Source of the DNA: a virus
Reading direction: 5' to 3' (one strand)
IMG/VR virus record: IMGVR_UViG_3300036861_001106
Coordinates: 45,531 to 109,530 of that record
Length of the DNA stretch: 64,000 nucleotides
Shown here: piece by piece, positions 1 through 64,000 of the stretch
How positions within the stretch are numbered: position 1 is the first letter of the stretch
How the letters are laid out: every line of letters starts with the position of its first letter
The notes under the pieces: model-generated
The model's input: only the letters and a program-made list of their open reading frames with translations
The model's database searches: none
What the model was told of the DNA's origin: nothing
Made by a program: the position numbers and the translations under genes

Positions 1-25
1 CGACAGCCGCCGGACCACCGCGTAG

Positions 26-54
26 TTGACAGGTGTCAGCCCGTGGGGTAGAAT
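26..54 (+). promoter_or_regulatory. sigma-70-type promoter of the left operon
   Basis: TTGACA at 26-31 and TAGAAT at 49-54 are separated by exactly 17 bp. The predicted start of transcription, about 6-7 nt after the -10 box, coincides with the GTG at 61, so the first gene may be translated from a leaderless or nearly leaderless message. Confidence 0.6.
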
Positions 55-60
55 AAGACT

Positions 61-486
61 GTGCCGACACCACTTGCAGCCAGCAGCATGTCCCTCCGCA
101 GCCTCGACGGCGGCAACATCACCACCTTCTCCGTCGACCCCACCCGGTACGACCCCTTCCAGAATGCCAAGCGCGGCAGCAGCCACCGGGTCCTCTCCGG
201 CTCCGTCATCCACCAGGACCGTGGGCTGCAGGTGGCGGACTTCGTGATCAACCTGGAGGCTGAGGTCACCGACTATGTGACATGTCAAGACCTCTGGACT
301 AAGTTTCGAAGTCAGGGCACGACCTGGGAGCTGCGGGACTGGTTCCCGAATCGCTTCGAGGTGCTCTTTGCCCCAGGACAGGCAGCCTTCCACCCAGTCC
401 CAATTCGAGGAAGCTGCGACAGCTTCGAGATTTCGATGGTCTTCTACGTTGTTAGAGTGATACAGTGGTTCGGTTCCTCGTATTGA
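61..486 (+). CDS. putative tail-associated protein, unknown family
   Basis: A 141-residue soluble protein with no signal peptide or membrane segment, rich in beta-prone and aromatic residues (WELRDWF, RVIQWFGSSY). I do not recognise the family. It is the first gene of the left operon and lies beside virion genes, so a tail or baseplate role is an inference from position only. The GTG at 61 lies right at the predicted transcription start of the promoter at 26-54 and has no Shine-Dalgarno sequence. The ATG at 88 is the alternative start, also without an obvious ribosome site. The stop overlaps the GAGGAGG that serves the next gene. Confidence 0.6.
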   Translation: MPTPLAASSMSLRSLDGGNITTFSVDPTRYDPFQNAKRGSSHRVLSGSVIHQDRGLQVADFVINLEAEVTDYVTCQDLWTKFRSQGTTWELRDWFPNRFEVLFAPGQAAFHPVPIRGSCDSFEISMVFYVVRVIQWFGSSY

Positions 487-496
487 GGAGGCTTGC

Positions 497-1378
497 TTGG
501 CTGACCAGCTCAAGGTCTTTGGTGCGCTTGGCGGTGGCGTGGGTGACCTCTGGTGGGACTGGCTTCACGAACCCAGCTTTCGCAAGCTGGCCAGTCTCGT
601 GGAGCGCAATGGCGCGCGCGTGCGCATCTACTCCCAGTGTCACTGCGCTGGTGCTGCCACGGACCTGTTCCACGGTCACCCCCACGTCCATGAGGTCGTG
701 GAGGAGCCCTGGGCACCACCCACGCCCGAGCTGCAGCACCGGTGGAACACCCCCACTGCGGATGGCTTCATCCCGCTCTCGCGCAATGACCTGCTGCATG
801 ACGCGGGGGTGCGCCAACTTGACCTTCAACAACCGCAGATCCACCTGCTGGAGGGTGAGCGTCACCTGCTTGGTCAACTCCTGACGCGGCGCCCCTGCGT
901 CGTGGCCCAGCCCTACGCGGGGCTCTCTGACCGCGATGGCTTTGACGTGGCTGCCATCGCACGGCTGGCTGCAGCCCTGCAGCACCTCGCACCGGCGGCC
1001 AGCCTCCTGGTGATTGGCCGGAACCATGACCGCGGCCACAAGTACACACAGGAGCTGTGCCCAGCCGCACCAAACCTCACCGACCTGATTGATCAGCTCA
1101 ACATTCGGGTGACCTACCACCTCGTGGCCAATTGTGACGCCTTTGTCGGGGCGCACTCAAACCTCATCCGCGCTGCCTGGGACCACCGGCGTCGCACGGT
1201 GCTGGTGGTGCCCGAGCCCCTGATGACGCGCCACCTGCCGACGCTGGACTCAAAGTACACCTACGGGCTGCGACACCCAGAAAATAGGGTATTCACGTAT
1301 CCCTTCGACCATGGTCAGGAGCGACAATTTGACCAGCTCGACACCAGCGCCATCGCCGAGTTCCTCCTGCGGGGCTGA
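497..1378 (+). CDS. GT9-like glycosyltransferase (heptosyltransferase fold)
   Basis: A 293-residue protein with a GT-B-like layout: an N-terminal GALGGGVGD turn typical of the acceptor domain, and a C-terminal donor-side signature VGAHSNLIRAAW like the GAHS/PDTG region of ADP-heptose:LPS heptosyltransferases (GT9). The TTG start at 497 is chosen because GAGGAGG (485-491) lies just upstream. It probably transfers an activated sugar to a surface or nucleotide acceptor. The donor cannot be read from sequence. A clearer GT9 enzyme lies in the same operon at 3993-5033 and a heptose-kinase-like gene at 20566-21609, which makes a heptose theme plausible. The 3' end overlaps the methyltransferase gene by 68 nt. 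Confidence 0.65.
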   Translation: MADQLKVFGALGGGVGDLWWDWLHEPSFRKLASLVERNGARVRIYSQCHCAGAATDLFHGHPHVHEVVEEPWAPPTPELQHRWNTPTADGFIPLSRNDLLHDAGVRQLDLQQPQIHLLEGERHLLGQLLTRRPCVVAQPYAGLSDRDGFDVAAIARLAAALQHLAPAASLLVIGRNHDRGHKYTQELCPAAPNLTDLIDQLNIRVTYHLVANCDAFVGAHSNLIRAAWDHRRRTVLVVPEPLMTRHLPTLDSKYTYGLRHPENRVFTYPFDHGQERQFDQLDTSAIAEFLLRG

Positions 1379-2111
1379 GCAGCGCGAGCGCTGCCCCGCC
1401 TGTGCTCGGGACTTGCTGTACCCCCACCAGCGGGGACTTGGCTACTGCTACCACTGCTTCACCTACTGTGCTGCTGACCGACACACGACTGCGGTCTATG
1501 ACCGTGCCTACGTGGCAGAGCGCTATGATCGGTACCCAGCCATGCAGCAGATGAGCGAGCTGCGCCTGCGCGTGTTGTGGCACGTCCTGAGCCTGCACGA
1601 GTGTGCTGCCACCGGCGAGCAGCTTCGCCGGGGCCGGCTCCTGGACGTGGGGTACGGGAATGGCAGCTTCATTCGCGCCGCCGCTGCCGTCGGGTGGGCT
1701 GCCGTGGGGAATGACGTCAACCCCACCGAGTACCCCGGTGTGCGGCGCGTGGCGCTGCCGACAGACCCACTGCCGCCGGAGGAGCGCTACCGGGTCATCA
1801 CGTTCTTCGACTCCCTGGAGCACTTCGAGGACCTGGCCGCGCCACGAGCGGCAGCGCTCAGCACTGACTGGCTGATGATCAGCGTGCCCCGGGCTCCCCG
1901 GAGCTTCCCCAGTCGACCCTGGAAGCACTTTCGACCTGGGGAGCACCACCACTACTGGTGGAACCCCCGGTCGTTCGAGCTGATCTTCACGACGCCGGAG
2001 GTGCAGGCGCGGCTCGTCTACGCCGAGCACCCGGAGGACCACATTCGCGGGACACTGCCGGATGGAGTGCCGAACATCATGACCTGTGTCCTGAGGCTGG
2101 AGCGGCTGTGA
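1311..2111 (+). CDS. class I SAM-dependent methyltransferase with N-terminal zinc ribbon
   Basis: 266 residues. Two CxxC pairs near the N-terminus (CPAC at about 28-31, CYHC at about 46-49) form a probable zinc ribbon. A Rossmann methyltransferase domain follows, with motif I LLDVGYGNGSFI and a FFDSLEHFEDL segment where the SAM-dependent families carry the post-I/motif IV acidic residues. This zinc ribbon plus Methyltransf_23-like arrangement is common in sugar or phage operons and suggests modification of a sugar or small molecule. The start lies 68 nt inside the preceding glycosyltransferase gene and has no strong ribosome site; a start nearer 1380 is possible. The next gene starts in the GTGA overlap. 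Confidence 0.75.
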   Translation: MVRSDNLTSSTPAPSPSSSCGAEQRERCPACARDLLYPHQRGLGYCYHCFTYCAADRHTTAVYDRAYVAERYDRYPAMQQMSELRLRVLWHVLSLHECAATGEQLRRGRLLDVGYGNGSFIRAAAAVGWAAVGNDVNPTEYPGVRRVALPTDPLPPEERYRVITFFDSLEHFEDLAAPRAAALSTDWLMISVPRAPRSFPSRPWKHFRPGEHHHYWWNPRSFELIFTTPEVQARLVYAEHPEDHIRGTLPDGVPNIMTCVLRLERL

Positions 2112-2770
2112 GACACGACATCTTCCACGTCAGCGAGCGGTACCCAGTGCCCATCTCCAGCTTTGCAGTGCCCTCGGACATCACCATCTTTGGCGGCCGC
2201 TGGGCAGATGACACGTATTACGCGGATTACGCGGGCATTGCCAGGAAGTACCGGCCCGAGGAGATCCTGGAGATCGGGGTGCGCTTCGGTTACTCCGGCA
2301 TTGCGATGTGCCTGGGTGCCCTTGCAGGACGCCCAAATTACGATCCAGAGGTGTGGATCCTCGGCTACGATGGAATCGACGCTTGCTTCTTCAGTCACCC
2401 TGAAGATCCAGCAGTCTCAAGCAACGAGGTTGCCAGCGCGAACTTCGCAGCCCAGACGCCAAGCGTTGGTGTTGAGCTGTTTCGCCACGACACACGAGCG
2501 GGGCTGCCCGAGAAGGTGTGTCAGTACCTTGGAGTCTATGACCTTGTCAACGTTGACGGGGACCACTCCTACGAGGGGTGCTACCGCGACCTTGTCAACA
2601 TCTGGCCCCTGACTGCCCCTGGTGCGGTTGTGATCGTAGACGACACGGGGATGACCGACGTGAAGCGCGCGGTGGAGCAGTTCCGTGACGAGCACCTTGC
2701 GGAGTTGCAGGCGTTCCAGTGGCACGAGAATGAGCGTGGGCTGGCGCTCCTGCAGCGGAACGCAGGCTGA
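2108..2770 (+). CDS. SAM methyltransferase (Methyltransf_24-like)
   Basis: 220 residues from the GTG at 2108, which overlaps the previous stop as GTGA; the open frame continues upstream but without need. Motif I reads EILEIGVRFGYSGI, the substrate-side acidic residues are in VNVDGDHSYEG, and VVIVDDTGM follows, the usual layout of class I SAM methyltransferases of the macrocin/cephalosporin-hydroxylase-neighbour group (Methyltransf_24). It is paralogous to 3313-3996 (EIGVRFGY, HVDGNHD, VILDDY). Together they suggest sequential modification of one glycan or metabolite. The ATG of the next gene overlaps the stop (TGATG). Confidence 0.8.
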   Translation: MRHDIFHVSERYPVPISSFAVPSDITIFGGRWADDTYYADYAGIARKYRPEEILEIGVRFGYSGIAMCLGALAGRPNYDPEVWILGYDGIDACFFSHPEDPAVSSNEVASANFAAQTPSVGVELFRHDTRAGLPEKVCQYLGVYDLVNVDGDHSYEGCYRDLVNIWPLTAPGAVVIVDDTGMTDVKRAVEQFRDEHLAELQAFQWHENERGLALLQRNAG

Positions 2771-3300
2771 TGGGAAAGCGTGCCTACTTTGTGCTTGGCC
2801 CCGAGAACTCCGGCACGAGGTTCTTCCGGCGGTGCCTCTGCTCGGCAGGGTGCTACGGTGACCCGGACGCCGGTGAGAGCACCGATGACCTGTGCTTCCG
2901 CGACAAGCCAAGCAAGCTCGCACTTGCGCGCAGCGTGCCCAATGGGCTGCTGGTGCCGGACGTGCTTGCCATCGCGGGGCTGCTCAAGGCAGCGGGGTAC
3001 CGGGTGACGCCCATCCTCATCTCTCGGCGCAGCGACTTCGTGGTGGCAGGGCAGTTGAAGAACTACGAGGGGCGCACCTTCGAGGCGGCGCGGCAGACGA
3101 TCCTGGTGGCGGCCAAGCTGGCCTACGAGCTGGCGAGCTGGCTGAAGACGACCCTGGTCGTGGTGCCGTACGGGCTCTTCGTGACGGTGCCGGAGGTGCG
3201 GGGACACCTGTTTGCGCAGCTCGGGCTGCCGCCGCCAACCGTCGAGGTCGTCAACGCCAATGAGAAGTACGGGCTGGCAGGGCTGCTGCTGCCGTTCTGA
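2770..3300 (+). CDS. sulfotransferase-like P-loop protein
   Basis: 176 residues beginning with FVLGPENSGTRFFRRCL, which matches the 5'-phosphosulfate loop of PAPS-dependent sulfotransferases (GxxSGTR type). An ISRRSDFVVAGQ segment resembles the 3'-phosphate-binding arginine/serine region. It is short for a bacterial sulfotransferase, as is usual for phage versions. TGATG overlaps with both neighbours show translational coupling to the methyltransferase genes. Possible role: sulfation of a sugar built by the GT9 enzymes of this operon. A generic P-loop kinase is the alternative. Confidence 0.6.
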   Translation: MGKRAYFVLGPENSGTRFFRRCLCSAGCYGDPDAGESTDDLCFRDKPSKLALARSVPNGLLVPDVLAIAGLLKAAGYRVTPILISRRSDFVVAGQLKNYEGRTFEAARQTILVAAKLAYELASWLKTTLVVVPYGLFVTVPEVRGHLFAQLGLPPPTVEVVNANEKYGLAGLLLPF

Positions 3301-3312
3301 GGGGAGGCTGAC

Positions 3313-3996
3313 TTGGTTGTCGAGGTGGAGTTCCTGACCGAGCCGGAGTGGTGGAAATTTGATCGTCGGCTGGTGGACCAGGTGGCCTTCCCGCTGGGTG
3401 ACCGGTACCCGCAGGAGATCATCGACCGGTACTTCGCGGTCTACGGTGGCCTAGTCCACAAGTTCCGCCCACGACACATGCTGGAGATTGGCGTGCGGTT
3501 CGGCTACACGGGCATCGTCTGCTGCGCGGCAGCGCTGGCGGCGGGCGTCGAGCGCTTCGAGTACCTGGGCATCGACGATGAGAGCTACCACGCCGGGTCG
3601 TGCCAGCAGGCCAACGACAACTTCCGCATCGTTGGGTTCCACGCGCGCTGTCGGGCGCTGCGGTGGAACTCCTTCGACGGCATCCCGGCCAAGCTGGGGA
3701 CCTTTGACCTCATCCACGTCGACGGCAACCACGACAAGCACGGGGTGCTCAATGACCTCATGAACGTGTGGCCCATCCTGCACCAGCGGGGCTTCGTGAT
3801 CCTCGATGACTACTACTTCCCCCAGATCAGGGAGGCCATCGACCAGTGGCTGGAGGAGTTCGTGGACAGTGACAACGTCGTGGCGGTGCAGTTCGTGGAG
3901 GATGAGCGTGGCCACGCCATCATTCGCAAGACAGGGCTGCGCAGGGAGGAGCTGCAGGACCAGGAGGGGTTGGTGATGGAGGCCCTCACCCTGTGA
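3313..3996 (+). CDS. SAM methyltransferase (Methyltransf_24-like), paralog of 2108-2770
   Basis: 227 residues from a TTG preceded by GGGGAGG (3301-3307). Motif I is MLEIGVRFGYTGI; the acidic SAM ribose-binding region is LGIDDES; HVDGNHDKHG and VILDDYYF follow. The shared motif strings with the gene at 2108-2770 show a duplication within the operon. The substrate is unknown. The stop overlaps the GTG of the GT9 gene (GTGA). Confidence 0.8.
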   Translation: MVVEVEFLTEPEWWKFDRRLVDQVAFPLGDRYPQEIIDRYFAVYGGLVHKFRPRHMLEIGVRFGYTGIVCCAAALAAGVERFEYLGIDDESYHAGSCQQANDNFRIVGFHARCRALRWNSFDGIPAKLGTFDLIHVDGNHDKHGVLNDLMNVWPILHQRGFVILDDYYFPQIREAIDQWLEEFVDSDNVVAVQFVEDERGHAIIRKTGLRREELQDQEGLVMEALTL

Positions 3997-5033
3997 TTGC
4001 GGAGGCTACTCGCGTGCTCAAGGTGTGGCCCACTCGGGTTGTCCGTGAGCCAAAGCTCAAGAAGATCACCGTCTTCCGACAGCTTGGCGGAATCGGTGAC
4101 GTCCTGATGTGCACGCCAGTGTTCCGCGGGCTCAAGGAGAAGTACCCCGGGTGCTTCTTGACCGTGGCGACTGACAGCAGCTACATGGCGGGCTGTCTGC
4201 CGATGATCTTTCGGCACAACCCCTTCATCGACGATCTCGTTCACGTCAACCCCTTTGAGTTTGTCTGCTCTCCCACGCGGCACGTGCGGCAGGAGTTCCG
4301 CAACGCGCCGAACCACGCTGACATGGTGCCTCACTGCGTGCGGGACACGGACCTGGTGATCGACCTGAACGTCGTCTGCGCCCTGACCGAGACTGCCCAG
4401 CAGCCCCACGTCAAGGACCACCGCACGGACATCTGGTGCCGGGCTGCGGGGGTGGCACCCTCCAACCGGCGCCCCATCCTGCACCTGACCGGCAGCGAGC
4501 TGGCGGAGGGAGCACGGTGGTGTGAGGAGCGCCTCGGGGCCGGCGTGCGGGTCGGCGTGGTGCTCACCACCAAGGACCCGGCGCGGGACTGGCCCTTCGC
4601 CTCCCAGTTCGCCTGGGAGCTGCAGCAGCGTGGCTACAAGGTGTGCTCGATCGATGCACTCAAGAAGGTCACGGACCAGGTGCCAGCCATGCTCGGCATG
4701 CACATCCGCAAGGTGGCTGCCGCCATCGCCCACCTCGACGTCGTCGTCTCCCCGGACACCGGCATCCTCCACGTCGCGGGCACGCTGGGGGTGCCGGTCG
4801 TCGGCCTGTTTGGTCCCACCGACGGGGCCCTGCGGATGCGGGAGTACCCTGGTAGCTACGTCAACCCCACCGCCATTGTGGACTGTGCTCCCTGCTGGTA
4901 CCTGCATCCCTGCCGGAAGGAGAATCCGAAGGAGCCGGCGAAGCACTACGTGTGCATGCGACGCCTCACCAAGGAGCTGGTGCTCCACGAGCTGGAGGCC
5001 ACCCTCCGACGCTTCGGCAAGGAGCCGCTGTAG
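3993..5033 (+). CDS. GT9 family glycosyltransferase (ADP-heptose:LPS heptosyltransferase-like)
   Basis: 346 residues with the full GT9 pattern: N-terminal RQLGGIGDVLMCTPVF (the GDxxxxTP acceptor-side signature), IDLNVV, and C-terminal VVSPDTGILHVAGTLG followed by VGLFGPTDG, the donor-binding signature of WaaC/WaaF-type enzymes. Cytoplasmic GT-B fold; reaction expected is transfer of a heptose or similar sugar from a nucleotide donor. The terminal CAPCWY...C cysteines are seen in many GT9 proteins. The GTG start overlaps the previous stop. With the heptose kinase at 20566-21609 this suggests the phage remodels a heptose-containing surface glycan or makes its own. Confidence 0.88.
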   Translation: MIAEATRVLKVWPTRVVREPKLKKITVFRQLGGIGDVLMCTPVFRGLKEKYPGCFLTVATDSSYMAGCLPMIFRHNPFIDDLVHVNPFEFVCSPTRHVRQEFRNAPNHADMVPHCVRDTDLVIDLNVVCALTETAQQPHVKDHRTDIWCRAAGVAPSNRRPILHLTGSELAEGARWCEERLGAGVRVGVVLTTKDPARDWPFASQFAWELQQRGYKVCSIDALKKVTDQVPAMLGMHIRKVAAAIAHLDVVVSPDTGILHVAGTLGVPVVGLFGPTDGALRMREYPGSYVNPTAIVDCAPCWYLHPCRKENPKEPAKHYVCMRRLTKELVLHELEATLRRFGKEPL

Positions 5034-5059
5034 GCGGTATAATGACAAGGAGGAGCTTG

Positions 5060-5392
5060 ATGAAGATTCGTCAGTTCAGCGCGGTGGTTGTGGTCCTTGG
5101 CCTGTTCTTGCTGGCACTACCATTGCCGGCCAACGCCAGCCCCACCGGGCGGCGCAACACCGCCCTCGGAGTCAGCGCGCTGGCCATCTACGAGATTGCC
5201 CGGGGGAACAACGGGCTTGGGCTGCTGAGCGCCGCGGGCGCAGTCGTCGCTTGGAACCGCTACAGCCAGGGACGGCGCGAGGAGCGCTGCCGGGACGCCT
5301 TCAATGCGGGTTTCCGGGCGGGTGTGCGGCGGGCGTGGCGGGAGTGCCCCGACCGTGGGCGTCATCGGGGTCAGCGGCGTCGAGGCCGCTGA
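5060..5392 (+). CDS. small exported protein, unknown
   Basis: 110 residues from the ATG at 5060, preceded by AAGGAGGA. The N-terminus is a classical Sec signal peptide: MKIRQ, a hydrophobic core (VVVVLGLFLLALPL) and PANA for signal peptidase I. The mature part has a second apolar glycine/alanine stretch (GLLSAAGAVVAW) and ends in a very basic Arg-rich tail. Function unknown; an envelope-directed accessory or lysis-related protein is possible. A TATAAT at 5038-5043 may be an internal promoter but lacks a good -35 box. Confidence 0.7.
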   Translation: MKIRQFSAVVVVLGLFLLALPLPANASPTGRRNTALGVSALAIYEIARGNNGLGLLSAAGAVVAWNRYSQGRREERCRDAFNAGFRAGVRRAWRECPDRGRHRGQRRRGR

Positions 5393-5405
5393 CGGGAGCT
5401 GAGCT

Positions 5406-5777
5406 GTGCCAGCGTCACTGAGAATGCTCGACAGCGACGAGTCCACGGTCATCACGACGTCCGATCAGGGGAACGTGCCGACCCCGGGCTCGTCCACCGC
5501 CAAGAAGTTCTTCGTGCAGAACTTCGGCACCTCGACAGCGGAGGACGTCGTGGTCACGATCGAGGCAGTGGGGACCAACGACGGGGCGGACTACACGCAG
5601 ATCGCTGCGGATGTCGCGGGCTCGCCGGGGACGTTCAGCCAGAGCGACGTCAACCTGGGCGACATCGCTGCCTTGGACGACGCACCCTTCTGGGCGCAGA
5701 TTGTCCAGCCGAGCGGCCTCACCGCTGACAACAATCCCCGGCGCAGCAGCCTCGTGGCGTCGGGCACAACCGTCTAG
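5406..5777 (+). CDS. virion-associated beta-rich protein, unknown
   Basis: 123 residues, acidic, rich in Thr/Val/Ser, with the look of an immunoglobulin-like or CARDB-like beta sandwich (KFFVQNFGTSTAEDVVVTIE). No signal peptide. GTG start with a weak GGGAGCTGAGCT upstream. Position among late genes suggests a structural decoration. Family not recognised. Confidence 0.65.
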   Translation: MPASLRMLDSDESTVITTSDQGNVPTPGSSTAKKFFVQNFGTSTAEDVVVTIEAVGTNDGADYTQIAADVAGSPGTFSQSDVNLGDIAALDDAPFWAQIVQPSGLTADNNPRRSSLVASGTTV

Positions 5778-5784
5778 GAGCACC

Positions 5785-6045
5785 ATGGGCAAGCAGGCTA
5801 CGGACGTCGACGTCAAGACCACCACTGTTGAGCGCCACCTGGACCAGGCGACGGCGGACGCGCATGAGCTGGTGCCGGGCGACTGGTGTGTCCTCCTGAA
5901 CGAGGAGGGCTTCGAGACCGGGCGGTGGGGCATCGTGTGCAACTCCCTGCGCAACACCGCGCACACCCTGGAGGTGCGGCTGGGGGCTGACCCGATCCGC
6001 ACCTTCCCGCGCCGCAAGCTGCGGTGGCTGGGGCCGTTGGACTAA
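5785..6045 (+). CDS. hypothetical protein, 86 aa
   Basis: Starts at the ATG at 5785 after TAGGAGC. Small, soluble, with a beta-strand-rich middle (PGDWCVLLNEEGF...GRWGIVCNSL) reminiscent of a small SH3-like barrel. No known family. Co-transcribed with the flanking late genes; AAAGGAGAG follows directly for the next gene. Confidence 0.65.
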   Translation: MGKQATDVDVKTTTVERHLDQATADAHELVPGDWCVLLNEEGFETGRWGIVCNSLRNTAHTLEVRLGADPIRTFPRRKLRWLGPLD

Positions 6046-6055
6046 AGGAGAGGCA

Positions 6056-6631
6056 ATGGAGCGACGGGACCTGTTTCGCAAGGCACTTGGCGCGGTTGCT
6101 GGCACAGCCTCGGCGCTGCTGGTGGGCCGCTACGTTGACCCGCCGGTGAGCGTGGCACGGCTGGAGGCGACAGCCCTGGCGCCAGCCACGTTGGGGTTCT
6201 CCAGCCCGCCGCTTGAGCCGGGCAGCGTTGAGTGGTACTTTGCGGACGGCACCCTGAAGGGGACCACCGTGGTGCCCATCATCAATTACAAGGAAGATAG
6301 TGATCGCTACTTCATCCTTGCTGGTCACGTGCCGGCCATGTTGCTGGGCCACTGGTCCAAGACCCGGGTGCTTGACGTCGGTCTTGCCTGGACGTACTTG
6401 CACGGTGAGCGCGGTGACCTGACCCTGGGTGTGCCGGCAACTGGTCCGCTGGCCCCGGGGACCCTCTTCATGTGGGCGGAGGGTCCGGCGGCTGGCCGCT
6501 GGGGCGTCGTGACCAAGCCCTACCTGCAGTTGCCAAGCATCCAGCGCCATCTGGCGGACGGGAACTTCGAGGCGATGCTGGCCACCGAGGAGGGTCGTGT
6601 CCTCCTCGTGCACCGCAGCCAACTGGGCTGA
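6056..6631 (+). CDS. hypothetical protein with possible Tat-type N-terminus
   Basis: 191 residues. The start is fixed by AAAGGAGAGG just upstream. The N-terminus ERRDLFRKALGAVAGTASAL has twin arginines followed by a mildly hydrophobic segment, compatible with a Tat signal but without the full S-RR-x-F-L-K consensus. The rest is soluble and beta-rich. Role unknown; if exported it could act in the periplasm or on the virion surface. Confidence 0.65.
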   Translation: MERRDLFRKALGAVAGTASALLVGRYVDPPVSVARLEATALAPATLGFSSPPLEPGSVEWYFADGTLKGTTVVPIINYKEDSDRYFILAGHVPAMLLGHWSKTRVLDVGLAWTYLHGERGDLTLGVPATGPLAPGTLFMWAEGPAAGRWGVVTKPYLQLPSIQRHLADGNFEAMLATEEGRVLLVHRSQLG

Positions 6632-6642
6632 GGGAGACCACC

Positions 6643-6810
6643 ATGACACTCAACCTGCTGCAGACTGTCGACGCCCCGGAGAAGCCCATGGACCCGACGG
6701 CCCCGTGGTGGCCCAGGGAGGAGCCCCTGGCGCCGCCCACGGAGCCGGACGTGCCCTACGAGGCGCCGCCGGCGGACGATGAGCCGGACGACGATGAGGA
6801 TGACGACTAG
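6643..6810 (+). CDS. small acidic proline-rich protein
   Basis: 55 residues from the ATG at 6643 (GGGAGACC upstream). It is proline-rich in the middle and ends in a run of aspartates (DDEPDDDEDDD), so it is probably disordered. Function unknown. Its stop codon overlaps the stop codon of the converging LAGLIDADG endonuclease gene on the other strand. Confidence 0.65.
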   Translation: MTLNLLQTVDAPEKPMDPTAPWWPREEPLAPPTEPDVPYEAPPADDEPDDDEDDD

Positions 6811-7673
6811 CCGAAGCGGAGCTGGTCCCGGTACTTCGGGAGCGCCAGGTAGTGGTCCAGGACCCGCTGGCGCTTCCGGGGGAGGTAGATCGTGGCCCCC
6901 TCGTAGAGGAGGTTCACGATGGGGAGGCACTGAGCGTTGCCGTGAAACTGCAGCTTCCAGGCGGTCTTGCTGTTCTTGGCAGCGACGGTGTGACCACCAA
7001 TCTCTGGTAGTTCGATTTTCAGATACTCATGTGCAGCCTTGGCAAATGCTTCGGTGGACACGATCTTGATGGCGGCGTTCGGTGGGCATACCCCATCCTT
7101 GCGAGGGCGATTTCCAGCCTGGGATCGAAACATGCCGTCGCCGTCGAAGTAGCCGCGAAGATAATGCGGCTGCAAACGCCACGAGATGAAGTGCCAGGTA
7201 AGCTTTGTCGTCTTTCCTGGTATGATGCCAAATTTCTCAACATCTCGTAGAAGGTTGACCGAAACCAATGCGAGCCGGCTCGTGGGGTGTCCATTCGCAA
7301 GGTAATGGTACAGGGGATTTTCACACTCTGTGTCTCTCCTGAAAGACTCCAGGTGATCGGCATCTTTCGATGAAAGATTTACGATTACAGAGTTTCTCTG
7401 CGGACAGGCGTAGCCGTCTGCAGCAAGGAAACCAAGCCAGTAGGCTTGGCGTTCAGTCTCAATTGAAGAAAAGTAGCCTTCATTGAGGCTGAACTTTCGC
7501 TGGCAAGCTGATCGGTCGCGCCTAGTTATGCCTGCCATTTTCAGACAGGCGTAGATTGGCATCTCTGAGCAGCCAAACAAAGCAGCGAGTTCGTAGGCGC
7601 TCTTGCCCTCTCGGTAGAGACGGCAAACGACTTCCTTCTGACATTCTGTGAGATGGCCTCTGTAGTTGCTCAT
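6807..7673 (-). CDS. LAGLIDADG homing endonuclease (two-motif)
   Basis: 288 residues from the ATG at 7673 (a TTG at 7700 is an alternative start; ribosome signals are weak for both). An N-terminal helix-turn-helix region (about 8-50) precedes two LAGLIDADG helices: WLGFLAADG at about 79-87 and LRGYFDGDG at about 172-180, each with the metal-binding acidic residue near its end. The protein should cut one long asymmetric target as a monomer. It is antisense to the operon and lies immediately 5' of a gene interrupted by two group I introns, so it probably drives mobility of one of them. Base composition is more AT-rich than the neighbours, consistent with recent arrival. Confidence 0.85.
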   Translation of the reverse strand: MSNYRGHLTECQKEVVCRLYREGKSAYELAALFGCSEMPIYACLKMAGITRRDRSACQRKFSLNEGYFSSIETERQAYWLGFLAADGYACPQRNSVIVNLSSKDADHLESFRRDTECENPLYHYLANGHPTSRLALVSVNLLRDVEKFGIIPGKTTKLTWHFISWRLQPHYLRGYFDGDGMFRSQAGNRPRKDGVCPPNAAIKIVSTEAFAKAAHEYLKIELPEIGGHTVAAKNSKTAWKLQFHGNAQCLPIVNLLYEGATIYLPRKRQRVLDHYLALPKYRDQLRFG

Positions 7674-7765
7674 ATCGGAGTCTACAGATTTTGTCTCCAA
7701 ATGTCAACTGGCTGCCACGACTTTTTGCGGGAGCGTGGCTAAAAAGTGAAAGGAGGTGCGGTCTC

Positions 7766-8739
7766 ATGGCCGCTACCTTTCTCGTGGAACCAGCGTAACG
7801 GAGCGAGCGGCACGGCGACAGACCTCGGATCAAGCGGAAATTTGGCTTCAAGAAGTTGGCCCCTCGCGTAGGAATGCGTGAGTGAAAACGGCGTGAATTG
7901 CGGGAAGCCTACAGCGAAGGCCATGGTAATCCGCAGCCAAGCTCGACAGGGCACTGGTTGTCGAGAAGGTTCAGAGACTAGAGGGTGAGTCCCAACAATA
8001 AGCCCTCCACGAGCGCGCCGCACCCAGATCGGGTGATGAGATAGTCCAAGCATCGGGGAAACCCGGTGAACTAGAACTTCAAGACCACGGACACGACGGG
8101 GATTGGAGATTACGCCGCGAATCCGGTCTCAGCCGGCTCGAACTCAATGGAAGTCGTACTGCGGATGCACTTCACAGGGTCTGCGGCCCCTCCAGCCTGA
8201 AAGGGCTGGTCGTGATGGCGTGAATTCGGGGAAGCCTACAGCGAAAGCCATGGTAATCCCGACCCAAGCTCTCCAGGAATGGTGAGAAGGGCTAGAGACC
8301 AGAGCAAGTAGACGAGACCCGTCGAACGCTCCACGAGCGCGCCACACCCCTCGGGGTGATGAGATGGTCCGACACTCCGTGGAAACGCGGAGAGCCTTGG
8401 ATAAAGAGCCAAGGTGTAACTGGTGCCTTCAACCGCATCGCCGACTTCCGATTCTGGCAATCGACGGCGTTCTCGCCGTCCACCGGCTTGCAGGTCTTCT
8501 GGTCCGGCACGCAGGTCATCTACCTGCAGCCGACCACCGGCACGTCGTCCATCGCCACGTCGTCCATCCCGACGACCGACCCTGGCACGGCGAACGTCAG
8601 CGTGGGTGGCTCCCTGACCGGATGCCTGACGACATCTGGTTTTACGGACCACATCTACCTTCAGCTCAGGACTGCGTCCAACGCTGCGGCAGGTGACACA
8701 TCGCTCGGAACTTTCACGGGCAGCTACACTGAGAACTAA
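7766..8739 (+). CDS. virion structural protein gene split by two group I introns
   Basis: Three exons can be joined: about 7766-7841, 8075-8171 and 8417-8739, giving roughly 164 residues. Exon 1 starts MAATFLVEP after a strong AAAGGAGG; exon 2 encodes NFKTTDTTGIGDYAANP through EVVLRMH; exon 3 continues LTGAFNRIADFRFW to the stop, ending in GDTSLGTFTGSYTEN. The spliced product resembles a family of small beta-rich phage virion proteins. Exon boundaries are chosen for protein continuity and for the intron cores, and could shift by some bases (8180/8413 is an in-frame alternative for intron 2). Exon 1 also needs a +1 shift at 7796, where the frame from the ATG meets TAA but the next frame continues NGASGTATDLGSSGN. 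Confidence 0.75.
7842..8074 (+). ncRNA. group I intron 1
   Basis: The conserved core elements are present in order: P (GAATTGCGGGAA, about 7895), Q (AATCCGCAGC, about 7928), R (GTTCAGAGACTAG, about 7969) and S (GATGAGATAGTCC, about 8034); R and S pair to form P7. No ORF is carried inside. End points are inferred from protein continuity, with G8074 as the terminal guanosine. Confidence 0.8.
8172..8416 (+). ncRNA. group I intron 2
   Basis: Closely related to intron 1: it shares GGCCCCTC near the 5' end, GGCGTGAATT, GGGAAGCCTACAGCGAA, the Q element near 8256, R (GGCTAGAGACCA, about 8290) and S (GATGAGATGGTCC, about 8358). P7 covaries with intron 1 (GACTA/TAGTCC versus GACCA/TGGTCC). No ORF inside. 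Boundaries inferred, plus or minus about 10 nt. Confidence 0.8.
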
Positions 8740-8740
8740 G

Positions 8741-8935
8741 GTGCGTGCCACTGTCAGAATCCTGATCGCTGCCCTGGCCCTCTTTGCCAGCGCCTTCTGG
8801 CTCGCGCTCTCCGGCGTCATCTGGCTCGACTGCCCGTGGCTCGGTGCCCTGATGGGGGCCCTCGGGGGGCTCGCCTTTGGGGCGGCCCTCTGGCTGCTCG
8901 GGGTGCTCGACGAGGGGGCCAATGGCGCACACTGA
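8741..8935 (+). CDS. small membrane protein, two transmembrane helices (holin-like?)
   Basis: 64 residues from the GTG at 8741 (an upstream extension of the frame lacks a ribosome site). Two hydrophobic helices, about 6-27 and 32-55, separated by a short turn, with charged ends. Size and topology fit class II holins, but nothing specific proves lysis function and no endolysin is seen next to it. The stop overlaps the start of the next gene. Confidence 0.6.
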   Translation: MRATVRILIAALALFASAFWLALSGVIWLDCPWLGALMGALGGLAFGAALWLLGVLDEGANGAH

Positions 8936-9143
8936 GCTGATGCAGGTCACCTTCAGCGGGTACTGCTGGCGCTGCGGGGTGCGGCGGTTCAACGAGGTCT
9001 GCCTGGAGTGGCCGGTGCCCAAGGACTGGCTCGTCAGGGCCATCACGCGGCTGGAGGGGAGGGGCTGGTGCTTCGTCGATGGCACCAGCGAACACACCGC
9101 GCGGGCGTACTGCAAGCAGTGCGTGGAGGCCACGGAGGGGTGA
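8922..9143 (+). CDS. small zinc-ribbon-like protein
   Basis: 73 residues from the ATG at 8922 after GAGGGGGCC. Two CxxC pairs (CWRCG near 16-20 and CKQC near 66-69) could bind one zinc. Soluble, function unknown. TGATG overlap with the following gene. Confidence 0.65.
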   Translation: MAHTELMQVTFSGYCWRCGVRRFNEVCLEWPVPKDWLVRAITRLEGRGWCFVDGTSEHTARAYCKQCVEATEG

Positions 9144-9403
9144 TGAGCCTGCGCGAGACCAACTTCGTCCTGGCGCAGCGAGCGCCCACCAGTAGCACCC
9201 TGCGGCTGGAGACGGCAAGCGGCGACCTGGTGACCGCGCGACCCTGGGACCGCGTCAAGGTCCCCCTGCTGGTGCGGTGGTGTGGCCGGGTGTTTCAATT
9301 TCAGTTCAACTCCTGCCACAGCCGCATTCACAACTTCCGCGAGCTGGCCCCCGAGGACGCGGCAACTGCCGTGGGGAGCTTTGAGGTGCACGAGCTTGAG
9401 TAG
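9143..9403 (+). CDS. hypothetical protein, 86 aa
   Basis: ATG at 9143 inside TGATG, preceded by GGAGGGG. Beta-rich, no membrane segment, no recognised family. Part of the late operon between a zinc-ribbon protein and a larger unknown protein. Confidence 0.6.
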   Translation: MSLRETNFVLAQRAPTSSTLRLETASGDLVTARPWDRVKVPLLVRWCGRVFQFQFNSCHSRIHNFRELAPEDAATAVGSFEVHELE

Positions 9404-9413
9404 AGGAGGTTCC

Positions 9414-10208
9414 GTGACCGAGATTGAGCTGACCGAGGCCCCCCGGGAGGGTGAGGCGCAGCGCGGGGACTTTCGCATCCAGATTGCCCCATGCAACGTG
9501 ACGGGGGAGCGCGCGAAGGTCATCAGCCACATGGCGGGCACCATCGACCTGGAGCTGGACAGCGGGGAGCAGAAGTCCCTCGACGTCTGGGTGAGCTACA
9601 GCGCCGAGGGGCTGGCGACGCTGCAGCGGACCCTGGAGGCAAGCCCCTTCCCGGTGGACCTGCCGACGGCGGAGGAGATTCGGAAGAACGTGAAGTACCA
9701 GTGGGTGGCGCACTACGCTGACGGGGAGGTTGTGGCGCAGTTCCCAGACGACCTGAACCTGGGGCACCTGGACCTGCCGCGCGTGCAGCGCCTCGTGCTT
9801 GAGCCGCGGGGGGAGAACGTCGACGGGCTGCCCCACTTCTGCCTGGACCGGCAGTGCGGCTTCCAGTACCTGGACCTGACGGGCATGTGGCAGCCCCTCT
9901 GTGACAAGGCGACGCGGGCCCCGTTGCCCTGCCCCACGGTGCCCTTCCACCTGGAGTACCAGCGCCGCGTGCACGTGACCTTCGTCGCGGGTCCCGGGGT
10001 GGAGGAGTGCTTCCCCCCGAGCGTGCGCCAGGAGCTGGGGTGGCGCGTCGACTGCCTGCACGGCGACGCGCAGGAGACCTGGTTCATGATCGCCGTCGAG
10101 GACAGCGACGGGACGTGGCAGGTGTGCCGCCAGGAGCCCGTGGGGTCACGGCACTTTGGCCCGCGGGTGATCCCGGGTGACGTGCGGTTCATGGAGCCCT
10201 ACGGGTGA
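9414..10208 (+). CDS. hypothetical late protein, 264 aa
   Basis: The GTG at 9414 after AGAGGAGG is the best start. The protein is soluble and acidic, with a central cysteine group (CLDRQCGFQYLDL...CDKATRAPLPC) that could bind metal. No family recognised. Virion or accessory role inferred only from its place among tail genes. Confidence 0.6.
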   Translation: MTEIELTEAPREGEAQRGDFRIQIAPCNVTGERAKVISHMAGTIDLELDSGEQKSLDVWVSYSAEGLATLQRTLEASPFPVDLPTAEEIRKNVKYQWVAHYADGEVVAQFPDDLNLGHLDLPRVQRLVLEPRGENVDGLPHFCLDRQCGFQYLDLTGMWQPLCDKATRAPLPCPTVPFHLEYQRRVHVTFVAGPGVEECFPPSVRQELGWRVDCLHGDAQETWFMIAVEDSDGTWQVCRQEPVGSRHFGPRVIPGDVRFMEPYG

Positions 10209-10279
10209 GCCCCGAGGTGATCCTCCTCGACTTCTGGTGGCGCCTGCGCTGGCCGGCGCTGTGGCGGCTGCAGTGCTGA
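10205..10279 (+). CDS. possible 24-aa membrane microprotein
   Basis: GTG at 10205 overlaps the previous stop (GTGA), and its TGA overlaps the GTG of the next gene. The translation is mostly hydrophobic and Trp-rich (VILLDFWWRLRWPALWRLQ). The tight double overlap supports it, but it is too short to be sure. Confidence 0.35.
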   Translation: MSPEVILLDFWWRLRWPALWRLQC

Positions 10280-10434
10280 CCGACGTGGAGCGGGCCGAGG
10301 CGCGCCTGCGGGCCGCCGCCGCCGTGGCGGACGAGCGGGACCGCACGACCGTGCGGGGCAGCGACCTGCAGCTCCTGCTGGTGCTGCTGACCAGCCTGCG
10401 GGAGCTGCTGGCGGACTGTCGACCGAGGGACTAA
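10273..10434 (+). CDS. hypothetical protein, 53 aa, helical
   Basis: Starts at the GTG at 10273, inside the end of the preceding micro-ORF. Alanine/arginine/leucine-rich and predicted to be helical (VERAEARLRAAAAVADERD). Unknown function. An open frame extends upstream but no better start is visible. Confidence 0.5.
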   Translation: MLTDVERAEARLRAAAAVADERDRTTVRGSDLQLLLVLLTSLRELLADCRPRD

Positions 10435-10437
10435 TTG

Positions 10438-12135
10438 ATGGCTTGGCTTGTGGGTAGCTCAGACATTGCCAACCTCCGCGCGGACCTGTACGCCCTGTTG
10501 AGTGGCACCATGGCGGCTGGCACGCGCGGTGGTGGCCAGGCGGGCAATGGCGTCACCGTCGGTGGCACTGACGCCTGGACGGCACTGGACGGGACCAACT
10601 TCATCATCCGCAGCCAGCGCACGGAGAGCCCCTGGACCTCGGAGTATGGACTCTACCGCGGCGCCCCCCGCTTCGCCGCCCGCACCACCAGCACAGTCTT
10701 CCAGTCCGCCATCCAGACGCAGCTTGGCAAGCCTGCCTTCAGCGGGGCCTACTCGGGTGGCACCGCGCGGGTCTACCTCGCGGCCTTCGTCTCGACGGCC
10801 AACGGCACCCCGGGCTCCCTGACGGGCACCGTCATCACCTGGACCCTGGTGAATGCCGACACGGCGGCCACTGTGGCCTCTGGGACGACGAGTGCCTGGT
10901 CCGGGTCCACTGACACCAAGCTCATTACCAATGGCATCTCCCTCACGCTCACCCTCGGCGGCAGCGACCAGTTCGTGGGTGGTGCCAACGCCGTGCTCTG
11001 GCTGCGCGGCTACACCACCACGTTCACGCAGGGCATCGACTACTTCCCCGAGGCAGCAAACATCACCGGGGGCATCACGGTCTCCAACACCAGCGGGGGC
11101 AGCAACAACTACACGGGCGGTGGCACGGACTACACGCTGGTGCAGCAGGTGCACACGCACCCCATCGCCGTCGCCGACGCCAACACGATTGCCCCCTTCA
11201 GTGCCATCCTCGACTGGGGTGGCAACGGCTGTGGCTGCGGCATCGCCTGGAACGCAGGTGGCTCCCCGCCGGCAGTGGGGGCCAACTACTTCATCCCGGC
11301 GGACTACTCGCTGTACGGTGCTTACTACCAGGTGCCCAACCTCGTGGCCTCCACCGACTACAAGCTGACCGGGGCACCCATGGACGCGTGGGATGCCACG
11401 CTGGCGGTGGGCCGGTGGGTGATGACCAGCTCGACCACGACGCCCAAGTCCACGGTCAACACCACCCTGTTCTACGGCCGCGTGTTCAGTGGTGTGGGCC
11501 AGCCGACGAGTACCTTCATCAACTTCTGGATCAGCGTCAAGTCGGACAAGATCGTCATCATCCTCCGGGGTGACCCGGGGCAGAGTGGGCAGGTGACGAT
11601 GCTGACGCTGCAGCGCGCCACAGCACTGGTGGCTGCCGACAAGCACCCGTGGCTCTTCGCCTGCACGGGCTCGGCACCGAGCACCGACGGCTGGTTCGCC
11701 TACGAGGTGACCTCGAAGTACACCTACGAGCAGCCCTACTACGGGACACCCGCCACGACCGTGACGAGCCTGGGGCTGGCAATGTGGTCTGGCCTCCTCT
11801 CCAGCAACGCAGGCCGCACCGTGTTCGCCGGCATCCCCACGGCCAGCCTGCCGATTCAGAACCCCAACAACTTCGACCTGCGGTTCTGGCTCTACTCCAT
11901 CTACCCCTACTGCCTCAAGGGGGGCAGCAACCTCGCAGGCACCTTCGACGTGACCAAGAACGCTGGCATCCGCAGCAAGCTGCAGGGCATCTGGGTCATC
12001 GCCCTGGACAACTTCTCCTCCCTGGACACTCTGGCTGACAGCTCGGGGAACTACCTGCTCTTCACCCCCAACTCGGCCTTCGGGGCAGGCTCGGGGTCAC
12101 AGGCGTACACAGACCTGGGCGTTTTGAACGAATAG
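10438..12135 (+). CDS. large glycine/threonine-rich virion protein, possibly tail fibre or tip
   Basis: 565 residues, rich in Gly, Thr, Ser and aromatic residues with no signal peptide, as in phage adhesins and fibres. There are runs of beta-prone sequence and GGxNxY turns (SGGSNNYTGGGTDYTL), and paired cysteines (GNGCGCGIAW). The N-terminal 25 residues are helical. No domain was recognised. The ATG at 10438 follows the previous stop directly. Its place before the hub gene and its composition make a virion role likely. Confidence 0.65.
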   Translation: MAWLVGSSDIANLRADLYALLSGTMAAGTRGGGQAGNGVTVGGTDAWTALDGTNFIIRSQRTESPWTSEYGLYRGAPRFAARTTSTVFQSAIQTQLGKPAFSGAYSGGTARVYLAAFVSTANGTPGSLTGTVITWTLVNADTAATVASGTTSAWSGSTDTKLITNGISLTLTLGGSDQFVGGANAVLWLRGYTTTFTQGIDYFPEAANITGGITVSNTSGGSNNYTGGGTDYTLVQQVHTHPIAVADANTIAPFSAILDWGGNGCGCGIAWNAGGSPPAVGANYFIPADYSLYGAYYQVPNLVASTDYKLTGAPMDAWDATLAVGRWVMTSSTTTPKSTVNTTLFYGRVFSGVGQPTSTFINFWISVKSDKIVIILRGDPGQSGQVTMLTLQRATALVAADKHPWLFACTGSAPSTDGWFAYEVTSKYTYEQPYYGTPATTVTSLGLAMWSGLLSSNAGRTVFAGIPTASLPIQNPNNFDLRFWLYSIYPYCLKGGSNLAGTFDVTKNAGIRSKLQGIWVIALDNFSSLDTLADSSGNYLLFTPNSAFGAGSGSQAYTDLGVLNE

Positions 12136-12158
12136 TTCGGCTGTAAAAGGAGTGCGCA

Positions 12159-12524
12159 ATGGCCTCGTTTGACTTCAACCAGACCGCCGCCGTGATCGAC
12201 GGCACGACGACCACAACCTACCAACCAGTCGACTTCACCGACGCCAATGTCGCAAAGCATCTGGAGAAGGATGTGAACGTCGCCGCGCTGGCCACGGACG
12301 CGGAGATCAGCCTGGACGGGCTGACGGTGAAGCACCTGCGGCTGGTCTGCGGGGCCACCATCTCCGTGAAGCTGAACGGCACGGGCAACACGGCCATCGC
12401 GTTGACCCCGAACGCCGACCACCCGGCGGTGCTGTGCCTCATCGGGTGCAACGTGACGTCGATTCACGTGACCAACACCGGCGCCTCCGCCGTGGAGTTG
12501 AAGCTGATCGCAATGGCTGAGTAG
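12159..12524 (+). CDS. virion-type small beta protein, 121 aa
   Basis: ATG at 12159 after AAAGGAGTG. Soluble, beta-rich with TTTTTYQPVDFTD near the N-terminus and repeated Val/Thr strands. Resembles small decoration or head-tail structural proteins in composition only. A GAAC...GTTC inverted repeat lies in the short gap upstream. Confidence 0.6.
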   Translation: MASFDFNQTAAVIDGTTTTTYQPVDFTDANVAKHLEKDVNVAALATDAEISLDGLTVKHLRLVCGATISVKLNGTGNTAIALTPNADHPAVLCLIGCNVTSIHVTNTGASAVELKLIAMAE

Positions 12525-12533
12525 AGGAGGAAC

Positions 12534-12737
12534 ATGGGCAACTGGGCAATCACCATCCAGGGCATTGGTGCCCATCACAACAAGCTTAACTCGGGCGACG
12601 CCAACCGGATGGCCCGGAGATTTGTCCGGCAGTTGCGGAACGCGGGGCACACCGTCGTGCGGGCTGACTTCACGCACGGGGCCAACGAGGACCTCTGCGA
12701 CGAGCACCTGGCACACCCGGACGATCGGCTAAAGTAA
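12534..12737 (+). CDS. conserved small phage protein, 67 aa
   Basis: ATG at 12534 after TAGAGGAGG. Begins GNWAITIQGIGAHHN and contains DANRMARRF and RNAGHTVVRADFTHG, a pattern I associate with small phage or plasmid proteins of unknown role. Soluble, His-rich. Confidence 0.65.
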   Translation: MGNWAITIQGIGAHHNKLNSGDANRMARRFVRQLRNAGHTVVRADFTHGANEDLCDEHLAHPDDRLK

Positions 12738-12768
12738 GATTCTTCACGCGCGGCGAAAGGAGTAGGCA

Positions 12769-13671
12769 ATGCCCGAGCAGACCCTCGACATGCGCGCCTA
12801 CATCTTGCCGCGCTACACCCCCACGGCCTTTGGTGACGCCCCGGACGACAGCATCGGTGGCATCGCCACCACCGACGCGCCCCCCGCGCTCGACTACTAC
12901 GAGGGTGAGCAGGAGCAGGCCACCACCCGCGGCGACGCCAGCCTCCCCGTCTACATCTGGGACCTGGGCGTGCCCACGGTCGGTGGCGTCGTCACCGTGC
13001 GCCTGCGGATGCGGGCCAACATCCGCAAGACGCAGGAGCAGACGATCCAGCTCCGCGCCAAGGTCACCAACCAGGTCCTGCGGCAGATCCAGATTCGTGC
13101 CTACGTCGTGCGCCCGGTGCGAAAGACCATCAGGATGCGAGCCCGGATCTTCACGGGCGTCTCCACCAAGACCATCCGCCTGCGCGCGAACGTCCGCAAC
13201 ACGGTGACCCGCACGCTCACCATGCGTGCGTCGATCCAGCGGCCCAACTTCCAGATTCAGCTCCGGGCCAGGATCACCAAGGCGGTGTCGCAGACCATCC
13301 AGCTCCGCGCGGCCATCACCCCGCAGACCCTGCAGAAGATCGATCTTAGGGCCAACATCCAGGCAGTGGCCACACAGTCGCTGCAGATGAGGGCAAGAAT
13401 CCAGCCCTTCACCGACCTGCAGATGCGGGCGAGGATCCGGCAGGTCGTCTCGACTACGCTGGAGCTGACCTGGAACGCCGCCGAGCCCCTGCGGTCGCCG
13501 CTGCTCCTCACCTGGAACGCGGGCGAGGGCACGCGGACGTCACACGTCATCACGATGCGCGCGATGATCGTCAGCCCACGCAGCACGACGGTGGAGCTGG
13601 AGTGGCGGGTGGAGGCGCCGGTACCCGAGGGGCCGGTCACGGAGCCGATTCAGAAGCTGGAGACACCCTGA
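12769..13671 (+). CDS. LRARI-repeat protein, probable virion fibre
   Basis: 300 residues from the ATG at 12769 (AAAGGAGTAGG upstream). Residues about 78-245 are an array of 14-18-residue repeats built around TIQLRAxI or TLxMRARI (IQLRAKV, IQIRAYV, IRMRARI, IRLRANV, LTMRASI, IQLRAAI, IDLRANI, LQMRARI). Two LELTWNAxE/LLLTWNAGE units follow. Such short alternating repeats suggest a beta-helical or trimeric fibre shaft. The same repeat occurs in the tail-hub gene at 13876-16809, so the two proteins probably pack together. The ATG of the next gene overlaps the stop. Confidence 0.75.
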   Translation: MPEQTLDMRAYILPRYTPTAFGDAPDDSIGGIATTDAPPALDYYEGEQEQATTRGDASLPVYIWDLGVPTVGGVVTVRLRMRANIRKTQEQTIQLRAKVTNQVLRQIQIRAYVVRPVRKTIRMRARIFTGVSTKTIRLRANVRNTVTRTLTMRASIQRPNFQIQLRARITKAVSQTIQLRAAITPQTLQKIDLRANIQAVATQSLQMRARIQPFTDLQMRARIRQVVSTTLELTWNAAEPLRSPLLLTWNAGEGTRTSHVITMRAMIVSPRSTTVELEWRVEAPVPEGPVTEPIQKLETP

Positions 13672-13868
13672 TGCCAAGTTCAGAGGACTTTGAGCGGGTG
13701 CGCCCTCTCCTGCGGGAGGCAGCGCACTTGTGGAGCAACTACCGCGACTTCTACCGTCACTTGACGGTGGAGGAAAGGGTTTACTGCCTCCCACCCTCCC
13801 TGGTGGAAGATTTTGAACGGCTGGGGAAGGTGATCGGCGACGTCGATCTGACCATGGCTGACATCTAG
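13671..13868 (+). CDS. hypothetical helical protein, 65 aa
   Basis: ATG at 13671 in a TGATG overlap with the repeat protein. Charged, helical, no membrane segment. Lies between two repeat-sharing virion genes and may be a chaperone or connector; no family recognised. Confidence 0.6.
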   Translation: MPSSEDFERVRPLLREAAHLWSNYRDFYRHLTVEERVYCLPPSLVEDFERLGKVIGDVDLTMADI

Positions 13869-13875
13869 GGGCTAA

Positions 13876-16809
13876 ATGGCACGCTACGGTCTTGTCATCG
13901 CGCTCGACACAGGGCGCCTCGTGCAGATTGACCACGACACTGGGGCGTGGGTCCGCAACTACGGCGCCCTGAACGAGACCTGGGCCGGCAACGTCAGCGA
14001 CTTCGACCCGACCACCGGGCTGCCCACCCCGGAGGCCCTCGGCGCGACCGACACCAGCAACCCCTGCGGCACGACGGCGACCAGCGCGCTCGCCTACCTG
14101 CTGGACCCCAGCACCTGCCGCGTCCTCGCCTTCGACCCCCTCACCGGTGACCTCTATGCCACCTTCGGCGGTCGGCGCGGGATCGGCAGCGGCAAGATCA
14201 CCCCGGACCCCACGCGGCGCTCCATCATCGCGCTCGCGAATGGCAAGATCTGGGTCACCGACAATGCGGGCGACTTTCTGGTCCAGTTTGCCACCGGGGG
14301 CACCTTCGAGGCGGACCACGCCATCAGCGGGTGGGCCACGGCGCTCAGCCTCGCCTTTGACCAGTGCACGGGCTTCGCCTTCGACGTGGCGCGGCAGCGG
14401 TACTGGGCACTCGTCGGCGCCACCGCCACGACGTACCTCATCGAGCTGGACACCAGCCTCGTGCCCACCGGCACGGTCATCGACCTCACGACGCGCCTGG
14501 CCAGCAGCCTCGGCATCACGGTCAGCGGCCACGGTGGGAGTGACCTGGGGCGTGCGCAGACCCGGGGGCTCTTCTTCCACAACGGCTACCTGTGCCTCAC
14601 CTCCACGACCTACGTCGTCAAGGTCGACCTCACCAACAGCAGCGGGGATCAGCTCCTCAAGACGTTCGCGCAGGACGTCGGCCCGGGCGCCTGGGCCAGC
14701 GATGGGACCGAGTTCTCCTTTGTGGGGCGCGACCAGGTGGACGGGCAGCCAGTCGTCCACGTCCTGACCGTTGCCACCCTGGCGGAGCGCACGTACGGAT
14801 TCCAGGTCACCGTGGACGATGGCGACCCCACCCACGTGGCTGCGCCGTGGGACTTGACCGTCTCCCCCAACGTTGAGGACCCCAGCACCCGCACCAGCCG
14901 GGACCTGCAGGTCCGGGCGCGCATCCAGGCCACCGCCACGCGCGGCATCCAGCTCCGGGCCAGCATCCGCAACACCGTCCCGCGGACCCTCGACGCCCGG
15001 GCGCGCATCCTCCAGGGGGCCATCCAGCAGCTCACGATGCGGGCCCGCATCGTCGAGGCGACGACGCTGCTGGACCGCATGACGACGGCCTGGACGCTGG
15101 AGGACAGCGTCGGCAGCTTCAGCCGCGGGCTCACCCTGAGCTGCGCGGCCAACCCGGGGCTGGCGGTGGGGGACACCGTGACGCTCTACGCGGGCTACAA
15201 CGACCCCGTGGACGGACCCACCCTGGTCAAGGTCTTCCACGGCGAGGTGGACGACGTCACCGTGGCGGAGGAGGCGGACTCCGCCCTCTACACCTTCACC
15301 CTGCGGGATGTGGGGGCCAAGGAGGCCAACAGCCGCCGGGTCACCCGCACGACGCAGACGCAGTTCCCGCGCACGACGACCGACGTGCCGTCGGTGAACG
15401 CGAACAACGCCCTGCTGGACCATGGAATTCTCAACCTGCCGGACTTTGAAGCTGGCGTAGGCGCTGGTGCCCCAGCCTTCTCCTTCTACGGCAACTTCAC
15501 GGCGCGGGACGTGTCGCCCATCCAGGTCCTGCAGCAGCTCACCGAGCCGTGGAACCTGTTTGCCAGCAACCAGTACTACCCCACTGTGCGCGACGGGCGC
15601 ACCTTCAGCCAGCACATCAACTGGGCCAACCCACCAGCGGATGGGTACCGGCTCCCCCGGGCCCGGCTGACCAGCCAGGTGCTGAAGCAGCAACGGTACA
15701 TTGAATCGCCCAACCTGGTGGGGCTGGCCATCCAGGTGCGCGGCGCGACCTTCACGCTGCAGATCATCGACCAGCTCGGGCCGCAGACGCGGATTGAGTA
15801 CATGCGGTCGCTGGCCCAGAGCGACGTCACGACCCCCAGTGCCAGCAACATTGGCACCACGGCCTTCGCCACCGAGTACGTGCTCACCGAGACCAGCAAC
15901 GTCGAGGAGACCTGGGGGGACAAGGTGCTGTCGCGCACCTCCGAGACCTACGAGTCGCGGTTCACCTCCACGGACGGCGGCGGGGGGGGCACGAAGCTCA
16001 TCCACCGGGAGGTGGAGGCCAACCTGTACTTCGAACCGCCCGGGGACCTTGGCTTCGACTCCATCCAGACCTCCAGCGCGGGCCCCTCCCCGCTGGCGCT
16101 GCCGCTGCAGGTCAACTCCATCGTGTCCGGCATCGACCCCACCGACTCGGTCTTCCGGGAGCTGCAGCGCACGCAGACGAACTACTACTACGATGCCAAG
16201 AACAACCTTGCGGCGGAGAGCACGAGCGTCACCCTCTTCGATTCAAGCACCAACACCTGGAAGCTGGACAGCGTCCAGCAGCGGTTCCACAGCGAGACCA
16301 CCGGGGGCAGCACGCGCACGCGGCGGCTCTCCTTCGCCAACGACGATGGCACGCTCACCTTCGACACGGCGGATGGCCAGCAGGTCGGGGGACGCCGGCC
16401 CAACCCGGCCCTCATCTCGGGCCTCGCCTCGGTGGTGACGTCGCAGGCGATGTTCCCGATCCCTGACATTGTGGTCGACTTTCTCGGCTCGCACGTTAGC
16501 CTCCCGGTGGCCACGCCCACGTGGCTCTACGAGAACCCACTCCTGGGGCAGGACGACTGCGAGACGGTCTACAGCTTGGCGGTCACGGAGCAGGGGCTGC
16601 AGGCCAACCCGCTGGTCCGGTGGGAGACGATCGACTTCGCGGGGCCCTTCGACCCGAACCTGCAGTCGGGCATGGCCCTCCAGTTGGAGCGCCAGCCCGG
16701 GGTGTGGGTGGACTACTGGGTGGAGAGCGTCGCCCACAGCTACACGGCGGACGAGGCACTGTCCCGGGGGTCGGCCAAGAGGATCACAACTGACCCGCTG
16801 CCAGCATAG
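13876..16809 (+). CDS. tail hub/baseplate protein with N-terminal propeller-like and LRARI repeat regions
   Basis: 977 residues. Residues about 1-330 repeat blades of the type GRLVQIDHDTG / LVPTGTVIDL / TYVVKVDLTN, suggesting a beta-propeller. Residues about 340-400 carry LRARI units (LQVRARI, IQLRASI, LDARARI, LTMRARI) shared with 12769-13671. From about 400 a hub-like domain begins (WTLEDSVGSFSRGLTL, VGDTVTLYAGY, VFHGEVDDVTV, YTFTLRDVGAKEANSR), as in phage tail hub (gp27 / late control D-like) proteins that describe a rotated reference frame. The C-terminus is long and beta-rich. The fusion is unusually large for a hub. Directly followed by a small OB-fold-like protein, the expected baseplate partner. 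Confidence 0.7.
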   Translation: MARYGLVIALDTGRLVQIDHDTGAWVRNYGALNETWAGNVSDFDPTTGLPTPEALGATDTSNPCGTTATSALAYLLDPSTCRVLAFDPLTGDLYATFGGRRGIGSGKITPDPTRRSIIALANGKIWVTDNAGDFLVQFATGGTFEADHAISGWATALSLAFDQCTGFAFDVARQRYWALVGATATTYLIELDTSLVPTGTVIDLTTRLASSLGITVSGHGGSDLGRAQTRGLFFHNGYLCLTSTTYVVKVDLTNSSGDQLLKTFAQDVGPGAWASDGTEFSFVGRDQVDGQPVVHVLTVATLAERTYGFQVTVDDGDPTHVAAPWDLTVSPNVEDPSTRTSRDLQVRARIQATATRGIQLRASIRNTVPRTLDARARILQGAIQQLTMRARIVEATTLLDRMTTAWTLEDSVGSFSRGLTLSCAANPGLAVGDTVTLYAGYNDPVDGPTLVKVFHGEVDDVTVAEEADSALYTFTLRDVGAKEANSRRVTRTTQTQFPRTTTDVPSVNANNALLDHGILNLPDFEAGVGAGAPAFSFYGNFTARDVSPIQVLQQLTEPWNLFASNQYYPTVRDGRTFSQHINWANPPADGYRLPRARLTSQVLKQQRYIESPNLVGLAIQVRGATFTLQIIDQLGPQTRIEYMRSLAQSDVTTPSASNIGTTAFATEYVLTETSNVEETWGDKVLSRTSETYESRFTSTDGGGGGTKLIHREVEANLYFEPPGDLGFDSIQTSSAGPSPLALPLQVNSIVSGIDPTDSVFRELQRTQTNYYYDAKNNLAAESTSVTLFDSSTNTWKLDSVQQRFHSETTGGSTRTRRLSFANDDGTLTFDTADGQQVGGRRPNPALISGLASVVTSQAMFPIPDIVVDFLGSHVSLPVATPTWLYENPLLGQDDCETVYSLAVTEQGLQANPLVRWETIDFAGPFDPNLQSGMALQLERQPGVWVDYWVESVAHSYTADEALSRGSAKRITTDPLPA

Positions 16810-16817
16810 GAGGTACG

Positions 16818-17084
16818 TTGGCCAACATCGCTGAGATTCTGGCGCAGCGCCGGCGGGAGGCCACTCCTGGCACCGCTGCCAGCACCGCCGGCGCCGTGGT
16901 GAGCGGCATCATCGTTGCCCAGGCGGGGCCACGCTTCGTCGTGTCGGTGGCGGGGATGGACAGCTTCGCCGCGGAGACGATTGTGACGGAGACCCTGCGC
17001 GAGGGCGACCGGGTCTGGATCGCCACCGGCAAGGCGACGGCGGTGATCGTGGGGCTGCAGGGTCGCGATTCAGAGTTCGACTGA
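16818..17084 (+). CDS. small OB-fold-like tail/baseplate protein
   Basis: 88 residues from a TTG preceded by AGGAGGT (the TTG fits spacing better than any ATG). After a short helix, a five-strand-like pattern (GIIVAQAGPRFVVSVAG, EGDRVWIATGKATAVIVGL) fits a small OB or SH3 barrel as found in baseplate spike bases. It overlaps the next gene by one base. Function by context. Confidence 0.6.
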   Translation: MANIAEILAQRRREATPGTAASTAGAVVSGIIVAQAGPRFVVSVAGMDSFAAETIVTETLREGDRVWIATGKATAVIVGLQGRDSEFD

Positions 17085-18208
17085 TGGCCAACCTCCTCGA
17101 CGCCTTTGAGCCCCACCGCACGGCCACGGGCCAGCCGCAGGAGCAGGGCGCGGCGCTGCGCATCGTCCCGGCGCAGCCCACCGGCACGCCACCCAACACC
17201 GTGTGGATGGGACCGGAGTTGGGCTACCTCTACTACACCGGCTCCCAGCCCAAGGCGGATGACCTCGTCGCCGTGGTGGGCATCCAGGGAGCGCAGGTGG
17301 TGATGCTGCGGGAGACCCCGCCGCTGCGCGACCCCGTGATCGTCAGCGGCTGCAAGTGCCGCTGCCAGGCCGGGGTCGGCACGATCTTCACGGTGATCAG
17401 CAACGTCAGCAGCCAGCGCCTGTCGCACGTCGTGGCGTTCGGCGTGCCGGACTTCCCGGTGCAGCAGTTCTTTGGGCACGAGGAGACCTTCAGGATCGTG
17501 GGGCTGGCGGTGGACCGGCTCACGCCCTTCACGCTCTACCTGCTCGACGACCGGCGCTCGCTCTTCAACAAGGTGACGGACGCCAGCCCCCTGCAGCAGG
17601 TGCCGGAGAACAGCTACTACACGGTCGTCCAGCTCGACCTGGTGGGGGACACCTACGCGGCGACGGCCAGCTACACCCTCGCCAACCCCGGGGTGCCCGG
17701 GTCCATCATCTTCACGCTCGACCCGGTGGAGGACCTCATCCGCAACCAGCTTGACCCGCCGTCGATCTACCCGGGGAACCCACTCTCCGTCATCGACAGT
17801 CAACTGCACGTGACCATGAACCGCGCGCCGGCCCGGTACCAGCGCCTGGAGGCGGGGGTGCTGGTGACCCACACCCTCACGCTGGACGGCGACCCGTACG
17901 CCAAGGGGCTGCGGGGGCGCATCGTGCAGGTGCGCGACCGGCCCGCGAAGCGGCAACTGCGCTACGCCATCGCCTGGGCTGGCAGCGACAGCTTCGACGA
18001 CGCCAAGCCAGGAGCTGCCTTTGAGGTGCTGGAGTTCAATGACGCCGACGAGATCACCGCCCGGGTCACGGACGCGGCGCTGATTAGCCCCTTCCAACTG
18101 GCGAACAACTGCAACCGCCTGGTCGTGCTGCAGTCCGACCGCTACGGCCGCACGGCCAACGACCTGGGCGGCACGGCCCTGCCGCGGGAGGCGGACGAGG
18201 AGGCCTGA
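17084..18208 (+). CDS. tail/baseplate protein, unknown family, 374 aa
   Basis: ATG at 17084 overlaps the previous stop. Soluble protein with a cysteine cluster (SGCKCRCQAG, about 86-95) and beta-rich domains. No signal peptide. Tight coupling (ATG overlaps on both sides) with the hub and next gene indicates a tail assembly role. I do not recognise the family. Confidence 0.65.
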   Translation: MANLLDAFEPHRTATGQPQEQGAALRIVPAQPTGTPPNTVWMGPELGYLYYTGSQPKADDLVAVVGIQGAQVVMLRETPPLRDPVIVSGCKCRCQAGVGTIFTVISNVSSQRLSHVVAFGVPDFPVQQFFGHEETFRIVGLAVDRLTPFTLYLLDDRRSLFNKVTDASPLQQVPENSYYTVVQLDLVGDTYAATASYTLANPGVPGSIIFTLDPVEDLIRNQLDPPSIYPGNPLSVIDSQLHVTMNRAPARYQRLEAGVLVTHTLTLDGDPYAKGLRGRIVQVRDRPAKRQLRYAIAWAGSDSFDDAKPGAAFEVLEFNDADEITARVTDAALISPFQLANNCNRLVVLQSDRYGRTANDLGGTALPREADEEA

Positions 18209-19422
18209 TGGCGGGTGAGAAGGAGTTCATCGCCGACTTCTGCAAGGCACGCCGCTTCACGCGGTTCCAGACGAAGCGCAACCTGGCTGCGCCCCTCGAC
18301 GTCCTGGACGTCACCACCATCGCGCCGCTGGGCTGCAACCTGATCGCCGGGCACCAGGGGACGGAGGCAGGGGTGATCCTCTCGACGGTGGACCACCGCA
18401 CGGGGGGCTACGGCAGTGCCATCCTCACCTCCGCAGACCCTGAATCGGTGTTCAACCCAGGCCCGGCGACCAACGTCGACGCCACGCCCACGCTGCAGCT
18501 CACGGGCGCGGCGACCCTGCCCTTCCCCACCACCAACGTGTCCTCCACGATCGACTACAACCTCGCCGGGCGCCTCTGGTGGGCCGAGGTGGACGACGTC
18601 GAGACCTACGGGGAGAATCAGCGGAACGCCCTCACCTTCGGCTTTGGCGGCGACTACGGCCCCACGAAGACCCTGCACCTGCCCACCGGCAAGGAGTTCA
18701 CGCACTCCTTTGGCCGCCTGGCCTACCACGTCTACACGAATCAGGTCCTCATGCCGCGCCTCAACGTGCCGCTGACGCCCCTGGGGCTGGGGTACGTCCC
18801 CAGCCACAGCCGGTACGAGTGGCCGGCGGGCGTGCCGGGTGTGGGGGGGATTGCGACGGAGACCAGCTTCGCCGGGGAGGTGTGGAGCTTTGGCGTGTTC
18901 TTCTACCAGGTGCACCCGGCGCTCGTCGGGTTCAACGGCGAGGAGGTCTCTGACTACATCCTGAACCCCCTCCAGCCCCACGTGGTGCAGAATGACATCT
19001 TCGACCGGAAGTACTGCTACGTCGACCTGGAGACCCTGACGTGGCCCGCCTACGGGGGCAGCGTGGCTCGTGCCTACACCATCCCCGGTGGGCTGCGGCC
19101 GCAGTCGGTGATCTACAGCCAGAGCGCCAACTCCCCGGGCTGGACCCTCACGATCAACGGCACCCCGATTGGCCTCGGTGGGGGGAGCGCCGTGCTACCC
19201 ACGCCGCAGCTCATCCCCTTCCCCCCCTCCTCGGTCGGTGGCAGTGCCACGCCCTGCGACGCGGCGACTGAGGCAGACCTGGGCCTCGACACGACCCTCT
19301 TCACCTTCGTGGCCACGGGCTTCGCGAAGGTCCTGACGGTGGGACCACTCCTCTTCAGCGGGCTGGCAGGCCCCCGGCAGTACGAGTTCATCGTGTCATT
19401 CCTACACGTGCCGCCGCCATAG
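18208..19422 (+). CDS. late virion protein, possible receptor-binding tip
   Basis: 404 residues, last gene of the left operon, the usual place for host-range proteins. Beta-rich and Gly/Pro/Thr-rich with aromatic loops, no signal peptide. The ATG overlaps the previous stop. The 3' end overlaps by 21 bp with the converging nuclease gene on the other strand. Function is inferred from position only. Confidence 0.6.
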   Translation: MAGEKEFIADFCKARRFTRFQTKRNLAAPLDVLDVTTIAPLGCNLIAGHQGTEAGVILSTVDHRTGGYGSAILTSADPESVFNPGPATNVDATPTLQLTGAATLPFPTTNVSSTIDYNLAGRLWWAEVDDVETYGENQRNALTFGFGGDYGPTKTLHLPTGKEFTHSFGRLAYHVYTNQVLMPRLNVPLTPLGLGYVPSHSRYEWPAGVPGVGGIATETSFAGEVWSFGVFFYQVHPALVGFNGEEVSDYILNPLQPHVVQNDIFDRKYCYVDLETLTWPAYGGSVARAYTIPGGLRPQSVIYSQSANSPGWTLTINGTPIGLGGGSAVLPTPQLIPFPPSSVGGSATPCDAATEADLGLDTTLFTFVATGFAKVLTVGPLLFSGLAGPRQYEFIVSFLHVPPP

Positions 19423-19926
19423 GACGCACTCGATCAGGGGGGTGACGTCCCACCCCTGCCCCGGCACCCAGGTCAGCGTGAAGGTCTGCGGCGGGGTGGG
19501 CCACTGGGTGAGAGAGGTGCGCCCTGGGTCCTCGAACATCGCGAGCGTCCAGGTGTGGGTGCGCACCAGGCTCGCGTACGGCACCGCGAACGCCTGCCGG
19601 CGCGAGCTGCCCAGGTCCCGCAGCTCCGTGAGCACCAGGGCCACGCTGCCAGCGTCGTGCGCGCGCTGCAGCCCCCGGTGCTGCGAGGGTCGCACGTCGG
19701 CGAGCCTCACCACGACCGTGTCGGGACCCCAGCCGTGGGGCTTGTCGCGCGTGCCGAGCTTCCGCAGCTTCGTCTCGATCTTCACGTGCCGCCCCCGCAC
19801 CCCGCACACGAGGTCGCAGGGCTTGGACACGCCACGGGCGAGGTCAGAGAAGCGGTCAGCGTCACAGCCTGCGGCCCGGAGGGCCTTGATCAGCTCGGTC
19901 TTGAAGTCAGCCTCGCGGTAGTTCAC
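19402..19926 (-). CDS. PD-(D/E)XK nuclease-like protein
   Basis: 174 residues. The N-terminal half has the restriction-nuclease/Holliday-resolvase layout: a helix (YREADFKTELIKALRAAG), then CDLVCG with the metal-binding Asp and VKIETKLRK with the E-x-K pair. The C-terminal half (about 100-174) has no known domain. Probably cuts DNA in recombination, debranching or host takeover. The ATG overlaps the stop of the NUMOD3 gene upstream (ATGA). Confidence 0.7.
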   Translation of the reverse strand: MNYREADFKTELIKALRAAGCDADRFSDLARGVSKPCDLVCGVRGRHVKIETKLRKLGTRDKPHGWGPDTVVVRLADVRPSQHRGLQRAHDAGSVALVLTELRDLGSSRRQAFAVPYASLVRTHTWTLAMFEDPGRTSLTQWPTPPQTFTLTWVPGQGWDVTPLIECVLWRRHV

Positions 19927-20192
19927 CGGCCATTCTCCTGGCGGCGCTCAGCCCACCGGCGGCGCTGACTTGCCCCGATCTTGGCTCTGGTCGCGGCTGA
20001 CAGCCGCTTCCCCAGGCGTGCCGCCCGCAGCTTGGCCCGGGTCTCGAAGCTGGCCTGCTGCCCCAGGCGTGCTGCCCGGAGCTTCGCCCGCGTGGCCGCC
20101 GTGACGGGCCTGCGCTGCGCCTGGCTCAGGACCAGCACGCGCCGCTCCAGGGCAGCAAGGTGCTGCAGCAGGTCCTGCAGCGGCCAGCTCAC
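19923..20192 (-). CDS. stand-alone NUMOD3-type DNA-binding protein
   Basis: 89 residues from a GTG overlapping the previous stop. Three copies of the NUMOD3 pattern (ATRAKLRAARLG, ETRAKLRAARLG, ATRAKIGASQRR) sit at about 33-78, preceded by a helix. NUMOD3 usually forms the DNA-binding tail of GIY-YIG or HNH homing endonucleases, but no nuclease domain is attached here. It may be a remnant of a homing endonuclease or a small DNA-binding partner of the adjacent PD-(D/E)XK nuclease, with which it overlaps by ATGA. Confidence 0.7.
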   Translation of the reverse strand: MSWPLQDLLQHLAALERRVLVLSQAQRRPVTAATRAKLRAARLGQQASFETRAKLRAARLGKRLSAATRAKIGASQRRRWAERRQENGR

Positions 20193-20569
20193 TGGACCTC
20201 CAGGTCATCCAACGGTACCGTCGTGACTGGCAGCAGCTCGCGGCTTGGCGACTGCCGCTCCACGTCCTCGTCGTCGTGGTGGGTGGAGGTCTCAAGCAGG
20301 ACCAGTTCTGGCGCAGCCATGGGGCACCAAAACATGTGCCATGACCCCGTGGGTACCTCCACGATGACCCCCGGAGTCAGGTCGATGGGCTCGCCGTCCA
20401 GCAGCATGCCCCCACGGCCGCGTTCCACGATGAAGCACTCCGACTTCACCCTGTGCCGGTGGAGGGAACAGCGCCAGCCGGGCTTGACGAGCAGCCGCTT
20501 GGCGCAGAGCTGGGGGCTGTTGAAGTAGACAAGCTCAGTACCCCACGCTTTGGAAATTCGGTGGCTCAT
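20189..20569 (-). CDS. cupin-domain protein (mannose-6-phosphate isomerase type II-like)
   Basis: 126 residues from the ATG at 20569, which overlaps the stop of the kinase gene (ATGA); the longer open frame has no better signal. The cupin signature is clear: PGWRCSLHRHRVKSE (metal-binding His-x-His and Glu) and a second motif VPTGSWHMF. Such small cupins act as sugar isomerases or epimerases or bind sugar nucleotides. Coupling to a PfkB-type heptose/sugar kinase suggests one sugar pathway. Confidence 0.8.
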   Translation of the reverse strand: MSHRISKAWGTELVYFNSPQLCAKRLLVKPGWRCSLHRHRVKSECFIVERGRGGMLLDGEPIDLTPGVIVEVPTGSWHMFWCPMAAPELVLLETSTHHDDEDVERQSPSRELLPVTTVPLDDLEVQ

Positions 20570-21609
20570 GTGGGTGTCTCCGCGATGGGTGAGCCGACTC
20601 CGTACTGCCTGCAGCAAAGTGCGGCTTTATCCTGCCCCACCCCCACCAGCACGCTCAGCGCATCATAGCTCACCTCGGTCCCATGTGGGTGCGGTGCTGC
20701 CGGGTGGCTGAGCTGGACGGCGATGGCTGCCAGGAAGGCGTCGCCAGCCCCCGTCACGTCCACCACCTCGGTGGCGCGGCTCCGGTGCAGTCCCGTCGTC
20801 ACAAAGGTGCGCAGCCCCCCGCAGCCAGTGCCGACCGCGCGGTAAGCAGCCACGCCAAACTCGCCCAGGGTCACGAGGACCAGGTTGGCGGCGAGCCTGG
20901 GCCACGACCAGGCCGGTTCATCGATGAACCCAGGCCATGCCGCATCCATCTCATGGCAGTTGCACACCAGCGCGTCGGCGGGGAACTGTGCCCACCGCGC
21001 GGGCTGCTTCGAGTTCACGACGGCCAGGAGCCGGTGCTCCTCCACGAATGCACCGAGCCTCTCCACGAGCTGCGCCCCAGGGTCCCCAGTGAACATGCCC
21101 TTGTCGTAGTCCACCATGACAAGCACTGGTGGGGTTGGCGTGCAGCGGAGGGAGTTGCGCAGGTTCTCCAGCAGGCCAGCGACGTCAGGCGGCTGGAGGG
21201 TGAGGTCCGAGTCCCGGTCGAGGCGCACGACCTGGCGGTAGCGGTCGCCCGGGCGCTGCAGGTAGACGCGCTCCTTCACGGTGTTGATGCCCACCTGCCG
21301 CTGGAGGGCGTAGCAGATCCCCACGTCCGCCTGCCGCGCCAGGCTCTGGATCAGCGCGGCCTCGCTGCCCTGGCGCCCCAGGAGGCAGTGCAGCCGCGTG
21401 CGCCGCCCACTCAGCAGCCGCGCCCACCGGGCCACGTTGCCGGCGAGGCCCAGGTGCACCTCCCGGCGCTCCTGGTCGCCGATGGGGCACTCGGGGCACT
21501 CTGGGGACTGGCGCTGGTGCTGGATGAAGCGGCCCACGTCGACGCCACAGTCGCCAAGTACCCAGATTGGCGCGCCTTGCGCAGTCACTGAGCCCGTTGA
21601 GTCAACCAC
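20566..21609 (-). CDS. PfkB-family kinase, HldE/RfaE N-terminal domain-like (heptose 7-phosphate kinase)
   Basis: 347 residues. GDCGVDVGRFI near the N-terminus fits the RfaE/HldE opening VGDxMLDRY. The PfkB ATP site is intact: VVDVTGAGDAFLAAIA with the catalytic Asp in GAGD. The LGLAGNVARWARLL region matches the substrate-binding GAAGNVA motif. Expected reaction: ATP-dependent phosphorylation of a heptose 7-phosphate. Only the kinase half is present; the nucleotidyltransferase half of HldE is absent. With the cupin downstream and two GT9 glycosyltransferases in the left operon it suggests a phage-borne ADP-heptose-related pathway. Other PfkB substrates (ribose, fructose) cannot be excluded. 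Confidence 0.75.
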   Translation of the reverse strand: MVDSTGSVTAQGAPIWVLGDCGVDVGRFIQHQRQSPECPECPIGDQERREVHLGLAGNVARWARLLSGRRTRLHCLLGRQGSEAALIQSLARQADVGICYALQRQVGINTVKERVYLQRPGDRYRQVVRLDRDSDLTLQPPDVAGLLENLRNSLRCTPTPPVLVMVDYDKGMFTGDPGAQLVERLGAFVEEHRLLAVVNSKQPARWAQFPADALVCNCHEMDAAWPGFIDEPAWSWPRLAANLVLVTLGEFGVAAYRAVGTGCGGLRTFVTTGLHRSRATEVVDVTGAGDAFLAAIAVQLSHPAAPHPHGTEVSYDALSVLVGVGQDKAALCCRQYGVGSPIAETPT

Positions 21610-21794
21610 TCCTCACCCTCCTTGTCCCCCTGCTCAGCGTCGCGCGCCCAGTCCCAGACCACGTACGTCTTCTTGTTCTCCGTGCAGAGTTGCTGGCTCT
21701 GCAGGACCCAGCCCTCACCCTCCGGCTGCAGCGGGTTCGGCACCTGCTGACCCGCTCGCACCTCCTGCATCGTCCGCGTCAGTTGCTTGAACAT
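21585..21794 (-). CDS. hypothetical protein, 69 aa
   Basis: ATG at 21794 with GGGAGGT upstream. Short soluble protein with a C-terminal Asp/Glu-rich region. It overlaps both neighbours: 25 bp with the kinase gene and about 80 bp with the coiled-coil gene upstream. No family recognised. Confidence 0.5.
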   Translation of the reverse strand: MFKQLTRTMQEVRAGQQVPNPLQPEGEGWVLQSQQLCTENKKTYVVWDWARDAEQGDKEGEEWLTQRAQ

Positions 21795-21957
21795 CTGAAC
21801 TACCTCCCGGCACCGTGGTGGTGTACCGCTGAATGTGCGCCAACAGCCCCTCACAGCGGGCCAGCGCCTCCTCGACGCGGCCAAGCTTGCCCTCAAGCTG
21901 CTTCAGCCGTTGCTCCAGGTCATCGAATCGCGCGTCCGGGGTGTGGTACAGGTTCAC
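21715..21957 (-). CDS. short coiled-coil protein, 80 aa
   Basis: GTG at 21957 overlaps the previous stop (GTGA), with GGAGG upstream. Residues about 8-42 form a heptad-patterned coiled coil (DDLEQRLKQLEGKL, VEEALARCEGLL) followed by a disordered Ala/Gly/Asp tail. The tail region overlaps the next gene's start, so its last third may not be under strong constraint. Confidence 0.5.
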   Translation of the reverse strand: MNLYHTPDARFDDLEQRLKQLEGKLGRVEEALARCEGLLAHIQRYTTTVPGGSSDVQATDADDAGGASGSAGAEPAAAGG

Positions 21958-22544
21958 CGCGCCGCCTCCGCGCGCTCCCGCAGCGTCGCCACCATGCGCT
22001 CAAGCTGCGGCGTCAGCGCCCCGGTCACCGGGTCGAGGAGCTGCAGCAGCGTGAAGCTGCCCTTCTGCTGCACCTGTGACCGCGCCAGCAGGTGGTTCAG
22101 GTCGGTCAGCCACTGACCCAGGCGCATGGTTGACCATCCCTTGGCGCGCTCCACGTCCTTTTCCTCCAGGCGCAGCTTCACCCGCCAGGGGAGGTCCACC
22201 AGGCAGAGGAGCCACGCGTCGCGCGCGGCCAGGTCCGCGTCGATGGCGCGCCACTGGGCCCCGGTGAGGTCGCTGGCCTCCTCGCCCGCGCAGGCCCCTG
22301 CCGTCAGGTGGCAGCGCGCGATGACGAGCGGCTCAGCAGTGAGGGGGCGCTGCAGGGTCCACTGCAGGTTCTTGAACTCCTGGTCGACCCGCACGGCGTG
22401 GCGGCGGAGGGTGGCGGGCACCTCCTGGGCCAGCCGTTGCGCCAGCGTGTGCACGCCCGAGCAGGGCATGCCGTCGACGATCACCAGCGGCGGGGGGGGT
22501 GGCTTCTTGGGTAAGTCCAGCAGCGAGCGTGGTCTCTTGTCCAT
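21954..22544 (-). CDS. P-loop-fold kinase-like protein with degenerate Walker A
   Basis: 196 residues from the ATG at 22544 (TGATG overlap). LVIVDGMPCSGVHTLAQRLA lies where thymidylate/deoxynucleoside kinases have GxxGxGKST, but the Lys-Ser/Thr pair is replaced by Val-His, so ATP binding may be altered or lost. The later layout (VIARCHLTAG, LLCLVDLPWRV, then helices) fits the family. Possible inactive or divergent nucleotide kinase; role unproven. Confidence 0.55.
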   Translation of the reverse strand: MDKRPRSLLDLPKKPPPPPLVIVDGMPCSGVHTLAQRLAQEVPATLRRHAVRVDQEFKNLQWTLQRPLTAEPLVIARCHLTAGACAGEEASDLTGAQWRAIDADLAARDAWLLCLVDLPWRVKLRLEEKDVERAKGWSTMRLGQWLTDLNHLLARSQVQQKGSFTLLQLLDPVTGALTPQLERMVATLRERAEAAR

Positions 22545-23032
22545 CACCAGGGCTCCGAGGTCCACTGATACCGCCGGAGGTGCTCGGCGACCTCCGCGTC
22601 GGTGTCACTCCACTCCTTGACCATCTCGCGGCTCAGGGCGTGGAGGTAGGTCTCTGGGTTCTCTGTCACCTGCACCCTGGCTACCTGCGGACCTGCGACG
22701 GGGGCAGCCAGTGCCTCCTCCAGGGTGTGGAAGATCGCAAGCCCAAGCTCCTGTGCCAGGCCCAGCTCCTGGTCAGCCCCGGGCGACGGGGCCAGGTAGA
22801 GGAGGCCCTGACACTGCCGCACCCACGTCAGGGCCCACTGCAGCCAGCGGTGGTAGGGCACCTCCGTGCCCCGCCCCACGTTGTGCAGGTGCCAGAAGTG
22901 GCTGAGCAGGGGGCAGAAGGGCTCGTGCCCCGCCAGCAGGAGGGCAGTTGCAGCCTCCAGGCTACGAAGCACGTTGCGGTGGACGGCCTCCGGGGTTGCC
23001 GCCGTGTACGGCGAGGCGATGTAGATCCGCAT
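22544..23032 (-). CDS. DUF4406 / nucleoside 2-deoxyribosyltransferase-like protein
   Basis: 162 residues from the ATG at 23032 (TGATG overlap). Opens with RIYIASPYT, followed by NVLRSLEAATALLLAGHEPFCPLLSHF and SPGADQELGLAQELGL, the three signatures of the DUF4406/DUF1937 group, a Rossmann-like fold related to nucleoside 2-deoxyribosyltransferases. Probably acts on nucleosides or nucleotides. Co-translated with the kinase-like gene downstream, which supports a nucleotide role. Confidence 0.75.
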   Translation of the reverse strand: MRIYIASPYTAATPEAVHRNVLRSLEAATALLLAGHEPFCPLLSHFWHLHNVGRGTEVPYHRWLQWALTWVRQCQGLLYLAPSPGADQELGLAQELGLAIFHTLEEALAAPVAGPQVARVQVTENPETYLHALSREMVKEWSDTDAEVAEHLRRYQWTSEPW

Positions 23033-23538
23033 CACGTCCCTCCCTCGGGGCCAGGTGGTCCAATGGGTGGGGTGATCGCGGCGATCTCCGCCACCTTGGC
23101 GGCGACGTCGGCGGCCTTGACGGCGGCGTGCGCCGTGCGCTCGGCCAGCTCCGTCAGCGTGGTGGCCTGGACGGCCGCCTTCACCTCCCCCTCGTCGCGG
23201 CCCAGGAGGCGCTCCGCCTGGGCAGTGCGCGCCAGCAGCTCGGCCAGCCGGCCGTTCACGACGATCCGCATCTCGTTCAGCGCGGCGGCGTTCTCAGTGC
23301 CCTTGATCAGCGCCAGGACGGCGGCGATGGTGGGCGCCGTCACGGCCACGATGGTCGCGATGAGCTGCGAGTTGTCCTGCTCGGGGCGCAGGATGAGGAC
23401 GACGACGATGGTGGCAAGGGTGACCATCGTGCCGCCGATGGCCAGCAGGAGGTACGGCCACTTTGGCGCTGGGACAAACTCCGGCAACACCTGCGTGCCC
23501 CCGGGGGCGAGTGGGACCTTGGTCATGGGTGGGGTCAT
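23032..23538 (-). CDS. membrane protein, two transmembrane helices plus helical tail
   Basis: 168 residues, ATG at 23538 after GAGG. Transmembrane helices about 28-49 (YLLLAIGGTMVTLATIVVVLIL) and about 57-78, then a long Ala-rich helical C-terminus (about 85-150). It could be a holin-like or stress-sensing membrane protein. First of a row of membrane/coiled-coil genes (23032-25292). Confidence 0.6.
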   Translation of the reverse strand: MTPPMTKVPLAPGGTQVLPEFVPAPKWPYLLLAIGGTMVTLATIVVVLILRPEQDNSQLIATIVAVTAPTIAAVLALIKGTENAAALNEMRIVVNGRLAELLARTAQAERLLGRDEGEVKAAVQATTLTELAERTAHAAVKAADVAAKVAEIAAITPPIGPPGPEGGT

Positions 23539-23613
23539 TCATTCCTCATTTCTCCTGGCCAGGAAGTTCAGTGGTTCTGGACTCCGTATTGCCTTTCCTT
23601 CCTTCTCGGGTCC

Positions 23614-24021
23614 TCATCGCTTGAACAAGATGATGGCGCTCACGGTGGCACTCATCAGGGCCAGCAAGCCCGTGATGATGACCGCCACCAGGTTCCACTT
23701 CCCCTTCGTCTCCTCGATTGACCGGATCTCCAACGCCTTCCGCACGTCAGTCAGCGTGGCGGTGAAGTCGGCGATGGTGCGCTCCATGAGCGTCACGCGA
23801 ATCAGCAGTGGGGGCTGCCCATTGCCGTCGCGGATGATCTTGAGCACGGTGTCCAGGTTGCGGGTCAAGGATTGCACGTCTCGGGTCAGGTCCTGCACGT
23901 CGCGCCGGATCTCCGCGACGCTCAGGTCCGTCGTTGTCAGGGCCGGGTTGACTGCCACCTGGACTGGCCGGGGCTCCGGGTTGTTGCCGGGCTCATTCGC
24001 CATGAGTGTCGCCGCGCTCAT
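23614..24021 (-). CDS. coiled coil with C-terminal transmembrane anchor
   Basis: 135 residues from the ATG at 24021, or 129 from the ATG at 24003. Heptad-type helix (VAEIRRDVQDLTRDVQSLTRNLDTV) at about 35-65 and a C-terminal membrane helix (about 112-132) ending IILFKR. The layout resembles XhlA-type haemolysin/holin accessory proteins. Overlaps the end of the upstream membrane gene by 29 bp. Confidence 0.6.
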   Translation of the reverse strand: MSAATLMANEPGNNPEPRPVQVAVNPALTTTDLSVAEIRRDVQDLTRDVQSLTRNLDTVLKIIRDGNGQPPLLIRVTLMERTIADFTATLTDVRKALEIRSIEETKGKWNLVAVIITGLLALMSATVSAIILFKR

Positions 24022-24517
24022 TGATCTTGTCTTCCTGATCGCGGCTCTTCCGCTCGACCTTCTCGCGCATCTCCCTCAAGTTTGCTCGCAATGACTTTAG
24101 CTCCTCATAGAGTTGGGGCAACCCCTGCAGCACGGGGTCGCTGATCTGTCGGGTCACGAATGGGACCATGAACGCAACTGCCACCCAGGAGGTCACCGCC
24201 GCAAGCAGGTTGATTGCCACCTGCAGCCGGTACGCTGGCCACCAGAACGAGGCGGCTCGCATCAGGTGGGTCAGTCCGGCGGTGAAGATGAAGATCACGA
24301 AGCTCTGGGTGATCCGCTTGTCGAGGACGAGGGCGAACCCGTTGCGCCGGGAGGCCGCCGCAAGGATCATGATTGGAATGGCGAGGTAGACCGTCACGAT
24401 GGAGAAGTTGCTGACGATCGTGGCGTCAGCCAACCGGTCGGTCCACCCCCCGCCTGCGGCGGGAGACTCAAACGGCGTGGCGTCGAACAGCCAGTGAACG
24501 AATCCTATCACTCCCAC
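23993..24517 (-). CDS. ethylene-receptor (ETR1)-like membrane sensory domain, stand-alone
   Basis: 174 residues from the GTG at 24517 (a GTG at 24511 is nearly equal; the longer frame is a shadow). Three transmembrane helices: about 33-52, 61-82 and 98-120. The second helix ends TAGLTHLMRAASFWWP and the third contains VTSWVAVAFMVPFV, the pattern of the ETR1-like N-terminal domain of bacterial hybrid histidine kinases (FxxCGxTHLxxxWTxW... SxxTAxxLxPxxP). The His is kept, but the copper-binding Cys position is Ala. A C-terminal helical coil (about 130-165) takes the place of the usual GAF/kinase. It overlaps the end of the PAS-domain gene, so the two are translated together. Confidence 0.7.
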   Translation of the reverse strand: MGVIGFVHWLFDATPFESPAAGGGWTDRLADATIVSNFSIVTVYLAIPIMILAAASRRNGFALVLDKRITQSFVIFIFTAGLTHLMRAASFWWPAYRLQVAINLLAAVTSWVAVAFMVPFVTRQISDPVLQGLPQLYEELKSLRANLREMREKVERKSRDQEDKINERGDTHGE

Positions 24518-24954
24518 GTCTCTCCCCTCCCGCCAGCTTGCACGACTGGCTCGATGAACGCCCAGAAGAAGCGGCGCTCGGTCCTCATTGCAACCCCCAC
24601 TTGCAGGCGTACCGGGAGGTAGTGCCCACCTTGCGTGATTGCCGACAGCGTCAGCTCCTGTCCCACGATTGGTGCATGTCCCGTTCGCTGGTAGGTCTCG
24701 ATGCCTCGCAGGTGGGCGGCTCGGTGCTCCGGTGGGATGATCGTGCTGGCCAGGGGGAGCCCAAGTGCCTCCGCGCGCGACCAGCCAAAGGTCGCCTCGG
24801 CGGCTGTGTTCCACTCAATGATGCGTCCCTCCGGGTTGATGGCGATGAAGGGTGTGGGGCAGTCGTCCATGATTGCCCGAAACACGCTCAGCGGCAGCGT
24901 GGGAGGGATGATGGCGGGCGCTGGCTGTAGCAGCCGACGGAAGAAGTCGATCAT
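24508..24954 (-). CDS. stand-alone PAS-domain protein
   Basis: 148 residues, ATG at 24954 overlapping the previous stop (ATGA). Residues about 25-140 are a complete PAS fold: DDCPTPFIAINPEGRIIEWN (opening strand and turn), AAEATFGWSRAEALG (helix), the HRAAHLRGIETY helix and GGHYLPVRLQVGVA with a closing FFWAFI strand. No kinase, GGDEF or HTH is attached. PAS domains bind haem, flavin or small ligands, or dimerise. Being translated next to an ETR1-like membrane domain it looks like the sensory half of a hybrid histidine kinase split into two phage genes. Confidence 0.8.
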   Translation of the reverse strand: MIDFFRRLLQPAPAIIPPTLPLSVFRAIMDDCPTPFIAINPEGRIIEWNTAAEATFGWSRAEALGLPLASTIIPPEHRAAHLRGIETYQRTGHAPIVGQELTLSAITQGGHYLPVRLQVGVAMRTERRFFWAFIEPVVQAGGRGETWE

Positions 24955-25292
24955 GGGTGACCTGCGTCCTCGCTGACCTTGGTCTTCATTGTCTCCTGAA
25001 TCAACGCCTCCAGCTTTGCGATCCGCTCGTTGGCGATGTAGAGGTCAGTCTTGACGGCGCTGAGGTTGGAGTTCGTCAGCTCGTGGATCTTGTCCAGCTT
25101 CTCGTCGGAGCGCGCTGCAATCGCCTTCGTGGTGTCCTTCAGGTCCTGCACCTTCTCGTCGACGTTGTCAACGGTGCGCGCGGTCACCGCCTGGAGCGTC
25201 TGGATCCGCGCGCTAGTCCTCCAGGCGGTCACGAGGTTGGTCAGCACGAGCCCAACCGCAGCGATGATGGTGAGAATCTCCTGACTGGTCAT
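24951..25292 (-). CDS. N-terminally anchored coiled-coil protein
   Basis: 113 residues from the ATG at 25292 with GGAGGT upstream (the longer frame uses a TTG that overlaps that site). One N-terminal membrane helix (about 4-24) followed by a long coiled coil (about 30-105: QTLQAVTARTVDNVDEKV...). Could be a spanin- or holin-associated protein, or an adaptor for the sensory membrane genes downstream. Confidence 0.6.
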   Translation of the reverse strand: MTSQEILTIIAAVGLVLTNLVTAWRTSARIQTLQAVTARTVDNVDEKVQDLKDTTKAIAARSDEKLDKIHELTNSNLSAVKTDLYIANERIAKLEALIQETMKTKVSEDAGHP

Positions 25293-25400
25293 CGGGCACA
25301 GCACCTCCAAATTGGGCGTTAGCTGCTTCTTGCAGCTCGTTGTCCCCGGTGACGCATTCAGGCAGTCGCAATGCGTCAGTAGCCGTCGTCGGGTTTGAAG

Positions 25401-27428
25401 TTACTCTCTTGTTCTCTCCTCCGCCTGCCTCTTCCAGTGCTCCATTCTGGCAACTGCGATCTCACAGTACCTGGGGTCGCCCGGCGGCTCCCCCTGCTCG
25501 ATGCCCAGGAAGCGGAACCCCTCCAGGACCGCCGCGCAGCCAATCGAGCCTGAGCCGCAGAATGGATCGATGAGGAGCCCCCCTGGCGGGGTGATCAACT
25601 TGCACAACCATCTGCACAGCGCAATACTCTTTACAGTGGGATGGTTGTTCTTGACCTTGACCGGGGCCCACCTAGGTTCAGCCTCCAAGCCCCCTGGATT
25701 GACGCGGTTCAGGATGGCATGGTCGAGTTCGTCGAGGCCCGCCTCTTTTTCGGAGCGGCTCGCCTTCGCCTGGTATTTCCACAGTATCGGGTCGATCTCG
25801 CCATCCCCATCGTTTCCACGGGTGGCGGCGGCAATGGCAAGCTGAACAGAGCCACACCACCGTCTCAACTTTTGAATAGTCGGAATGATGCCGATGCTCT
25901 CCAGGTCTTCCGCAATCGGTGCAAGGCTTTGGATCAGGATTTGCTCTTTGAGCGCGCAGATAGAATCCTGTCCAGGAATTAACCCCCGGCAAAGGTCTGG
26001 CTTTTTCTCGGCAATAGCTTGAGCAATAGTTGTTCCGCATCTCTCGCACAGGCTTGCCACAGACCAGACATGATGGGCGATCTGTTCGGGAAGCGATGCC
26101 GGAGCACTTAGCAGAACAGAAGATTCGCTCGTTGGATTCATATTCCCAGAATCGCTTCCCGCACTGGCGACAGAAATGCTCTCGCTTTGGTTTCTGACCT
26201 CGACTTCGGCAGGTTGATGTCTTTGAGCACGAGTTTGAACAGAAACGCCTGCTTGGTTTCGTTGGAGCAAAGAGGTTACCGCACCATTCACAGGGTCGCA
26301 ACTTGTCGGTTGATGACATAAAAAGCACTTTCTCGCGTCTTGGAAGTTCGGAAAGAATCGCGAGGGCGACTTGAGCAACTTGGACGCCTTGCAGCCGTCC
26401 TCATCCAGCTTGCGCACCGGGCAACCCGGCACACATGCCCAGAGGTCCACCACCTCCAGCCCCTCCGCGTCGCCGTAGCCCTCAAAGGTGTCGTGCCAGT
26501 CCTCGTGCTCCTTGTCGTCCTGATTGTAGAACGGGTTCTTCTTGCCTCCCTGAGTCACGGTCGTCGGGCAGCCCTTGACCTTCTGCGTGCCGACAAGCAC
26601 ACAGTGTTCGCTGTGGGTGAGCAAGAGATTCGGAGCGTGTCGACCCTTCTTCCCCCGGCGCGCCTGCACCTCCTCCGGCGGCATGTCGCGGATCTTGAAG
26701 GTGTCCTCGCCAAGGTAGCCGTTAGTCCGCCCATAGCTCCCTGTCTTGTGCCAGCCGGGGACATCGTCGCTGGTGCGACGCACCTCGCAGGCACCGACGT
26801 TCAGGGCACCCACACCCCACTTGAGCAGGTTGTCGGCGATTGACCCCTTGAAGGGCTTCTGAACCAACCACCAGCACTCAACTGCGGGCTTGGTAGCGTT
26901 ACCCCAGCCCAGCCACTGCTGACCCTCTTCGGAGGTGGGCTCCAGCACCTTGCTCTGCAGACGCTCACGGTCGGGGTTACTGGCGAAGGCGTTGCCCCTG
27001 ATGTCCTGGTTGGTCCAGGGGCGCTCCCCTACCGCGACTGGCTCGGCACCAACCTTGCGATCCACGTCGATGGCCACGTTGCGATTCTTGGGAAAGCCCT
27101 GACCGTGGATGTGGTAGATGCACTCCTGCACGAAGAAGCCAGCATCCTCCAGTGCCCAGGCAGTCCAGTGGCTAGTCCGGGGAAAGGCCCACACCAGGCC
27201 GTAGGCACCTGGCTTGAGCACCCGGTGTGCCTCCCGCATGACCTCGCTGAGCCATGCCACCCACTGATCTCGGCCGCCCTTGTTGCCGTCCCAGGCGCGC
27301 CCCATGAACGAGGCGCCCCCCGGGGGGTCGGTGCAGAGCGCATCGATGCTGCTGGAGGGCAGCTTCCGCAACACCTCAAGAGAGTCACCGAGGATGACCT
27401 TGCCCCAGCTTCCCACGCGCCAGATCAT
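25401..27428 (-). CDS. beta-class DNA (N4-cytosine/N6-adenine) methyltransferase interrupted by an HNH-gene insertion
   Basis: 675-codon open frame. Motif IV TDPPGGASFMGRAWD (about 33-47) precedes motif I LLIDPFCGSGSIG near the C-terminus, the order of beta-class DNA methyltransferases; NHPTVKSIALCRWL matches motif X. Between SRFFPNFQ and DGEIDPILWKYQAKASRSEKE, where relatives continue directly, lie about 180 codons (about 26,335-25,800) of lower-complexity translation that match the HNH gene in another frame. The frame stays open, so either the enzyme tolerates a long insert, the insert is removed, or the gene is inactive. ATG overlaps the stop of the upstream membrane gene. Confidence 0.8.
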   Translation of the reverse strand: MIWRVGSWGKVILGDSLEVLRKLPSSSIDALCTDPPGGASFMGRAWDGNKGGRDQWVAWLSEVMREAHRVLKPGAYGLVWAFPRTSHWTAWALEDAGFFVQECIYHIHGQGFPKNRNVAIDVDRKVGAEPVAVGERPWTNQDIRGNAFASNPDRERLQSKVLEPTSEEGQQWLGWGNATKPAVECWWLVQKPFKGSIADNLLKWGVGALNVGACEVRRTSDDVPGWHKTGSYGRTNGYLGEDTFKIRDMPPEEVQARRGKKGRHAPNLLLTHSEHCVLVGTQKVKGCPTTVTQGGKKNPFYNQDDKEHEDWHDTFEGYGDAEGLEVVDLWACVPGCPVRKLDEDGCKASKLLKSPSRFFPNFQDARKCFLCHQPTSCDPVNGAVTSLLQRNQAGVSVQTRAQRHQPAEVEVRNQSESISVASAGSDSGNMNPTSESSVLLSAPASLPEQIAHHVWSVASLCERCGTTIAQAIAEKKPDLCRGLIPGQDSICALKEQILIQSLAPIAEDLESIGIIPTIQKLRRWCGSVQLAIAAATRGNDGDGEIDPILWKYQAKASRSEKEAGLDELDHAILNRVNPGGLEAEPRWAPVKVKNNHPTVKSIALCRWLCKLITPPGGLLIDPFCGSGSIGCAAVLEGFRFLGIEQGEPPGDPRYCEIAVARMEHWKRQAEERTRE
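25678..26319 (-). CDS. HNH endonuclease nested out of frame inside the methyltransferase gene
   Basis: 213 codons from the ATG at 26319. Three zinc-knuckle-like units (CEWCGNLF...CSNSC, CRQCGKRFW...CSAKC, CLVCGKPV...CSSYC) precede an HNH core, CTDCGRPGEHRHHSDYSKV...WLCSACHCRRHP, typical of phage homing endonucleases. The last 35 codons run into methyltransferase coding sequence in another frame and are probably not original. The insert is clearly more AT-rich than the methyltransferase arms, a sign of recent transfer. Confidence 0.8.
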   Translation of the reverse strand: MSSTDKLRPCEWCGNLFAPTKPSRRFCSNSCSKTSTCRSRGQKPKREHFCRQCGKRFWEYESNERIFCSAKCSGIASRTDRPSCLVCGKPVREMRNNYCSSYCREKARPLPGVNSWTGFYLRAQRANPDPKPCTDCGRPGEHRHHSDYSKVETVVWLCSACHCRRHPWKRWGWRDRPDTVEIPGEGEPLRKRGGPRRTRPCHPEPRQSRGLGG

Positions 27429-27640
27429 CGTCCCCCCTCCGTCGGCAGCGGCGCGGGGCCTGGCGCGTTGGCCGGGCCGTTGGGCACGAGCACGGTGGGC
27501 GGGGCCGGCGCAGCCACGAACGGCAGGTACACGCCGACGTAGAGGATCACGAACAGGATGAGGATGACGAGGACGAGCACCTCAAACACCCGCAGGTGCC
27601 ACCACTCACCGTTGTCACTCCCAGCCACCCAGCGTGGCAT
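27425..27640 (-). CDS. one-helix membrane protein with Pro/Ala-rich tail
   Basis: 71 residues from the ATG at 27640 (AAGGAGGAGGGGG upstream). One membrane helix (about 21-44: VLVLVILILFVILYVGVYL) and a Pro/Ala-rich C-terminus. Size and layout fit a small spanin- or holin-like subunit, but no lipobox is present. TAATG overlap with the gene upstream and ATGA-type overlap with the methyltransferase. Confidence 0.65.
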   Translation of the reverse strand: MPRWVAGSDNGEWWHLRVFEVLVLVILILFVILYVGVYLPFVAAPAPPTVLVPNGPANAPGPAPLPTEGGR

Positions 27641-27801
27641 TATTTTTCCCCCTCCTCCTTCTCGTCCCCCCACACACCCCAGTCCTGCAGCAGCTCGCGC
27701 GCCAGGACGGCCACGAAGGCCACCACCAGCAGGAAGGCTGCCCCCAGGATGATGTTGGCGGTGGTCAGGTGCCCCGCGAGCCACGTGAGTGCGAGTTCCA
27801 T
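27640..27801 (-). CDS. small membrane protein, 53 aa
   Basis: ATG at 27801, TAA overlapping the next ATG. One membrane helix (about 14-34: ANIILGAAFLLVVAFVAVLA) and a charged C-terminus ending in Glu/Lys. Found by translation of the minus strand between annotated-size genes; supported by the TAATG coupling. Confidence 0.6.
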   Translation of the reverse strand: MELALTWLAGHLTTANIILGAAFLLVVAFVAVLARELLQDWGVWGDEKEEGEK

Positions 27802-27883
27802 GGCTTGATTCTACCGGGGAGATACGTCCTTGTCAACTACCTGCGCCTGAAGAGGCACGGAGCAGCAGCCCCGTGCCTCCAGG

Positions 27884-28198
27884 TCAGGGGACAGGCGGGG
27901 TTGGCGGCAGCGCCGCCTCCAGCTTGTCAGCAGCGGCCGTCAGGTCGCCCATGACAGCCTGCAGCGCAGCCACCTGCGGGGTGAAGTCGCCACCCCCACC
28001 GTCACCAGCCTGCAGCGCAGCCACGACGGCGTCGACGTCGGTGCCGACGCGCGTGACGGCCGCCTGCACGTCGCTGATGGCAGCAGCAAGGTCAGCCAGG
28101 GTTGCCATTAGTTTCTCACCTCCCAGCCGGGCCAGCGTGGCCTCGTAAAACGCGGCGAACGCAAGCGCCGCAGTCAGCAGCAGGACGAACAGTTCCAT
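27884..28198 (-). CDS. membrane-anchored helical protein, 104 aa
   Basis: ATG at 28198 in a TGATG overlap. N-terminal membrane helix (MELFVLLLTAALAFAAFY) then a long Ala-rich helix with heptad spacing (MATLADLAAAISDVQAAVTR), a Gly-rich break, and a second helix. Possible lysis or membrane-remodelling protein. Confidence 0.6.
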   Translation of the reverse strand: MELFVLLLTAALAFAAFYEATLARLGGEKLMATLADLAAAISDVQAAVTRVGTDVDAVVAALQAGDGGGGDFTPQVAALQAVMGDLTAAADKLEAALPPTPPVP

Positions 28199-28329
28199 CA
28201 GAGGAACACGAACAGGAGTGTCGCGATGAGGCCGACGATGCCGAGCACGATCGCCGGGATCACCATCCCCAGAAAGTGTAGGCTGAGCAGCCCGGTGAAG
28301 ACCCCCATGGCGACTTTGCCAATGCTCAT
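28198..28329 (-). CDS. small hydrophobic protein, 43 aa
   Basis: ATG at 28329 with GGGAGGTGAG upstream. Almost entirely hydrophobic, with two short helices (about 8-24 and 25-43). The stop overlaps the next ATG (TGATG). Could be a holin or antiholin; no homolog recognised. Confidence 0.6.
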   Translation of the reverse strand: MSIGKVAMGVFTGLLSLHFLGMVIPAIVLGIVGLIATLLFVFL

Positions 28330-28390
28330 CTCTCTCACCTCCCTGAATCTCGGGTTTCTGAAGTTCATAGGCGTGGGCAGTGTCTAGGGA

Positions 28391-28696
28391 CTAAAAATCG
28401 TCTGCGTGTGCCGTAGCGCCTCCCACACGCGCTTCGTTGACGTTCCGTAAGCCCTTCGGCTGTTCAATCAGACGATTGCGCTCCCAAACCTTGGGAAGTC
28501 CTCGGCGTTCGAGGTGGTGAATCACGTAGACTTCCTCACCACTCTCCGTAGCTTCGGCGAGGGTGCAGCTCTTGCAGCGGTGCTGCACGCTCTTGCCAGT
28601 AGCTCGCTTCTTGGGCGCGTAGGTGATGAAGACCAGCCGCTTGTCTCGGCAGGCAGGGCACACCTTCTCCTGGCGCTCGTAGTTCGCGATCGTCAC
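28391..28696 (-). CDS. zinc-ribbon protein, 101 aa
   Basis: ATG at 28696 overlapping the stop of dnaE (ATGA). CPAC at about 13-16 and CKSC at about 42-45 define a four-cysteine zinc ribbon, then a basic helix. Probably nucleic-acid binding; coupling to the polymerase gene suggests a replication accessory role. Confidence 0.65.
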   Translation of the reverse strand: MTIANYERQEKVCPACRDKRLVFITYAPKKRATGKSVQHRCKSCTLAEATESGEEVYVIHHLERRGLPKVWERNRLIEQPKGLRNVNEARVGGATAHADDF

Positions 28697-31600
28697 TGCC
28701 CGTCCTCCGAATCAATCATATCAGTTTTCAAGTCCGGCTTCCACGCCCTCCACCGCCGCAGCCGCCGCGCCTCCTGCGCGTAGAGGCGCCCGTCCGGCGC
28801 CTGCCAGCACCGCACGAGCCACGTGTTGCCCAGCCCCAGCCCCGGGCCATCGAGCAGCCTGGCCGTTTGGTGCCGCTTCCAGGCCTTGGCGCTGAAGCCC
28901 ACGTCGACGCTGCCGCTCTCGTCCGTCAGGGTGCAGCGCAGCTTGAGCCGGGGCTCCCCTGGCGCCGGTGGTTGGCTGCCGTACTTCTTCGCCTGCACCG
29001 CCAGGTCGATCAGGCTGCGCTCCGTCACGCGGCCCAACACCGTCACGCTGTCGTCGCGCACCTCCCGCCACCGGATCGGCTGCAGGCCAAGCTGCTCACG
29101 GTACGCCCGCTCCGGCGGGGTGAGGGGGCGCAACGGGTACCAGCAGGCGAGGTGCTGCAGCACGTCACTGTCCAGCCCGGCCGGCGTCACCACCGCTGCC
29201 AGGGGCTCGCGCACGGTCTTGGGCAGCGCCGCCAGCAGCTCCTGCCAGCCCCGCGGGGCCAGCCGCAGGACCTTGGCCGCGGACTTCGCGGCGCACCCCC
29301 GGAGGCTCACGAGCCCCCCGCGCACGCGCCAGGGGTCCACCGGGTCGTGGGTGAAGTCGGCGGCGGGGTCGGTGGGGTTGAGGAGGCTGACCCGCCCCCC
29401 GCGCTCCAGGAACTCGCGCAGCAGGGCGAACCGGCGCTCGTCGGGGTCCAGGTTGCCGACGTGGCGGCACAGGGCAGCGGTGAAGAGCCCGGGGTGGTGC
29501 ACCTTGAGGTAGCCCGTCCAGGCACCTAGGTAGGCGTACTGGCAAGCGTGCGCCTCGCAGAAGAGATAATTGGCAGCCTTCTTCACCTGAAGGAACGCCT
29601 CAATGACCTGCGCCACCGGCACGCCAGCCTGGTACCAGCCGAGACCGAGGGGCTTGCGGTACGCCTCAATGGCGTCTGCCCCACCGCTCTTGCTGGCCAG
29701 CTTGCGGATCTTGTGGACGTCCTCGATCGGCAGCCCGGCGAGCTGGGCCAGGGCCATCGCCTGTTCCTGATAGACGACCGTGCCGTAGGTCAGGCCCAGG
29801 ATCGCCTGCAGCTCAGGGATCAGCGTCGGCATCTCCTCGCGCCCCCACTTGCGCGCCACGAAGCGCTTGACCCCGCCGGACTGCAGGGGGCCCGGGCGCG
29901 CCAGTGCGGACACGGCAGTGAACTCCTCGAAGTTGGCGGGCTGCAGCTCCCGCAGGATGTTGCCGGCGGCGCGTCCCTGGAGTTGGAAGATCCCCAGGTT
30001 CTGCCCCTGCGCCAGCATTGCCAGCACCGCCGGGTCCTCCAGCGGCAGGGCGTAGAGCCACTCGGGGGACTTGCCCAGGGCCTGCAGTGTCTCCGCCACT
30101 GCGGTCAGGGTGCGACTGCCGAGGAGGTCGATCTTCAGCAGCCCCTGCGCGGCGGCGGTCGCCATGTCCACCTGCGCCGTGCGCTCCTTCCCCGGGCGTG
30201 CTCCCACCGCCACGACCTCCGCCAGCGGGCGGTCGTCCAGGAGAGCCCCCCCGGCGTGGACGCTGAACTGCCGCACCTGCCCCTCCAGTTGGGCGGCGAT
30301 GGCGAGCTGCGGGCAGTAGGTCAGCAGCTTCTGGGCCTTCTCGCTGGTCTCGAAGAGCCGCGCCAGCACCCCGTAGTCGTGGAGCCCCGCGCCCTGATCC
30401 TCCCCCTCCGGCACCAGCGTGGCGGCGTGGTGCATGACCTTCTCCGGCAGGTCGTAGGCCTTGCCCACGTCCAGCAGGGCCTGCCGGGCGCCGAAGCGTG
30501 AGAGGGTCGCCACGTGCGCCACGTGCGCCACGCCGTACTTGGCTTCGAGATACTCGAAGGCTTCATGCCGGCGGTCGTGCTGGAGATCCAGGTCAATATC
30601 AGGCAAGTCAGCCCTTGTTTGGTCTAGGAACCTCTCGAAAGGCAGGTTGTGCTTGATCGGGTCCACCACCGTGACGCCGAGGCAGTGGAGGAGGAGGGAC
30701 CCACCGGCGCTGCCGCGGGGGACGATGAGGATGTGGCGGGCCCGCATCTCCCGCACGAGGTCAGCCACGACGAGGAAGTAGTCAGCGAATTGCTTCTCAC
30801 AGACCACCGTCAGCTCCCGCTCCAGGCGCTGGTGGTAGGTGCCAACGACGGCGAGGCTCTTGTCCTCGGTGATCCTCTTCAAGCCCTGCCAGGCCAGCTT
30901 CCGCAGCATCTCCACCGCCGACCCGAACCCTGCGGGCACCGTGAACCGAACCCCCGATCCCTTCGGGCACTCCGCCACGCACCGCTCCGCCAGCGCCACG
31001 CTGCGCTCGATCGCCGCCACCAACTCGATGGTGGGGACGCCGGGCAGCACCGCCTGGCAGCGCGCGAGGATCTCTTCACCGCTGCATCTATGGTGGTAGG
31101 TTGGCAGCTTCACGCTGCGGTGGGGGTCGTTGACGCGCTGGCCGAGGTTCACCGCCAGGAGGGTGTCCTGGGCCGCCATGTCCTCCGGGCGCGGGGCGTG
31201 GGCGTCGCTGGTGACCACCAGCGGGATCTCAAGCTGCCGCGCCAGCCGCCACAGCACCGGGCAGGCAGCCTCGCTGATGCCGAGCCCGGGGCAGGGGATG
31301 ATCTCCACCAGGAAGTGCTCGACGTGCGCCTGCATCCAGGCGAGCCACGCCGCTGCCTCGTCCACCCGGCCAAGGTTGATGAGCTGCGAGGGGTGCCCGA
31401 TCACGCAGCCGGAGAGGACGAGCATGTCCCGCTCGCAGTGGCGGGCCAGCATCTGCCGGTCAACCAGCGGCTTGCGGTGGTAGTGCGTGAACGACTCGCT
31501 GACGAGCGCCAGCAGGTTGCGGTACCCCACCTGGGTCTGGGGGATGAGGGTGAGGTGCGCCCGCTTCAGGGCCTCCTGCTCCCCCTTGCGCCGGTCGCCG

Positions 31601-31842
31601 CCCTTGTCCTGGCCGAGCAGGGTCACGTCCTCGACGTAGTAGGCCTCTACGCCGAGGAGTGGGCGCAGACCGGCCTTCGTGGCCTCCTGCTGGAAGTCGT
31701 GGTGCCCCGCAATCGTTCCGTGATCGCAGCAGGCGACGTGTGACTGCTGTAGCTCCAGCACGCGGGCAGCATGCTGGCTTGGAGTTCCAAACCCATCAAG
31801 CGCAGAGTAGGTTGAGTGGCAGTGGCAGTCAACGAATCTCAT
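28693..31842 (-). CDS. dnaE: DNA polymerase III alpha subunit (DnaE type) with PHP domain
   Basis: 1049 residues from the ATG at 31842 (overlapping the previous stop). The N-terminal PHP domain shows FVDCHCHSTYSALDG and CDHGTIAGHHDFQQEA with its metal-binding His/Asp set. The palm contains PRGSAGGSLLLHCLG and ADLPDIDLDLQHDRR (about 405-420) with the catalytic Asp pair. GTVVYQEQAMALAQLAGL and KIRKLASKSG are the tau/fingers-side motifs. Slightly shorter than cellular DnaE and without an obvious beta-clamp tail. It polymerises DNA in the replisome, probably together with the phage primase and SF3 helicase encoded just upstream. No dnaN or clamp-loader gene is in the window, so it may use host factors. 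Confidence 0.93.
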   Translation of the reverse strand: MRFVDCHCHSTYSALDGFGTPSQHAARVLELQQSHVACCDHGTIAGHHDFQQEATKAGLRPLLGVEAYYVEDVTLLGQDKGGDRRKGEQEALKRAHLTLIPQTQVGYRNLLALVSESFTHYHRKPLVDRQMLARHCERDMLVLSGCVIGHPSQLINLGRVDEAAAWLAWMQAHVEHFLVEIIPCPGLGISEAACPVLWRLARQLEIPLVVTSDAHAPRPEDMAAQDTLLAVNLGQRVNDPHRSVKLPTYHHRCSGEEILARCQAVLPGVPTIELVAAIERSVALAERCVAECPKGSGVRFTVPAGFGSAVEMLRKLAWQGLKRITEDKSLAVVGTYHQRLERELTVVCEKQFADYFLVVADLVREMRARHILIVPRGSAGGSLLLHCLGVTVVDPIKHNLPFERFLDQTRADLPDIDLDLQHDRRHEAFEYLEAKYGVAHVAHVATLSRFGARQALLDVGKAYDLPEKVMHHAATLVPEGEDQGAGLHDYGVLARLFETSEKAQKLLTYCPQLAIAAQLEGQVRQFSVHAGGALLDDRPLAEVVAVGARPGKERTAQVDMATAAAQGLLKIDLLGSRTLTAVAETLQALGKSPEWLYALPLEDPAVLAMLAQGQNLGIFQLQGRAAGNILRELQPANFEEFTAVSALARPGPLQSGGVKRFVARKWGREEMPTLIPELQAILGLTYGTVVYQEQAMALAQLAGLPIEDVHKIRKLASKSGGADAIEAYRKPLGLGWYQAGVPVAQVIEAFLQVKKAANYLFCEAHACQYAYLGAWTGYLKVHHPGLFTAALCRHVGNLDPDERRFALLREFLERGGRVSLLNPTDPAADFTHDPVDPWRVRGGLVSLRGCAAKSAAKVLRLAPRGWQELLAALPKTVREPLAAVVTPAGLDSDVLQHLACWYPLRPLTPPERAYREQLGLQPIRWREVRDDSVTVLGRVTERSLIDLAVQAKKYGSQPPAPGEPRLKLRCTLTDESGSVDVGFSAKAWKRHQTARLLDGPGLGLGNTWLVRCWQAPDGRLYAQEARRLRRWRAWKPDLKTDMIDSEDGQ

Positions 31843-32252
31843 CGGTGCCGGACTCCCCACTCACGCTCGAAGAGGCGACGGATGCGCGGGGACTGCAGGT
31901 CAGCGAAGGACCAGACCCTGCGGTGGCAGTAGTTGCAGCGCACTGGCATCTCCTCCTCGGGGACCTGCACCATGCCCTCGAACTCGGGGTAGAACGGCAG
32001 TGCGCCCATCTTTCGGCACGGGTCGCAGCGCCCATCTACCATGGGGCTCTCTTCAAAGCACCGCGCGCAGGTGAAATCCTCGTCCTCGTCCAGCTCGCAG
32101 TCACACCGTTCGCAGTGCGTGTTGGCGTAGCGCGTCTCGTCGAGGGGCTCGTGACAGCTATCGCAGAGGCAGACGCCGCCTGGACCTGTGATTCGTGCCT
32201 GGTGGCAGCACTCGCAGATGATGGAGCCATCGGTCAGCCGGTCAGCGATCAT
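31839..32252 (-). CDS. multi-zinc-ribbon protein
   Basis: 137 residues, ATG at 32252. Several CxxC knuckles (CECCHQ, CLCDSC, CERCDCE, CARCF, CDPCRK, CNYCHRR) could bind three zincs. Acidic linkers. Overlaps the dnaE start by ATGA. Likely a nucleic-acid or protein adaptor in replication; family unknown. Confidence 0.65.
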   Translation of the reverse strand: MIADRLTDGSIICECCHQARITGPGGVCLCDSCHEPLDETRYANTHCERCDCELDEDEDFTCARCFEESPMVDGRCDPCRKMGALPFYPEFEGMVQVPEEEMPVRCNYCHRRVWSFADLQSPRIRRLFEREWGVRHR

Positions 32253-32264
32253 CCGAGTTCTCCT

Positions 32265-32678
32265 CTAACGCCGATGTTCGTTGCAAAACGGTGACCGTTG
32301 GTGTTCCGCAATGTCACTGGTGAGGTAACCACAGATGGGGCAACGCAACATCGGCAGTGCAGGTTCGCCGCTGACCTCATCGGGTGGAATCTCCATCTCA
32401 TCGACTGCGGGGATCTCCGCCGCGATGGCAGTTGCCTGAGCAGCCAGGTGTAGAAGCTGCATCTTGGCCAGATCTAGACGTGCCTGGACGATGTCTCGGC
32501 GTTCCTCCTCAAGCTGCCACCTTTCCCGTTTCCCTGTGGCCACGTCCTCGGTGACCTCGGCTAGTCCCTCCCACCTGGACCGCAGGTACCAGCGCTGCCA
32601 TCGGACGTGCTGTGCCAGCTCCTGCTCCTGCTGATGGGCGCGCTCGCGCTTCGTCATCTTGATCCGCTTGTCTGACAT
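32265..32678 (-). CDS. helical protein with C-terminal zinc finger
   Basis: 137 residues from the ATG at 32678 (TGATG). A long charged helix (about 15-85) with coiled-coil character, then LRCPICGYLTSDIAEHQRSPFC, a C-C-H-C finger near the end. Function unknown; in the replication operon. Confidence 0.6.
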   Translation of the reverse strand: MSDKRIKMTKRERAHQQEQELAQHVRWQRWYLRSRWEGLAEVTEDVATGKRERWQLEEERRDIVQARLDLAKMQLLHLAAQATAIAAEIPAVDEMEIPPDEVSGEPALPMLRCPICGYLTSDIAEHQRSPFCNEHRR

Positions 32679-32896
32679 CACATTCCCTCCAGTTCGGTAA
32701 TCAGGAACTCATCGCCTGCCTCTCTCGCCTCTCGCAGGGCCAGCGCCCACTCGTTGCCAGCCTCGTAGGCGTCCAGCATCCCGTCGTGCTGCGCCTGGGT
32801 GAGGTGCCCCCACTCTAGGTTTCGTCGGAGGTGCCTAAGCATCGCCTCCCGTTGCCATTTCTGAGACCGGAGTCGCTTCGCTCTCTCTCGCGTCAT
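32678..32896 (-). CDS. small basic helical protein, 72 aa
   Basis: ATG at 32896 with AGGAGG upstream. Arg/Lys-rich N-terminal half followed by LTQAQHDGMLDAYEAGNEWALAL; fully helical. First gene after the origin-like region, so it might be a DNA-binding regulator. No family recognised. Confidence 0.55.
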   Translation of the reverse strand: MTRERAKRLRSQKWQREAMLRHLRRNLEWGHLTQAQHDGMLDAYEAGNEWALALREAREAGDEFLITELEGM

Positions 32897-32980
32897 GATC
32901 TTAATCCTCCTGCCTGCTTCGCAAGCAACCGTAATGCCAAATCCTCACACGGCACACAACGATAACTATAACTTTCTTAG

Positions 32981-33022
32981 TGCACGCACCATGCGCATGT
33001 ATACATGCGCATGGCGCGTGCA
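32981..33022. repeat. 42-bp near-perfect palindrome, origin or operator candidate
   Basis: A perfect 22-bp palindrome (32,991-33,012, centre GTATAC) is extended by 10-bp arms on each side (32,981-32,990 and 33,013-33,022) that pair with one mismatch. It lies in a 266-bp gene-free gap between the SF3 helicase gene and the operon for dnaE. Confidence 0.7.
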
Positions 33023-33040
33023 TGAGAATTCTTCATGAAC

Positions 33041-33067
33041 CCGTGAGACCCGTGAGACCCGTGAGAC
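33041..33067. repeat. three tandem 9-bp iterons (CCGTGAGAC)
   Basis: Perfect copies at 33,041-33,049, 33,050-33,058 and 33,059-33,067, with an inverted related motif (TCTCACGGG) near 33,155 and CATGAGAC nearby. Iterons next to a large palindrome and primase-helicase genes suggest a replication origin or initiator-binding site. Confidence 0.6.
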
Positions 33068-33162
33068 ATGGAAGTACCATGAGACTTTTAGGCACAAAAC
33101 ATGCCTCACAGGTTCATCACGGGAACCTTACAAAACTCTACATCTCTCACATCCCCCCATTC

Positions 33163-34923
33163 TCACGGGTTAGATGCCCCCTGGAGGATCGGTTCCTCAG
33201 CTCCCAGTTTCAGCCCATCACGGACACGGAGGGACTTCTTCTGCTCAGCGTCCCACTGAAACCGCGCCTTCGGGAAGCCGAGCTGGTTCAGCCGCTTCCC
33301 GAAGGCGTCCTTGTTGAGCACCTTCTCGTTCCGGTAGCCTGATCGGTCGCACCAGCGCTGGTAGTGCTCGTAGAGGAGGTTGACAGCCACCCACTGGTCA
33401 GCACGCCTGCAGCAGCACTCGTCGAGGAACTGGGCCACGGTGTCCTGGGAGAGGTAGTACTCCTCCTTCAGCCTGGCGCTTTCCTCCGGTGGGGCAAAGT
33501 GCCAGCCGCGCTGTTGCAGCCTGCGTAGGCCGGTGAGGGCAAGGTTGAAGATGCCTGGCAGCTCCAGGCGCAGCTTGTGATCCAACCTAGTGTCAGCGGG
33601 CATGACCTGTTCATCCTTTCGCCAGGGGTCCGCCTCCCCGAACTTGCGGCGCCACTCGATGATGAGCAGCCGGCGGAAGTAGCCGCGGGTGAGGTCCAGG
33701 GTCTCCGGCAGCGTGTTGCAGGAGATCACGAAGCGCATGGTGGGACGGAAGCGAAACTCCTTGCCGTAGGGGTGTCGAGCCTGGATGGGGTCCTCCCCGG
33801 TGAGGATCTTCAGCCACTTTCCACCTGTCCGCATCTCCTCCGGTGCGGGCTCGTCGATGAAGCCCACTAGCTTGCCCATCAGGCTGGCTCGGTGGTAGCT
33901 GGAGGTGAGGTTCTGCAAGATGACGGCTGCGCACTGCTCCTCCCCCACCAGCCGCCGCAGCACACGTGCGAAGGTTCCCTTGCCGTTGCTGCCCTCGCCG
34001 ACGTTCACAAGCGCATCCTGGTTGCTGATGTTGCTGGTGAGGCAGCAGCCTAGCCACTCCTCCAGGAGGGAGATCCACTCCAGGCACGGTGTGCCATCCT
34101 CGTTTACGAGCACTTCTCGCAGCCACTGGGTGAAGCGTGGGCAGTCCGCCTTGGGGTCGAATTCGTAGTCGAGGCAGTAGGTGAACCGATGGCATCGGGA
34201 ATGTGGGAGGAGCTTGTCCTGGGCCAAGTCGTAGATTCCATTGCGGAGGGGGATGAGACCGGGGTTTTCATTCAGTTCCTGTGCCTTGATGATGCCCAGG
34301 TCGGTGCGGGCCAACTTGCGCACCCCCTCGATCACCTTGGGGCTCACGCTCACCCCCACGTTGCGTAGGAAGAGGTGGATGGCGGGGTCAACTTCGTCGT
34401 CCGGCGCCACATTCAGCCAGTGTGTGCCTGTGTAGCGAAACCAGAGGTTGCCAGTGACTGCCAGGAAGTCACTCTCAACCTCGCTGGCCCAGATGTTGGC
34501 CAGCTTGTCGAGCCCCTTCGGTCCAACCTCGGTCTCCAGGTGGCCCTTCTCCTGTAGCCATGCCCGCATGTCCTTGAGCCTGTACTTCCTTGGTCCTCCT
34601 TCCCTCAGGCTGTGGGCGTGGCTGCACTTGAAGACGACGTACGGGTACTCCGTGCCGGACCCGTCGCGCACGAAGGTGCTGACGTGGCGCGTCTCGGTTC
34701 CATGCTCATCAGCCCATGGGCATGTCACGTGGTGCTTGTCGGCCTCGCTCCGGTCCCGGGACAGGTACAACTCGGCCCTCTTGAGGGCCTCAAGCAGCTC
34801 CTGACCCTCCCTGGCTCGGTGGGGGTTCGTCTCTCCTTTCCCAGTCTTGGTGCCCTCACTTCCGTTTGCGCTGGTCGGCGGTAGGTTGCTGATGATTTCG
34901 TCGATGTTCATTGCGACGCTCAC
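33163..34923 (-). CDS. D5-type primase-helicase (superfamily 3 helicase)
   Basis: 586 residues from the GTG at 34923 (GTGA overlap; ATG at 34911 is the alternative). The central D5_N region and the SF3 helicase motor are present: Walker A VNVGEGSNGKGTFARVL (about 310-325), Walker B LVGFIDEPAPEE, motif C RFVISCNTLPET, and the arginine-bearing GYFRRLLIIEW. The C-terminal winged-helix region (VNLLYEHYQRWCDRSG) is the usual phage NrS-1/P4-type primase C-terminus. It unwinds DNA as a hexamer at the replication origin. The AEP-type primase is the separate gene immediately upstream. Confidence 0.9.
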   Translation of the reverse strand: MSVAMNIDEIISNLPPTSANGSEGTKTGKGETNPHRAREGQELLEALKRAELYLSRDRSEADKHHVTCPWADEHGTETRHVSTFVRDGSGTEYPYVVFKCSHAHSLREGGPRKYRLKDMRAWLQEKGHLETEVGPKGLDKLANIWASEVESDFLAVTGNLWFRYTGTHWLNVAPDDEVDPAIHLFLRNVGVSVSPKVIEGVRKLARTDLGIIKAQELNENPGLIPLRNGIYDLAQDKLLPHSRCHRFTYCLDYEFDPKADCPRFTQWLREVLVNEDGTPCLEWISLLEEWLGCCLTSNISNQDALVNVGEGSNGKGTFARVLRRLVGEEQCAAVILQNLTSSYHRASLMGKLVGFIDEPAPEEMRTGGKWLKILTGEDPIQARHPYGKEFRFRPTMRFVISCNTLPETLDLTRGYFRRLLIIEWRRKFGEADPWRKDEQVMPADTRLDHKLRLELPGIFNLALTGLRRLQQRGWHFAPPEESARLKEEYYLSQDTVAQFLDECCCRRADQWVAVNLLYEHYQRWCDRSGYRNEKVLNKDAFGKRLNQLGFPKARFQWDAEQKKSLRVRDGLKLGAEEPILQGASNP

Positions 34924-35651
34924 TCCCTGATGTCGATGATCTTGGCGATTCGGTGGGGTCGTCCCTCCTCGGGACAGTGTGACCCCTTGCAGGCCATGGT
35001 GCCGTAGAGTCGCACCAACCGTGCTGCGTTGTGCGTGGTGACGTCGATCATTACCTCCTCGTCGCTGAACTTGGCAGTCAAGCGTTCCAGGACTTCACGG
35101 CACTTGTTCAGGTGCTCCACGTCGTTAGGAAGGTCGACCCGCATCAGCACGTGCGCTCCATTGCCGGAGGCAGCAGTGATCAGCCCCTGGTGGCCAGTGG
35201 CGGTGAGGAAGTCTCGAACTGTCATTGCACGCTTGACTGCCTTCAGTAGCTCCTGGTTCGTGCTGCTGATCCCGGGGACCGGGGGTGTTCGCTTGACGTC
35301 ACAGTCGATGAGGAGCCATGTGCGTCGTAGCACGTGGTCATCCATCGTCGTGCTGCGTGGTCTCCAGCGTAGCCGATTCTTGCACCGGCAGATCAGGTCG
35401 CGACGGATGGGATTGGACACGAAGTAGACCCCCTCTGCTGCGCCGGAGAGCCGGGCCGCATCCCTCACCATCGCGCGTGGGTCGTCATAGTAGCCTGATA
35501 CGGTGGTCTCATACCGGTGATCGGGGTCACTCCTTGGGTCTGACCAGTTGATTGCGCGTAGCTCCCAGCAGCAGTCAGGACTCCACCGCATGATCTTTGT
35601 CATCACCAGACTTAGCTGCTTGAGGTCGAATCGTTGAGCCTCGGCGCTCAC
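34920..35651 (-). CDS. archaeo-eukaryotic-type primase (AEP superfamily)
   Basis: 243 residues from the GTG at 35651. An ATG at 35657 touches AAAGGAG with no spacer, so the GTG two codons later (spacer 6) is the likelier start. Motif I LLIDCDVKR (about 112-120) has the DxD metal ligands, motif II SGNGAHVLMRV the conserved His, and HNAARLVRLYGT matches motif III of viral AEP primases. RNA or DNA primer synthesis for the replisome; translated with the helicase (GTGA). A cysteine pair near the end (ACKGSHC) may bind zinc. Confidence 0.82.
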   Translation of the reverse strand: MSAEAQRFDLKQLSLVMTKIMRWSPDCCWELRAINWSDPRSDPDHRYETTVSGYYDDPRAMVRDAARLSGAAEGVYFVSNPIRRDLICRCKNRLRWRPRSTTMDDHVLRRTWLLIDCDVKRTPPVPGISSTNQELLKAVKRAMTVRDFLTATGHQGLITAASGNGAHVLMRVDLPNDVEHLNKCREVLERLTAKFSDEEVMIDVTTHNAARLVRLYGTMACKGSHCPEEGRPHRIAKIIDIRE

Positions 35652-35699
35652 ACTCATCTCCTTTCGGTGGGGACCGTTGGTGAAATTCAAACGCGCCAC

Positions 35700-35728
35700 T
35701 TGACAGTCGAGTGCTTCCTCGGTATCAT
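35700..35728 (+). promoter_or_regulatory. sigma-70-type promoter pointing away from coding sequence
   Basis: TTGACA at 35,700-35,705, 17-bp spacer, TATCAT at 35,723-35,728. It reads rightward into a gene-free stretch, antisense to the leader of the primase transcript. Candidate promoter of a small antisense RNA that would reach the hairpin at 35,808-35,839. Confidence 0.5.
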
Positions 35729-35807
35729 GAGAGTGGCTCGACAAGACTCTCCTTGGTCCGAAGAGCTTTCTGTGCGCGGTCTACCTGACCCTACCCATCC
35801 GTCCTCG

Positions 35808-35839
35808 AAGCCACAGCCGGTCCCCACTAGCTGTGGCTT
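35808..35839. terminator. 10-bp hairpin in the primase leader
   Basis: AAGCCACAGC (35,808-35,817) pairs perfectly with GCTGTGGCTT (35,830-35,839) across a 12-nt loop. It is symmetric, so it folds in both transcripts. There is no U-run after it on either strand, so termination is not certain. Confidence 0.45.
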
Positions 35840-35844
35840 CCTCC

Positions 35845-35873
35845 ATGGTAACGCTTTCCTCCTCCCACGTCAA
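35845..35873 (-). promoter_or_regulatory. promoter of the primase-helicase operon
   Basis: On the minus strand TTGACG (35,873-35,868) and TACCAT (35,850-35,845) are 17 bp apart. Transcription would begin near 35,839, leaving a leader of about 185 nt before the primase start, containing the 35,808-35,839 hairpin. Confidence 0.5.
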
Positions 35874-35874
35874 G

Positions 35875-35899
35875 CAAAATAGGGGGCCTCGCGGCCCCC
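35875..35899 (-). terminator. rho-independent terminator of the recombination operon
   Basis: On the minus strand GGGGGCC and GGCCCCC (35,899-35,893 and 35,888-35,882) form a GC-rich stem with a 4-nt loop, followed by TATTTTGC. It lies 23 bp after the stop of the SSB-like gene. Confidence 0.75.
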
Positions 35900-35921
35900 A
35901 GCGTCAGCTTCTCACCGTCCC

Positions 35922-36620
35922 TCAGGCGAACTTGTCGCCAGCCGCCGGCACCTCGCGGAACCCGGGCTCGCGATACCCATCTGGGAAGCGGATGACGAAT
36001 TTTATCGACTCCACCTCTGTCCCGTCAGCGCGCTCCCACTTCTGCTTCTCCGGCACAACCTCCACCCACAGCCGCTTCCCAACTGCGGTCTCGCGGCGCA
36101 TCCGCACCTTCCCGGTCTCCGCGTCGCGCAGCCCGATGGCCTCGGCGAAGCGGTACGTCTTCACCACCCCGCCCCCCTCAATGGGGAAGTACTCGTCGCG
36201 GTAGTTGCCCTTGTTCGGCCCCGCCAGGCACTTCAACTCCACCTTCTTGGACTTGTTCCCTGACCGCGCGAGGTGGGGCTCGTAGCTCATGACCTCGCAG
36301 TAGTGCCAGCCCTCCGGCCACTCCAGCTTCAGGTCGCTGGGGTCCAGCTCCACGAGGTCCTCGTCCTCGTCCTCCGCCTCGTCGAACAGCCCACCCTGCC
36401 CTACCAGGGTCTCCTCCGCTGCGCCGTTGGCGCTTGCAGCCGGGGTCCTTGGCTGTGCCGGGGGTGGCGCTGCGGCAGTTCGTGTTGCCGTCTTGGGTGC
36501 CTCCGCTGCCGGTGGCCTGCTCGGCCCTGTCACCGGCTCCTCGTTCTCCAGGAACGCCAGGATCTCCGCGTCCTCCTCCGCGCTGAAGGCTCGGGTTCCA
36601 GTTGTCTGATCGCTCGTCAT
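35922..36620 (-). CDS. SSB-like / DUF669-like single-strand DNA-binding protein
   Basis: 232 residues, ATG at 36620 with AGGAGGAG upstream. Residues about 1-90 are disordered and Ala/Pro/acid-rich. From about 98 an OB-fold-like domain begins (WHYCEVMSYEPHLARSGNKS KKVELKCLAGPNKGNYRDEY), with the ...SGN.K..L.L....G...G layout of DUF669-type phage proteins found beside recombinases. Expected to bind single-stranded DNA during annealing. Followed by a clear terminator. Confidence 0.65.
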   Translation of the reverse strand: MTSDQTTGTRAFSAEEDAEILAFLENEEPVTGPSRPPAAEAPKTATRTAAAPPPAQPRTPAASANGAAEETLVGQGGLFDEAEDEDEDLVELDPSDLKLEWPEGWHYCEVMSYEPHLARSGNKSKKVELKCLAGPNKGNYRDEYFPIEGGGVVKTYRFAEAIGLRDAETGKVRMRRETAVGKRLWVEVVPEKQKWERADGTEVESIKFVIRFPDGYREPGFREVPAAGDKFA

Positions 36621-36622
36621 CG

Positions 36623-37312
36623 TCAGTTCTCCTCCTGTGTGTCGTCTTGTGTGTCATCAAGGATCGCGCGCATGTCCTGGTCTGGCCAGAACAGCACGTG
36701 CGCACACTGCTCGCTGATCACCTGCCGGCTGCAGGCGTTGAACAGCATCCGATCCGGGTTCGTGATCCACGCCCCTGGGCCGCGAGGACCACTCCGCACG
36801 AGCCCAGCCTGCCTCGCCTGGTCGATGGTGTACGTCACCCGCGCCAGCTCGTGGCCTCGGCGCCACAGCGCCACGGTGCAGGCGGTGGCGCTGCGCTCCA
36901 CCACGCGCAGCTCGTACCCGTTGCGGCGCGCCAGTGCCCGCTGGAGCTGCGCGCTGAAGCTGATGCTGCCCTGGACCAGGAAGATGTGGCTGCAGCCCAC
37001 CATGGGGTTCAACCCCAACTCCTGAGCCAGCACCATCTTCGTCATCAGCTCTGCGCCCTTCACGCCGGGGTACAGGTTGGACTTCGCCGCCACCAGGGCC
37101 AGGTACTCCAACTGCTTGAGGCTGAGCTGGCGGGCCACCAGGGGCTCGGCGGGGGCCACCAGCCCCGTCTCTGCCCGCTGCAGCGCCACCGGTGGTGGCT
37201 GTGCCGTCTCCGCAGGCTCCACCGTCCCTGCGTAGGCTACCTCAATCTCCTCAGGTCCCTCCACCTCGGTCTCCACCATGTCTTCATTGCTCCGTTCCAT
37301 CGTCTCCGTCAT
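36623..37312 (-). CDS. RecT/Bet-like single-strand annealing protein (putative)
   Basis: 229 residues from the ATG at 37312. A disordered acidic N-terminus precedes ARQLSLKQLEYLALVAAKSN, then MTKMVLAQELGLNPMVG, IFLVQGSISFSAQLQRAL and MLFNACSRQVISEQC, a string order I associate with the divergent RecT-like family of phage recombinases (VxxGxELGLxPM... GKxxxSAxLM...). It would anneal complementary strands, working with the SSB-like protein downstream. It overlaps the UDG-like gene by 29 bp. Family assignment is by pattern only. Confidence 0.65.
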   Translation of the reverse strand: MTETMERSNEDMVETEVEGPEEIEVAYAGTVEPAETAQPPPVALQRAETGLVAPAEPLVARQLSLKQLEYLALVAAKSNLYPGVKGAELMTKMVLAQELGLNPMVGCSHIFLVQGSISFSAQLQRALARRNGYELRVVERSATACTVALWRRGHELARVTYTIDQARQAGLVRSGPRGPGAWITNPDRMLFNACSRQVISEQCAHVLFWPDQDMRAILDDTQDDTQEEN

Positions 37313-38342
37313 TCTCACCCTCGTTCTCGCACGTGCCTGCCGTTCGCAGGACATCAGCACAGCCTTCCACCCACGGGGCCAGGAACTCCCCCAGCTCCAC
37401 CTTGAAGCGGTTGAACTCCCGGCCACGAAACACGCGCACGTGCGCCGGGTGGTGGATGGTCCGCACCCGGCCAATGCGCTTGTGGGGTTCAAGCCACCAT
37501 CCCAGGGCATTCTTGACGCACAGCTCCGCCACCTTGCCGAGGCAGAGGATGCGCTCTACCGTCTCCTCAGGGTCCAGGGAGTCCAGGAGGCTCCAGCGAC
37601 CCACCTCGGGCCTGAAGGTGCTGGCGTTGCACCAGGCGCCCTCCTCCCACCGCAGCCCGACCTCGTCCACCGCGCGCCACAGGAGCTGGCTCGCCGGGCC
37701 CCGGCTGAAGGGCAAGTCCGGCGCATCCCCAGCCCCCGTCAGCGGGCACACCCCCGGTGCTGGCCCCTCACCAATCACCAGAAACTGCGGCTTCACGCTG
37801 CCCGTCGCCAGGCTCGGTGGGGGCCGGCCTTGTGCCAACGCCTCCAGCCTGCGGGCGAGGTCGAGTGACTCCTGCAGCACCGGGCTCCCCGGCCCCAGCA
37901 GCTCGCTGCGCGTGGCGCGCACGGTGGGCAGCCGCGTGCGCCACCCACCCCGGATCTCGTGTGCCGCGCCATCGCGGTACCAGTCCACTACCCTCGCTGA
38001 GTCGAAGTGCCGCAGCTCCAGCGGCAGGTCCTCTTCCGCCACGTCGCCGTCCGGGAGGACCACCAGCACCACCGCGCCCAGCGCCAGCGCGCACAGCTCC
38101 ACCTGGCGCCATGCCTCGCACCGCTCGGGGTGGTAGCCCAGGAACGCCAGCCGCACCACGTCGCTCAAGTGACTGCGCAGCAGGCAGAGGCGCGGCTGCG
38201 CGTCAGCCAGGAGATGTAGCAAATTTCCGGCGAACATGTTCGGCTCGACCTGGTACCGGCGCAAGCTGTACGCCCAGTGGTCGCGCAGGTGCAGCCCAAC
38301 GTCAATCAGGTCGGTCTCGACTGGCCCTTCGATGACGATCAT
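37284..38342 (-). CDS. fusion of inactive kinase-like and uracil-DNA-glycosylase-superfamily domains
   Basis: 352 residues from the ATG at 38342 (weak ribosome site). Residues about 1-165 open MIVIEGPVETDLIDV, where thymidylate-kinase relatives have EGPDGxGKT; the P-loop is lost. From about 190 a UDG-like domain begins: LVIGEGPAPGVCPL...PFSRGPASQLLWRAV (motif 1 like GEAPG...PFxGxAGxLL), LGKVAELCVKNALG, and IHHPAHVRVF where UDGs have HPS. It may excise or sense modified bases, or serve as a DNA-binding scaffold. Catalysis is unproven. Confidence 0.6.
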   Translation of the reverse strand: MIVIEGPVETDLIDVGLHLRDHWAYSLRRYQVEPNMFAGNLLHLLADAQPRLCLLRSHLSDVVRLAFLGYHPERCEAWRQVELCALALGAVVLVVLPDGDVAEEDLPLELRHFDSARVVDWYRDGAAHEIRGGWRTRLPTVRATRSELLGPGSPVLQESLDLARRLEALAQGRPPPSLATGSVKPQFLVIGEGPAPGVCPLTGAGDAPDLPFSRGPASQLLWRAVDEVGLRWEEGAWCNASTFRPEVGRWSLLDSLDPEETVERILCLGKVAELCVKNALGWWLEPHKRIGRVRTIHHPAHVRVFRGREFNRFKVELGEFLAPWVEGCADVLRTAGTCENEGENDGDDGTEQ

Positions 38343-38349
38343 GGTTTTT

Positions 38350-39264
38350 TTACTCGTCGTTGTGAGCAATTATGTATGGGGTTCCTTTGAGGATTATAGG
38401 CCCATGAGGAACCCGAAATTGCGATCGTGTTTCGTTATTCACATGTAGGTTCCAGCAGTAACCTAGCGTTCTAACGTGGTCGACGATTGCGTTGCCGCTA
38501 AGACGAGATTGCAGCAGGGCCTCATGGAATCGGTGGCGGGGATCTTCGCGTTTGAGCCCATCATTGAGCGCAACGCTCCTTAAGAAGGGCTCTGCAATTC
38601 TAGGGCAGTGTCTTAGAATTGCGAGGCAGAACGCCAGGTTGTGACTCGTTGTTAGCCTAATCCGAATTGCCGTGTTGCACCCTTCCATGGCATATCCAAG
38701 AGATTCACCTGCTTGTAGGAATTGCCTGGAAAGTTCGACGCGTTCGATCCGCGACATTGGAACCTTCAGCATTCCCTTTTTCATCATGGAAGAGTGGCTA
38801 AATCCGACCAGTAAGAATGGCATCGCCGAGTGCAGTCGCGATCGAATTCGACTGGGAATCATGCTCAGATCCTTTTCTTCGATCCCCTTGAGGATCTCAT
38901 GGGCGTCTCGGCGTGTTCCTGGCTCGGTATCGAAGTGCGCCCATAATGCCTTTCGGTCTTCCTCGCTTGGAACGTTGTAATACAGCAGTGTGCATCGCAG
39001 GGGATGCGACGCCTTTGTCGTGCTGACGCAGCGGTGAAAGCCGTCGATCAGGCGTACGTCGTTATCGACCTGGCAGAGGGTTAAAGCAGTGAGTGGAAAC
39101 CGACCAGTATTGATCATCCGAATCATCGATTTGATGCTGGCCTCCTTCAGGGGTCTCTGCCACACGTAGTGAAAATCGTCAACAAAACGCTGTGCCATTT
39201 TAGCGTCCAGCAAAAGATGTTCTGATCGGTGGCTGATTACTCTTGTGTCGTGCATGGTCATCAT
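38350..39264 (-). CDS. ParB-like (ParBc-fold) protein, AT-rich
   Basis: 304 residues from the ATG at 39264 with GAGGAGG upstream. N-terminal ParBc-type fold: MIRMINTGRFPLTALTLCQV DNDVRLIDGFHR (the DGxHR box). The remaining two-thirds is helical and unknown. The DNA is much more AT-rich than its neighbours and codon use differs, indicating horizontal gain. ParB-fold phage proteins often act as nucleases, CTPases or DNA-modifying adaptors. Confidence 0.7.
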   Translation of the reverse strand: MMTMHDTRVISHRSEHLLLDAKMAQRFVDDFHYVWQRPLKEASIKSMIRMINTGRFPLTALTLCQVDNDVRLIDGFHRCVSTTKASHPLRCTLLYYNVPSEEDRKALWAHFDTEPGTRRDAHEILKGIEEKDLSMIPSRIRSRLHSAMPFLLVGFSHSSMMKKGMLKVPMSRIERVELSRQFLQAGESLGYAMEGCNTAIRIRLTTSHNLAFCLAILRHCPRIAEPFLRSVALNDGLKREDPRHRFHEALLQSRLSGNAIVDHVRTLGYCWNLHVNNETRSQFRVPHGPIILKGTPYIIAHNDE

Positions 39265-39275
39265 CTCATTCCTCC

Positions 39276-40262
39276 TCAGTCTTTCAACAAACGCTCCGCT
39301 AGGGCGCGGCGCATCTCCGGCGGCAGTTGTCTGGCGACGCACTCGACGAGGCGCGCACAGGTCTCGTTGTCGTAGTAGCGAAACAGGGTCCTTGCGTGGT
39401 CCGGGACCGGATCTGCTTCTGTAGCTTTTTCCACGGGGACTCCTGCCACCTTCTGGCGTTCTCTCTCTGTGCAAGCGTCGTGCCACTTCTTGGCTTCACG
39501 TACTTCTCGATCGAGTTTAAGTCGCTCTTCGCGTTGGCGTTCCTTTCGTCGGTCGTCCGCTGTCCAAAGTTCGGAGGTTGTGGAGGTTTTCGGCTTCATC
39601 TCCTCCTTTCCTCGCGTGCGTGCCTCGCGCGACGCTGTGTAAGTTGTCTTTCGGCCTGCCTTGACCTCCGCGTACAGCTCGGGTGCGTCCTTTCTTACCT
39701 TCTCCAACTCCTGCAGCGCCCGTCCCTTCACCCCAAATGCTGCTGCCGCCAGGTCCCGCGCCCGCGTCCCGCACGTCGGGGCCTCCGGTGCCTGCTCACC
39801 AGATTGTGGTGAAATCGCCACAATCTGGCTGAAGGTCCCCGACTCCTCGTCTCGCGGCTTCTGCAGTGCCTGCTCTCGGGCCTGCGCTGCCTTCTGCGCT
39901 GCAAGCTTCGCGGCGAAGTGTGGCTTCAGTTCCAGGGCGATTGCTTCCCGCTCTCCTGTGGTCAGGTGACGCCGGCTGAGATTCGCACGGATTACGAAGT
40001 CTAGCGCGGTATCGTTTCCAGTTGGCTCGAACTCCATGAAGGTAGGTTGGACATCCAGCTCAATGCAGACCGCATGTCGGTTTCGGCCATCCAGAATCTG
40101 GTTCTCGTAGAGTACGATTGGGAAGACGCTGTCGTAACCACGGTCGCACACGTTGAGCGCGAGTTTCTCTCGCTCTTCGGGTGTCATCAGTCGGAATGTG
40201 TCTGCCAGTGGGTGCGCCGTTAAGCCGCGCCAGTTGGCAATCTGAAAGCTTTTCTCACTCAT
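39276..40262 (-). CDS. ParB-like nuclease-domain protein
   Basis: 328 residues from the ATG at 40262 with AGGAGAAG upstream. ParBc domain at about 15-105: HPLADTFRLMTPEE, VFPIVLYENQILDGRNRH (DGRNRH box) and ALDFVIRANLSRRHLTTGE, as in ParB/Srx-fold phage and plasmid proteins. The middle is helical, with KARELEKV-type DNA-binding helices, the C-terminus charged. Probably binds phage DNA or modifies it. Adjacent to a second ParB-like gene of different origin. Confidence 0.8.
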   Translation of the reverse strand: MSEKSFQIANWRGLTAHPLADTFRLMTPEEREKLALNVCDRGYDSVFPIVLYENQILDGRNRHAVCIELDVQPTFMEFEPTGNDTALDFVIRANLSRRHLTTGEREAIALELKPHFAAKLAAQKAAQAREQALQKPRDEESGTFSQIVAISPQSGEQAPEAPTCGTRARDLAAAAFGVKGRALQELEKVRKDAPELYAEVKAGRKTTYTASREARTRGKEEMKPKTSTTSELWTADDRRKERQREERLKLDREVREAKKWHDACTERERQKVAGVPVEKATEADPVPDHARTLFRYYDNETCARLVECVARQLPPEMRRALAERLLKD

Positions 40263-40278
40263 TTCTTTCTTCTCCTGA

Positions 40279-42021
40279 TCACCCTGCTGCAAGTGCCGTG
40301 CCATCGCTGACCAGCGTCTTGATCAGGTCCACCCGCTTCTTCCTTGCTGCATCAATGTCCTCGTCGATCGTGCCCTGCAGGATGAGGTCGTAGATGACGT
40401 ACGACCGCCTTCTTCCTAGCCGGTGGCCCCTGTCCTCGCTTTGTAGTCGCTCCAGGATCTGGAAGGTGCCGGAGTGGTAGATGAGGACGTCCGCCGCTGG
40501 CGCGTCGATGCCGTACGCCCCGGCGCTGACGTTGATCACCAGGATCCGCAGGCTGTCCCCCCGGTCCCCGAAGCGACCCAGGGCTACCTCGCGCGCCGCC
40601 GGCTTCGTGCGACCGTCAATGGCCCCCACTGCGAGCCCTGCCGCCTGTAGCTCACCCACCACGCGATCCAGCTCCGGTTGGAAGCGCGTCCAGACGATGA
40701 TCTGTGCGTCGCTATTCTCAATCGTCTCCAGACAGAACTGCAGCACCCACTCTGTCTTTGGACTTGGTAGCAGGTCCACTCGCCCCTCATCCTCGCCCTC
40801 CACCTCCGTCAGGGGCAGCAGCCCCGCTGTCACCTGCTGCTGCCGCGTGCAGCGTGCGATGGCGGAGGCGATCGTCAGCGTTCCCTTCCTACCATCCGCC
40901 AACGCGGTCTCCAGCCCGTACTGCCCGGTCACCTGCTGGTACACCTTCGCCTGCGCGGGGCTCATCTTCAGGCGCACCTCACGGTAGGTCTTCGGCGGCA
41001 TGTCCGTCACCGCCGCCTTGGTGGCCCGGTAGGCGGTGCGGTACATCCTGTCCACCAGCTCCGGCAGCTTGTCCGTGCGGACGCCCACGCACTGCCACCC
41101 GGTGAAGCCCCCCAGGTGGCAGTACCGCTTCATGAACGACCAGTAGCTGCCCGGGAACACGGTGGGGTCGGTGAACTGGAACTGCGCCCAGAGGTCGCCC
41201 GGGTCCGCGCCCATCGGCGTGCCCGTCAGGGTCACCCGCCAGCGGGCTGCCCTGGCCACCTTGCGGGCTGCGCGGGAGACCTGGGAGGTTCGTCCCCGGA
41301 TGCGGCTGGCCTCGTCAGCGACGATGAGGTCCAGTTTCCCCGCCAGCGCCGCCAGCTCCTCCTGCAGGAGGTACAGCACGTCCCAGTTGAGGATCAGGAT
41401 TGTTGGGTCAAGCTGCTCCTGCCGGGCCAGGGCCTTGAGCAGCCTGCCGCGCTCGACCACGGGCCCGGTGAGAACCAGCACCTCGGCGCCCGGGTAGCCG
41501 TTCGTGGCGCACACGCGCCACTGCTCCATGATGACCTTCGGGCACAGCACCAGCACGAGCCCGCACCGCAGCGCACGCATCAGGTCGGTCGCAAGTCTGC
41601 TCTTGCCCATGCCCATGTCGAGCCAGCACCCGAAGCCATGGCCACCCTGGCCGAACACGCGGAGGCACTCTGCCAGGCACTCAACCTGGTGGCGGAACGG
41701 TGGTGGCAAGCCTGGGGCTGGCTCGGGGTAGTGGGCCTCCCACGCCGTGGCGCTCGGCAGCAGCTCCGCCCGCAGGGCGAGGTACGCGTCCTCCACCCCG
41801 TCGAGCTTGCCGACCGTCTCCAGCATGCGCAGCGCCGTCACCGTCGGGGGCAGCAGCAGCACCGCGCGCTCCCCAGCCGAGCCAAGCGCGTAGCGTGCCC
41901 CCGGCACTGCCTCCAGCAGCGCCAGTGCCCCCTCCGTCCCGACGTAGGCAAGCTTGCCGCCAATCACCCCGGCGCGCGGGTGTGGCACGACAGCGCGGTG
42001 GCGCGCCTCCTTGACCTCCAT
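40279..42021 (-). CDS. SNF2-family DNA helicase/translocase
   Basis: 580 residues. Motif I WLDMGMGKSRLATD (about 130-143), motif II LIVADEAS (about 230), motif III VTLTGTPMG, and C-terminal helicase motifs V (INVSAGAYGIDAPAADV) and VI (QSEDRGHRLGRRR) define an SF2 Snf2-type motor. An N-terminal region of about 110 residues is unassigned. Phage enzymes of this type act in replication restart, transcription or recombination. Precedes the KGG gene in the leftward operon from 42,385. Confidence 0.9.
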   Translation of the reverse strand: MEVKEARHRAVVPHPRAGVIGGKLAYVGTEGALALLEAVPGARYALGSAGERAVLLLPPTVTALRMLETVGKLDGVEDAYLALRAELLPSATAWEAHYPEPAPGLPPPFRHQVECLAECLRVFGQGGHGFGCWLDMGMGKSRLATDLMRALRCGLVLVLCPKVIMEQWRVCATNGYPGAEVLVLTGPVVERGRLLKALARQEQLDPTILILNWDVLYLLQEELAALAGKLDLIVADEASRIRGRTSQVSRAARKVARAARWRVTLTGTPMGADPGDLWAQFQFTDPTVFPGSYWSFMKRYCHLGGFTGWQCVGVRTDKLPELVDRMYRTAYRATKAAVTDMPPKTYREVRLKMSPAQAKVYQQVTGQYGLETALADGRKGTLTIASAIARCTRQQQVTAGLLPLTEVEGEDEGRVDLLPSPKTEWVLQFCLETIENSDAQIIVWTRFQPELDRVVGELQAAGLAVGAIDGRTKPAAREVALGRFGDRGDSLRILVINVSAGAYGIDAPAADVLIYHSGTFQILERLQSEDRGHRLGRRRSYVIYDLILQGTIDEDIDAARKKRVDLIKTLVSDGTALAAG

Positions 42022-42023
42022 CG

Positions 42024-42317
42024 TTACTCGCCCGCCAGCTCGTCGGTCCTGGCCTGCTCCTCCGCCACGCGCAGCTCCTCGGCGCGGGTGACCAGCTTGT
42101 GCACGCGGCTGCCGACGCCGCCGCTGCCTCCTAGCTTGCCGATCTTCTGAAAGTGCTGCACGCCATGGCGCGCCTTCGTCGTCGTGCCACCCTTCTTGCC
42201 GATTGCCGCGTAGAACTCACTGCCGTGCCTGTTTCGACAGGCAGTGCCCCGGAGGTGCATTGTGTCACGACATGTCGCCTGGCCCGCGTTCGGGTTCTTC
42301 GCGTTTGGTCTCGCCAT
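42024..42317 (-). CDS. KGG-motif small protein
   Basis: 97 residues from the ATG at 42317 (GAGGAGAGG upstream). The segment HGSEFYAAIGKKGGTTTKARHG and QKIGKLGG carry the glycine-lysine KGG motif of bacterial stress/sporulation-type (GsiB/con-10-like) proteins; CRNRHG adds a possible metal ligand. Function unknown; may bind nucleic acid. First gene of the leftward operon. Confidence 0.7.
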   Translation of the reverse strand: MARPNAKNPNAGQATCRDTMHLRGTACRNRHGSEFYAAIGKKGGTTTKARHGVQHFQKIGKLGGSGGVGSRVHKLVTRAEELRVAEEQARTDELAGE

Positions 42318-42350
42318 CATCCTCTCCTCGCCCTGCGAGGGCTGAAAATT

Positions 42351-42426
42351 GCGCTTGCTTTAGTCTACCGACGCTTGCTTCCAACGTCAAGTCTCCTTGA
42401 CAAAACGCTTGCTTCGCGGGCACAAT
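42351..42426. promoter_or_regulatory. divergent promoters with three 9-bp direct repeats
   Basis: Leftward: TTGACG (42,390-42,385), 17-bp spacer, TAGACT (42,367-42,362). Rightward: TTGACA (42,397-42,402), 18-bp spacer, CACAAT (42,421-42,426). CGCTTGCTT occurs at 42,351-42,359, 42,372-42,380 and 42,406-42,414, overlapping both spacers, as expected of operator sites for a shared regulator. Confidence 0.65.
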
Positions 42427-42449
42427 CAGGTGAGGAGGCTTCCCTGCTG

Positions 42450-43205
42450 ATGAGTGCTGACGCGCCCGAGACCCCCCGCGACGGTGAGTACCTCCCGACG
42501 TCCGCCGAGGCTGCCCTGCAGTTCCAGTCCCTGCGCGTGCTGCGGTTTGCGGAGGAGTACGTGCGGTGCGGCAACATGCAGGAGGCAGCGCGCCGCGCCG
42601 GCTTCACCGGGAGTGAGCCGCAGCTTCGACGGTGTGCCCAGCGACTGCTGGCCCGCGAGGACGTGGGGAACTACGTGGTCGCGCACCTGCGCTCCATCGT
42701 CTCGCCCGCCGAGGCGGGGGCCATCCTCTCCTCCATCATCCGCGGTTCGATGGGATTCTTCATCGACATCACGGAGGAGGGCACCCCCGTGCTGAACCTC
42801 AACAAGCCCGAGGCCCAGGCCAACCTGCACCTCATCAAGCGGCTCAAGCCAACTAAGCTGGGCTTTGAGATCGAGCTTTGTGACAAGATGCCAGCGCTTG
42901 CCCTCTACGCCAAGTACGCGCCGCCGCTCGACCAGCGCGCGATGCAGCGCCGCGCGGTGGAGGAGCTGCTGCAGGCTCTCCCGCCGAAGCTACGGGATGA
43001 GGCGCGGGAGGCGCTGTGTCAGGACCATGGCGCCAACCTCCAGGTCAGTGAGGGGCCTGACGGGGGTGACATGGCCAGCGCCGCTGCCGAGGTGGATCTC
43101 TCTTGGCTAAGACCGGAGGAGGAAGCAGCAGCAGCTACCACTACCACTCCCACTCCCACTGTTGCTCCAGCCCCTGAGGTAGAGGATGAGCCTGAATCTT
43201 GGTGA
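42450..43205 (+). CDS. terS: terminase small subunit
   Basis: 251 residues from the ATG at 42450 (TGAGGAGG upstream). The N-terminal helix-turn-helix (VLRFAEEYVRCGNMQEAARRAGF, about 28-52) is the Terminase_2-type DNA-binding domain; the middle GIxxD segment and the disordered Pro/Thr-rich tail follow. Recognises packaging sites and recruits the large subunit, whose gene overlaps by 20 bp. Driven by the rightward promoter at 42,397. Confidence 0.85.
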   Translation: MSADAPETPRDGEYLPTSAEAALQFQSLRVLRFAEEYVRCGNMQEAARRAGFTGSEPQLRRCAQRLLAREDVGNYVVAHLRSIVSPAEAGAILSSIIRGSMGFFIDITEEGTPVLNLNKPEAQANLHLIKRLKPTKLGFEIELCDKMPALALYAKYAPPLDQRAMQRRAVEELLQALPPKLRDEAREALCQDHGANLQVSEGPDGGDMASAAAEVDLSWLRPEEEAAAATTTTPTPTVAPAPEVEDEPESW

Positions 43206-44943
43206 GCAGATTGCGGGGTACATTCGCTCGCTGATTCCCGCATCTGACCTCTCCTCCGCCATCGGCTCCGACGAGCGCGAGGCGTGGCGGCAGCGGTACT
43301 GGTCGGACCCTGTCCTCTTTGCGCGTGACCACTACCGGTGGCACAACGACCGGTGGCTCGCGGCTTACCAGCAGGACATCCTGCGCCGGCTCCACACCCA
43401 CAAGCGCGTTGCTGCCTACGGACCCCGCTCGTTTGGCAAGACGGCGACCGTTGCCCACGCTTGCCTTCACTTCTGTCTCACCCGCGACGGCTTCACTGAC
43501 TGGAAGATCCCCACCACCGCTGGCGGCTACCGGCAGCTTGAGAAGTACCTGTGGCCCGAGCTGCACAAGTGGGCGCGCCTCCTGCGGTGGGACAAGCTCT
43601 GGCGCAAGCCCTTCTCGCGCCGTGACGAGCTGATGAAGCTCTCCCTGGAGGGGGAGACCGGCTCCGCCTTCGCCGTGGCCTCTGACGACGCCGCCCTCAT
43701 TGAGGGCGCACACGCCACGCAGATGCTGTTCATCTTCGATGAGTCGAAGAGCATTCCCGACTCCGTCTTCGATTCTGTGGAGGGCATGCTGGCCGGCGCC
43801 GGCCTTGATGACCAGGAGGCGTACCTCCTGGCGACCTCCTCCCCCGGCGACGTCAGCGGGCGCTTCTGGGCCATCTGCGACCGGCAGGAGAAGTTCGCCG
43901 ACTGGGACGTGCGGGAGGTGCGCATCGAGGAGGCCATCGCCGCGCGCCGCGTCAGCGCTGACTGGGCGCAGAAGCGCATGCTGCAGTGGGGGTACAGCTC
44001 CACCCTCTTCCAGAACCACGTCCTCGGCCGCTTCGCCAGCGCCGCCAGCGACGGCGTCATCCCCAGCTTCTGGGTCGAGGAGGCGCAGGCGCGGGGCCCG
44101 CAGGAGGCGCGTGGGCCCGCCGACGGCGCCAGCGTCGTCAACTTCGGGGTGGACGTGTCGCGCGGTGGGCGCAACGAGACCGTGATTGCCGTCCGCCGGG
44201 GCTGGGCCATCATCGACCTCATCGCCTGGCAGGACAACGACACCCTCAAGGTGGTCAAGCGGGTCAAGGAGGCAGCCGCGAAGTACCGCCCCGCCGCCAT
44301 CATCATCGACGCGGTGGGTGTGGGTGCTGGCGTGTTCGACGTCCTGCGCGACGAGGACTTCCCGGTGGTGTCCTTCCACGGCGGCGAGGCTGCGCCGGGT
44401 CCTGACTCCACCGGGGAGGTTGAGTTCCTGAACTTTCGCGCCTGGGCCTGGTGGCACCTGCGCGAGCTGCTCAACCCCCACGGGCCCGTCAAGCTCTCCC
44501 TGCCCGAGGATCGTGTCCTCCTCACGCACTTGACGGTCGGGACCTACAGCAAGGTGGGTGACCGGCTCAAGCTGGAGAGCAAGGAGGAGATCGAGAAGCG
44601 CCTGCGGAAGCTGAACCCCAACCCCGAGGAGAGCTGCTCCCCCGACCGCGGCGACGCCGTCGTCATGTGCTTCTCGGACGACAGCACCAGCAACTTCGCC
44701 ACCCTCTACACCGTCCACACCGCCGCCTCCCTCGCCGTCGAGGCGCCCCGCCTGCAGGGTCTCCCCACGTCGCCCGTTGCCCTCACCCCCACCGCTGCGA
44801 CCGCAGCGTTCGTCGCGCGGGAGCAGTGGTACGCGGCGCAGCAGGCTGCGCGGGAGAAGCAGGCGCGCCCGCTGGAACAGCAGCTCGACAGCCTGTTGTG
44901 GCAGCGGGCGCACCGGAACCACGACGTTTGGAACCAGGACTGA
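43186..44943 (+). CDS. terL: terminase large subunit
   Basis: 585 residues. ATPase: Walker A GPRSFGKT (79-86), Walker B LFIFDES (181-187), coupling motif ATSSP. Nuclease: GVDVSRGG with Asp323, IIIDAVGVG with Asp375 and SPDRGDAVVM near 485 complete the RNase H-like metal site. Packages DNA into the procapsid and cuts it. The rest of the packaging/head module is not downstream, where an AT-rich HNH gene and leftward genes follow. Confidence 0.93.
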   Translation: MSLNLGEQIAGYIRSLIPASDLSSAIGSDEREAWRQRYWSDPVLFARDHYRWHNDRWLAAYQQDILRRLHTHKRVAAYGPRSFGKTATVAHACLHFCLTRDGFTDWKIPTTAGGYRQLEKYLWPELHKWARLLRWDKLWRKPFSRRDELMKLSLEGETGSAFAVASDDAALIEGAHATQMLFIFDESKSIPDSVFDSVEGMLAGAGLDDQEAYLLATSSPGDVSGRFWAICDRQEKFADWDVREVRIEEAIAARRVSADWAQKRMLQWGYSSTLFQNHVLGRFASAASDGVIPSFWVEEAQARGPQEARGPADGASVVNFGVDVSRGGRNETVIAVRRGWAIIDLIAWQDNDTLKVVKRVKEAAAKYRPAAIIIDAVGVGAGVFDVLRDEDFPVVSFHGGEAAPGPDSTGEVEFLNFRAWAWWHLRELLNPHGPVKLSLPEDRVLLTHLTVGTYSKVGDRLKLESKEEIEKRLRKLNPNPEESCSPDRGDAVVMCFSDDSTSNFATLYTVHTAASLAVEAPRLQGLPTSPVALTPTAATAAFVAREQWYAAQQAAREKQARPLEQQLDSLLWQRAHRNHDVWNQD

Positions 44944-45026
44944 CCCCCCCCACCCTTCCTCGCGGATCCCTCTTCGTCGTCAGGGGCACTCCGTCTGAAA
45001 ATTTGGGGTCAGGATTCAGCATTTTT

Positions 45027-45515
45027 TCAGGCTGGGTGATTAGCGCATATCTTTCTTGCCATTTCAATAAACTCATCATCGGACATTGATGATTTTATGA
45101 TGTTTATCCTCCAACAACACAGGACGGTATTCTCTTTGGTATACCCTTTAGTGACCTTTTTTCGGCTTACGGATACACAAGCCGGATCGTTTCTTTTTAT
45201 CGTCATTTGTTCTCCTGTATAGTAGCAAAGTCCTTTTTGCAACTCCCAAAGTACTTTTAAGTGGTTCTCATCGATGTCAAAACTTAAATTTTGACACTTT
45301 GCTCTTGCCCTTGCTGATAAGAATCTGTAGTGAAAGATCGCTGTCTGTGCCCAAGTCTTGGATTGGGTTTTATACTTCTCATTGCTCGTCCGGTAGTACT
45401 TCAAGCTTGTGCACTTCTTGCACCGCCCCTTTACCGTCTCATAGAAGCAGTCTGGATCTTGGCAGCCACACTCTTTGCACAAGTGCGGCCTCGGCTTGGA
45501 GCCTCTTTTCCCCAT
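45027..45515 (-). CDS. HNH-type homing endonuclease, AT-rich
   Basis: 162 residues. N-terminal zinc knuckles (CKECGCQDPDCFYE, CKKCTSLKYY) precede LQKGLCYYTGEQM and GYTKENTVLCCWRINIIKSS, the phage HNH layout (GxCxYTGxxM ... GYTxENVVxxCxxxNxxKSxM). The usual Asp-Arg of SLDRI is ACVSVSRK here. Strong AT bias against the neighbours marks recent insertion just downstream of terL, a common site for homing genes. Confidence 0.7.
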   Translation of the reverse strand: MGKRGSKPRPHLCKECGCQDPDCFYETVKGRCKKCTSLKYYRTSNEKYKTQSKTWAQTAIFHYRFLSARARAKCQNLSFDIDENHLKVLWELQKGLCYYTGEQMTIKRNDPACVSVSRKKVTKGYTKENTVLCCWRINIIKSSMSDDEFIEMARKICANHPA

Positions 45516-45565
45516 CGGATTACCCTGTCTGGTGGGGCAGAGCAGTGCCCCCTCCCTTTTTCAGC

Positions 45566-45766
45566 CTACTCGCCGAGCACCTGCGTGTAGCTCTCCCGGT
45601 ACTCAGCGTCATCGATGACCTTCTTCAACTCGTTCTTGTCGTTGAACAGCACCCAGTCGCCGGGCTGACCCAGGGTCACGCTGATTCCGCCAGCGACCTT
45701 CACTCGTAGGGGCTCCTCAAGCTGCACCGCGCTCAGCACGCTGGAGAGCTTCGTCACCTGCCGCAT
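45566..45766 (-). CDS. hypothetical protein, 66 aa
   Basis: ATG at 45766 with GAGAGGAGG upstream. Beta-rich with LGQPGDWVLFNDKNE, similar to small phage proteins carrying a PGDxLVxxD-type turn. Function unknown. Confidence 0.6.
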   Translation of the reverse strand: MRQVTKLSSVLSAVQLEEPLRVKVAGGISVTLGQPGDWVLFNDKNELKKVIDDAEYRESYTQVLGE

Positions 45767-45781
45767 CGTTCCTCCTCTCAG

Positions 45782-45812
45782 GCAAGAAAAGGGGGTACCC
45801 GAGGGTACCCCC
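45782..45812 (-). terminator. rho-independent terminator after the PEP-CTERM gene
   Basis: On the minus strand GGGGGTACC (45,812-45,804) pairs with GGTACCCCC (45,799-45,791) across a 4-nt loop and is followed by TTTTCTTGCC. It lies 24 bp beyond the PEP-CTERM stop. Confidence 0.8.
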
Positions 45813-45835
45813 GCTCAGTCAGCTAGCAGTCACAA

Positions 45836-46507
45836 CTAGGCCAGCTTCAGGACCGGCCACTTCTTGCGCTTCAGAAAGCCGAGTGCGCCGAACCCCAGCA
45901 GCCCCAGCGAGCAGGGCTCGGGGACCGGGTTAGGTAGGCAGTCGCCCTTGTCGTAGCGGAACTGTGCCATGGCGAAGTCCACGTCGGAGTGCGCCACGAC
46001 CTTCGAGAACAGCGCGCCGTCGTCCACCGAGGCGAACAGCCGTGCACCCGCCGCGCCATCCACGGGGCGCGTGATGCTGCCCAGCAGCACGTCACCGGCG
46101 TCGTAGAAGTCCGCCGTGATGTCATGCACCGCGAACGGGTTGGGCTCCGCCTCGAAGCCGAAGATGCTCGTCGGGGAGCTGAGGAGCATCGTGACCGAGG
46201 TGGCTCCCTTGGTCCACAGGACCGCGGGGGTGGCGCTCTCGCTGTCCGGGGGGCTGCTCCAGGTCGCCCAGCCGCCGCCCGGGACCGTCCGCTTCTGCAT
46301 CAAGGAAGAAAACGAGACGGTCTCCGTGCCGTCCGTGATCGAGCCGACGTCAGTGAAGTTGGGCAACCCACTGAAGTCGATCTTCGTGGTGACGAAGGTG
46401 TACAGCACGGACGGCGAGGAGATGTCCTCAAAGGTGGCGTGCGCCGGGCGGGGGCACGCCGCGCAGGTCAGCAGCAGCGACAGGGCGACCAACAGCTTGT
46501 GCTTCAT
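45836..46507 (-). CDS. secreted PEP-CTERM-anchored protein
   Basis: 223 residues from the ATG at 46507 with GGGGAGGAG upstream. Sec signal peptide (MKHKLLVALSLLLTCAACPR, cleavage near AHA), a mature beta-rich domain of about 170 residues with few cysteines, and a C-terminal sorting signal: VPEP, a hydrophobic helix (SLGLLGFGALGFL) and the basic end KRKKW. Host exosortase (EpsH family) would recognise this and process the protein to the surface or matrix. PEP-CTERM proteins are typically chromosomal surface or floc proteins, so this is most unusual in a phage. A perfect sigma-54 promoter and structured leader lie upstream; a terminator follows. Confidence 0.85.
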   Translation of the reverse strand: MKHKLLVALSLLLTCAACPRPAHATFEDISSPSVLYTFVTTKIDFSGLPNFTDVGSITDGTETVSFSSLMQKRTVPGGGWATWSSPPDSESATPAVLWTKGATSVTMLLSSPTSIFGFEAEPNPFAVHDITADFYDAGDVLLGSITRPVDGAAGARLFASVDDGALFSKVVAHSDVDFAMAQFRYDKGDCLPNPVPEPCSLGLLGFGALGFLKRKKWPVLKLA

Positions 46508-46517
46508 GTAACTCCTC

Positions 46518-46598
46518 CCCCTCGCGGGGCTGTCAGGGGCTCCTTGCGGAGCCAGTTCCTCACCCGGCGCGACCCTCTCACGGGTCCCTGGCGTCGGG
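46518..46598 (-). promoter_or_regulatory. structured 5' leader of the PEP-CTERM mRNA
   Basis: Three stem-loops follow in order after the predicted start: a long stem 46,598-46,563 (CCCG/CGGG outer, CGC/GCG, GACCC/GGGUC around GUGAGA), GGCUCC-GCAA-GGAGCC (46,553-46,538) and CCCC-GCGA-GGGG (46,529-46,518), the last two with GNRA tetraloops and ending against the ribosome site. No known riboswitch consensus was recognised. Confidence 0.5.
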
Positions 46599-46610
46599 CA
46601 ACTTGCTTGG

Positions 46611-46626
46611 TGCAACCTCCGTGCCA
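46611..46626 (-). promoter_or_regulatory. sigma-54 (-24/-12) promoter
   Basis: Minus strand TGGCACG (46,626-46,620), GAGG, TTGCA (46,615-46,611): exact match to the sigma-54 consensus with the required N4 spacing. Transcription would start near 46,600, about 93 nt before the PEP-CTERM ATG. PEP-CTERM genes in known bacteria are controlled by RpoN with PrsK/PrsR. Confidence 0.8.
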
Positions 46627-46631
46627 AACCG

Positions 46632-46889
46632 CTAGCCAGCGTGAAAGTCGGTGAGGATGACGCCAGGGGTTCCCTGCGTCGTGAGTTCCTCGCACGTTGA
46701 GAACGTCGCATCAAGCCAGGCGCGCTTGCCCTCGGCGCCGACACTGTGCTCGGCTGCAATCGCTCGCGCCTCCTCTGCCGTGGCAGCGCGCACCACAAGG
46801 CCATAGGTGCAGTCATAGGTGATCAACCACGGATTTTGCGCCTTCGTGTCAGGCAGCCCCTCTCTTTCTCGTAGCAGCCAGAGCTTCAT
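46632..46889 (-). CDS. hypothetical protein, 85 aa
   Basis: ATG at 46889 after AAGGAGGAGG, overlapping the stop of the next upstream gene (ATGA). Soluble, with AEEARAIAAEHSVGAEG and WLDATFSTCEELT, a pattern common among small phage proteins. Unknown function. The sigma-54 element lies just past its stop codon. Confidence 0.6.
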   Translation of the reverse strand: MKLWLLREREGLPDTKAQNPWLITYDCTYGLVVRAATAEEARAIAAEHSVGAEGKRAWLDATFSTCEELTTQGTPGVILTDFHAG

Positions 46890-47299
46890 GCCTCCTCCTT
46901 CGCGTGCTGCCGCGCTCGCCGTTCGTCCCGCCTCTCCACGTACAGCTCCACCGCCCGCAGGGGGTCCTCCAGGTAGCACTCAGCGAACAACACGCCGTCG
47001 AAGTCGTCCTTCGAGACGTCCTCATAGTGCACAGCGATGGAGACTGCGTCAGCCACCTGGTGGATAAAGTCGAGCCTCTCCTCTGGGCACTCCTTCTCCG
47101 CCGCGCACACGGTCATGCTAATTGGCTTTTGGACTCGGGTGATCGTGATCGGCCAGTCAGGCCGCAGGGTGCGTGCGACCATTGCGGCAATCGTCACCTG
47201 GTTGCGCCGGTAGGTCTCGAACTCCTCGTCGGTCACCTCCCAGCCGGCCGGCTTGATGGCACCCACTCGGAGGTGGGTCATGATCTTCTCGTCACTCAT
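46886..47299 (-). CDS. hypothetical protein, 137 aa
   Basis: ATG at 47299. Soluble, mixed alpha/beta, with a charged helical C-terminus. No motif recognised. Coupled to its neighbours by ATGA overlap downstream and an 8-bp overlap with the next upstream gene's end. Confidence 0.55.
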   Translation of the reverse strand: MSDEKIMTHLRVGAIKPAGWEVTDEEFETYRRNQVTIAAMVARTLRPDWPITITRVQKPISMTVCAAEKECPEERLDFIHQVADAVSIAVHYEDVSKDDFDGVLFAECYLEDPLRAVELYVERRDERRARQHAKEEA

Positions 47300-47546
47300 C
47301 CTCTGCGTCCTTCCACACCTCTGCTGAGACTGGGTACGTGCTGGTGCTGCCGGTCAACAGCCTCACCGGCACCCACACGCCCGGTGCCTTGCGGCCCTGG
47401 CGGGCGCGCGTGTGGTTCACCTGCGTCGCCGGCACCTCGCGCCGGCCCGGCTCGCTGCACAGCCACACCTCGCGCGTCACCGCGCGGGCGAAGCGGTAGA
47501 GCCGCACGCCGCCCCGCGTGTCCTCCACGGCGTACCACCACCTCAC
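47292..47546 (-). CDS. hypothetical protein, 84 aa
   Basis: GTG at 47546 in a GTGA overlap. Basic, beta-rich (RWWYAVEDTRGGVRLYRFA). No family recognised. Confidence 0.5.
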   Translation of the reverse strand: MRWWYAVEDTRGGVRLYRFARAVTREVWLCSEPGRREVPATQVNHTRARQGRKAPGVWVPVRLLTGSTSTYPVSAEVWKDAEDE

Positions 47547-47671
47547 TGCCTGCCCTCCCACCACGCCTGGGCCTTCAGTGCCACCAGCAGGATCACGATG
47601 CCCACCAGCAGGGCCCCGCCCATGATCGCCCCTGGCGACAGCGTCTCGACGCCGCCGCGGGCCAACATCAT
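47543..47671 (-). CDS. one-helix membrane microprotein, 42 aa
   Basis: ATG at 47671 (or 47668) with AGAGGTG upstream. One membrane helix (about 15-36: AIMGGALLVGIVILLVALK). Function unknown; the longer reading frame upstream is a shadow. Confidence 0.55.
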   Translation of the reverse strand: MMLARGGVETLSPGAIMGGALLVGIVILLVALKAQAWWEGRQ

Positions 47672-47702
47672 CACCGCTGCACCTCTGCCACGTGCCTCAC
47701 GT

Positions 47703-47921
47703 TCATCTCTTGGCTCCTTTGTCGCCGTCCGCCTCCAGCCAGTGGTGCTTCCTTCGCCACTCTCGCAGCACCTTCTCGGGGTTTGGCTCAGTGCGGGCGT
47801 AGCGCAGCAGCAGCGCCTGCCCCACCGCCTCGCGCTCGTTGAGGTCATCCATGAGGGCGTTGTAGTCACTCCCCGACAGGTTGATGCTGTTGTAGGGGCT
47901 CATGTGGCGGTTGCGGCTCAC
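47703..47921 (-). CDS. hypothetical protein, 72 aa
   Basis: GTG at 47921 overlaps the previous stop (GTGA); ATG at 47903 is the alternative. Charged, soluble (SPYNSINLSGSDYNALMDD). Unknown. Confidence 0.5.
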   Translation of the reverse strand: MSRNRHMSPYNSINLSGSDYNALMDDLNEREAVGQALLLRYARTEPNPEKVLREWRRKHHWLEADGDKGAKR

Positions 47922-48259
47922 CGTCGCACCTCCGCCACGCGCTCCATGATCACCAGGAAGCGCGCCCCGTTCGAGTACTGCACCACGGTGACCCCGCCCG
48001 GCGTCACCCGCCACCCCCGCCCCAGCCGCCCGCGCAGCTCGCTCGCCAGCTCGCTGTCCGTGCACCACACGAAGTCCTGCTGGCGCACCTGCTTGAGCAT
48101 CCCGCCGGTGGGGCCAAACCCCCCCGTCGTGCCCGGGCTCACCCGCTCCGCCTGTGCCTGCGTCACGTGGCAGAGCCCCGCGCCCGTGAGCGCCACGATG
48201 GCCAGGAGGCCAATGAGCGACCGGTGCTCCTGAAGTTGCAGCCGAAGTTCCTTGAGCAT
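47918..48259 (-). CDS. membrane-anchored hypothetical protein, 113 aa
   Basis: ATG at 48259 in a TGATG overlap. One N-terminal membrane helix (about 16-31: LIGLLAIVALTGAGLC) then a soluble domain with WRVTPGGVTVVQYSNGARF. Could be membrane-tethered facing the periplasm. Unknown function. Confidence 0.55.
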   Translation of the reverse strand: MLKELRLQLQEHRSLIGLLAIVALTGAGLCHVTQAQAERVSPGTTGGFGPTGGMLKQVRQQDFVWCTDSELASELRGRLGRGWRVTPGGVTVVQYSNGARFLVIMERVAEVRR

Positions 48260-48519
48260 CACTCCTCCTTCATTGCGCGCTGCAGCTCAGCGAAGTCTTG
48301 GTCGACGGCGCGCATCGTCATCTGTAGGGCATCGCTGATTGCGCTTTGAATGCTGATCGTGTAAGTGGTCCTCCCATTGATGAAGATGTGGATGCATCCC
48401 CGCCACAGGTTCAATTCACCTTGGAAGTGAATCTCACCACGCACGTTTGGGGCGTAGAACTTTGTCCACCTGCCGTCGGGCAGCTCACGCCACCCTCTCA
48501 CTGCGTCTTGACTGTCCAT
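48259..48519 (-). CDS. hypothetical protein, 86 aa
   Basis: ATG at 48519. Soluble, Trp-rich N-terminal half, helical C-terminus. Overlaps the small gene upstream by 22 bp. No family recognised. Confidence 0.5.
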   Translation of the reverse strand: MDSQDAVRGWRELPDGRWTKFYAPNVRGEIHFQGELNLWRGCIHIFINGRTTYTISIQSAISDALQMTMRAVDQDFAELQRAMKEE

Positions 48520-48668
48520 TCTCCCCCCAGGAGCCGCTCCAGCTCCGCTGTCGCCGTTGCCTCGTGGCCCTGCCGCACGCCGCGCAGGGTCACCTCACTC
48601 CCTGCCTCGTTGCGGACCACCACCCGGCGCTCCTGCACCACCCGCGTCTCCACGGTGATCAGTTGCAC
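48498..48668 (-). CDS. hypothetical protein, 56 aa
   Basis: GTG at 48668 overlaps the previous stop; the start reads QLITVETRVV. Charged with Val-rich strands (RRVVVRNEAGSEVTL). Identified by reading the minus strand; supported by overlap spacing only. Confidence 0.45.
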   Translation of the reverse strand: MQLITVETRVVQERRVVVRNEAGSEVTLRGVRQGHEATATAELERLLGGEWTVKTQ

Positions 48669-49039
48669 GTTCCACTCCCCTCGGAGCGTGCCAGGATGAA
48701 CTCTGCTACCTCCGCGCGGAAGGCCACGTACCGCGCGTCCTGTGGGCTCCCCACCAGGCCAAACATGCCACTTGCTCCCTGTGGGTCACCTCGTTCCATG
48801 TTCTCGGTGGTCAGGCCGACCATGATTTCAGCCGGCGCAAAGCCACTCGCCTGCGCCAGGATAGCAAGCGTTTCCCCGAACTTTAGTGCCGCCGCCGTGG
48901 CCTCCTGCTCGGTTGTTGCCTTTCCCCGGAGGCGGCTCCAGGTTCCCTCATTCACGGTCACGAGGATCTCCACCTCGCCCCCGCGGCGTTGCACGCGGGC
49001 CATGAACTCCTCAGCGAATTGAACGCGCTCCACAGTCAT
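48659..49039 (-). CDS. hypothetical protein, 126 aa
   Basis: ATG at 49039 after GGGAGGGAG, overlapping the stop of the gene upstream (ATGA). Mixed alpha/beta, soluble. Unknown function. Confidence 0.55.
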   Translation of the reverse strand: MTVERVQFAEEFMARVQRRGGEVEILVTVNEGTWSRLRGKATTEQEATAAALKFGETLAILAQASGFAPAEIMVGLTTENMERGDPQGASGMFGLVGSPQDARYVAFRAEVAEFILARSEGSGTCN

Positions 49040-49185
49040 CGTCTCCCTCCCGGCAGGAGCCCAAAGCCCCCTGCCAGCACCAGGCACGTCATGGCGATCA
49101 CCACGCCGTTCACCGCCCACCCCACCAGGCTCGGGCACACCTGCATGCCGAGCCAGCCAACGAGGAGCCACCCGAGGAACCTCAT
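49036..49185 (-). CDS. membrane microprotein, 49 aa
   Basis: ATG at 49185, TGA overlapping the next ATG. Two short hydrophobic helices (FLGWLLVGWLGM and GVVIAMTCLVLAGGFGLL). ATGA overlaps at both ends support it. Confidence 0.5.
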   Translation of the reverse strand: MRFLGWLLVGWLGMQVCPSLVGWAVNGVVIAMTCLVLAGGFGLLPGGRR

Positions 49186-49493
49186 CGGTCTGCCTCCGTC
49201 GGCGCAGTGAACTTGTCACCCCACGCGCACTCCACTGGGATGGCCACGAGCAGGCACTCTCGCTCCTCCAGCCAGGGCCCACGCCGCACTTTCTCATCGG
49301 CAGACTCCCAGAAGCAGGGTTGGAGGCTCTGCCACCGACCATAGTCTTCAGACATCACTCCAACCAGCTCATAGCCCCCGCCGATGCGGCCCTCGCGCGT
49401 GTTGGTGATTCGGCCGCGCCCCAGGACGAAGCCCTGCGACGCCGCCAAGCCCTCGACCACGCCGCGCTTGAAGTCCTCAGGCAGCTCTTTCAA
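49182..49493 (-). CDS. hypothetical protein, 103 aa
   Basis: TTG at 49493 preceded by AGGAGGG; a GTG at 49511 overlapping the previous stop is the alternative. Soluble, with GRGRITNTREGRIGGGYELVG and LVAIPVECAWGDKF. Unknown. Confidence 0.5.
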   Translation of the reverse strand: MKELPEDFKRGVVEGLAASQGFVLGRGRITNTREGRIGGGYELVGVMSEDYGRWQSLQPCFWESADEKVRRGPWLEERECLLVAIPVECAWGDKFTAPTEADR

Positions 49494-49507
49494 TCCCGTC
49501 TCCCTCC

Positions 49508-49861
49508 TCACAACACCCGGTGGCGCAGCGCCGTCTCGTCGCCGTACAGGGTGCAGGCCAGCGCCGCCATCACTGCCCGGTTCGCCTCCTCCACCGTTCG
49601 CAGGGGCCACGGCACGCGCAGGTGCCCCTTGCAGTCCAGGGGGAACAGGCGCGCGTCGGCGAGCAACTCGTTGAGCCGCCGCAGCTCCCCCGTCAGGCAG
49701 TCCACCCGGTGGGTGCCCCCGGTGGGCCGGTGGCCAATCGTCCCCTTGCTGCGGTAGATCGTGATCACCTCCGCGCCCGGCGGGAGCAGCCGGCGGAGGG
49801 TCATCAGCGCCCGGTCCTGCGCCTCCGCCTCGCACGCCCCGTGCGTTCCTGTGAGCCTCAC
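49508..49861 (-). CDS. hypothetical protein, 117 aa
   Basis: GTG at 49861 with AGGTGAG upstream. Soluble, basic, with a Cys pair and an ALM-type helix. No family recognised; last codons overlap the next gene's possible GTG. Confidence 0.5.
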   Translation of the reverse strand: MRLTGTHGACEAEAQDRALMTLRRLLPPGAEVITIYRSKGTIGHRPTGGTHRVDCLTGELRRLNELLADARLFPLDCKGHLRVPWPLRTVEEANRAVMAALACTLYGDETALRHRVL

Positions 49862-49862
49862 C

Positions 49863-50078
49863 TCAGACCTCCTTTTTCACCAGCTCAACCACGCGCCGCG
49901 CCTCACCACTGTGTGCGACCACGCGCTGGGCACTCTCGCGTGTCAAGGTGAACCCCGCACTCCGGTAGGTCCCCAGCGTGCGCCGGAATACTTGGTTGGC
50001 GAACCCCTCGTCGTCGTCCGACCAGGCGCTGATCAGCGTCCCCGTCTCCGCGTCCGTGGTCTGCACCTGCCACCTCAT
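49863..50078 (-). CDS. hypothetical protein, 71 aa, translated after IscB
   Basis: ATG at 50078 overlaps the IscB stop codon (ATGA), so ribosomes leaving iscB can restart here. Soluble (RWQVQTTDAETGTLISAW...). Unknown; its coupling shows iscB is fixed into the operon rather than freshly inserted. Confidence 0.55.
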   Translation of the reverse strand: MRWQVQTTDAETGTLISAWSDDDEGFANQVFRRTLGTYRSAGFTLTRESAQRVVAHSGEARRVVELVKKEV

Positions 50079-51361
50079 TTGTCCTCCCTCTGGAACTTGT
50101 ACTCGTACCCGTCGCACCTATGAACTTTCTTGCAGGCGCGGTGAGTGACTTCAATACTGCCACCTATTTTAAATGACCCAGAGGCCCTGACTGCCACGCG
50201 TCCAACGTGGGTCATTCTGACCTCCTTTCTTGTTACCGTCGCGCTCACGATGTCTCCCGTTTGAAATCCGAAGTGCAGCTTCTTTCGGGTTCGGTGCCTC
50301 GTGGGGAATCCATGCGCGTTCAGGCCGCACATCTGTCGCTTTCCCCACCCTGTGGCCTTGATGCTGAGGGGGCGAATTCCCCTGACTTGAAGCTGTTCCG
50401 GTGTGCTCGCGCCAACGCAGGCTGCATCAAGCCAGTGCTCCTTTGGCAGTCCCAGGCGCGTTCGGTTGAACTTCGTGCGCCCGCCAGTGCCAACTTCAAT
50501 CGGCAGCCCAGTTGCTGTCAGCCGTCGCCACAGGACCCACCGCGTTGCGTTGACTGCCGCCGCGTCCTTGAGTGGGGCCTTCAGCCCGGCGAGGATCTTC
50601 TTCAGGACCTCAGGGTGTCTGGCCAGGAACTCCTCCACTGGCCGGTTGCTCTTGGCCTGGTTGCACGGCCCACACGCGAGGGTGAGGTTCGAGACGCGGT
50701 GCGTGCCGCCTCCATCGCGCGGGCGCACGTGTTCCACCTGGAGCGGGACGTGTTCCGCATTACAGTAGGCGCACCTCCGGCCCCACTTCTCCAGCAAGTA
50801 CTCCCGCACCTCATAGCCAGCCAGCTCACCCTGCTGGTACTCGACTCCTGTCACCTCCGGGTTCTGCAACGCCTGGGTGTCGAAGCGCACCGTCTCCACG
50901 CTTAGTGCGCCAACGGGCGCGAACCGGCACAGGCGGCCCACCCACGTCTCCACGTTGGCCACCCGGCTCTCCAGCGACGGCGGCAGCCAACCCTCCCGTC
51001 GGGTGCGGTTGTCAAAGCGTGGCTTGCGGTAGCGCGTCTTCCGGTTTCGGCGGTTGCGTCGAACTGCGCTTCGTTTCTTCATGCACTTCTCAATGAGCAT
51101 GCCATGGTGCTCGACCTCTGCGGCGAAGATGACGGTCGCTGCCACGTCGTCCACAAGGGCAACCCCTGTGACCTTGCTGCCTGGGTCCAACTTCAGGCGC
51201 AGGGGGCGTGGCGTGGCGTCCACCACCTGTCGCCGCAGGATGATGGTGAAGGGAAAGCGCCGCAGCACGGCCGCTCTTCCCGTGGCCAGCAACTTCCGCG
51301 CCACTGCGGCGTGGCAGGGCGTCAGCGGCTGGCGATCCGCGTTCAGGACAAAAACTCGCAT
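50075..51361 (-). CDS. iscB: IscB RNA-guided endonuclease
   Basis: 428 residues from the ATG at 51361 with GAGGAG upstream; the longer frame begins inside the RNA scaffold. PLMP domain at 1-45 (VFVLNADRQPLTPCH, ATGRAAVLRRFPFTI), RuvC-I LKLDPGS (Asp59), arginine-rich bridge helix about 95-115, RuvC-II GALSVET (Glu156), HNH with CAYC and CGPC-type zinc ligands and His211 (VEHVRPRDGGG), Asn225 and LACGPCNQAK, RuvC-III EHWLDAACVGAS (His309, Asp312), and a C-terminal domain with HFGFQTGDIVSA. All catalytic residues are present, so it should cut DNA guided by an omega RNA. An RNA scaffold and CRISPR array lie directly upstream on the same strand. No TnpA is nearby. Confidence 0.93.
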   Translation of the reverse strand: MRVFVLNADRQPLTPCHAAVARKLLATGRAAVLRRFPFTIILRRQVVDATPRPLRLKLDPGSKVTGVALVDDVAATVIFAAEVEHHGMLIEKCMKKRSAVRRNRRNRKTRYRKPRFDNRTRREGWLPPSLESRVANVETWVGRLCRFAPVGALSVETVRFDTQALQNPEVTGVEYQQGELAGYEVREYLLEKWGRRCAYCNAEHVPLQVEHVRPRDGGGTHRVSNLTLACGPCNQAKSNRPVEEFLARHPEVLKKILAGLKAPLKDAAAVNATRWVLWRRLTATGLPIEVGTGGRTKFNRTRLGLPKEHWLDAACVGASTPEQLQVRGIRPLSIKATGWGKRQMCGLNAHGFPTRHRTRKKLHFGFQTGDIVSATVTRKEVRMTHVGRVAVRASGSFKIGGSIEVTHRACKKVHRCDGYEYKFQREDK

Positions 51362-51619
51362 CGCTGCGAACTCCTCTCGCGAGGGTAAGGTTTGCCTCGA
51401 CGATGTTAGCAGGCGGCCGTCTCCCGGACTCACTGTGGCACCCACGTGAACCTCGCTTAAAGCCCGGGTTACAGGGCGGCAGGCTGGCAACGCACCCGCC
51501 GGTGTGAACTTGGGCGCTCTCTGCTAACGTAGCCCGTTGACCGGCTGACGCCGGTCCTGGCTGGGTCTGGTCTGCCAGGGAGCGAGTTAACCTCGCTCCC
51601 ATGCGCGCGTGGGGCAGAC
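51362..51619 (-). ncRNA. putative omega RNA scaffold (repeat R1 plus downstream structured region)
   Basis: 258 nt between the end of the last spacer and the iscB ATG. The first 28 nt are repeat R1. GTCTGCC and GGGAGCGAG of R1 (51,619-51,613 and 51,600-51,592) pair with CTCGCTCCC (51,586-51,578) and GGCAGAC (51,576-51,570). A further hairpin is GACCGG...CCGGTC (51,556-51,539). The guide would be the spacer 5' of R1, the order known for omega RNAs. Confidence 0.75.
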
Positions 51620-51841
51620 GAACCGTGGCCAATGCGCGGGCGGCTGGAACCTCTCGCTCCCATGCGCGCGTGGGGCAGACTTGTCGCGAATGAGGCCGGA
51701 GTGGCGGAACAGCCTGCCTCCCGCGCGCGCGTGGGGCAGACTGGTGGACCCAGCTACGGTCGCCCAACGTCGCCCTGCCTCCCGCGCGTGTGTGGGACAG
51801 ATGACCGGGCCGATGACCTCCCGCGCGTGTGTGGGGCAGAC
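51592..51841 (-). CRISPR. five-repeat mini-CRISPR array associated with iscB
   Basis: 28-nt repeats at 51,814-51,841 (R5), 51,775-51,802 (R4), 51,714-51,741 (R3), 51,653-51,680 (R2) and 51,592-51,619 (R1). Spacers R4-R3, R3-R2 and R2-R1 are each 33 nt (61-bp period, as in type I-E arrays); the R5-R4 spacer is only 11 nt. R1 and R2 are identical; R3-R5 differ at several positions and at the 3' end (GCGAG versus GGCAG/GGTCA). Each repeat opens GTCTGCCCCAC (ATCTGTCCCAC in R4). No cas genes are in the window. The array starts 2 bp after the stop of a small membrane gene. Confidence 0.88.
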
Positions 51842-51842
51842 C

Positions 51843-51941
51843 TCATTGCCCTCGTCCCTTCCACCACGCCATGCAGAACCCCACAATGAGCGCCACGAGC
51901 CAGATGAGCAGGAACAGCCCTAGAGTCCGCGCGTCGATCAC
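51843..51941 (-). CDS. membrane microprotein, 32 aa, upstream of the CRISPR array
   Basis: GTG at 51941 overlaps the previous stop (GTGA). One membrane helix (LGLFLLIWLVALIVGFCM). Its stop is 2 bp from the first CRISPR repeat, so the array is probably co-transcribed with this operon. Confidence 0.5.
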   Translation of the reverse strand: MIDARTLGLFLLIWLVALIVGFCMAWWKGRGQ

Positions 51942-52201
51942 TGTGCTGCCCCGGGCCACTCAAAGCTGAATGGCTCAACCGCCTCCCCGGCCATGAACTG
52001 CGCGATCTTCTCCCCTACGGCATCAGGTAGCCGCACGGTGGCCTCACCTTCAATGAAGACTACCAGGCAGCCGACGCTCCTGAACCTCACCCCTGCCGCC
52101 TTGAGTGCCACTGCCACGCAGCAGTGCGTTGTTGCTCGCTCACCCACGGTCAGGGCCTCGCGTGCCTGGGCGATGTGCTCCGCTGTCACCTCAATCCGCA
52201 T
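51938..52201 (-). CDS. hypothetical protein, 87 aa
   Basis: ATG at 52201 with GGGAGG upstream. Soluble, with AEHIAQAREALTVGERATTHCCVAV, seen in small phage proteins. Unknown. Confidence 0.55.
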   Translation of the reverse strand: MRIEVTAEHIAQAREALTVGERATTHCCVAVALKAAGVRFRSVGCLVVFIEGEATVRLPDAVGEKIAQFMAGEAVEPFSFEWPGAAQ

Positions 52202-52466
52202 CGTCACTTGCCTCCCGCTGTGCCGCCTCAATCTCGTCGGCCAGCCGCTCCCAGTCGAGCGCGCACTTCCGCCAGTCCGCCGCCGCGCGCTCGTGAAACT
52301 CGCGCCACTCTGCCCGGCGCCACCACCGCCGCGCCTGTGCCGCCACCTCATGCTCGCGCACCAGCTCATAGCACCTTGCTGCTTGGGCGCGGAACCACTT
52401 GGTGTCTGCCATTGCCGCCTGGGGGAACATTGCTACTTTCCTGCGCAGCCACTCGTTGTCTGCCAT
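52191..52466 (-). CDS. hypothetical helical protein, 91 aa
   Basis: ATG at 52466 with AGGAGG upstream. Almost entirely helical and rich in Trp/Arg/Glu. Overlaps the next gene by 11 bp. Unknown. Confidence 0.5.
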   Translation of the reverse strand: MADNEWLRRKVAMFPQAAMADTKWFRAQAARCYELVREHEVAAQARRWWRRAEWREFHERAAADWRKCALDWERLADEIEAAQREASDDAD

Positions 52467-52508
52467 GGTCGCCTCCTGCACCCTCTGTGCCAGTCTGCCG
52501 TTGCTTCC

Positions 52509-52787
52509 TCACGACGCAGTGTTGTGCCGCTCCGCGACCGCCCAGAAGAGGGCATCGAACTCCACCGGCAGCAGGTCGTCCAGCGGGCAGCCGTCCTCGT
52601 CGACGTTCCGCGCCCCGTTGTGGCTGTCGACGGGCTCGATGCAGATGCTCCAGCCCTGCGCCGTCACCTCCCGCTGGAGGTCCGCCGCGAACTCGCGGAC
52701 GTCGCCAGCCCAGAGCGGACCCAGCATCGCCGCGTCAATCTGGTACGTAATTGGTTCCACGCCGCTACCTCCGGCCTTCTTCCTCAC
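52509..52787 (-). CDS. hypothetical protein, 92 aa
   Basis: GTG at 52787 overlapping the previous stop (GTGA); a GTG at 52760 after CCGGAGGT is the alternative. Soluble, acidic, with FAADLQREVTAQGW. Unknown. Confidence 0.5.
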   Translation of the reverse strand: MRKKAGGSGVEPITYQIDAAMLGPLWAGDVREFAADLQREVTAQGWSICIEPVDSHNGARNVDEDGCPLDDLLPVEFDALFWAVAERHNTAS

Positions 52788-52951
52788 GCCTCCACCTCCC
52801 GCCACCGCCCCTGCGCCACCCGCCGCGCCTGCCGCGCCGCCCGCCGCTCCTGCTGGCGCAGCGTGCGCTCAAACTCGCGCTCTGCCGCCTCCGCTGCCAG
52901 CTCGGCGCGCTGCGCCTTCGCCTCCAGCCACTGCCTCACTGCTCGGTCCAT
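52784..52951 (-). CDS. hypothetical basic helical protein, 55 aa
   Basis: ATG at 52951, TGA overlapping the next GTG. Continuous charged helix rich in Arg/Glu/Ala (LEAKAQRAELAAEAAEREFE). Unknown, probably a coiled coil. Confidence 0.5.
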   Translation of the reverse strand: MDRAVRQWLEAKAQRAELAAEAAEREFERTLRQQERRAARQARRVAQGRWREVEA

Positions 52952-52966
52952 CCCTCTCCTCTTTCC

Positions 52967-53176
52967 CTACTCGTACGCCGCGCCCCGCGCGTCCAGCTCC
53001 TCCTCACAGTCCGCCTGCTGCGCCTCCCAGCGGTGGACGTCCTCATCGAGGTGCTGCCACTCCTTCAGTCCCTTCGCCGCGAAGGCGCGCTTGATCCGGG
53101 CAATTGCCGCCTGCGCGCGGGCCTCTGTCCAGTAGGCCCGCAGCGCCTCCGTGTCCAGGTCTTGTAGGCTTCTCAT
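52967..53176 (-). CDS. hypothetical helical protein, 69 aa
   Basis: ATG at 53176 overlapping the previous stop (ATGA). Helical, acidic C-terminus. No motif recognised. Confidence 0.5.
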   Translation of the reverse strand: MRSLQDLDTEALRAYWTEARAQAAIARIKRAFAAKGLKEWQHLDEDVHRWEAQQADCEEELDARGAAYE

Positions 53177-53421
53177 TGCGCCTCCGGGTCGACCGTCGTC
53201 TCGATCACCTCGCACCGCACGAGGCGGTACTCTTCCCGCATTGGCGAATTCAACGCGGTTGGGCTCCTCTTCTCCCAGTCACGCCGCTCCTCCACCGCGA
53301 GGTTGTAGCGCGCCCGAGCGAGCTGCTCGTTGGTCGTGCGGGTGCTCCCGCTCACCGGTTCCATCTCCGACCAATCGGTGGCCTGACCGACGAATCGTTT
53401 CTCCACAACGTAAAAAGTCAT
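53173..53421 (-). CDS. hypothetical protein, 82 aa
   Basis: ATG at 53421 after TAGGAGGAG. Soluble with MTFYVVEKRF N-terminus and a QLARARYNLAVEERRDWEK helix. Unknown. Confidence 0.55.
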   Translation of the reverse strand: MTFYVVEKRFVGQATDWSEMEPVSGSTRTTNEQLARARYNLAVEERRDWEKRSPTALNSPMREEYRLVRCEVIETTVDPEAQ

Positions 53422-53434
53422 CACCTCACTCCTC

Positions 53435-54076
53435 CTAAACCTGCGCCCCACGCCCGCGGGCGAAGGTGCACGCCTCCTGCCACCCCAGCGCCGTGAAGAT
53501 GCCGCTCTTCGGGCCAAAGTAGCCATTCCCCGGCTCCTCGAAGAACCTGTACCTAACGGCGTGGTCTCCAGGTGACCAAGTAGCGACGTACAAGCCGACT
53601 GCCTTGCATGCTTCTTGAAGTCTTTCCAATCGCGTCTTCTTTCCAGTCATTCGATTTCTTTCCTGTCGCTTCTCGCGTCTTTGTGAGTTTTTGCATTCTC
53701 GGCAGACTCGCCGTCCTCGCTTGTCTTTGGGGCCATAAGGATGCCCGTGAGGACAGTGGGTCTTATTGGCAAGTATTGTAGCCGCACCGTCTTCTTCCTT
53801 GATATGCTCCGCTGCTGTTTTCGGCTCCAGGTGCTCAAAGTTAGCGCAGGCGCGATTTCGACATCGATGATGCAATTGCTGATCCTCCGTTAGAGGCTCA
53901 ACGAAGTGCGCATAAACGACTCTGTGAACAACATGCGCTTTCCTACTCATGCGTGCTTCGCCATACCCGCGCGTGTTTAACCTTGGGTACTCCCAGCATC
54001 CCGTTTCGAGCGCGCTTGGCTCGCAAATCTTCAGGCGCAGGAGGACTTCTCCAATCGTAAGCGTTGGCATCGGCAT
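53435..54076 (-). CDS. HNH endonuclease fused to a duplicated small-gene sequence
   Basis: 213 codons, ATG at 54076. Residues about 45-130 are an HNH_3-type homing nuclease: VHRVVYAHFVEPLTEDQQLH HRC then RNRACANFEHLEP, with HCPHGHPYG and CRECKNSQRR knuckles. Residues about 143-213 (TRLERLQEACKAVGLYVATW SPGD...) repeat the protein of the small gene just upstream (54,076-54,216), and an ATG at 53,650 could start it separately. The reading frame is continuous, so the HNH ORF was inserted so that it reads into the target gene. The insert is AT-rich. Confidence 0.75.
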   Translation of the reverse strand: MPMPTLTIGEVLLRLKICEPSALETGCWEYPRLNTRGYGEARMSRKAHVVHRVVYAHFVEPLTEDQQLHHRCRNRACANFEHLEPKTAAEHIKEEDGAATILANKTHCPHGHPYGPKDKRGRRVCRECKNSQRREKRQERNRMTGKKTRLERLQEACKAVGLYVATWSPGDHAVRYRFFEEPGNGYFGPKSGIFTALGWQEACTFARGRGAQV

Positions 54077-54216
54077 CAGTTTACCCCGTCACCTGGGCTG
54101 TAGGTTGTCACGTAGAGCCCCACCTTCTCACATGCAGCCTGCAGTTGTTCAAGCCGTGTCATCTTCGTCAGCCCTACCCTCTCGCAAGTCGCTCGCAGTC
54201 GTTCTAGTCGTGTCAT
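54076..54216 (-). CDS. truncated tandem-duplicated small gene, 46 aa
   Basis: ATG at 54216, TGA overlapping the HNH ATG. Contains two copies of the same start: MTRLERLRATCERVGLTK followed by MTRLEQLQAACEKVGLYV TTYSPGD, then stops, while the copy fused to the HNH protein goes on. So the gene is a truncated version left by the homing-gene insertion plus an internal duplication. Confidence 0.65.
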   Translation of the reverse strand: MTRLERLRATCERVGLTKMTRLEQLQAACEKVGLYVTTYSPGDGVN

Positions 54217-54218
54217 CG

Positions 54219-54566
54219 TCAAATCCACGCCCGTTCAAGCTTGTACGCCCCGCGCTCGTCCCGCGTGTCAGCACCCCAGAGCGCGTGCATCAGGTCGTAG
54301 ACGACCGCAAATCCCATGTCCATGCCCCCGCCTTCCACGATCAGCCCCTCATGGTCCTTGTGGTGGTGGTACATGCCTGTCGCAGCAATGAGCCTGTTCA
54401 GGTGGAACGGTCCCCCCTTCGGGTGCCACTCGTTTGTGTGCCACGTGAAGAAGCCAATCACGCGCCGACTACTCCCCTTCCGCCAGTGCCGCAGCACGCA
54501 GTACACTGTCGTGCCCGCTGGGCAGACCTCTCTCAAGCCCTCAAGCGCTTCCTCTCGCGTCATCAT
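54219..54566 (-). CDS. hypothetical protein, 115 aa
   Basis: ATG at 54566 with TAGGAGGA upstream. Soluble with VYCVLRHWRKGSSRRVIGFF and HLNRLIAATGMYHHHKDHEG, a phage-specific family of unknown role (His-rich). Confidence 0.6.
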   Translation of the reverse strand: MMTREEALEGLREVCPAGTTVYCVLRHWRKGSSRRVIGFFTWHTNEWHPKGGPFHLNRLIAATGMYHHHKDHEGLIVEGGGMDMGFAVVYDLMHALWGADTRDERGAYKLERAWI

Positions 54567-54615
54567 TGTTCCATCCTCCTACCCTACTTATCGGTCGCTC
54601 GCCCGCCTCTCTCAA

Positions 54616-54864
54616 TCAATCCTTTGGTGGATTCCCGCGTGTCAGCCTCAGGAAGGCAATCACCTCCCGCTCTGCGTTCACGACGCGCTCCAGCGCCCAC
54701 CTGCACGCCTCCGCGTCGCCCGCGCAGGCGAGGTCGCTTGTGCCCTCCGCCTCCCCGTCGCTCGTCTTGACGTCAAACCCCGCGAGCGTGAGGATCTCCT
54801 TCACGCGCCGGGCCTGCCGCTTCTCGGCGAACGTCGTGAGGTACCCGTACTCCTTTGTCACCAC
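54616..54864 (-). CDS. hypothetical protein, 82 aa
   Basis: GTG at 54864 with GGAGGTAGAGG upstream. Begins TKEYGYLTTFAEKRQARRV and contains CAGDAEACRWALERV; soluble mixed fold. Unknown. Confidence 0.55.
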   Translation of the reverse strand: MVTKEYGYLTTFAEKRQARRVKEILTLAGFDVKTSDGEAEGTSDLACAGDAEACRWALERVVNAEREVIAFLRLTRGNPPKD

Positions 54865-54886
54865 GCCTCTACCTCCGTCCTGGCTT

Positions 54887-55360
54887 CTAGTAGCGTCGCG
54901 AGATCCAATTGGTTGCGGCCGTCATGTCAAAGATCCGAAACTGTCGTCCTGCCGGAGCAAGCTGGACTGCCAGGCGTTGCATTGCAGCGGTCGCCGCCGC
55001 CCCGCGTGGGGTTGTCCAGTGGTCGCCTGACAGCACAAGGATTCCTTCTGCCGTTGGCCACTGGAAGAGCCCATTCAGTAGGACGTACGGAATCTTCTCA
55101 TCGCAACTGCCGCTGACACCTTGATGCTTCACCTCGATCGTCACTGTGGGGGTGCCATCCTGAAACAGGAGAAAGTCGACAACCCCCGCCGTTTGGTAAA
55201 TCGTGGTGAATGGAAACTCCCTGACGGCAATCAGGTCGTTAGCTCGCTCGCGGGCCCAGCGTGCGTGAGGCATGACCTTTACGCCCCGCGCAGTCAGTGC
55301 CATTGCAATGACCTCCTCGCCGGAGGCACGCCCGCGTGTGGTCTCCCCGCCGCCGGCCAT
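54887..55360 (-). CDS. PD-(D/E)XK-family nuclease-like protein
   Basis: 157 residues from the ATG at 55360 (TAATG overlap). The core reads GVVDFLLFQDGTPTVTIEVKHQ, with the metal-binding Asp and the E-x-K pair of restriction-type nucleases, followed by SGSCDEKIPYVLLNG. Could act on host DNA or in recombination. Translated together with the Dam-like methyltransferase downstream partner, hinting at a restriction/modification relation. Confidence 0.7.
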   Translation of the reverse strand: MAGGGETTRGRASGEEVIAMALTARGVKVMPHARWARERANDLIAVREFPFTTIYQTAGVVDFLLFQDGTPTVTIEVKHQGVSGSCDEKIPYVLLNGLFQWPTAEGILVLSGDHWTTPRGAAATAAMQRLAVQLAPAGRQFRIFDMTAATNWISRRY

Positions 55361-55923
55361 TACTCGCCTCCCCCACACCGGAGCACAGTTCCAAAGTCGG
55401 CGAACACCCGCGCAAAGCGCGTGGCATCAGGCCCAAAGTAGAGGAAGGCCTGTCCCCGCGTGTTTCCACTGACGCGCTTCCCGTCGATGTTCTCAAACCC
55501 GATGCGGTGGTTCGTGAAGCACACCGCAGTCGCGGTGCCTAGGAGCAGTTGAAAGAACCTCGTCTCGGTCGCGTTGTTGACGAGGACGATCCCTGCCTGA
55601 AATCGCCCGCTGTGGAAGGCTGCCACGAACTGCTGACACGCTTCAAGCACGAGCGCGCCAGAGTACGGCGGGTTCATCCAACAACTGCTCACCTCGGGCC
55701 ACTTCGGGCCCGCAGGCGCCGGCCGCTGGGCCGTGAAGAAGATGCGCGCCCCAACGCGCTCGTTTGCTGCCACGCTGGAGTACGGGTCAAGGTCGATTCC
55801 GCCCAGCACCCCGCGCGCCGCGTCAAGGTACCGCGCCGGCGTGTTCCACGAATCCGAATCCCGTGCCTCACTGCCTGGGGTCCGTCCAATGTACCCCAGG
55901 TGTTCCTTTGCCGCTGTTGTCAC
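55360..55923 (-). CDS. DNA N6-adenine methyltransferase, phage Dam type
   Basis: 187 residues from the GTG at 55923 (GTGA overlap). DSWNTPARYLDAARGVLGGI, DLDPYSSVAANERV and CWMNPPYSGALV carry the phage Dam (PF05869-like) motifs, with the catalytic NPPY intact. Modifies adenine in phage DNA, probably to escape restriction. Its stop overlaps the ATG of the PD-(D/E)XK gene. Confidence 0.85.
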   Translation of the reverse strand: MTTAAKEHLGYIGRTPGSEARDSDSWNTPARYLDAARGVLGGIDLDPYSSVAANERVGARIFFTAQRPAPAGPKWPEVSSCWMNPPYSGALVLEACQQFVAAFHSGRFQAGIVLVNNATETRFFQLLLGTATAVCFTNHRIGFENIDGKRVSGNTRGQAFLYFGPDATRFARVFADFGTVLRCGGGE

Positions 55924-56075
55924 CACGCCTCGACCACCCTTCCCTCGCGCGTCAGGCGCCCCGCCATGCCCGCCCGCTGCAGCCACGCCAACCACCCAAT
56001 CGCCTCCCCGCGCCCCGCGACCCGCCGGAACTCGCACCACGCCCCGTCAACGCGCCGCTCGACCACGTACCCCAC
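55920..56075 (-). CDS. hypothetical protein, 51 aa
   Basis: GTG at 56075 with AGGAGGT upstream. Ends GMAGRLTREGRVVEAW, clearly related to 58,086-58,244 (GMAGRILCDGRVVTDW), so this is a duplicated small gene. Trp-rich, soluble. Unknown. Confidence 0.6.
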   Translation of the reverse strand: MGYVVERRVDGAWCEFRRVAGRGEAIGWLAWLQRAGMAGRLTREGRVVEAW

Positions 56076-56112
56076 CCTGACCTCCTTCCTGCCTCCTCGT
56101 CTCCGCTCGCGC

Positions 56113-56616
56113 CTACTCCCCGCTGCTGGAGTACCCCGCCGTCAGTGCCTGCAGCACCTCCCGGACGTGCGCCAGTTGCTGCTCTTCTACTGCGCGCGTC
56201 GCCGCTCCTCCCGCCCATGCCGCCGCCCGCGCTGCCGTCGCTGCCGCCTCGCTCGCTGCCCGCGCCGCCCGCATCGCCGCTCTACACACCGCCCTCAGCT
56301 CCGCCGTCGTGACCTCCCCGCGGAGCCACCGCCGCTTCGCCTCGATGGCCGCCCACGAGCGCGCGTCTGGCTCCCGCCCCGCCGCCCGCTCCGCCTGCAG
56401 GGCGTCCTCCGCGAAGTTGCACGCGAGCCAGTGCAGGGCTGCCGCTGGCAGGAACTCCTCGCGGAGGAGGAGCCAGAGTCGATCCGCCGCAGGGATCGGG
56501 AGGTCGCAGGCCTCCAACGGGGTAAGCTCCGCGCGCCCCGCCGCCAGGGTCTCGACTCGCGCCCGACTGTAGCACGGATCAAAGCTCATCACCAGGTCAA
56601 CCGTCAGGTTCCTCAC
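56113..56616 (-). CDS. hypothetical protein, 167 aa, Ala-rich C-terminus
   Basis: ATG at 56616 overlapping the previous stop (ATGA). N-terminal domain with YSRARVETLAAGRAELTPLE and a helical Ala-rich second half (about 105-165). A recurrent phage family of unknown function. Confidence 0.6.
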   Translation of the reverse strand: MRNLTVDLVMSFDPCYSRARVETLAAGRAELTPLEACDLPIPAADRLWLLLREEFLPAAALHWLACNFAEDALQAERAAGREPDARSWAAIEAKRRWLRGEVTTAELRAVCRAAMRAARAASEAAATAARAAAWAGGAATRAVEEQQLAHVREVLQALTAGYSSSGE

Positions 56617-56885
56617 TCCAGCACCTCCTCCACATGCTCCCGCGGGAACCGCGCCAGGATCGCGCCCAGCGCCCGCAGGGCCTGGCGGCGCGCCTGCGAG
56701 CGCGACCGCGTGAAGCCCGCCGTCGCACAGACCACCGTCCGCACCGCGCGCCCCTGGGGGTCATGGTGTGTACAGGTCACCAGCCCGTCAAAGCCACCCT
56801 CCGCCGCGCGCGTGATTGCCCGGTACGTCCGGGTCGGCAGGTCAGGCTCAAACGTGGGCGACCACACCCGGTACGTGCTGATCAT
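56613..56885 (-). CDS. hypothetical protein, 90 aa
   Basis: ATG at 56885. Soluble with TRTYRAITRAAEGGFDGLV and SRSQARRQALRALGAIL; possible small DNA-binding helix. Unknown. Confidence 0.55.
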   Translation of the reverse strand: MISTYRVWSPTFEPDLPTRTYRAITRAAEGGFDGLVTCTHHDPQGRAVRTVVCATAGFTRSRSQARRQALRALGAILARFPREHVEEVLE

Positions 56886-56958
56886 TACTCTCTTCTCCTA
56901 ACCGTTAGGTCCTCCTCGCAGGCTCTTGTCATAGTTACAGATTCAAATCGCCTAGTTT

Positions 56959-57132
56959 TCATCGCGCCTGTTCCTGCAGCCGCCGAATCTTGGAGTCCTG
57001 TGCCGTGTCTAGAACCATCGTCGCGCGCTCAACTGTTTCTTCGTCCCAGGATGTTGGATCCAAGGGGATGCCCGCCTTCCTGAGCGCTCGCTCTGCTTCC
57101 TGCGTCGTTAGCTGTGCCTGTTCCCATGTCAT
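56959..57132 (-). CDS. hypothetical protein, 57 aa
   Basis: ATG at 57132 with AGGAGGAGG upstream. Charged helical (TWEQAQLTTQEAERALRK). Too small for family assignment. Confidence 0.5.
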   Translation of the reverse strand: MTWEQAQLTTQEAERALRKAGIPLDPTSWDEETVERATMVLDTAQDSKIRRLQEQAR

Positions 57133-57135
57133 GGC

Positions 57136-57423
57136 CTATCCCTCCTCCTCGTCTGGCCAGCAAGTGACTTCCTCGCGCTTGTTGCTGTATCGCCCCGTTC
57201 CCGTCAGGTATTCATAGTCATCCTGACAGAGAGTCCCGTCGGCATCATAGTCCTTTCCGGCGATCGGCTCTCTCCCTGTGAGGAGCCGAAACCCAGGGTA
57301 AACCCTTGGCGACCCGTTAGGCTTTCGGCAATAGAGACAGTAGACAGTTGATGCTCCTCCGTCAAATCCTGTGCCTGGCGATACCATGTATCCCGTTCCC
57401 TCGCAGTGTTCGCAACCCTTCAT
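57136..57423 (-). CDS. zinc-knuckle protein, 95 aa
   Basis: ATG at 57423 overlapping the previous stop. CEHC (about 4-7) and CLYC (about 29-32) suggest a zinc knuckle or dnaK-type ribbon; rest soluble. Unknown. Confidence 0.55.
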   Translation of the reverse strand: MKGCEHCEGTGYMVSPGTGFDGGASTVYCLYCRKPNGSPRVYPGFRLLTGREPIAGKDYDADGTLCQDDYEYLTGTGRYSNKREEVTCWPDEEEG

Positions 57424-57692
57424 CCCTCGCTTCCCTCCCGCTGGAGTTCGCCCAGCAACGCCTTCCCAGCGTCCGTGTAGCCGCAAACGGCATCCCTTCC
57501 CTCTCCCTGGCACCACACGAGTCCCTTCTTCACGAGGGATGACAGCACGCCTGCCCGGCTCCTGGAGCCGCTGACCACGCTCCAGGACCAGGGACGGGAG
57601 TCGGCGGTCCCGTCAGAGTACTCATCCTCCATGATGGCCAGGAAGACGTCCAATTCCTTCGTGGTCAGATTCCGCCGTGCATCCATCTTCAT
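57420..57692 (-). CDS. winged-helix-like small protein, 90 aa
   Basis: ATG at 57692 (or 57686). RSRAGVLSSLVKKGLVWCQG and YTDAGKALLGELQ have the MarR/winged-helix layout, so a DNA-binding regulator is plausible. No partner identified. Confidence 0.5.
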   Translation of the reverse strand: MKMDARRNLTTKELDVFLAIMEDEYSDGTADSRPWSWSVVSGSRSRAGVLSSLVKKGLVWCQGEGRDAVCGYTDAGKALLGELQREGSEG

Positions 57693-57705
57693 CCCTTCAT
57701 CCCCT

Positions 57706-57945
57706 CTAGCCGTGCCTTGAGCCGCTCGTCCGCACACCGACACTGCGTAGAGTACCGCTCGCCTTCTCCTCCTCGGATTCTGCCTTATTGAGCGCGTCCG
57801 CTCGCGCTCTCGCAGCTTCACGGGACACAAAACGAATCAATTGCCCATTCTTCCCTTTGAGGTAGCATCGTCCCTCCGGCTTGCAGACGAAGTATCTTCG
57901 CTTGCCTGCCCCGTCGTTGGCCGCGCGCCACTTGACAATTTCCAT
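57706..57945 (-). CDS. hypothetical protein, 79 aa, with recombined 3' end
   Basis: ATG at 57945. The last 17 codons are read out of frame through a fragment whose other frame encodes RYSTQCRCADERLKARLEG, the end of the gene at 58,335. So this gene probably gained its 3' end by recombination or lost frame. N-terminal half soluble, basic. Confidence 0.5.
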   Translation of the reverse strand: MEIVKWRAANDGAGKRRYFVCKPEGRCYLKGKNGQLIRFVSREAARARADALNKAESEEEKASGTLRSVGVRTSGSRHG

Positions 57946-57949
57946 TGCG

Positions 57950-58075
57950 TTAGCTCGCCTTCGCCACCTCTCCGCCGACGAACTCTCGTAGCACCTCGCG
58001 CTGGCGAAGGGCTGCAGCGAACTCGCTCGTTGCTTCCGCCCGTGTCAATCGCTCTTCTGCTGTCAGTGTTCCCAT
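57950..58075 (-). CDS. hypothetical protein, 41 aa
   Basis: ATG at 58075, weak ribosome site. Charged helical. Ends 4 bp before the next ATG. Low evidence. Confidence 0.4.
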   Translation of the reverse strand: MGTLTAEERLTRAEATSEFAAALRQREVLREFVGGEVAKAS

Positions 58076-58085
58076 AATTGAGTCC

Positions 58086-58244
58086 CTAACTCCAATCCGT
58101 CACCACGCGCCCGTCGCACAGGATACGGCCAGCCATTCCCTCTCTGTCTAGCCACAGCAACCATTTCAAAGCGCCGATTCGCTGTTCTGCTGTGGTGAAC
58201 GCTTGCCAGCCGTTCTCTGTGAGACATTGAATTTGGTAACGCAT
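58086..58244 (-). CDS. hypothetical protein, 52 aa, paralog of 55,920-56,075
   Basis: ATG at 58244. Shares WLLWLDREGMAGRILCDGRV with WLAWLQRAGMAGRLTREGRV of 55,920-56,075. Soluble, Trp-rich, unknown role. Confidence 0.55.
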   Translation of the reverse strand: MRYQIQCLTENGWQAFTTAEQRIGALKWLLWLDREGMAGRILCDGRVVTDWS

Positions 58245-58334
58245 CCCTTCAAATCTCCCTACCAAGAGGCGCCGATCGCGCCTTAAACCCGCCGACCGAG
58301 TCGAACAGCCCGACGTCCCCTGCGGGCTAATCTC

Positions 58335-58754
58335 TTACCCCTTCCCCTCCAGCCGTGCCTTGAGCCTCTCGTCGGCGCACCGACACTGCGTAGAGTACCG
58401 CACGCGCCCGTAGTAGTCATTTCCCTCCCAGACGTCGGCAGCATCCCTCTTGTCAGCGTAATCCTCTGCCCCCGCGTACTTCACCTGCCAGGACTCCACC
58501 ACGGCCGTCGGGAACCGCTCGAAGAGGAGGTCGAAGAATGCGCAATGCCCATGGTAACAGACCGCGTTGACCCGCCGCGGCCGCTCATGGTGAAGTTGAT
58601 CCACGCGCCGGAACTTCTCCCCCAGCGGTCTTAGCGTGAACCTGACGATGACTCCCCACTTCCGCGACACCTGGGCCGTCCCCACACTCAGCTTGACGCC
58701 GACCTCAGCCGCGACCTTCTCTAGCTCGCTGGCCGCAACAGCCTTGCACGTCAT
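58335..58754 (-). CDS. hypothetical protein, 139 aa
   Basis: ATG at 58754 with AGGAGGAGGG upstream. Soluble, with a Cys/His-bearing middle (NAVCYHGHCAFFDLLFERF) and C-terminus YSTQCRCADERLKARLEG. The last 50 or so bases are duplicated near 57,701-57,757. Unknown. Confidence 0.6.
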   Translation of the reverse strand: MTCKAVAASELEKVAAEVGVKLSVGTAQVSRKWGVIVRFTLRPLGEKFRRVDQLHHERPRRVNAVCYHGHCAFFDLLFERFPTAVVESWQVKYAGAEDYADKRDAADVWEGNDYYGRVRYSTQCRCADERLKARLEGKG

Positions 58755-58776
58755 CCCTGTTCCCTCCTCCTGGCCT

Positions 58777-59205
58777 CTATCGTCCGAATCTTGTCCGGCA
58801 ATCGCATCGGACAGCATCCCCTTCATCCGCCATAAACTGCGCACACCACGAGGCCTTTGGATTCTGAATCTCGATGATGGCCAGGGACTCGATGTCAAAT
58901 GGCTCGCTCGCGTCGCCCAGCCGCGTCAAGCGCTCCTCCTGCTCCTCCTCCGTGGCCCCATAGTCGGCAAGCTCTTCCTGCGATACCCCGAGGTGGTCGA
59001 TTTTCCCCGAGTCCGCCAATTCGTCTAGCGCGTCCTGCAAACAGTCCGCGAATACAACGCCGACTGCAAACCCATGGTCATGAAACAGCCAGGGGCGCAC
59101 GTTGTACGGGTTACTCTCCCCCGCTGGAATCCAATCGAGCGGATTCACCACGTCGGCGTCAGTGAACGTAAGCTCCCCGTACTGCAGTTTGATGATGGCA
59201 TCCAT
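58777..59205 (-). CDS. hypothetical protein, 142 aa
   Basis: ATG at 59205. Contains WLFHDHGFAVGVVFADCLQDALDE and LEELADYGATEEEQEERL, widespread in phage and plasmid small genes of unknown function. Confidence 0.6.
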   Translation of the reverse strand: MDAIIKLQYGELTFTDADVVNPLDWIPAGESNPYNVRPWLFHDHGFAVGVVFADCLQDALDELADSGKIDHLGVSQEELADYGATEEEQEERLTRLGDASEPFDIESLAIIEIQNPKASWCAQFMADEGDAVRCDCRTRFGR

Positions 59206-59220
59206 GGTCGTCTCCTCCTT

Positions 59221-59457
59221 CTACTCCTGGACTCCAACCGATCGGATGATTGCCACGAGCGAGAGACCGTCAGTCGTGATGAAGTCTAGCTCTCCCTCGT
59301 CGTATGCCCCGCAGGGTTGATGCTCATGTACTTCCTGCCCATGCTCCCGCACGGCTCGTCGTGCTATCTCCGTCGCTCGCTCTGCCGTCGCACAGATGGC
59401 TGCAAGCTCAAACGCCCTTCCACTCACGGTCGCGCGCTCAACAACCCAAACTCTCAT
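59221..59457 (-). CDS. hypothetical protein, 78 aa
   Basis: ATG at 59457. Begins RVWVVERATVSGRAFEL and has ATERATEIARRAVREHGQEV; small alpha/beta fold. Unknown. Confidence 0.5.
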   Translation of the reverse strand: MRVWVVERATVSGRAFELAAICATAERATEIARRAVREHGQEVHEHQPCGAYDEGELDFITTDGLSLVAIIRSVGVQE

Positions 59458-59469
59458 CCTCGTTCCTCC

Positions 59470-59796
59470 CTACTCCTCCCCAAACCGCTCCGTGTACCGC
59501 TCCACCCAGTCACCCCAACAGCCCACATAGAACGTCCCCCGCGCGTAGTCGAATAGCACCGTCAGCGCGTACGCGTCCCCCATGTTCACGTACTCTAGCC
59601 CGTGGAACTCCCTCAGCGTGTCCTGGCGCGACCTGAGGACCTCAACCCCATGCCCGCCGATGAGCTCGTCGATCCGCCCGAGCGCCATGCCCGCATTGCA
59701 CGTCTTGTCGTCGCGGTAGTCCTCCATGACCCGCCGTACCGCCGTCGGACACTTGCAGCCTAGCCTCTCGATCGTCTTCACGCTCGGTAGTCGCAT
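59470..59796 (-). CDS. hypothetical protein, 108 aa
   Basis: ATG at 59796 with AGGAGGAACG upstream. KTIERLGCKCPTAVRRVMED and LREFHGLEYVNMGDAYALTV indicate a conserved phage family; Cys pair (CKC). Unknown. Confidence 0.55.
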   Translation of the reverse strand: MRLPSVKTIERLGCKCPTAVRRVMEDYRDDKTCNAGMALGRIDELIGGHGVEVLRSRQDTLREFHGLEYVNMGDAYALTVLFDYARGTFYVGCWGDWVERYTERFGEE

Positions 59797-59861
59797 CCTC
59801 GTTCCTCCTACTCCAGTTATCGGCGTGCGCTCGCTCCCCTGTATCGTCCGAACGGTGGAAC

Positions 59862-60047
59862 CTAGCCGCACCTCTTCCTCAGTTCCCTCAGCCGTGCCTT
59901 GTCCCTCGTTGCGAATAGCCCGTCCAGTACCTTGCTGTGGACGCTCCCCAGGGTCTCGCTCCCGTTCCCGGCTTGCGAACCCGCGACGATCAGGTAGTGA
60001 AGCGCTCGCGCCTCCTCCTCCGTCAGTTCGATCCTGAACTTCAGCAT
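59862..60047 (-). CDS. hypothetical protein, 61 aa
   Basis: ATG at 60047. Helical, begins LKFRIELTEEEARALHYLIV. Overlaps the gene upstream by 7 bp. Unknown. Confidence 0.45.
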   Translation of the reverse strand: MLKFRIELTEEEARALHYLIVAGSQAGNGSETLGSVHSKVLDGLFATRDKARLRELRKRCG

Positions 60048-60397
60048 CCCGCCGTCCTCTCCTCCGCCATGCGCTCGCCAACGAGCGCGTCAAGCGCCAA
60101 CCACGCCGCCGCTTCCCTCATGGCCGCATCCGATCGCCCGACCCCACCGATCGACCCCAGGATGCGGAAGTCATCCTCTCCCTCCTCCCCATCGAGGAGG
60201 AACACCTCGTCTCGCCCTGTGTCGCAACCTGTGTCCGGGTCGACGTCATCACGCCACGAGCGCCACCAGAAGCGGCGCTGTCCCTCAAGCTCCGCGCGGG
60301 CGAGCCGCATCGCCACAATGGCCCTGTCCCTCATCCCCACGTCCTGGCGCGCCAGGAAGAACTTGAACGCCGAGCGCAAACGCCAACAGGTCGCCAT
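60041..60397 (-). CDS. hypothetical protein, 118 aa
   Basis: ATG at 60397, one base from the next stop. Basic N-terminus, acidic middle (DDVDPDTGCDTGRDEVFLLD). Unknown. Confidence 0.5.
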   Translation of the reverse strand: MATCWRLRSAFKFFLARQDVGMRDRAIVAMRLARAELEGQRRFWWRSWRDDVDPDTGCDTGRDEVFLLDGEEGEDDFRILGSIGGVGRSDAAMREAAAWLALDALVGERMAEERTAGC

Positions 60398-60670
60398 CTA
60401 ACCCTCCGCCTCGTGCCACATGGGCAGGAGATGCCCGTTCTTGCCCGACTCGTAAGCGGTGAAGTGAATGTCTTCCCCGTCCGCCAACCAGACGAACCCG
60501 CTGACCGTCTTCCCCCGCACCTTCACGCTCGCAGGGATGCTGAAGTATGTCTTAGGTTCACTCGTCAGCCGCGCGTACCGCCGGACTCCGTCGCTACAGA
60601 GCACCTTCCGCGCACCGACTCGCACCTCGTACTCTTCCCAACAACGGCGCGTGACGAACTCTGCCTTCAT
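60398..60670 (-). CDS. hypothetical protein, 90 aa
   Basis: ATG at 60670. Beta-rich (RYARLTSEPKTYFSIPASVKV, SGFVWLADGEDIHF). No family recognised. Confidence 0.5.
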   Translation of the reverse strand: MKAEFVTRRCWEEYEVRVGARKVLCSDGVRRYARLTSEPKTYFSIPASVKVRGKTVSGFVWLADGEDIHFTAYESGKNGHLLPMWHEAEG

Positions 60671-60673
60671 CGC

Positions 60674-60871
60674 CTAACCCTCCTCGTCCGGGTCTCGCGC
60701 GACGTAGTACGCCAGGAGCCGCCCGTCGCCACCATGTAGTTCACTCCCCTGCCAGGAGCCTCCGAACCCTAGAGCCCTGACTCTTTGCCGGATCCCCTCC
60801 TCCGTTCGGCTACACTCAACAAGCTCGTGGCTCGCATGATCGCCGATGATGACTGCAATGAAGATCACCAT
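60674..60871 (-). CDS. hypothetical protein, 65 aa
   Basis: ATG at 60871. Short hydrophobic N-terminus (VIFIAVIIG) then soluble, Gly-rich. Unknown. Confidence 0.45.
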   Translation of the reverse strand: MVIFIAVIIGDHASHELVECSRTEEGIRQRVRALGFGGSWQGSELHGGDGRLLAYYVARDPDEEG

Positions 60872-60874
60872 TAC

Positions 60875-61147
60875 CTAACCCTCCTCGATCCGCACCACCA
60901 CGCGCACCACGTAGCGTCCCCCACCCTCCCAGCAGAAGAGGAGGTGCGTGAAGCCCGCCGCCAACAGGTCCTCCCTCTCCCTCGCCCAGGCGCGCGAGAG
61001 CCTGCCGTCGTCAAGCCGGATGGCCGTGCCATGCTCCTGGAGGTGCGCCAGCACGCTCTCCTCCTCGTCGAAGTCGCAGACCGAGTAGGGTCCCCCGCAG
61101 CCAAGCTGTTCCGCCAGCCGCGCGCGTGTCACGCGACCCTTGATCAC
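60875..61147 (-). CDS. hypothetical protein, 90 aa
   Basis: ATG at 61147, overlapping the stop of the gene upstream (61,144). Soluble, with LLAAGFTHLLFCWEGGGRYV. Unknown. Confidence 0.5.
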   Translation of the reverse strand: MIKGRVTRARLAEQLGCGGPYSVCDFDEEESVLAHLQEHGTAIRLDDGRLSRAWAREREDLLAAGFTHLLFCWEGGGRYVVRVVVRIEEG

Positions 61148-61353
61148 CTTGCACCTCCGCGCCTCGCGAATCGCTTCCGCCGCACCGTGAACCGCTCGCC
61201 AGCAATCGTCAGGACCTCCCAGGCACAGGGGACCACGTAGAGCGTCGCCCGCTCTCGCGCGGTCTCAATCGCGACGCTACACCTCTCCTTCATGGTGCCT
61301 ACGTCCTCAGGCACGTCGACGCGGTAATAGTCGTATCGGTACCTGCTGGCCAT
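61144..61353 (-). CDS. hypothetical protein, 69 aa
   Basis: ATG at 61353. Begins ASRYRYDYYRVDVPEDVG; basic C-terminus. Unknown. Confidence 0.45.
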   Translation of the reverse strand: MASRYRYDYYRVDVPEDVGTMKERCSVAIETARERATLYVVPCAWEVLTIAGERFTVRRKRFARRGGAR

Positions 61354-61602
61354 CTATCCCTCCTCTTGGCCATTGCGCCAGATTGAAACAAGCTCGTAAC
61401 CCGCGGGTATCTCCTCATCGCCCTGTTCCCAACCGTGTTCTCCCGCTATCGCGTGAGTCCAGCAGAGGTGTCCGAATCCCTCTGGCGAACTCTTGTAGCG
61501 AATGACACGGTAGGTTAGCATCGGGAAGTCTCTAGAATAGCTCTTCGCTTGAAGTTCAGCCGTCTGGAGACTGTAGCCGTAGAAGGCATGCTCTCTGGCC
61601 AT
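61354..61602 (-). CDS. hypothetical protein, 82 aa
   Basis: ATG at 61602. Soluble, with LCWTHAIAGEHGWEQGDEEI and a YELVSIWRNGQ end. Unknown. Confidence 0.45.
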   Translation of the reverse strand: MAREHAFYGYSLQTAELQAKSYSRDFPMLTYRVIRYKSSPEGFGHLCWTHAIAGEHGWEQGDEEIPAGYELVSIWRNGQEEG

Positions 61603-61803
61603 CTATCCCTCCTCTTCGTAGGTCGGCGGGTACCATCGCGTACCGTCGGGCCGATCAACAAACGCGAGTCCATGCTCCTCCTGGAGCCGTTGGGCGATAG
61701 CACACGCGGCCGCATAGCTCGTCGACTTGTCTGCGGGCCGATAGCCGCCGAGCGCTTCGCTATCATGTACGAACACGTAATAGACCTGTCCAAGCTTCCG
61801 CAC
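61603..61803 (-). CDS. hypothetical protein, 66 aa
   Basis: GTG at 61803 with GAGGAGG upstream. Soluble with SYAAACAIAQRLQEEHGLAF VDRPDG. Unknown. Confidence 0.45.
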   Translation of the reverse strand: MRKLGQVYYVFVHDSEALGGYRPADKSTSYAAACAIAQRLQEEHGLAFVDRPDGTRWYPPTYEEEG

Positions 61804-61829
61804 ATCAATCCTCCTCGGTCGCCAATCGC

Positions 61830-62141
61830 CTACCCCCGATCGAGCACCACCACCTGACCGCCCAGTAACTCCCAGCGTACCTCCCGTAACTCTCTGGCGC
61901 TGAACAGGCTTCCAGCAGCGAACGCGTGTTCCCCGTTCACCCAGAGCCGCGGGTGACACCAGATGCAGTCCTCGTCGTCGCAGTCCTCCTGGTCGCAACA
62001 GTCGCGTGACCTCTCCTCCTCCTCCCGTGCAGCCTCCTCCGCCGCCGCAAGCGCGAGATCAGGCCTGAGCGCAACGTAGGTGCCCATCGCGTCGCATTGT
62101 GAGTAGCCGTAGCTTGCCGCGTAGTACGTGAACCGTCCCAT
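61830..62141 (-). CDS. hypothetical protein, 103 aa
   Basis: ATG at 62141. Acidic helix (AAEEAAREEEERSRD) followed by a Cys-rich acidic segment (CCDQEDCDDEDCIWCHPRLW). Possible metal binding. Unknown. Confidence 0.5.
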   Translation of the reverse strand: MGRFTYYAASYGYSQCDAMGTYVALRPDLALAAAEEAAREEEERSRDCCDQEDCDDEDCIWCHPRLWVNGEHAFAAGSLFSARELREVRWELLGGQVVVLDRG

Positions 62142-62268
62142 TGTCCCCACCGTTCCCTTCCTAACCCGAGTAGTCGCCCGACTGAACCTAGAAGCCCGAC
62201 AATCCGATTCCTGAGGCCTCCCTGACCCAGGAGGCCTCACCCCCTGCCCAGTCTCAACCAGCCGTGTC

Positions 62269-62445
62269 CTAGCGGCCCCGACGCCTGACCTCTGCCACCA
62301 CGAACCCCGCAGCGTAGACCGCTGGAGCCACCTGTCTCCACCCTCTCCCCTCCAGCTTGCTGCAGGCCTCCACCACGCTCCCCGTCCGGCGCTCCCGCAA
62401 CGTCGTGCGCCCCGTGTCAACCCGCGTGTAAGTGACGGTAACCAC
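62269..62445 (-). CDS. hypothetical protein, 58 aa
   Basis: GTG at 62445 with GGGAGGAGGT upstream. Basic, beta-rich. Unknown; the longer open frame is a shadow. Confidence 0.45.
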   Translation of the reverse strand: MVTVTYTRVDTGRTTLRERRTGSVVEACSKLEGRGWRQVAPAVYAAGFVVAEVRRRGR

Positions 62446-62487
62446 CCTGACCTCCTCCCAACTACGAGGCCCACAAGCAGGCCCAAA

Positions 62488-62529
62488 GCCGTGTCCGGGA
62501 GTCGAACCCGGACCAACACCCCTCACGGC
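62488..62529 (-). ncRNA. tRNA-like minihelix (acceptor/T-arm only)
   Basis: On the minus strand GCCGTG and CACGGC close an outer stem around a T-arm-like hairpin CCGGG-TTCGACT-CCCGG, followed by TTT. No D- or anticodon arm fits. It may be the 3' end of a tRNA gene (as in an attachment site), a tRNA-mimic element or a chance hairpin. Confidence 0.4.
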
Positions 62530-62630
62530 CTCCCAGCCAGGCGCCGGACCCAACCGACCAGCCGCCACCACCAACGACCGACGTCCACCACCCAGACCTT
62601 CCCGTCCTCCGCATCGAACAACTGAATCAC
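62523..62630 (-). CDS. hypothetical protein, 35 aa
   Basis: GTG at 62630 with GGAGGGACG upstream. Trp-rich short protein (VWVVDVGRWWWRLVGWVRRL), possibly amphipathic. It ends inside the tRNA-like hairpin. Weak evidence. Confidence 0.35.
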   Translation of the reverse strand: MIQLFDAEDGKVWVVDVGRWWWRLVGWVRRLAGRP

Positions 62631-62707
62631 TTCGTCCCTCCGGCCCCACCGGCGCCACCTAGCACCCAGCAACCCAGCAGAACTCCGACTCCTGGCACGG
62701 CTGACCG

Positions 62708-62911
62708 CTAGCTCCCCCACCGGTCAACCCCGCACCCCTCCTCCTCCAGCTTCTCGATCTCACGCCAGAAGGCCTCACGACGCCCCAGAAGGCCAAGGTA
62801 CTCCGGCGTCCTTCCCTCCCGTAGCCAGAGGTCAGCGCAACGGTTGTCTAGCCGGTGGAACTCAGCCCTGAGCTCACTCAGGTACGCGCGTGCTGTCCCT
62901 CGGACGATCAT
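62708..62911 (-). CDS. hypothetical helical protein, 67 aa
   Basis: ATG at 62911 with GGAGGAGGAGG upstream. Helical (ARAYLSELRAEFHRLDNRCA). Unknown. Confidence 0.5.
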   Translation of the reverse strand: MIVRGTARAYLSELRAEFHRLDNRCADLWLREGRTPEYLGLLGRREAFWREIEKLEEEGCGVDRWGS

Positions 62912-63052
62912 GGCCCCCTCCTCCTCCAACAGCCAGGCCCACCATCGAGCCAACCCCCACCCCCGTCTCGAACCAGCCACTCCCCGACGGAGAGTAGGAC
63001 GTCAACCCTCCCCCCTACTCCCCTGACCGCCAGGAGGCCCTGGCAACCCTGC

Positions 63053-63271
63053 CTAGTAACCCCGCAGCGCCCGATTGAATGGCTCCTGCGCCCCATCATG
63101 GATGTACAGGTTCCGGTCAGCCGACCGATCGTAAGCTGACACCTCCCAGGGGTACTCGCAGTTCCAATCTGCCAGCTTCCGCCGACACTCCTCCTCCGTG
63201 GCCGCGTAGTCAAGCACGACCGACTCCTCAGCCCCAGGCTCATCCCGAAAAATCTGATACCGTCGCTTCAT
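63053..63271 (-). CDS. hypothetical protein, 72 aa
   Basis: ATG at 63271 (an ATG one codon earlier is equivalent) with GGAGGAAAGG upstream. Soluble, with YAATEEECRRKLADWNCEYP. Unknown. Confidence 0.5.
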   Translation of the reverse strand: MKRRYQIFRDEPGAEESVVLDYAATEEECRRKLADWNCEYPWEVSAYDRSADRNLYIHDGAQEPFNRALRGY

Positions 63272-63320
63272 CACCTTTCCTCCAAAAACCTTGACAAGCC
63301 AACCCTGCGGACGCTTCCTC

Positions 63321-63342
63321 GGTGAAACAAACTCGTTTCACC
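63321..63342. promoter_or_regulatory. 8-bp perfect inverted repeat
   Basis: GGTGAAAC and GTTTCACC around a 6-nt loop, in the 85-bp gap between two early genes. Could be an operator or attenuator; no U-run follows on either strand. Confidence 0.35.
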
Positions 63343-63356
63343 ACAACGTTCGGCCC

Positions 63357-63458
63357 CTAGAAGCCGCGAGCCTTGAGGAGTAGCCAACCGATCAGCACAA
63401 TCACGAACGGCATCGCGAACAGCGCACACACAGTCAGGAACGTCATCAAACCTAGCAT
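63357..63458 (-). CDS. membrane microprotein, 33 aa
   Basis: ATG at 63458 with AAGGAGAAGG upstream. One membrane helix (FLTVCALFAMPFVIVLIGWLLL). The first gene of the long leftward early run in this window. Confidence 0.5.
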   Translation of the reverse strand: MLGLMTFLTVCALFAMPFVIVLIGWLLLKARGF

Positions 63459-64000
63459 TGTCCTTCTCCTTTCTTGCGTAGGTCGGGAGGCCCTCGACCC
63501 CTCCTTCTAACATCGGTCGGCAACCCACACCCTGCGCCGACCCCCTCCGCAGTTCCGTCTCCAGGATTTTCATCCTCGGTCCGTTCCTGCTTCCACAACA
63601 GTTATCGGTTGACCTCCTGCTTGCCTGTAGGGCTTTCTTCAGCTTTCTTTCTCCAGCCACCACCCTTCCCTGCAGGAGCCGTGCCAATGCCCTGTGCCGT
63701 GCGCCAGGGCTCGATTCTAGGTGGGTCTGGCGCAGGCCCGGTGTCTCCAGGCCTGACCTGCGAGGATTGGCGTCCTACGGGGTTGCCGTGGCGTGCCTTA
63801 GGATAGAGGTGTGGATTGACAACCGTGCGAGGGCTATTACGGTTGGTAAGATCCGAGTATACCTGATTACGTTTCGGATGTTCCTTGCCTAGCTCTGGCG
63901 TTATGTCATAGCACCCCAGCAGGTCGGCCTGTTCCGCTCGATCCGGGGGACCCCTGCCGGCTTGTTCCGGGGGACCAGGGGGGGGGAGGCGGGGCCGGGT
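63459..64000. other. gene-free end region
   Basis: No supportable gene on either strand in these 542 bp. TTGACA at 63,816-63,821 has no -10 box at a workable distance. The end is G-rich low-complexity sequence. It could hold the early leftward promoter, which I could not identify, or the genome's terminal region. Confidence 0.5.

Follow-up and report, generated by a model that had tools for sequence, protein, structure and literature searches.

A tailed phage carries a gene for a PEP-CTERM protein behind an exact sigma-54 promoter element. This gene most likely encodes a functional exosortase substrate and is most likely an accessory gene of the phage, and we lean towards the view that it is transcribed by host RNA polymerase with sigma-54 and that its product is displayed on the infected cell. 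The window analyzed here is a stretch of 64,000 nt (bases 45531-109530 of a 109,530-base IMG/VR virus record), and positions within it are marked w. The features of the locus are as follows:

w45836-46507 (-): PEP-CTERM protein gene, 223 aa with the stop included (open reading frame, profile matches, dN/dS)
w46436-46507 (-): part coding for the signal peptide, 24 aa (by reading the sequence; an unrelated one in a second phage)
w45863-45928 (-): PEP-CTERM sorting signal with PEP, hydrophobic helix and basic cluster (profile matches)
w46508-46600 (-): predicted leader, 93 nt
w46611-46626 (-): exact sigma-54 -24/-12 element TGGCACGGAGGTTGCA (exact match to TGGCACG-N4-TTGCW)
w46632-46889 (-): upstream phage gene, 85 aa, whose stop is followed after 5 nt by the -24 element
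w45812-45791 (-): terminator-like stem-loop 3' of the PEP-CTERM gene

The PEP-CTERM gene starts at an ATG with the ribosome-binding site GGAGGAG. Its signal peptide was read as MKHKLLVALSLLLTCAACPRPAHA, and the C-terminus of the protein is VPEPCSLGLLGFGALGFLKRKKWPVLKLA. Scores exceeded the curated cut-offs of both sorting-signal profiles, PF07589 (21.4 bits, cut-off 20.7) and TIGR02595 (18.3 bits, cut-off 16), and no other PEP-CTERM match was found within the 109.5-kb record. The record contains the terminase, DNA polymerase and portal genes of a tailed phage, together with one reading frame with the head protease and the major head protein, which agrees with the initial annotation in placing a signal-peptide/PEP-CTERM gene in a phage. 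Seven extra residues (WPVLKLA) follow the basic cluster and are identical in the second phage; such a tail is unusual for the PEP-CTERM family. Structure prediction with two sequences as input gave a mean pLDDT of 36.7, which is too low for use.

The second phage, a viral IMG/VR contig of 62 kb (3300036861_000916, hereafter G001), carries the same PEP-CTERM gene, and its sample number neighbours that of a near-identical fragment of the phage studied here. DNA identity between the two copies begins in the signal peptide, amounts to 88.6% across 605 bases and ends at the stop codon. No other long DNA segment common to both phages is so well conserved: those of more than 250 bp showed 68-76%, and among all the other shared segments a single 50-base stretch was the exception to this range. 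The mature parts are more than 90% identical at the protein level, and their dN/dS of 0.15 implies that purifying selection has acted on the protein since the two phages diverged. Judged by sequence, therefore, the gene is real and under selection. No further homolog was identified among the phage records searched, among plasmids, or in 398 Pseudomonadota genomes, the last of which were searched with a profile of the two phage proteins. Peptide words also found none in genome contigs, which is a weak negative based on two words only. A match (L007/L222) of GGGWATWSS in a cell-wall-enzyme-like protein was rejected as a short chance or repeat match.

The surroundings of the two copies have little in common. 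Their signal peptides are unlike, the upstream DNA is unrelated, and no -24/-12 element could be found at the G001 copy, where the best candidate has 3 mismatches. As read from the sequence, the G001 copy is clustered with other genes for exported proteins, and a sigma-70-like TTGACA-17-TATCCT precedes them. The small exported-protein gene right behind it has a homolog (78%) in our phage at record position 13343-13711; this homolog belongs to a cluster at record positions 12213-15813 (+) that encodes small exported proteins, none of them with a known domain. Although the comparison is thin, with the two phage copies and a single distant homolog from bacteria, the exported part of the gene looks like a movable unit that is joined to different leaders and control regions. 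Thus, gene and promoter do not travel together, and the initial proposal that the phage took the gene and its control region as one piece did not hold; nor does the phage gene have the upstream element of its planctomycete homolog (see below).

The promoter element itself, in contrast to its origin, was confirmed. TGGCACGGAGGTTGCA has the form TGGCACG-N4-TTGCA, with the -24 GG and -12 GC correctly spaced and 12 out of 12 consensus positions, whereas only 0.02-0.05 exact matches per 109.5-kb record would be expected from Markov models (order 1-5) of the record. It occupies the bases 119-104 nt before the ATG and begins 5 nt past the stop of the upstream gene. The resulting element-to-start distance of 103 nt is inside the range for bacterial PEP-CTERM genes, in which the motif lies on average 71 nt (range 23-221) from the start codon (Haft 2006, PMC1569441). 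The DNA upstream of the element is coding sequence of another phage gene, and a nearby enhancer would fall inside w46632-46889. About 65-77 nt upstream lies an ACGTT-CTC-AACGT dyad, which we did not count, because arms of five bases are expected by chance. One contig with the same 17-mer (G003) was set aside as chance, the site being inside a gene of an unrelated phage.

Two more exact sites, which had gone unseen in the initial annotation, were identified near a pair of ParB-like genes:

w40288-40303 (-): second exact -24/-12 element, overlapping the end of an SNF2-type helicase gene; a ParB-like gene has its ATG 25 nt downstream
w39276-40262 (-): ParB-like gene, no Pfam match over cut-off, PHROG 21315
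w39470-39485 (-): third exact -24/-12 element, inside the first ParB-like gene, with the next gene about 205 nt further on
w38350-39264 (-): second ParB-like gene, PHROG 5931

The ParB-like label is our reading of the two sequences, which match only PHROGs of unknown function. A transcript from the site at w40288 would have a leader of about 15 nt, which contains a ribosome-binding site. All three exact sites (w46611, w40288 and w39470) are on the minus strand within 7.2 kb, and the relaxed core GGCACG-N4-TTGC matched the same three places only in the record (reversed control, 0). When synonymous codons were shuffled with all proteins and the intergenic site kept, three sites were obtained in none of 300 shuffles. 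The density of exact sites is 27 per Mb in the phage versus 1.1 per Mb in seven bacterial genomes that were chosen for carrying such sites (39 in 35.6 Mb; reversed control, 7). No word of at least 8 bases is shared upstream of all three.

Two motifs were described for Proteobacteria, a motif 1 of 17 nt with TTTACA at its end and, about 63 nt further downstream, the sigma-54 motif 2; the combination was seen in this group only (Haft 2006, PMC1569441). In addition, pepA of Aquincola tertiaricarbonis RN12 is RpoN1-dependent (PMC9850573). The sigma-54 control of bacterial PEP-CTERM genes on which the initial annotation relied is therefore well founded in these reports, and a planctomycete genome with an exosortase (G552, see below) also points to it. 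For the PrsR regulon we required motif 1, TGTCGG-N5-TTTACA, 32-92 nt before motif 2. To re-derive the box, bacterial genomes were scanned for TTTACA-N50-80-TGGCACG-N4-TTGCA, which yielded 33 sites of the form TGTCRR-N5-TTTACA, most with spacings of 52, 62-64 or 73-76 nt and many before PEP-CTERM genes. In the 260 nt before the -24/-12 site of the phage gene the box TGTCGG-N5-TTTACA (50-76 nt spacing) is absent, with a best score of -10.3 compared with at least 18 for true sites, which speaks against the PrsK/PrsR control that had been suggested. The phage gene resembles proteobacterial exosortase (EpsH) substrates in its signal peptide, PEP-CTERM signal, single-gene unit and -24/-12 element about 100 nt upstream (PMC1569441), but it is phage-borne, lacks motif 1 (the PrsR site), has coding sequence in the upstream space and carries the WPVLKLA tail. 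With Aquincola pepA it shares a PEP-CTERM gene behind a TGGCAC -24 element, for which the need for RpoN was shown in pepA (PMC9850573). That gene differs in its bacterial chromosome, its prsT neighbour and its predicted enhancer, and the phage protein belongs to another family (floc_PepA, 12.6 bits versus a cut-off of 80).

A bacterial homolog was detected in Planctomycetota, where the profile of the two phage proteins matched one of 199 genomes (G552; E 1.8e-12, 38% identity). The matching gene (L177:815-1753) encodes a PEP-CTERM protein that shares the words GxGWATWS, AEPNPF and DITA with the phage protein and ends in IPEPCTLTLLGLGALVTLRKRRSRR. About 97 nt before its start lies GGCACGGCAATTGC (GGCACG-N4-TTGC), and the genome has an exosortase and 25 PEP-CTERM signals. 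GGCAC-N5-TTGC was found within 130 nt of the start in 6 of the 15 PEP-CTERM genes whose start could be called, the homolog included, and nowhere else in the 179 kb of strand covered at these loci. Farther upstream, four of seven genes (one with a one-mismatch site counted) have GCGTTGC-N5-GTCAACATGC at 91, 91, 113 and 134 nt before the -24 element, and the 8.9-Mb genome holds exactly four exact copies of it, all at PEP-CTERM genes (L176, L177, L184 and L188). This sequence is a candidate for the enhancer of a PEP-CTERM regulon in Planctomycetota. It is absent before the phage gene; 54% of random phage stretches score as high as the region there. Thus, the search for homologs in exosortase-bearing bacteria, which had been proposed as a check, did yield one with the same kind of -24/-12 element, but its enhancer-like element is not in the phage. 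The two genes are alike in the homologous domain, the PEPC-type sorting signal and the GGCACG-N4-TTGC element; they differ in that the G552 protein is 38% identical and carries an additional domain ahead of the sorting signal, and that its gene has GCGTTGC-N5-GTCAACATGC upstream. Planctomycetota is a plausible, though not established, host phylum. A host call from the phage's own terminase and DNA polymerase was dropped; the best relatives reached 41% and 29%, respectively, and their hosts were mixed.

As for the transcript, a start near w46600, placed from the position of the -12 element, defines the predicted leader. The description of this leader as structured was not borne out: it folds at -44 kcal/mol compared with -39.6 (sd 3.9) for shuffles (z -1.13), and 21 of 200 shuffles fold as well, so that its structure is nothing special. 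A terminator of the gene's own, on the other hand, was found as claimed, with a 9-bp stem and a T-run at w45812-45791 (-). No sigma-70-like promoter could be observed in w44900-47600, and no minus-strand terminator is present in the 124-nt gap between the upstream gene and the PEP-CTERM gene; read-through could therefore suffice for expression. The upstream gene belongs to a long minus-strand block of small genes (w46632-63271).

Several other elements were noted in the record. Between the terminase and the PEP-CTERM gene, an HNH/endonuclease-VII-like gene (w45027-45515, -), visibly A+T-richer than its surroundings, is probably a homing endonuclease. An IscB-type protein (w50075-51619, -; RRXRR 231.6 bits plus HNH) has a HEARO/omega RNA (RF02033, 91.4 bits) directly upstream at w51385-51619, and the phage apparently carries a complete IscB locus. 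The structural-gene half contains a group I intron (RF00028, 79.4 bits) at w7839-8068 (+). In addition, three methyltransferase domains, a GT9 (heptosyltransferase-type) glycosyltransferase, a PfkB-type kinase and a cupin/mannose-6-phosphate-isomerase-like protein are encoded at w1413-5033 (+) and w20189-21537 (-). These are possible surface-glycan genes, which would fit, without proving, a broader surface-glycan effort by the phage.

How the -24/-12 element came to stand before this gene, and whether it is used, may be explained in different ways. Chance is very improbable. The same 17-mer does occur inside a gene of an unrelated phage, apparently by coincidence, but with 0.02-0.05 matches expected per record, far fewer would be expected within 130 nt ahead of this single gene, and PEP-CTERM genes had already been linked to sigma-54. 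We also consider it quite unlikely that a host cassette was captured whole (promoter and enhancer, leader, gene, terminator) and is still part of a host PEP-CTERM regulon. The host-like features are the exact core promoter, the place where it stands, and the terminator, and sigma-54 commonly controls such genes in hosts (PMC1569441 and our bacterial scans). However, neither the PrsR box nor the planctomycete element is present, the upstream DNA codes for another phage gene, and in the second phage the gene goes with a different signal peptide and different upstream DNA. The core promoter alone is host-like, and the evidence does not support capture of a host control cassette in full.

Somewhat more weight, though still as an unlikely case, may be given to transcription of the gene by read-through from the block w46632-63271 or from another promoter, with the -24/-12 element being a relic or idle. 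The same strand, the short gap free of terminators and the sigma-70-like promoter ahead of the G001 cluster are consistent with this, but an element with full consensus at the expected position would hardly persist without a maintained function. A slightly better, if tentative, case can be made for a small sigma-54 regulon of the phage's own, comprising the PEP-CTERM and ParB-like genes, in which the promoter is a phage element and was not brought by the gene. The clustering of three exact sites, their excess over expectation, bacterial density and codon shuffles, the second site 25 nt before an ATG, and the lack of a -24/-12 element at the G001 copy all favor it. On the other side, the two further sites are inside reading frames, the three share no upstream word, the phage record has no activator, and a search for relatives to check site conservation found none. 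It is likewise doubtful that such a regulon, run off host RpoN, would make the PEP-CTERM and two ParB-like proteins follow a host activator or physiological state instead of the normal lytic programme.

Display of a phage-borne exosortase substrate, made by host sigma-54 transcription, is the reading we prefer. It is favored by a PEP-CTERM signal above two curated cut-offs, the low dN/dS, an exact -24/-12 element at the usual bacterial position and the G552 homolog with its own such element in an exosortase-bearing genome; against it are the lack of a recognised enhancer element and of a phage activator, the G001 copy without the element, and the gap free of terminators behind the upstream gene. 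Sigma-54 polymerase requires an activator, and sites for activators other than those expected at the PrsR box or the planctomycete element may be present. Neither a sigma-54 activator domain nor an exosortase was found in the phage record, which may be incomplete, so that an activator could lie outside it; on the record as it stands, activation and processing would depend on the host. According to the display reading, a host NtrC-type activator would switch on host RNA polymerase with sigma-54, and a short single-gene transcript would begin near w46600 and end at w45791. The signal peptide would then export the protein, the PEP-CTERM helix would hold it, and host exosortase would process it, leaving the mature domain on the cell surface or in the matrix, where it would alter the surface properties of the infected cell. 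Promoter activity, activator, processing and surface role are inferred in this scheme. The purpose may be superinfection blocking, receptor masking or a matrix change, among which we make no ranking.

To our knowledge, sigma-54 has rarely been reported as used by phages, and no paper on phage-borne exosortase substrates was found in the literature searched. On the bacterial side, G552 points to sigma-54 control of PEP-CTERM genes, with a candidate enhancer, outside Proteobacteria, to which the 2006 survey had confined the combined motif. If the preferred reading is true, a phage would be putting its own protein on the host surface by means of the host sorting machinery, with expression tied to sigma-54.

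What the first reader, a model, noticed from the sequence alone, without database searches (positions are those of the whole stretch)
50075..51941. CRISPR-associated IscB in a phage
Intact IscB (all RuvC and HNH residues visible) directly preceded by an omega-RNA-like scaffold and a five-repeat CRISPR array on the same strand, inside an early phage operon with an ATGA overlap to the downstream gene. IscB with CRISPR arrays is known to be rare (first described in the 2021 OMEGA work, from a small number of loci). A phage carrying one could use a multi-guide nuclease against competing phages, host genes or plasmids. No Cas protein or transposase is present, so it appears to be a domesticated guide-fed nuclease.
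Basis: partly seen in the sequence, partly recalled or inferred. Interest (0 to 1): 0.95.

Follow-up and report, generated by a model that had tools for sequence, protein, structure and literature searches.

The report
Phage IscB nuclease with CRISPR-like array
A bacterial virus carries a small RNA-guided DNA-cutting enzyme of the kind that gave rise to Cas9, and the front end of its guide RNA has been copied into a short CRISPR-like array, which looks like a rare half-way stage between the two kinds of system.

Summary
Window 50075-51361(-) encodes an intact IscB (NCBIfam guided_IscB, 448 bits), preceded on the same strand by a HEARO/omegaRNA (51385-51619, 91.4 bits, gathering score 83). Upstream lie five repeats, four of them at exactly 61 nt, with unrelated spacers. 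The tools add one fact: the omegaRNA match starts on the first base of the last repeat (R1), and R1 ends in the loop of the next hairpin. So the repeat is the omegaRNA's own 5' guide-adaptor, and spacers sit where the guide belongs. R1 and R2 pair perfectly (16 bp) with the anti-repeat in the omegaRNA; R3-R5 pair little or no better than shuffles. The 61-bp pitch equals one type I-E Cas1-Cas2 addition. No Cas1, Cas6e or Y1 transposase was found in the 109.5-kb phage record. Phage IscB+HEARO is common (79 loci fetched; HEARO in 20 of 20 tested), but none of about 110 other IscB loci has such an array. Spacer targets, host, RNA expression and array turnover remain unknown. CRISPR-associated IscB has been described since 2021 (my own knowledge), so this is a well-formed, phage-borne member of a rare known kind. 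Only spacer 1, and perhaps 2, is likely usable; a five-guide multiplex nuclease is not supported.

The parts
50075..51361 (-). iscB, 428 aa, RuvC split by an HNH insertion; GAGAGGAG ribosome-binding site just upstream; ATGA overlap with the next gene
   Evidence: Pfam RRXRR/HNH, NCBIfam guided_IscB 448 bits, IscB entries of the PDB, invariant active-site residues
51385..51619 (-). omegaRNA (HEARO, RF02033); its first 28 nt are repeat R1
   Evidence: cmscan 91.4 bits, E 2e-18, model 1-211
51591..51619 (-). repeat R1 = guide-adaptor 5' strand of the omegaRNA, GTCTGCCCCACGCGCGCATGGGAGCGAGG
51570..51586 (-). anti-repeat CTCGCTCCC-T-GGCAGAC within the omegaRNA: 9 + 7 bp with R1 or R2
   Evidence: fold and duplex, R1 -29.4 and R2 -28.9 kcal/mol; 5 and 0 of 300 shuffles as good
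51620..51652 (-). spacer S1, directly 5' of R1: position of the omegaRNA guide
51652..51680 (-). repeat R2, identical to R1 over 28 nt
51681..51713 (-). spacer S2
51713..51741 (-). repeat R3 (4 of 28 changes; pairs with the anti-repeat no better than shuffles; folds on itself, -16.4 kcal/mol)
51742..51774 (-). spacer S3
51774..51802 (-). repeat R4 (8 of 28 changes)
51803..51812 (-). stump of a fourth spacer (about 22 nt deleted)
   Evidence: 39-nt pitch instead of 61
51813..51841 (-). repeat R5 (8 of 28 changes, 3' end lost)
51843..51941 (-). 32-codon ORF for a membrane-peptide-like product; its TGA ends 1 nt before R5, so there is no non-coding leader on that side
   Evidence: read directly from the sequence
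49863..50078 (-). downstream 71-aa gene, start codon overlapping the iscB stop
   Evidence: no family match

Best explanation
This is a CRISPR-associated IscB carried in an ordinary gene string of a phage. The array is made of extra copies of the omegaRNA's own 5' guide-adaptor, each preceded by a different 32-33-nt sequence. Shown: IscB, omegaRNA and array are present, and the last repeat is the start of the omegaRNA. Inferred: read-through transcription from the upstream genes yields S1-R1-omegaRNA as one molecule, which loads IscB so that the last 16-20 nt of S1 direct cutting of matching DNA next to a 3' target-adjacent motif; S2-R2 can be used like a crRNA, pairing in trans with the anti-repeat; the older units are mostly worn out. 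Inferred with less certainty: units were added at 61-bp steps by a host type I-E Cas1-Cas2 acting on the omegaRNA repeat, with the omegaRNA-proximal end as the growing end. The likely use is cutting competing phages, plasmids or host DNA.
For: IscB identity and intact active sites. HEARO begins on the first base of R1, and R1 ends in the hairpin loop between repeat and anti-repeat. Only R1 and R2 keep the perfect 16-bp pairing with the anti-repeat, as expected if they are still used. Repeat changes form a series from R1 (0, 4, 8, 8 of 28), so copies match the present omegaRNA best nearest to it. Exact 61-bp pitch three times with unrelated spacers; one type I-E acquisition adds 61 bp (PMC11788318). 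No second copy of the omegaRNA 5' end lies upstream of any of 22 other omegaRNAs, against four extra copies here. PMC9581776 proposes this region (SL2 and one strand of S1/SL1) as the part of omegaRNA that became the CRISPR repeat on the way to Cas9.
Against: No spacer match to any possible target. No RNA data. No related phage reaching the array, so no spacer turnover seen. No sigma-70-like promoter in 49800-52600 (such scans mean little in a 65% GC genome). The growing end inferred from R1/R2 identity is the opposite of what type I-E repeat orientation would suggest. The host is unknown, and the repeat was not found as an array in 897 sampled genomes.
Confidence: 0.62

Rival explanations
1. 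Viral CRISPR mini-array that serves the host's own type I-E system (as a decoy or to aim host Cascade at rival phages), lying next to IscB because the omegaRNA 5' stem and the host repeat happen to share a form.
For: 61-bp pitch as in type I-E; [quoted passage not shown]
Against: R1 is built into the omegaRNA and pairs perfectly with its anti-repeat, which a host-directed repeat would not need. The repeat has no match within 2 mismatches in 598 Actinomycetota and Chloroflexota genomes and only two lone chance-level sites within 3 mismatches in 299 Pseudomonadota genomes. The host phylum is unknown, so this is not excluded.
Confidence: 0.15
2. Decayed array: units were once added, but today only S1 as the single omegaRNA guide matters, so the locus works as an ordinary single-guide phage IscB (for example as a homing-type or exclusion nuclease).
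For: R3-R5 have drifted and pair little or no better than shuffles; the fourth spacer is truncated. Most phage IscB loci have omegaRNA without an array.
Against: R2 is identical to R1 over 28 nt with an unrelated spacer, which points to recent copying or continuing selection.
Confidence: 0.15
3. Unrelated interspersed palindromic repeats (REP-like or left-over transposon ends) that resemble a CRISPR array.
For: Such repeats exist near an IscB: L056 has many copies of GTTTCCAACCTGTTGCC...GCAAC between HEARO and iscB. The omegaRNA 5' region is also a transposon-end element in IS200/IS605 relatives (PMC9581776).
Against: L056 copies have irregular pitch (50-73 nt) and lie outside the omegaRNA; here the pitch is exactly 61 three times and the repeat is the omegaRNA 5' end. 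No Y1 transposase in the record, and no element end or insertion scar was seen.
Confidence: 0.06

Closest known systems
CRISPR-associated IscB loci (Altae-Tran et al. 2021, Science; recalled, paper not held; a 2025 Nat Commun paper on 'a CRISPR-associated IscB system' is cited in PMC12991159)
   Same: IscB gene preceded on the same strand by omegaRNA that is continuous with a CRISPR-like repeat and spacers; no adaptation genes at the locus
   Different: Phage-borne; exact 61-bp type I-E-like pitch; graded decay of repeats away from the omegaRNA. I could not compare repeat and spacer lengths with the published loci.
HEARO/IscB of phages and plasmids (PMC9755519; viral loci)
   Same: IscB 46-61% identical and omegaRNA of the same family, also often in phage genomes
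   Different: They carry one omegaRNA with one guide and no array
Type II CRISPR-Cas9 (crRNA repeat plus tracrRNA anti-repeat)
   Same: Repeat and anti-repeat pairing next to a RuvC-HNH nuclease
   Different: Repeat and anti-repeat are still joined in one omegaRNA; 428-aa IscB rather than Cas9; no cas1
Type I-E CRISPR arrays and viral mini-arrays (PMC11788318, PMC11656645)
   Same: 61-bp unit; 5-nt lead, short hairpin, 7-8-nt tail in the repeat
   Different: No cas1 or cas6e; the repeat belongs to an omegaRNA; no host array with this repeat was found

Membership tests
IscB (OMEGA RNA-guided nuclease) | RRXRR/RuvC protein split by HNH, above the curated cut-off of the IscB family | tested here: met
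   NF040563 448.3 bits against 175; Pfam RRXRR 231.6 bits and HNH
IscB (OMEGA RNA-guided nuclease) | Catalytic residues of RuvC and HNH intact | tested here: met
   Invariant in alignment A1; assignment of individual residues to the catalytic set is by motif position, not by structure
IscB (OMEGA RNA-guided nuclease) | HEARO/omegaRNA directly upstream on the same strand | tested here: met
   RF02033 at 51385-51619, above gathering score
IscB (OMEGA RNA-guided nuclease) | RNA-guided cleavage of DNA | not testable with these tools
   needs biochemistry
CRISPR-associated IscB | Regular repeat-spacer array adjoining the omegaRNA, unique spacers | tested here: met
CRISPR-associated IscB | Repeat continuous with, or complementary to, the omegaRNA | tested here: met
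   R1 = first 28 nt of HEARO; R1 and R2 pair with the anti-repeat
CRISPR-associated IscB | Spacers match mobile elements | tested here: inconclusive
   No match for any of three spacers; the S1 similarity to a Streptomyces plasmid (E 0.06, one gap) is best taken as chance
CRISPR-associated IscB | Joint spacer-repeat-omegaRNA transcript bound by IscB | not testable with these tools
   needs RNA-seq
Type I-E CRISPR-Cas | cas1, cas6e and other cas genes | tested here: not met
   no PF01867 or PF08798 in the 109.5-kb record; positive controls rang; other cas genes not searched
Type I-E CRISPR-Cas | 61-bp repeat-spacer unit | tested here: met
   three units of exactly 61 bp (PMC11788318)
Viral CRISPR mini-array | Repeat identical to the host's CRISPR repeat | tested here: inconclusive
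   host unknown; no array with this repeat in 897 sampled genomes, IMG/VR, plasmids or phages
Type II CRISPR-Cas9 | Separate tracrRNA and cas1/cas2 | tested here: not met
   anti-repeat is fused to R1 in one omegaRNA; no Cas1; protein only 24.5 bits to Cas9d against a cut-off of 375
IS200/IS605 transposon cargo | Y1 transposase TnpA nearby | tested here: not met
   no PF01797 in the record; elements without TnpA remain possible

The most novel reading that the evidence does not exclude
A living intermediate between OMEGA and CRISPR: the guide-adaptor half of a phage omegaRNA has become a repeat that a host type I-E Cas1-Cas2 recognises and copies in trans, so the phage's IscB gains new guides from another system's adaptation machinery, with the omegaRNA acting both as leader and as tracrRNA.
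Probability: 0.2. Interest if true: 0.88.

Novelty: new member of a known kind. Interest (0 to 1): 0.62.

Why it matters
It shows in one natural sequence the step proposed for the origin of Cas9 guide RNAs (PMC9581776): the 5' strand of the omegaRNA adaptor multiplied as a CRISPR repeat while the anti-repeat stays with the scaffold. Both forms, joined (S1-R1-omegaRNA) and separable (S2-R2 plus anti-repeat), lie side by side, so single-guide and dual-guide use by one small nuclease can be tested directly. The 61-bp pitch makes it testable whether a type I-E integrase can feed guides to an IscB, and it would add an RNA-guided nuclease with an array to the known phage weapons.

Tried and rejected
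Spacer targets: 20-nt seeds of three spacers against IMG/VR, the whole array against phages and plasmids, and against the phage itself: none. The S1-like stretch on a Streptomyces plasmid (34 of 39 with one gap, E 0.06) was read out and judged chance. Host repeat: pattern in 397 Actinomycetota, 201 Chloroflexota and 299 Pseudomonadota genomes: nothing beyond two lone hits at the level of the control. Related phages: the repeat pattern in IMG/VR gave none; terminase found L157, identical DNA to window 33186-48060 but ending 2 kb short of iscB. Other arrays: about 110 IscB upstream regions, not all independent, gave only irregular non-CRISPR repeats in L056 and weak distant chance pairs. Coding repeat: rejected because 61 is not a multiple of 3. 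REP-like repeats: rejected by fixed pitch and fusion to the omegaRNA. Multi-guide use of all five units: not supported by pairing. Structure prediction was not run, since sequence families already settle the protein.

Full report
What was checked. The finding covers 50075-51941 on the - strand of a 64-kb window that is part of a 109,530-base IMG/VR phage record. The phage carries a DnaE-type DNA polymerase, primase, helicase and terminase; its terminase is closest, at about 40% identity, to Streptomyces phage TurkishDelight and Actinoplanes phage phiAsp2. The host is unknown.

The protein. The ORF from ATG 51361 to TGA 50075 gives 428 aa. It is IscB: NCBIfam guided_IscB 448 bits (cut-off 175) and Pfam RRXRR plus HNH; the best PDB relatives are IscB chains. 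RuvC and HNH positions are invariant across six homologues, the others 49-61% identical to it.

The RNA. Rfam's HEARO family, which is the omegaRNA of IscB, covers 51385-51619 in full (91.4 bits, E 2e-18). HEARO was found in 20 of 20 viral IscB loci tested, and the first stem (S1) could be traced as a perfect 6-bp helix just before CAG or CCG in 17 of 23 omegaRNAs including this one, with changing sequence.

The array. Five copies of a 28-nt repeat stand at 61, 61, 61 and 39 nt. No other lag between 40 and 90 gives a chain anywhere in the window, and shuffles give none. Spacers are unrelated to one another and to the phage.

The key fact. The omegaRNA match begins on the first base of the last repeat, R1. 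R1 contains one strand of stem S1 (GUCUGCC), a small hairpin (CCCA-UGGG) and one strand of the next stem (GGGAGCGAG), and stops in its loop; the partner strands CUCGCUCCC and GGCAGAC follow. The repeat is therefore the 5' guide-adaptor of the omegaRNA, and each spacer sits where an omegaRNA guide sits. [quoted passage not shown] Among 22 other omegaRNAs none has a second copy of its own 5' end within the upstream 700 nt available, while here four are found.

State of the array. R1 and R2 are identical over 28 nt and pair perfectly with the anti-repeat (-29.4 and -28.9 kcal/mol; 5 and 0 of 300 shuffled repeats as good). R3, R4 and R5 differ by 4, 8 and 8 of 28 and pair no better or little better than shuffles (93, 100 and 17 of 300). 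The graded change suggests that units were added at the omegaRNA-proximal end, or that R1 and R2 are held together by selection; both readings imply that the R1 end matters. The far end is truncated (39-nt pitch) and abuts the stop codon of a 32-codon ORF, leaving no room for a normal leader there. Terminal repeats with substitutions or deletions are a known feature of the old end of CRISPR arrays (PMC8047081). Against this, the repeat's form (5 nt, hairpin, 7-8 nt) oriented as in type I-E would place the leader at the far end; the near-palindromic repeat leaves this open.

Origin of the units. One type I-E acquisition adds 61 bp (PMC11788318). Three units of exactly 61 bp with unrelated content call for a ruler-like process such as Cas1-Cas2. 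The record has no Cas1, Cas6e or Y1 transposase (with positive controls), so any integrase would act in trans. This step is inference.

How rare. 79 viral IscB loci were fetched. In about 110 IscB loci with enough upstream DNA, from viruses, Chloroflexota and others, and not all independent, no comparable array was seen; the only clear repeats (L056) are irregular and outside the omegaRNA.

What could not be shown. No spacer target was found. No relative reaches the array: L157 is identical DNA but ends 2 kb short. No host array with this repeat was found. There is no RNA evidence. So 'adaptive' and 'against competing phages' remain guesses.

Place among known things. CRISPR-associated IscB was described in 2021 (my own knowledge; that paper is not held in the library) and has been engineered since (title cited in PMC12991159). 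Over 16% of HEARO-encoding fragments are viral or prophage-derived (PMC9755519). I therefore file this as a new member of a rare known kind, with unusually clear anatomy and a type I-E-like pitch as its special point.

Noticed in passing
window 45836-46510 (-): A 224-aa protein with a signal-peptide-like start and a PEP-CTERM sorting motif (VPEPCSLGLLGFGALGFLKRKK; Pfam PF07589 21.4 bits against 20.7, TIGR02595 18.3 against 16) in a phage genome: it may use the host's exosortase and hints at an exosortase-bearing host.
   Followed up: partly
L056 2540-2990: Several copies of GTTTCCAACCTGTTGCCTTTTTGACCTATTTGCAAC at irregular spacing between a HEARO RNA and iscB in another phage contig; not CRISPR-like, function unknown. 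The same contig has a second HEARO downstream.
   Followed up: partly
window 51843-51941 (-): 32-codon ORF for a membrane-peptide-like product, GTG start overlapping the TGA of the gene before it, ending 1 nt before the array.
   Followed up: no
window 52373-52474: Two 48-nt stretches 75% identical, 54 nt apart (18 codons): an in-frame duplication within the ORF at 52191-52481(-).
   Followed up: no
window 25401-27428 (-) and 55360-56040 (-): Two DNA methyltransferases, N6_N4_Mtase and Dam families; an HNH endonuclease lies at 53435-54076.
   Followed up: no
L157 (IMGVR_UViG_3300036860_000614): 14,875 bases 100% identical to window 33186-48060: the same phage in a second record, ending before iscB.
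   Followed up: yes
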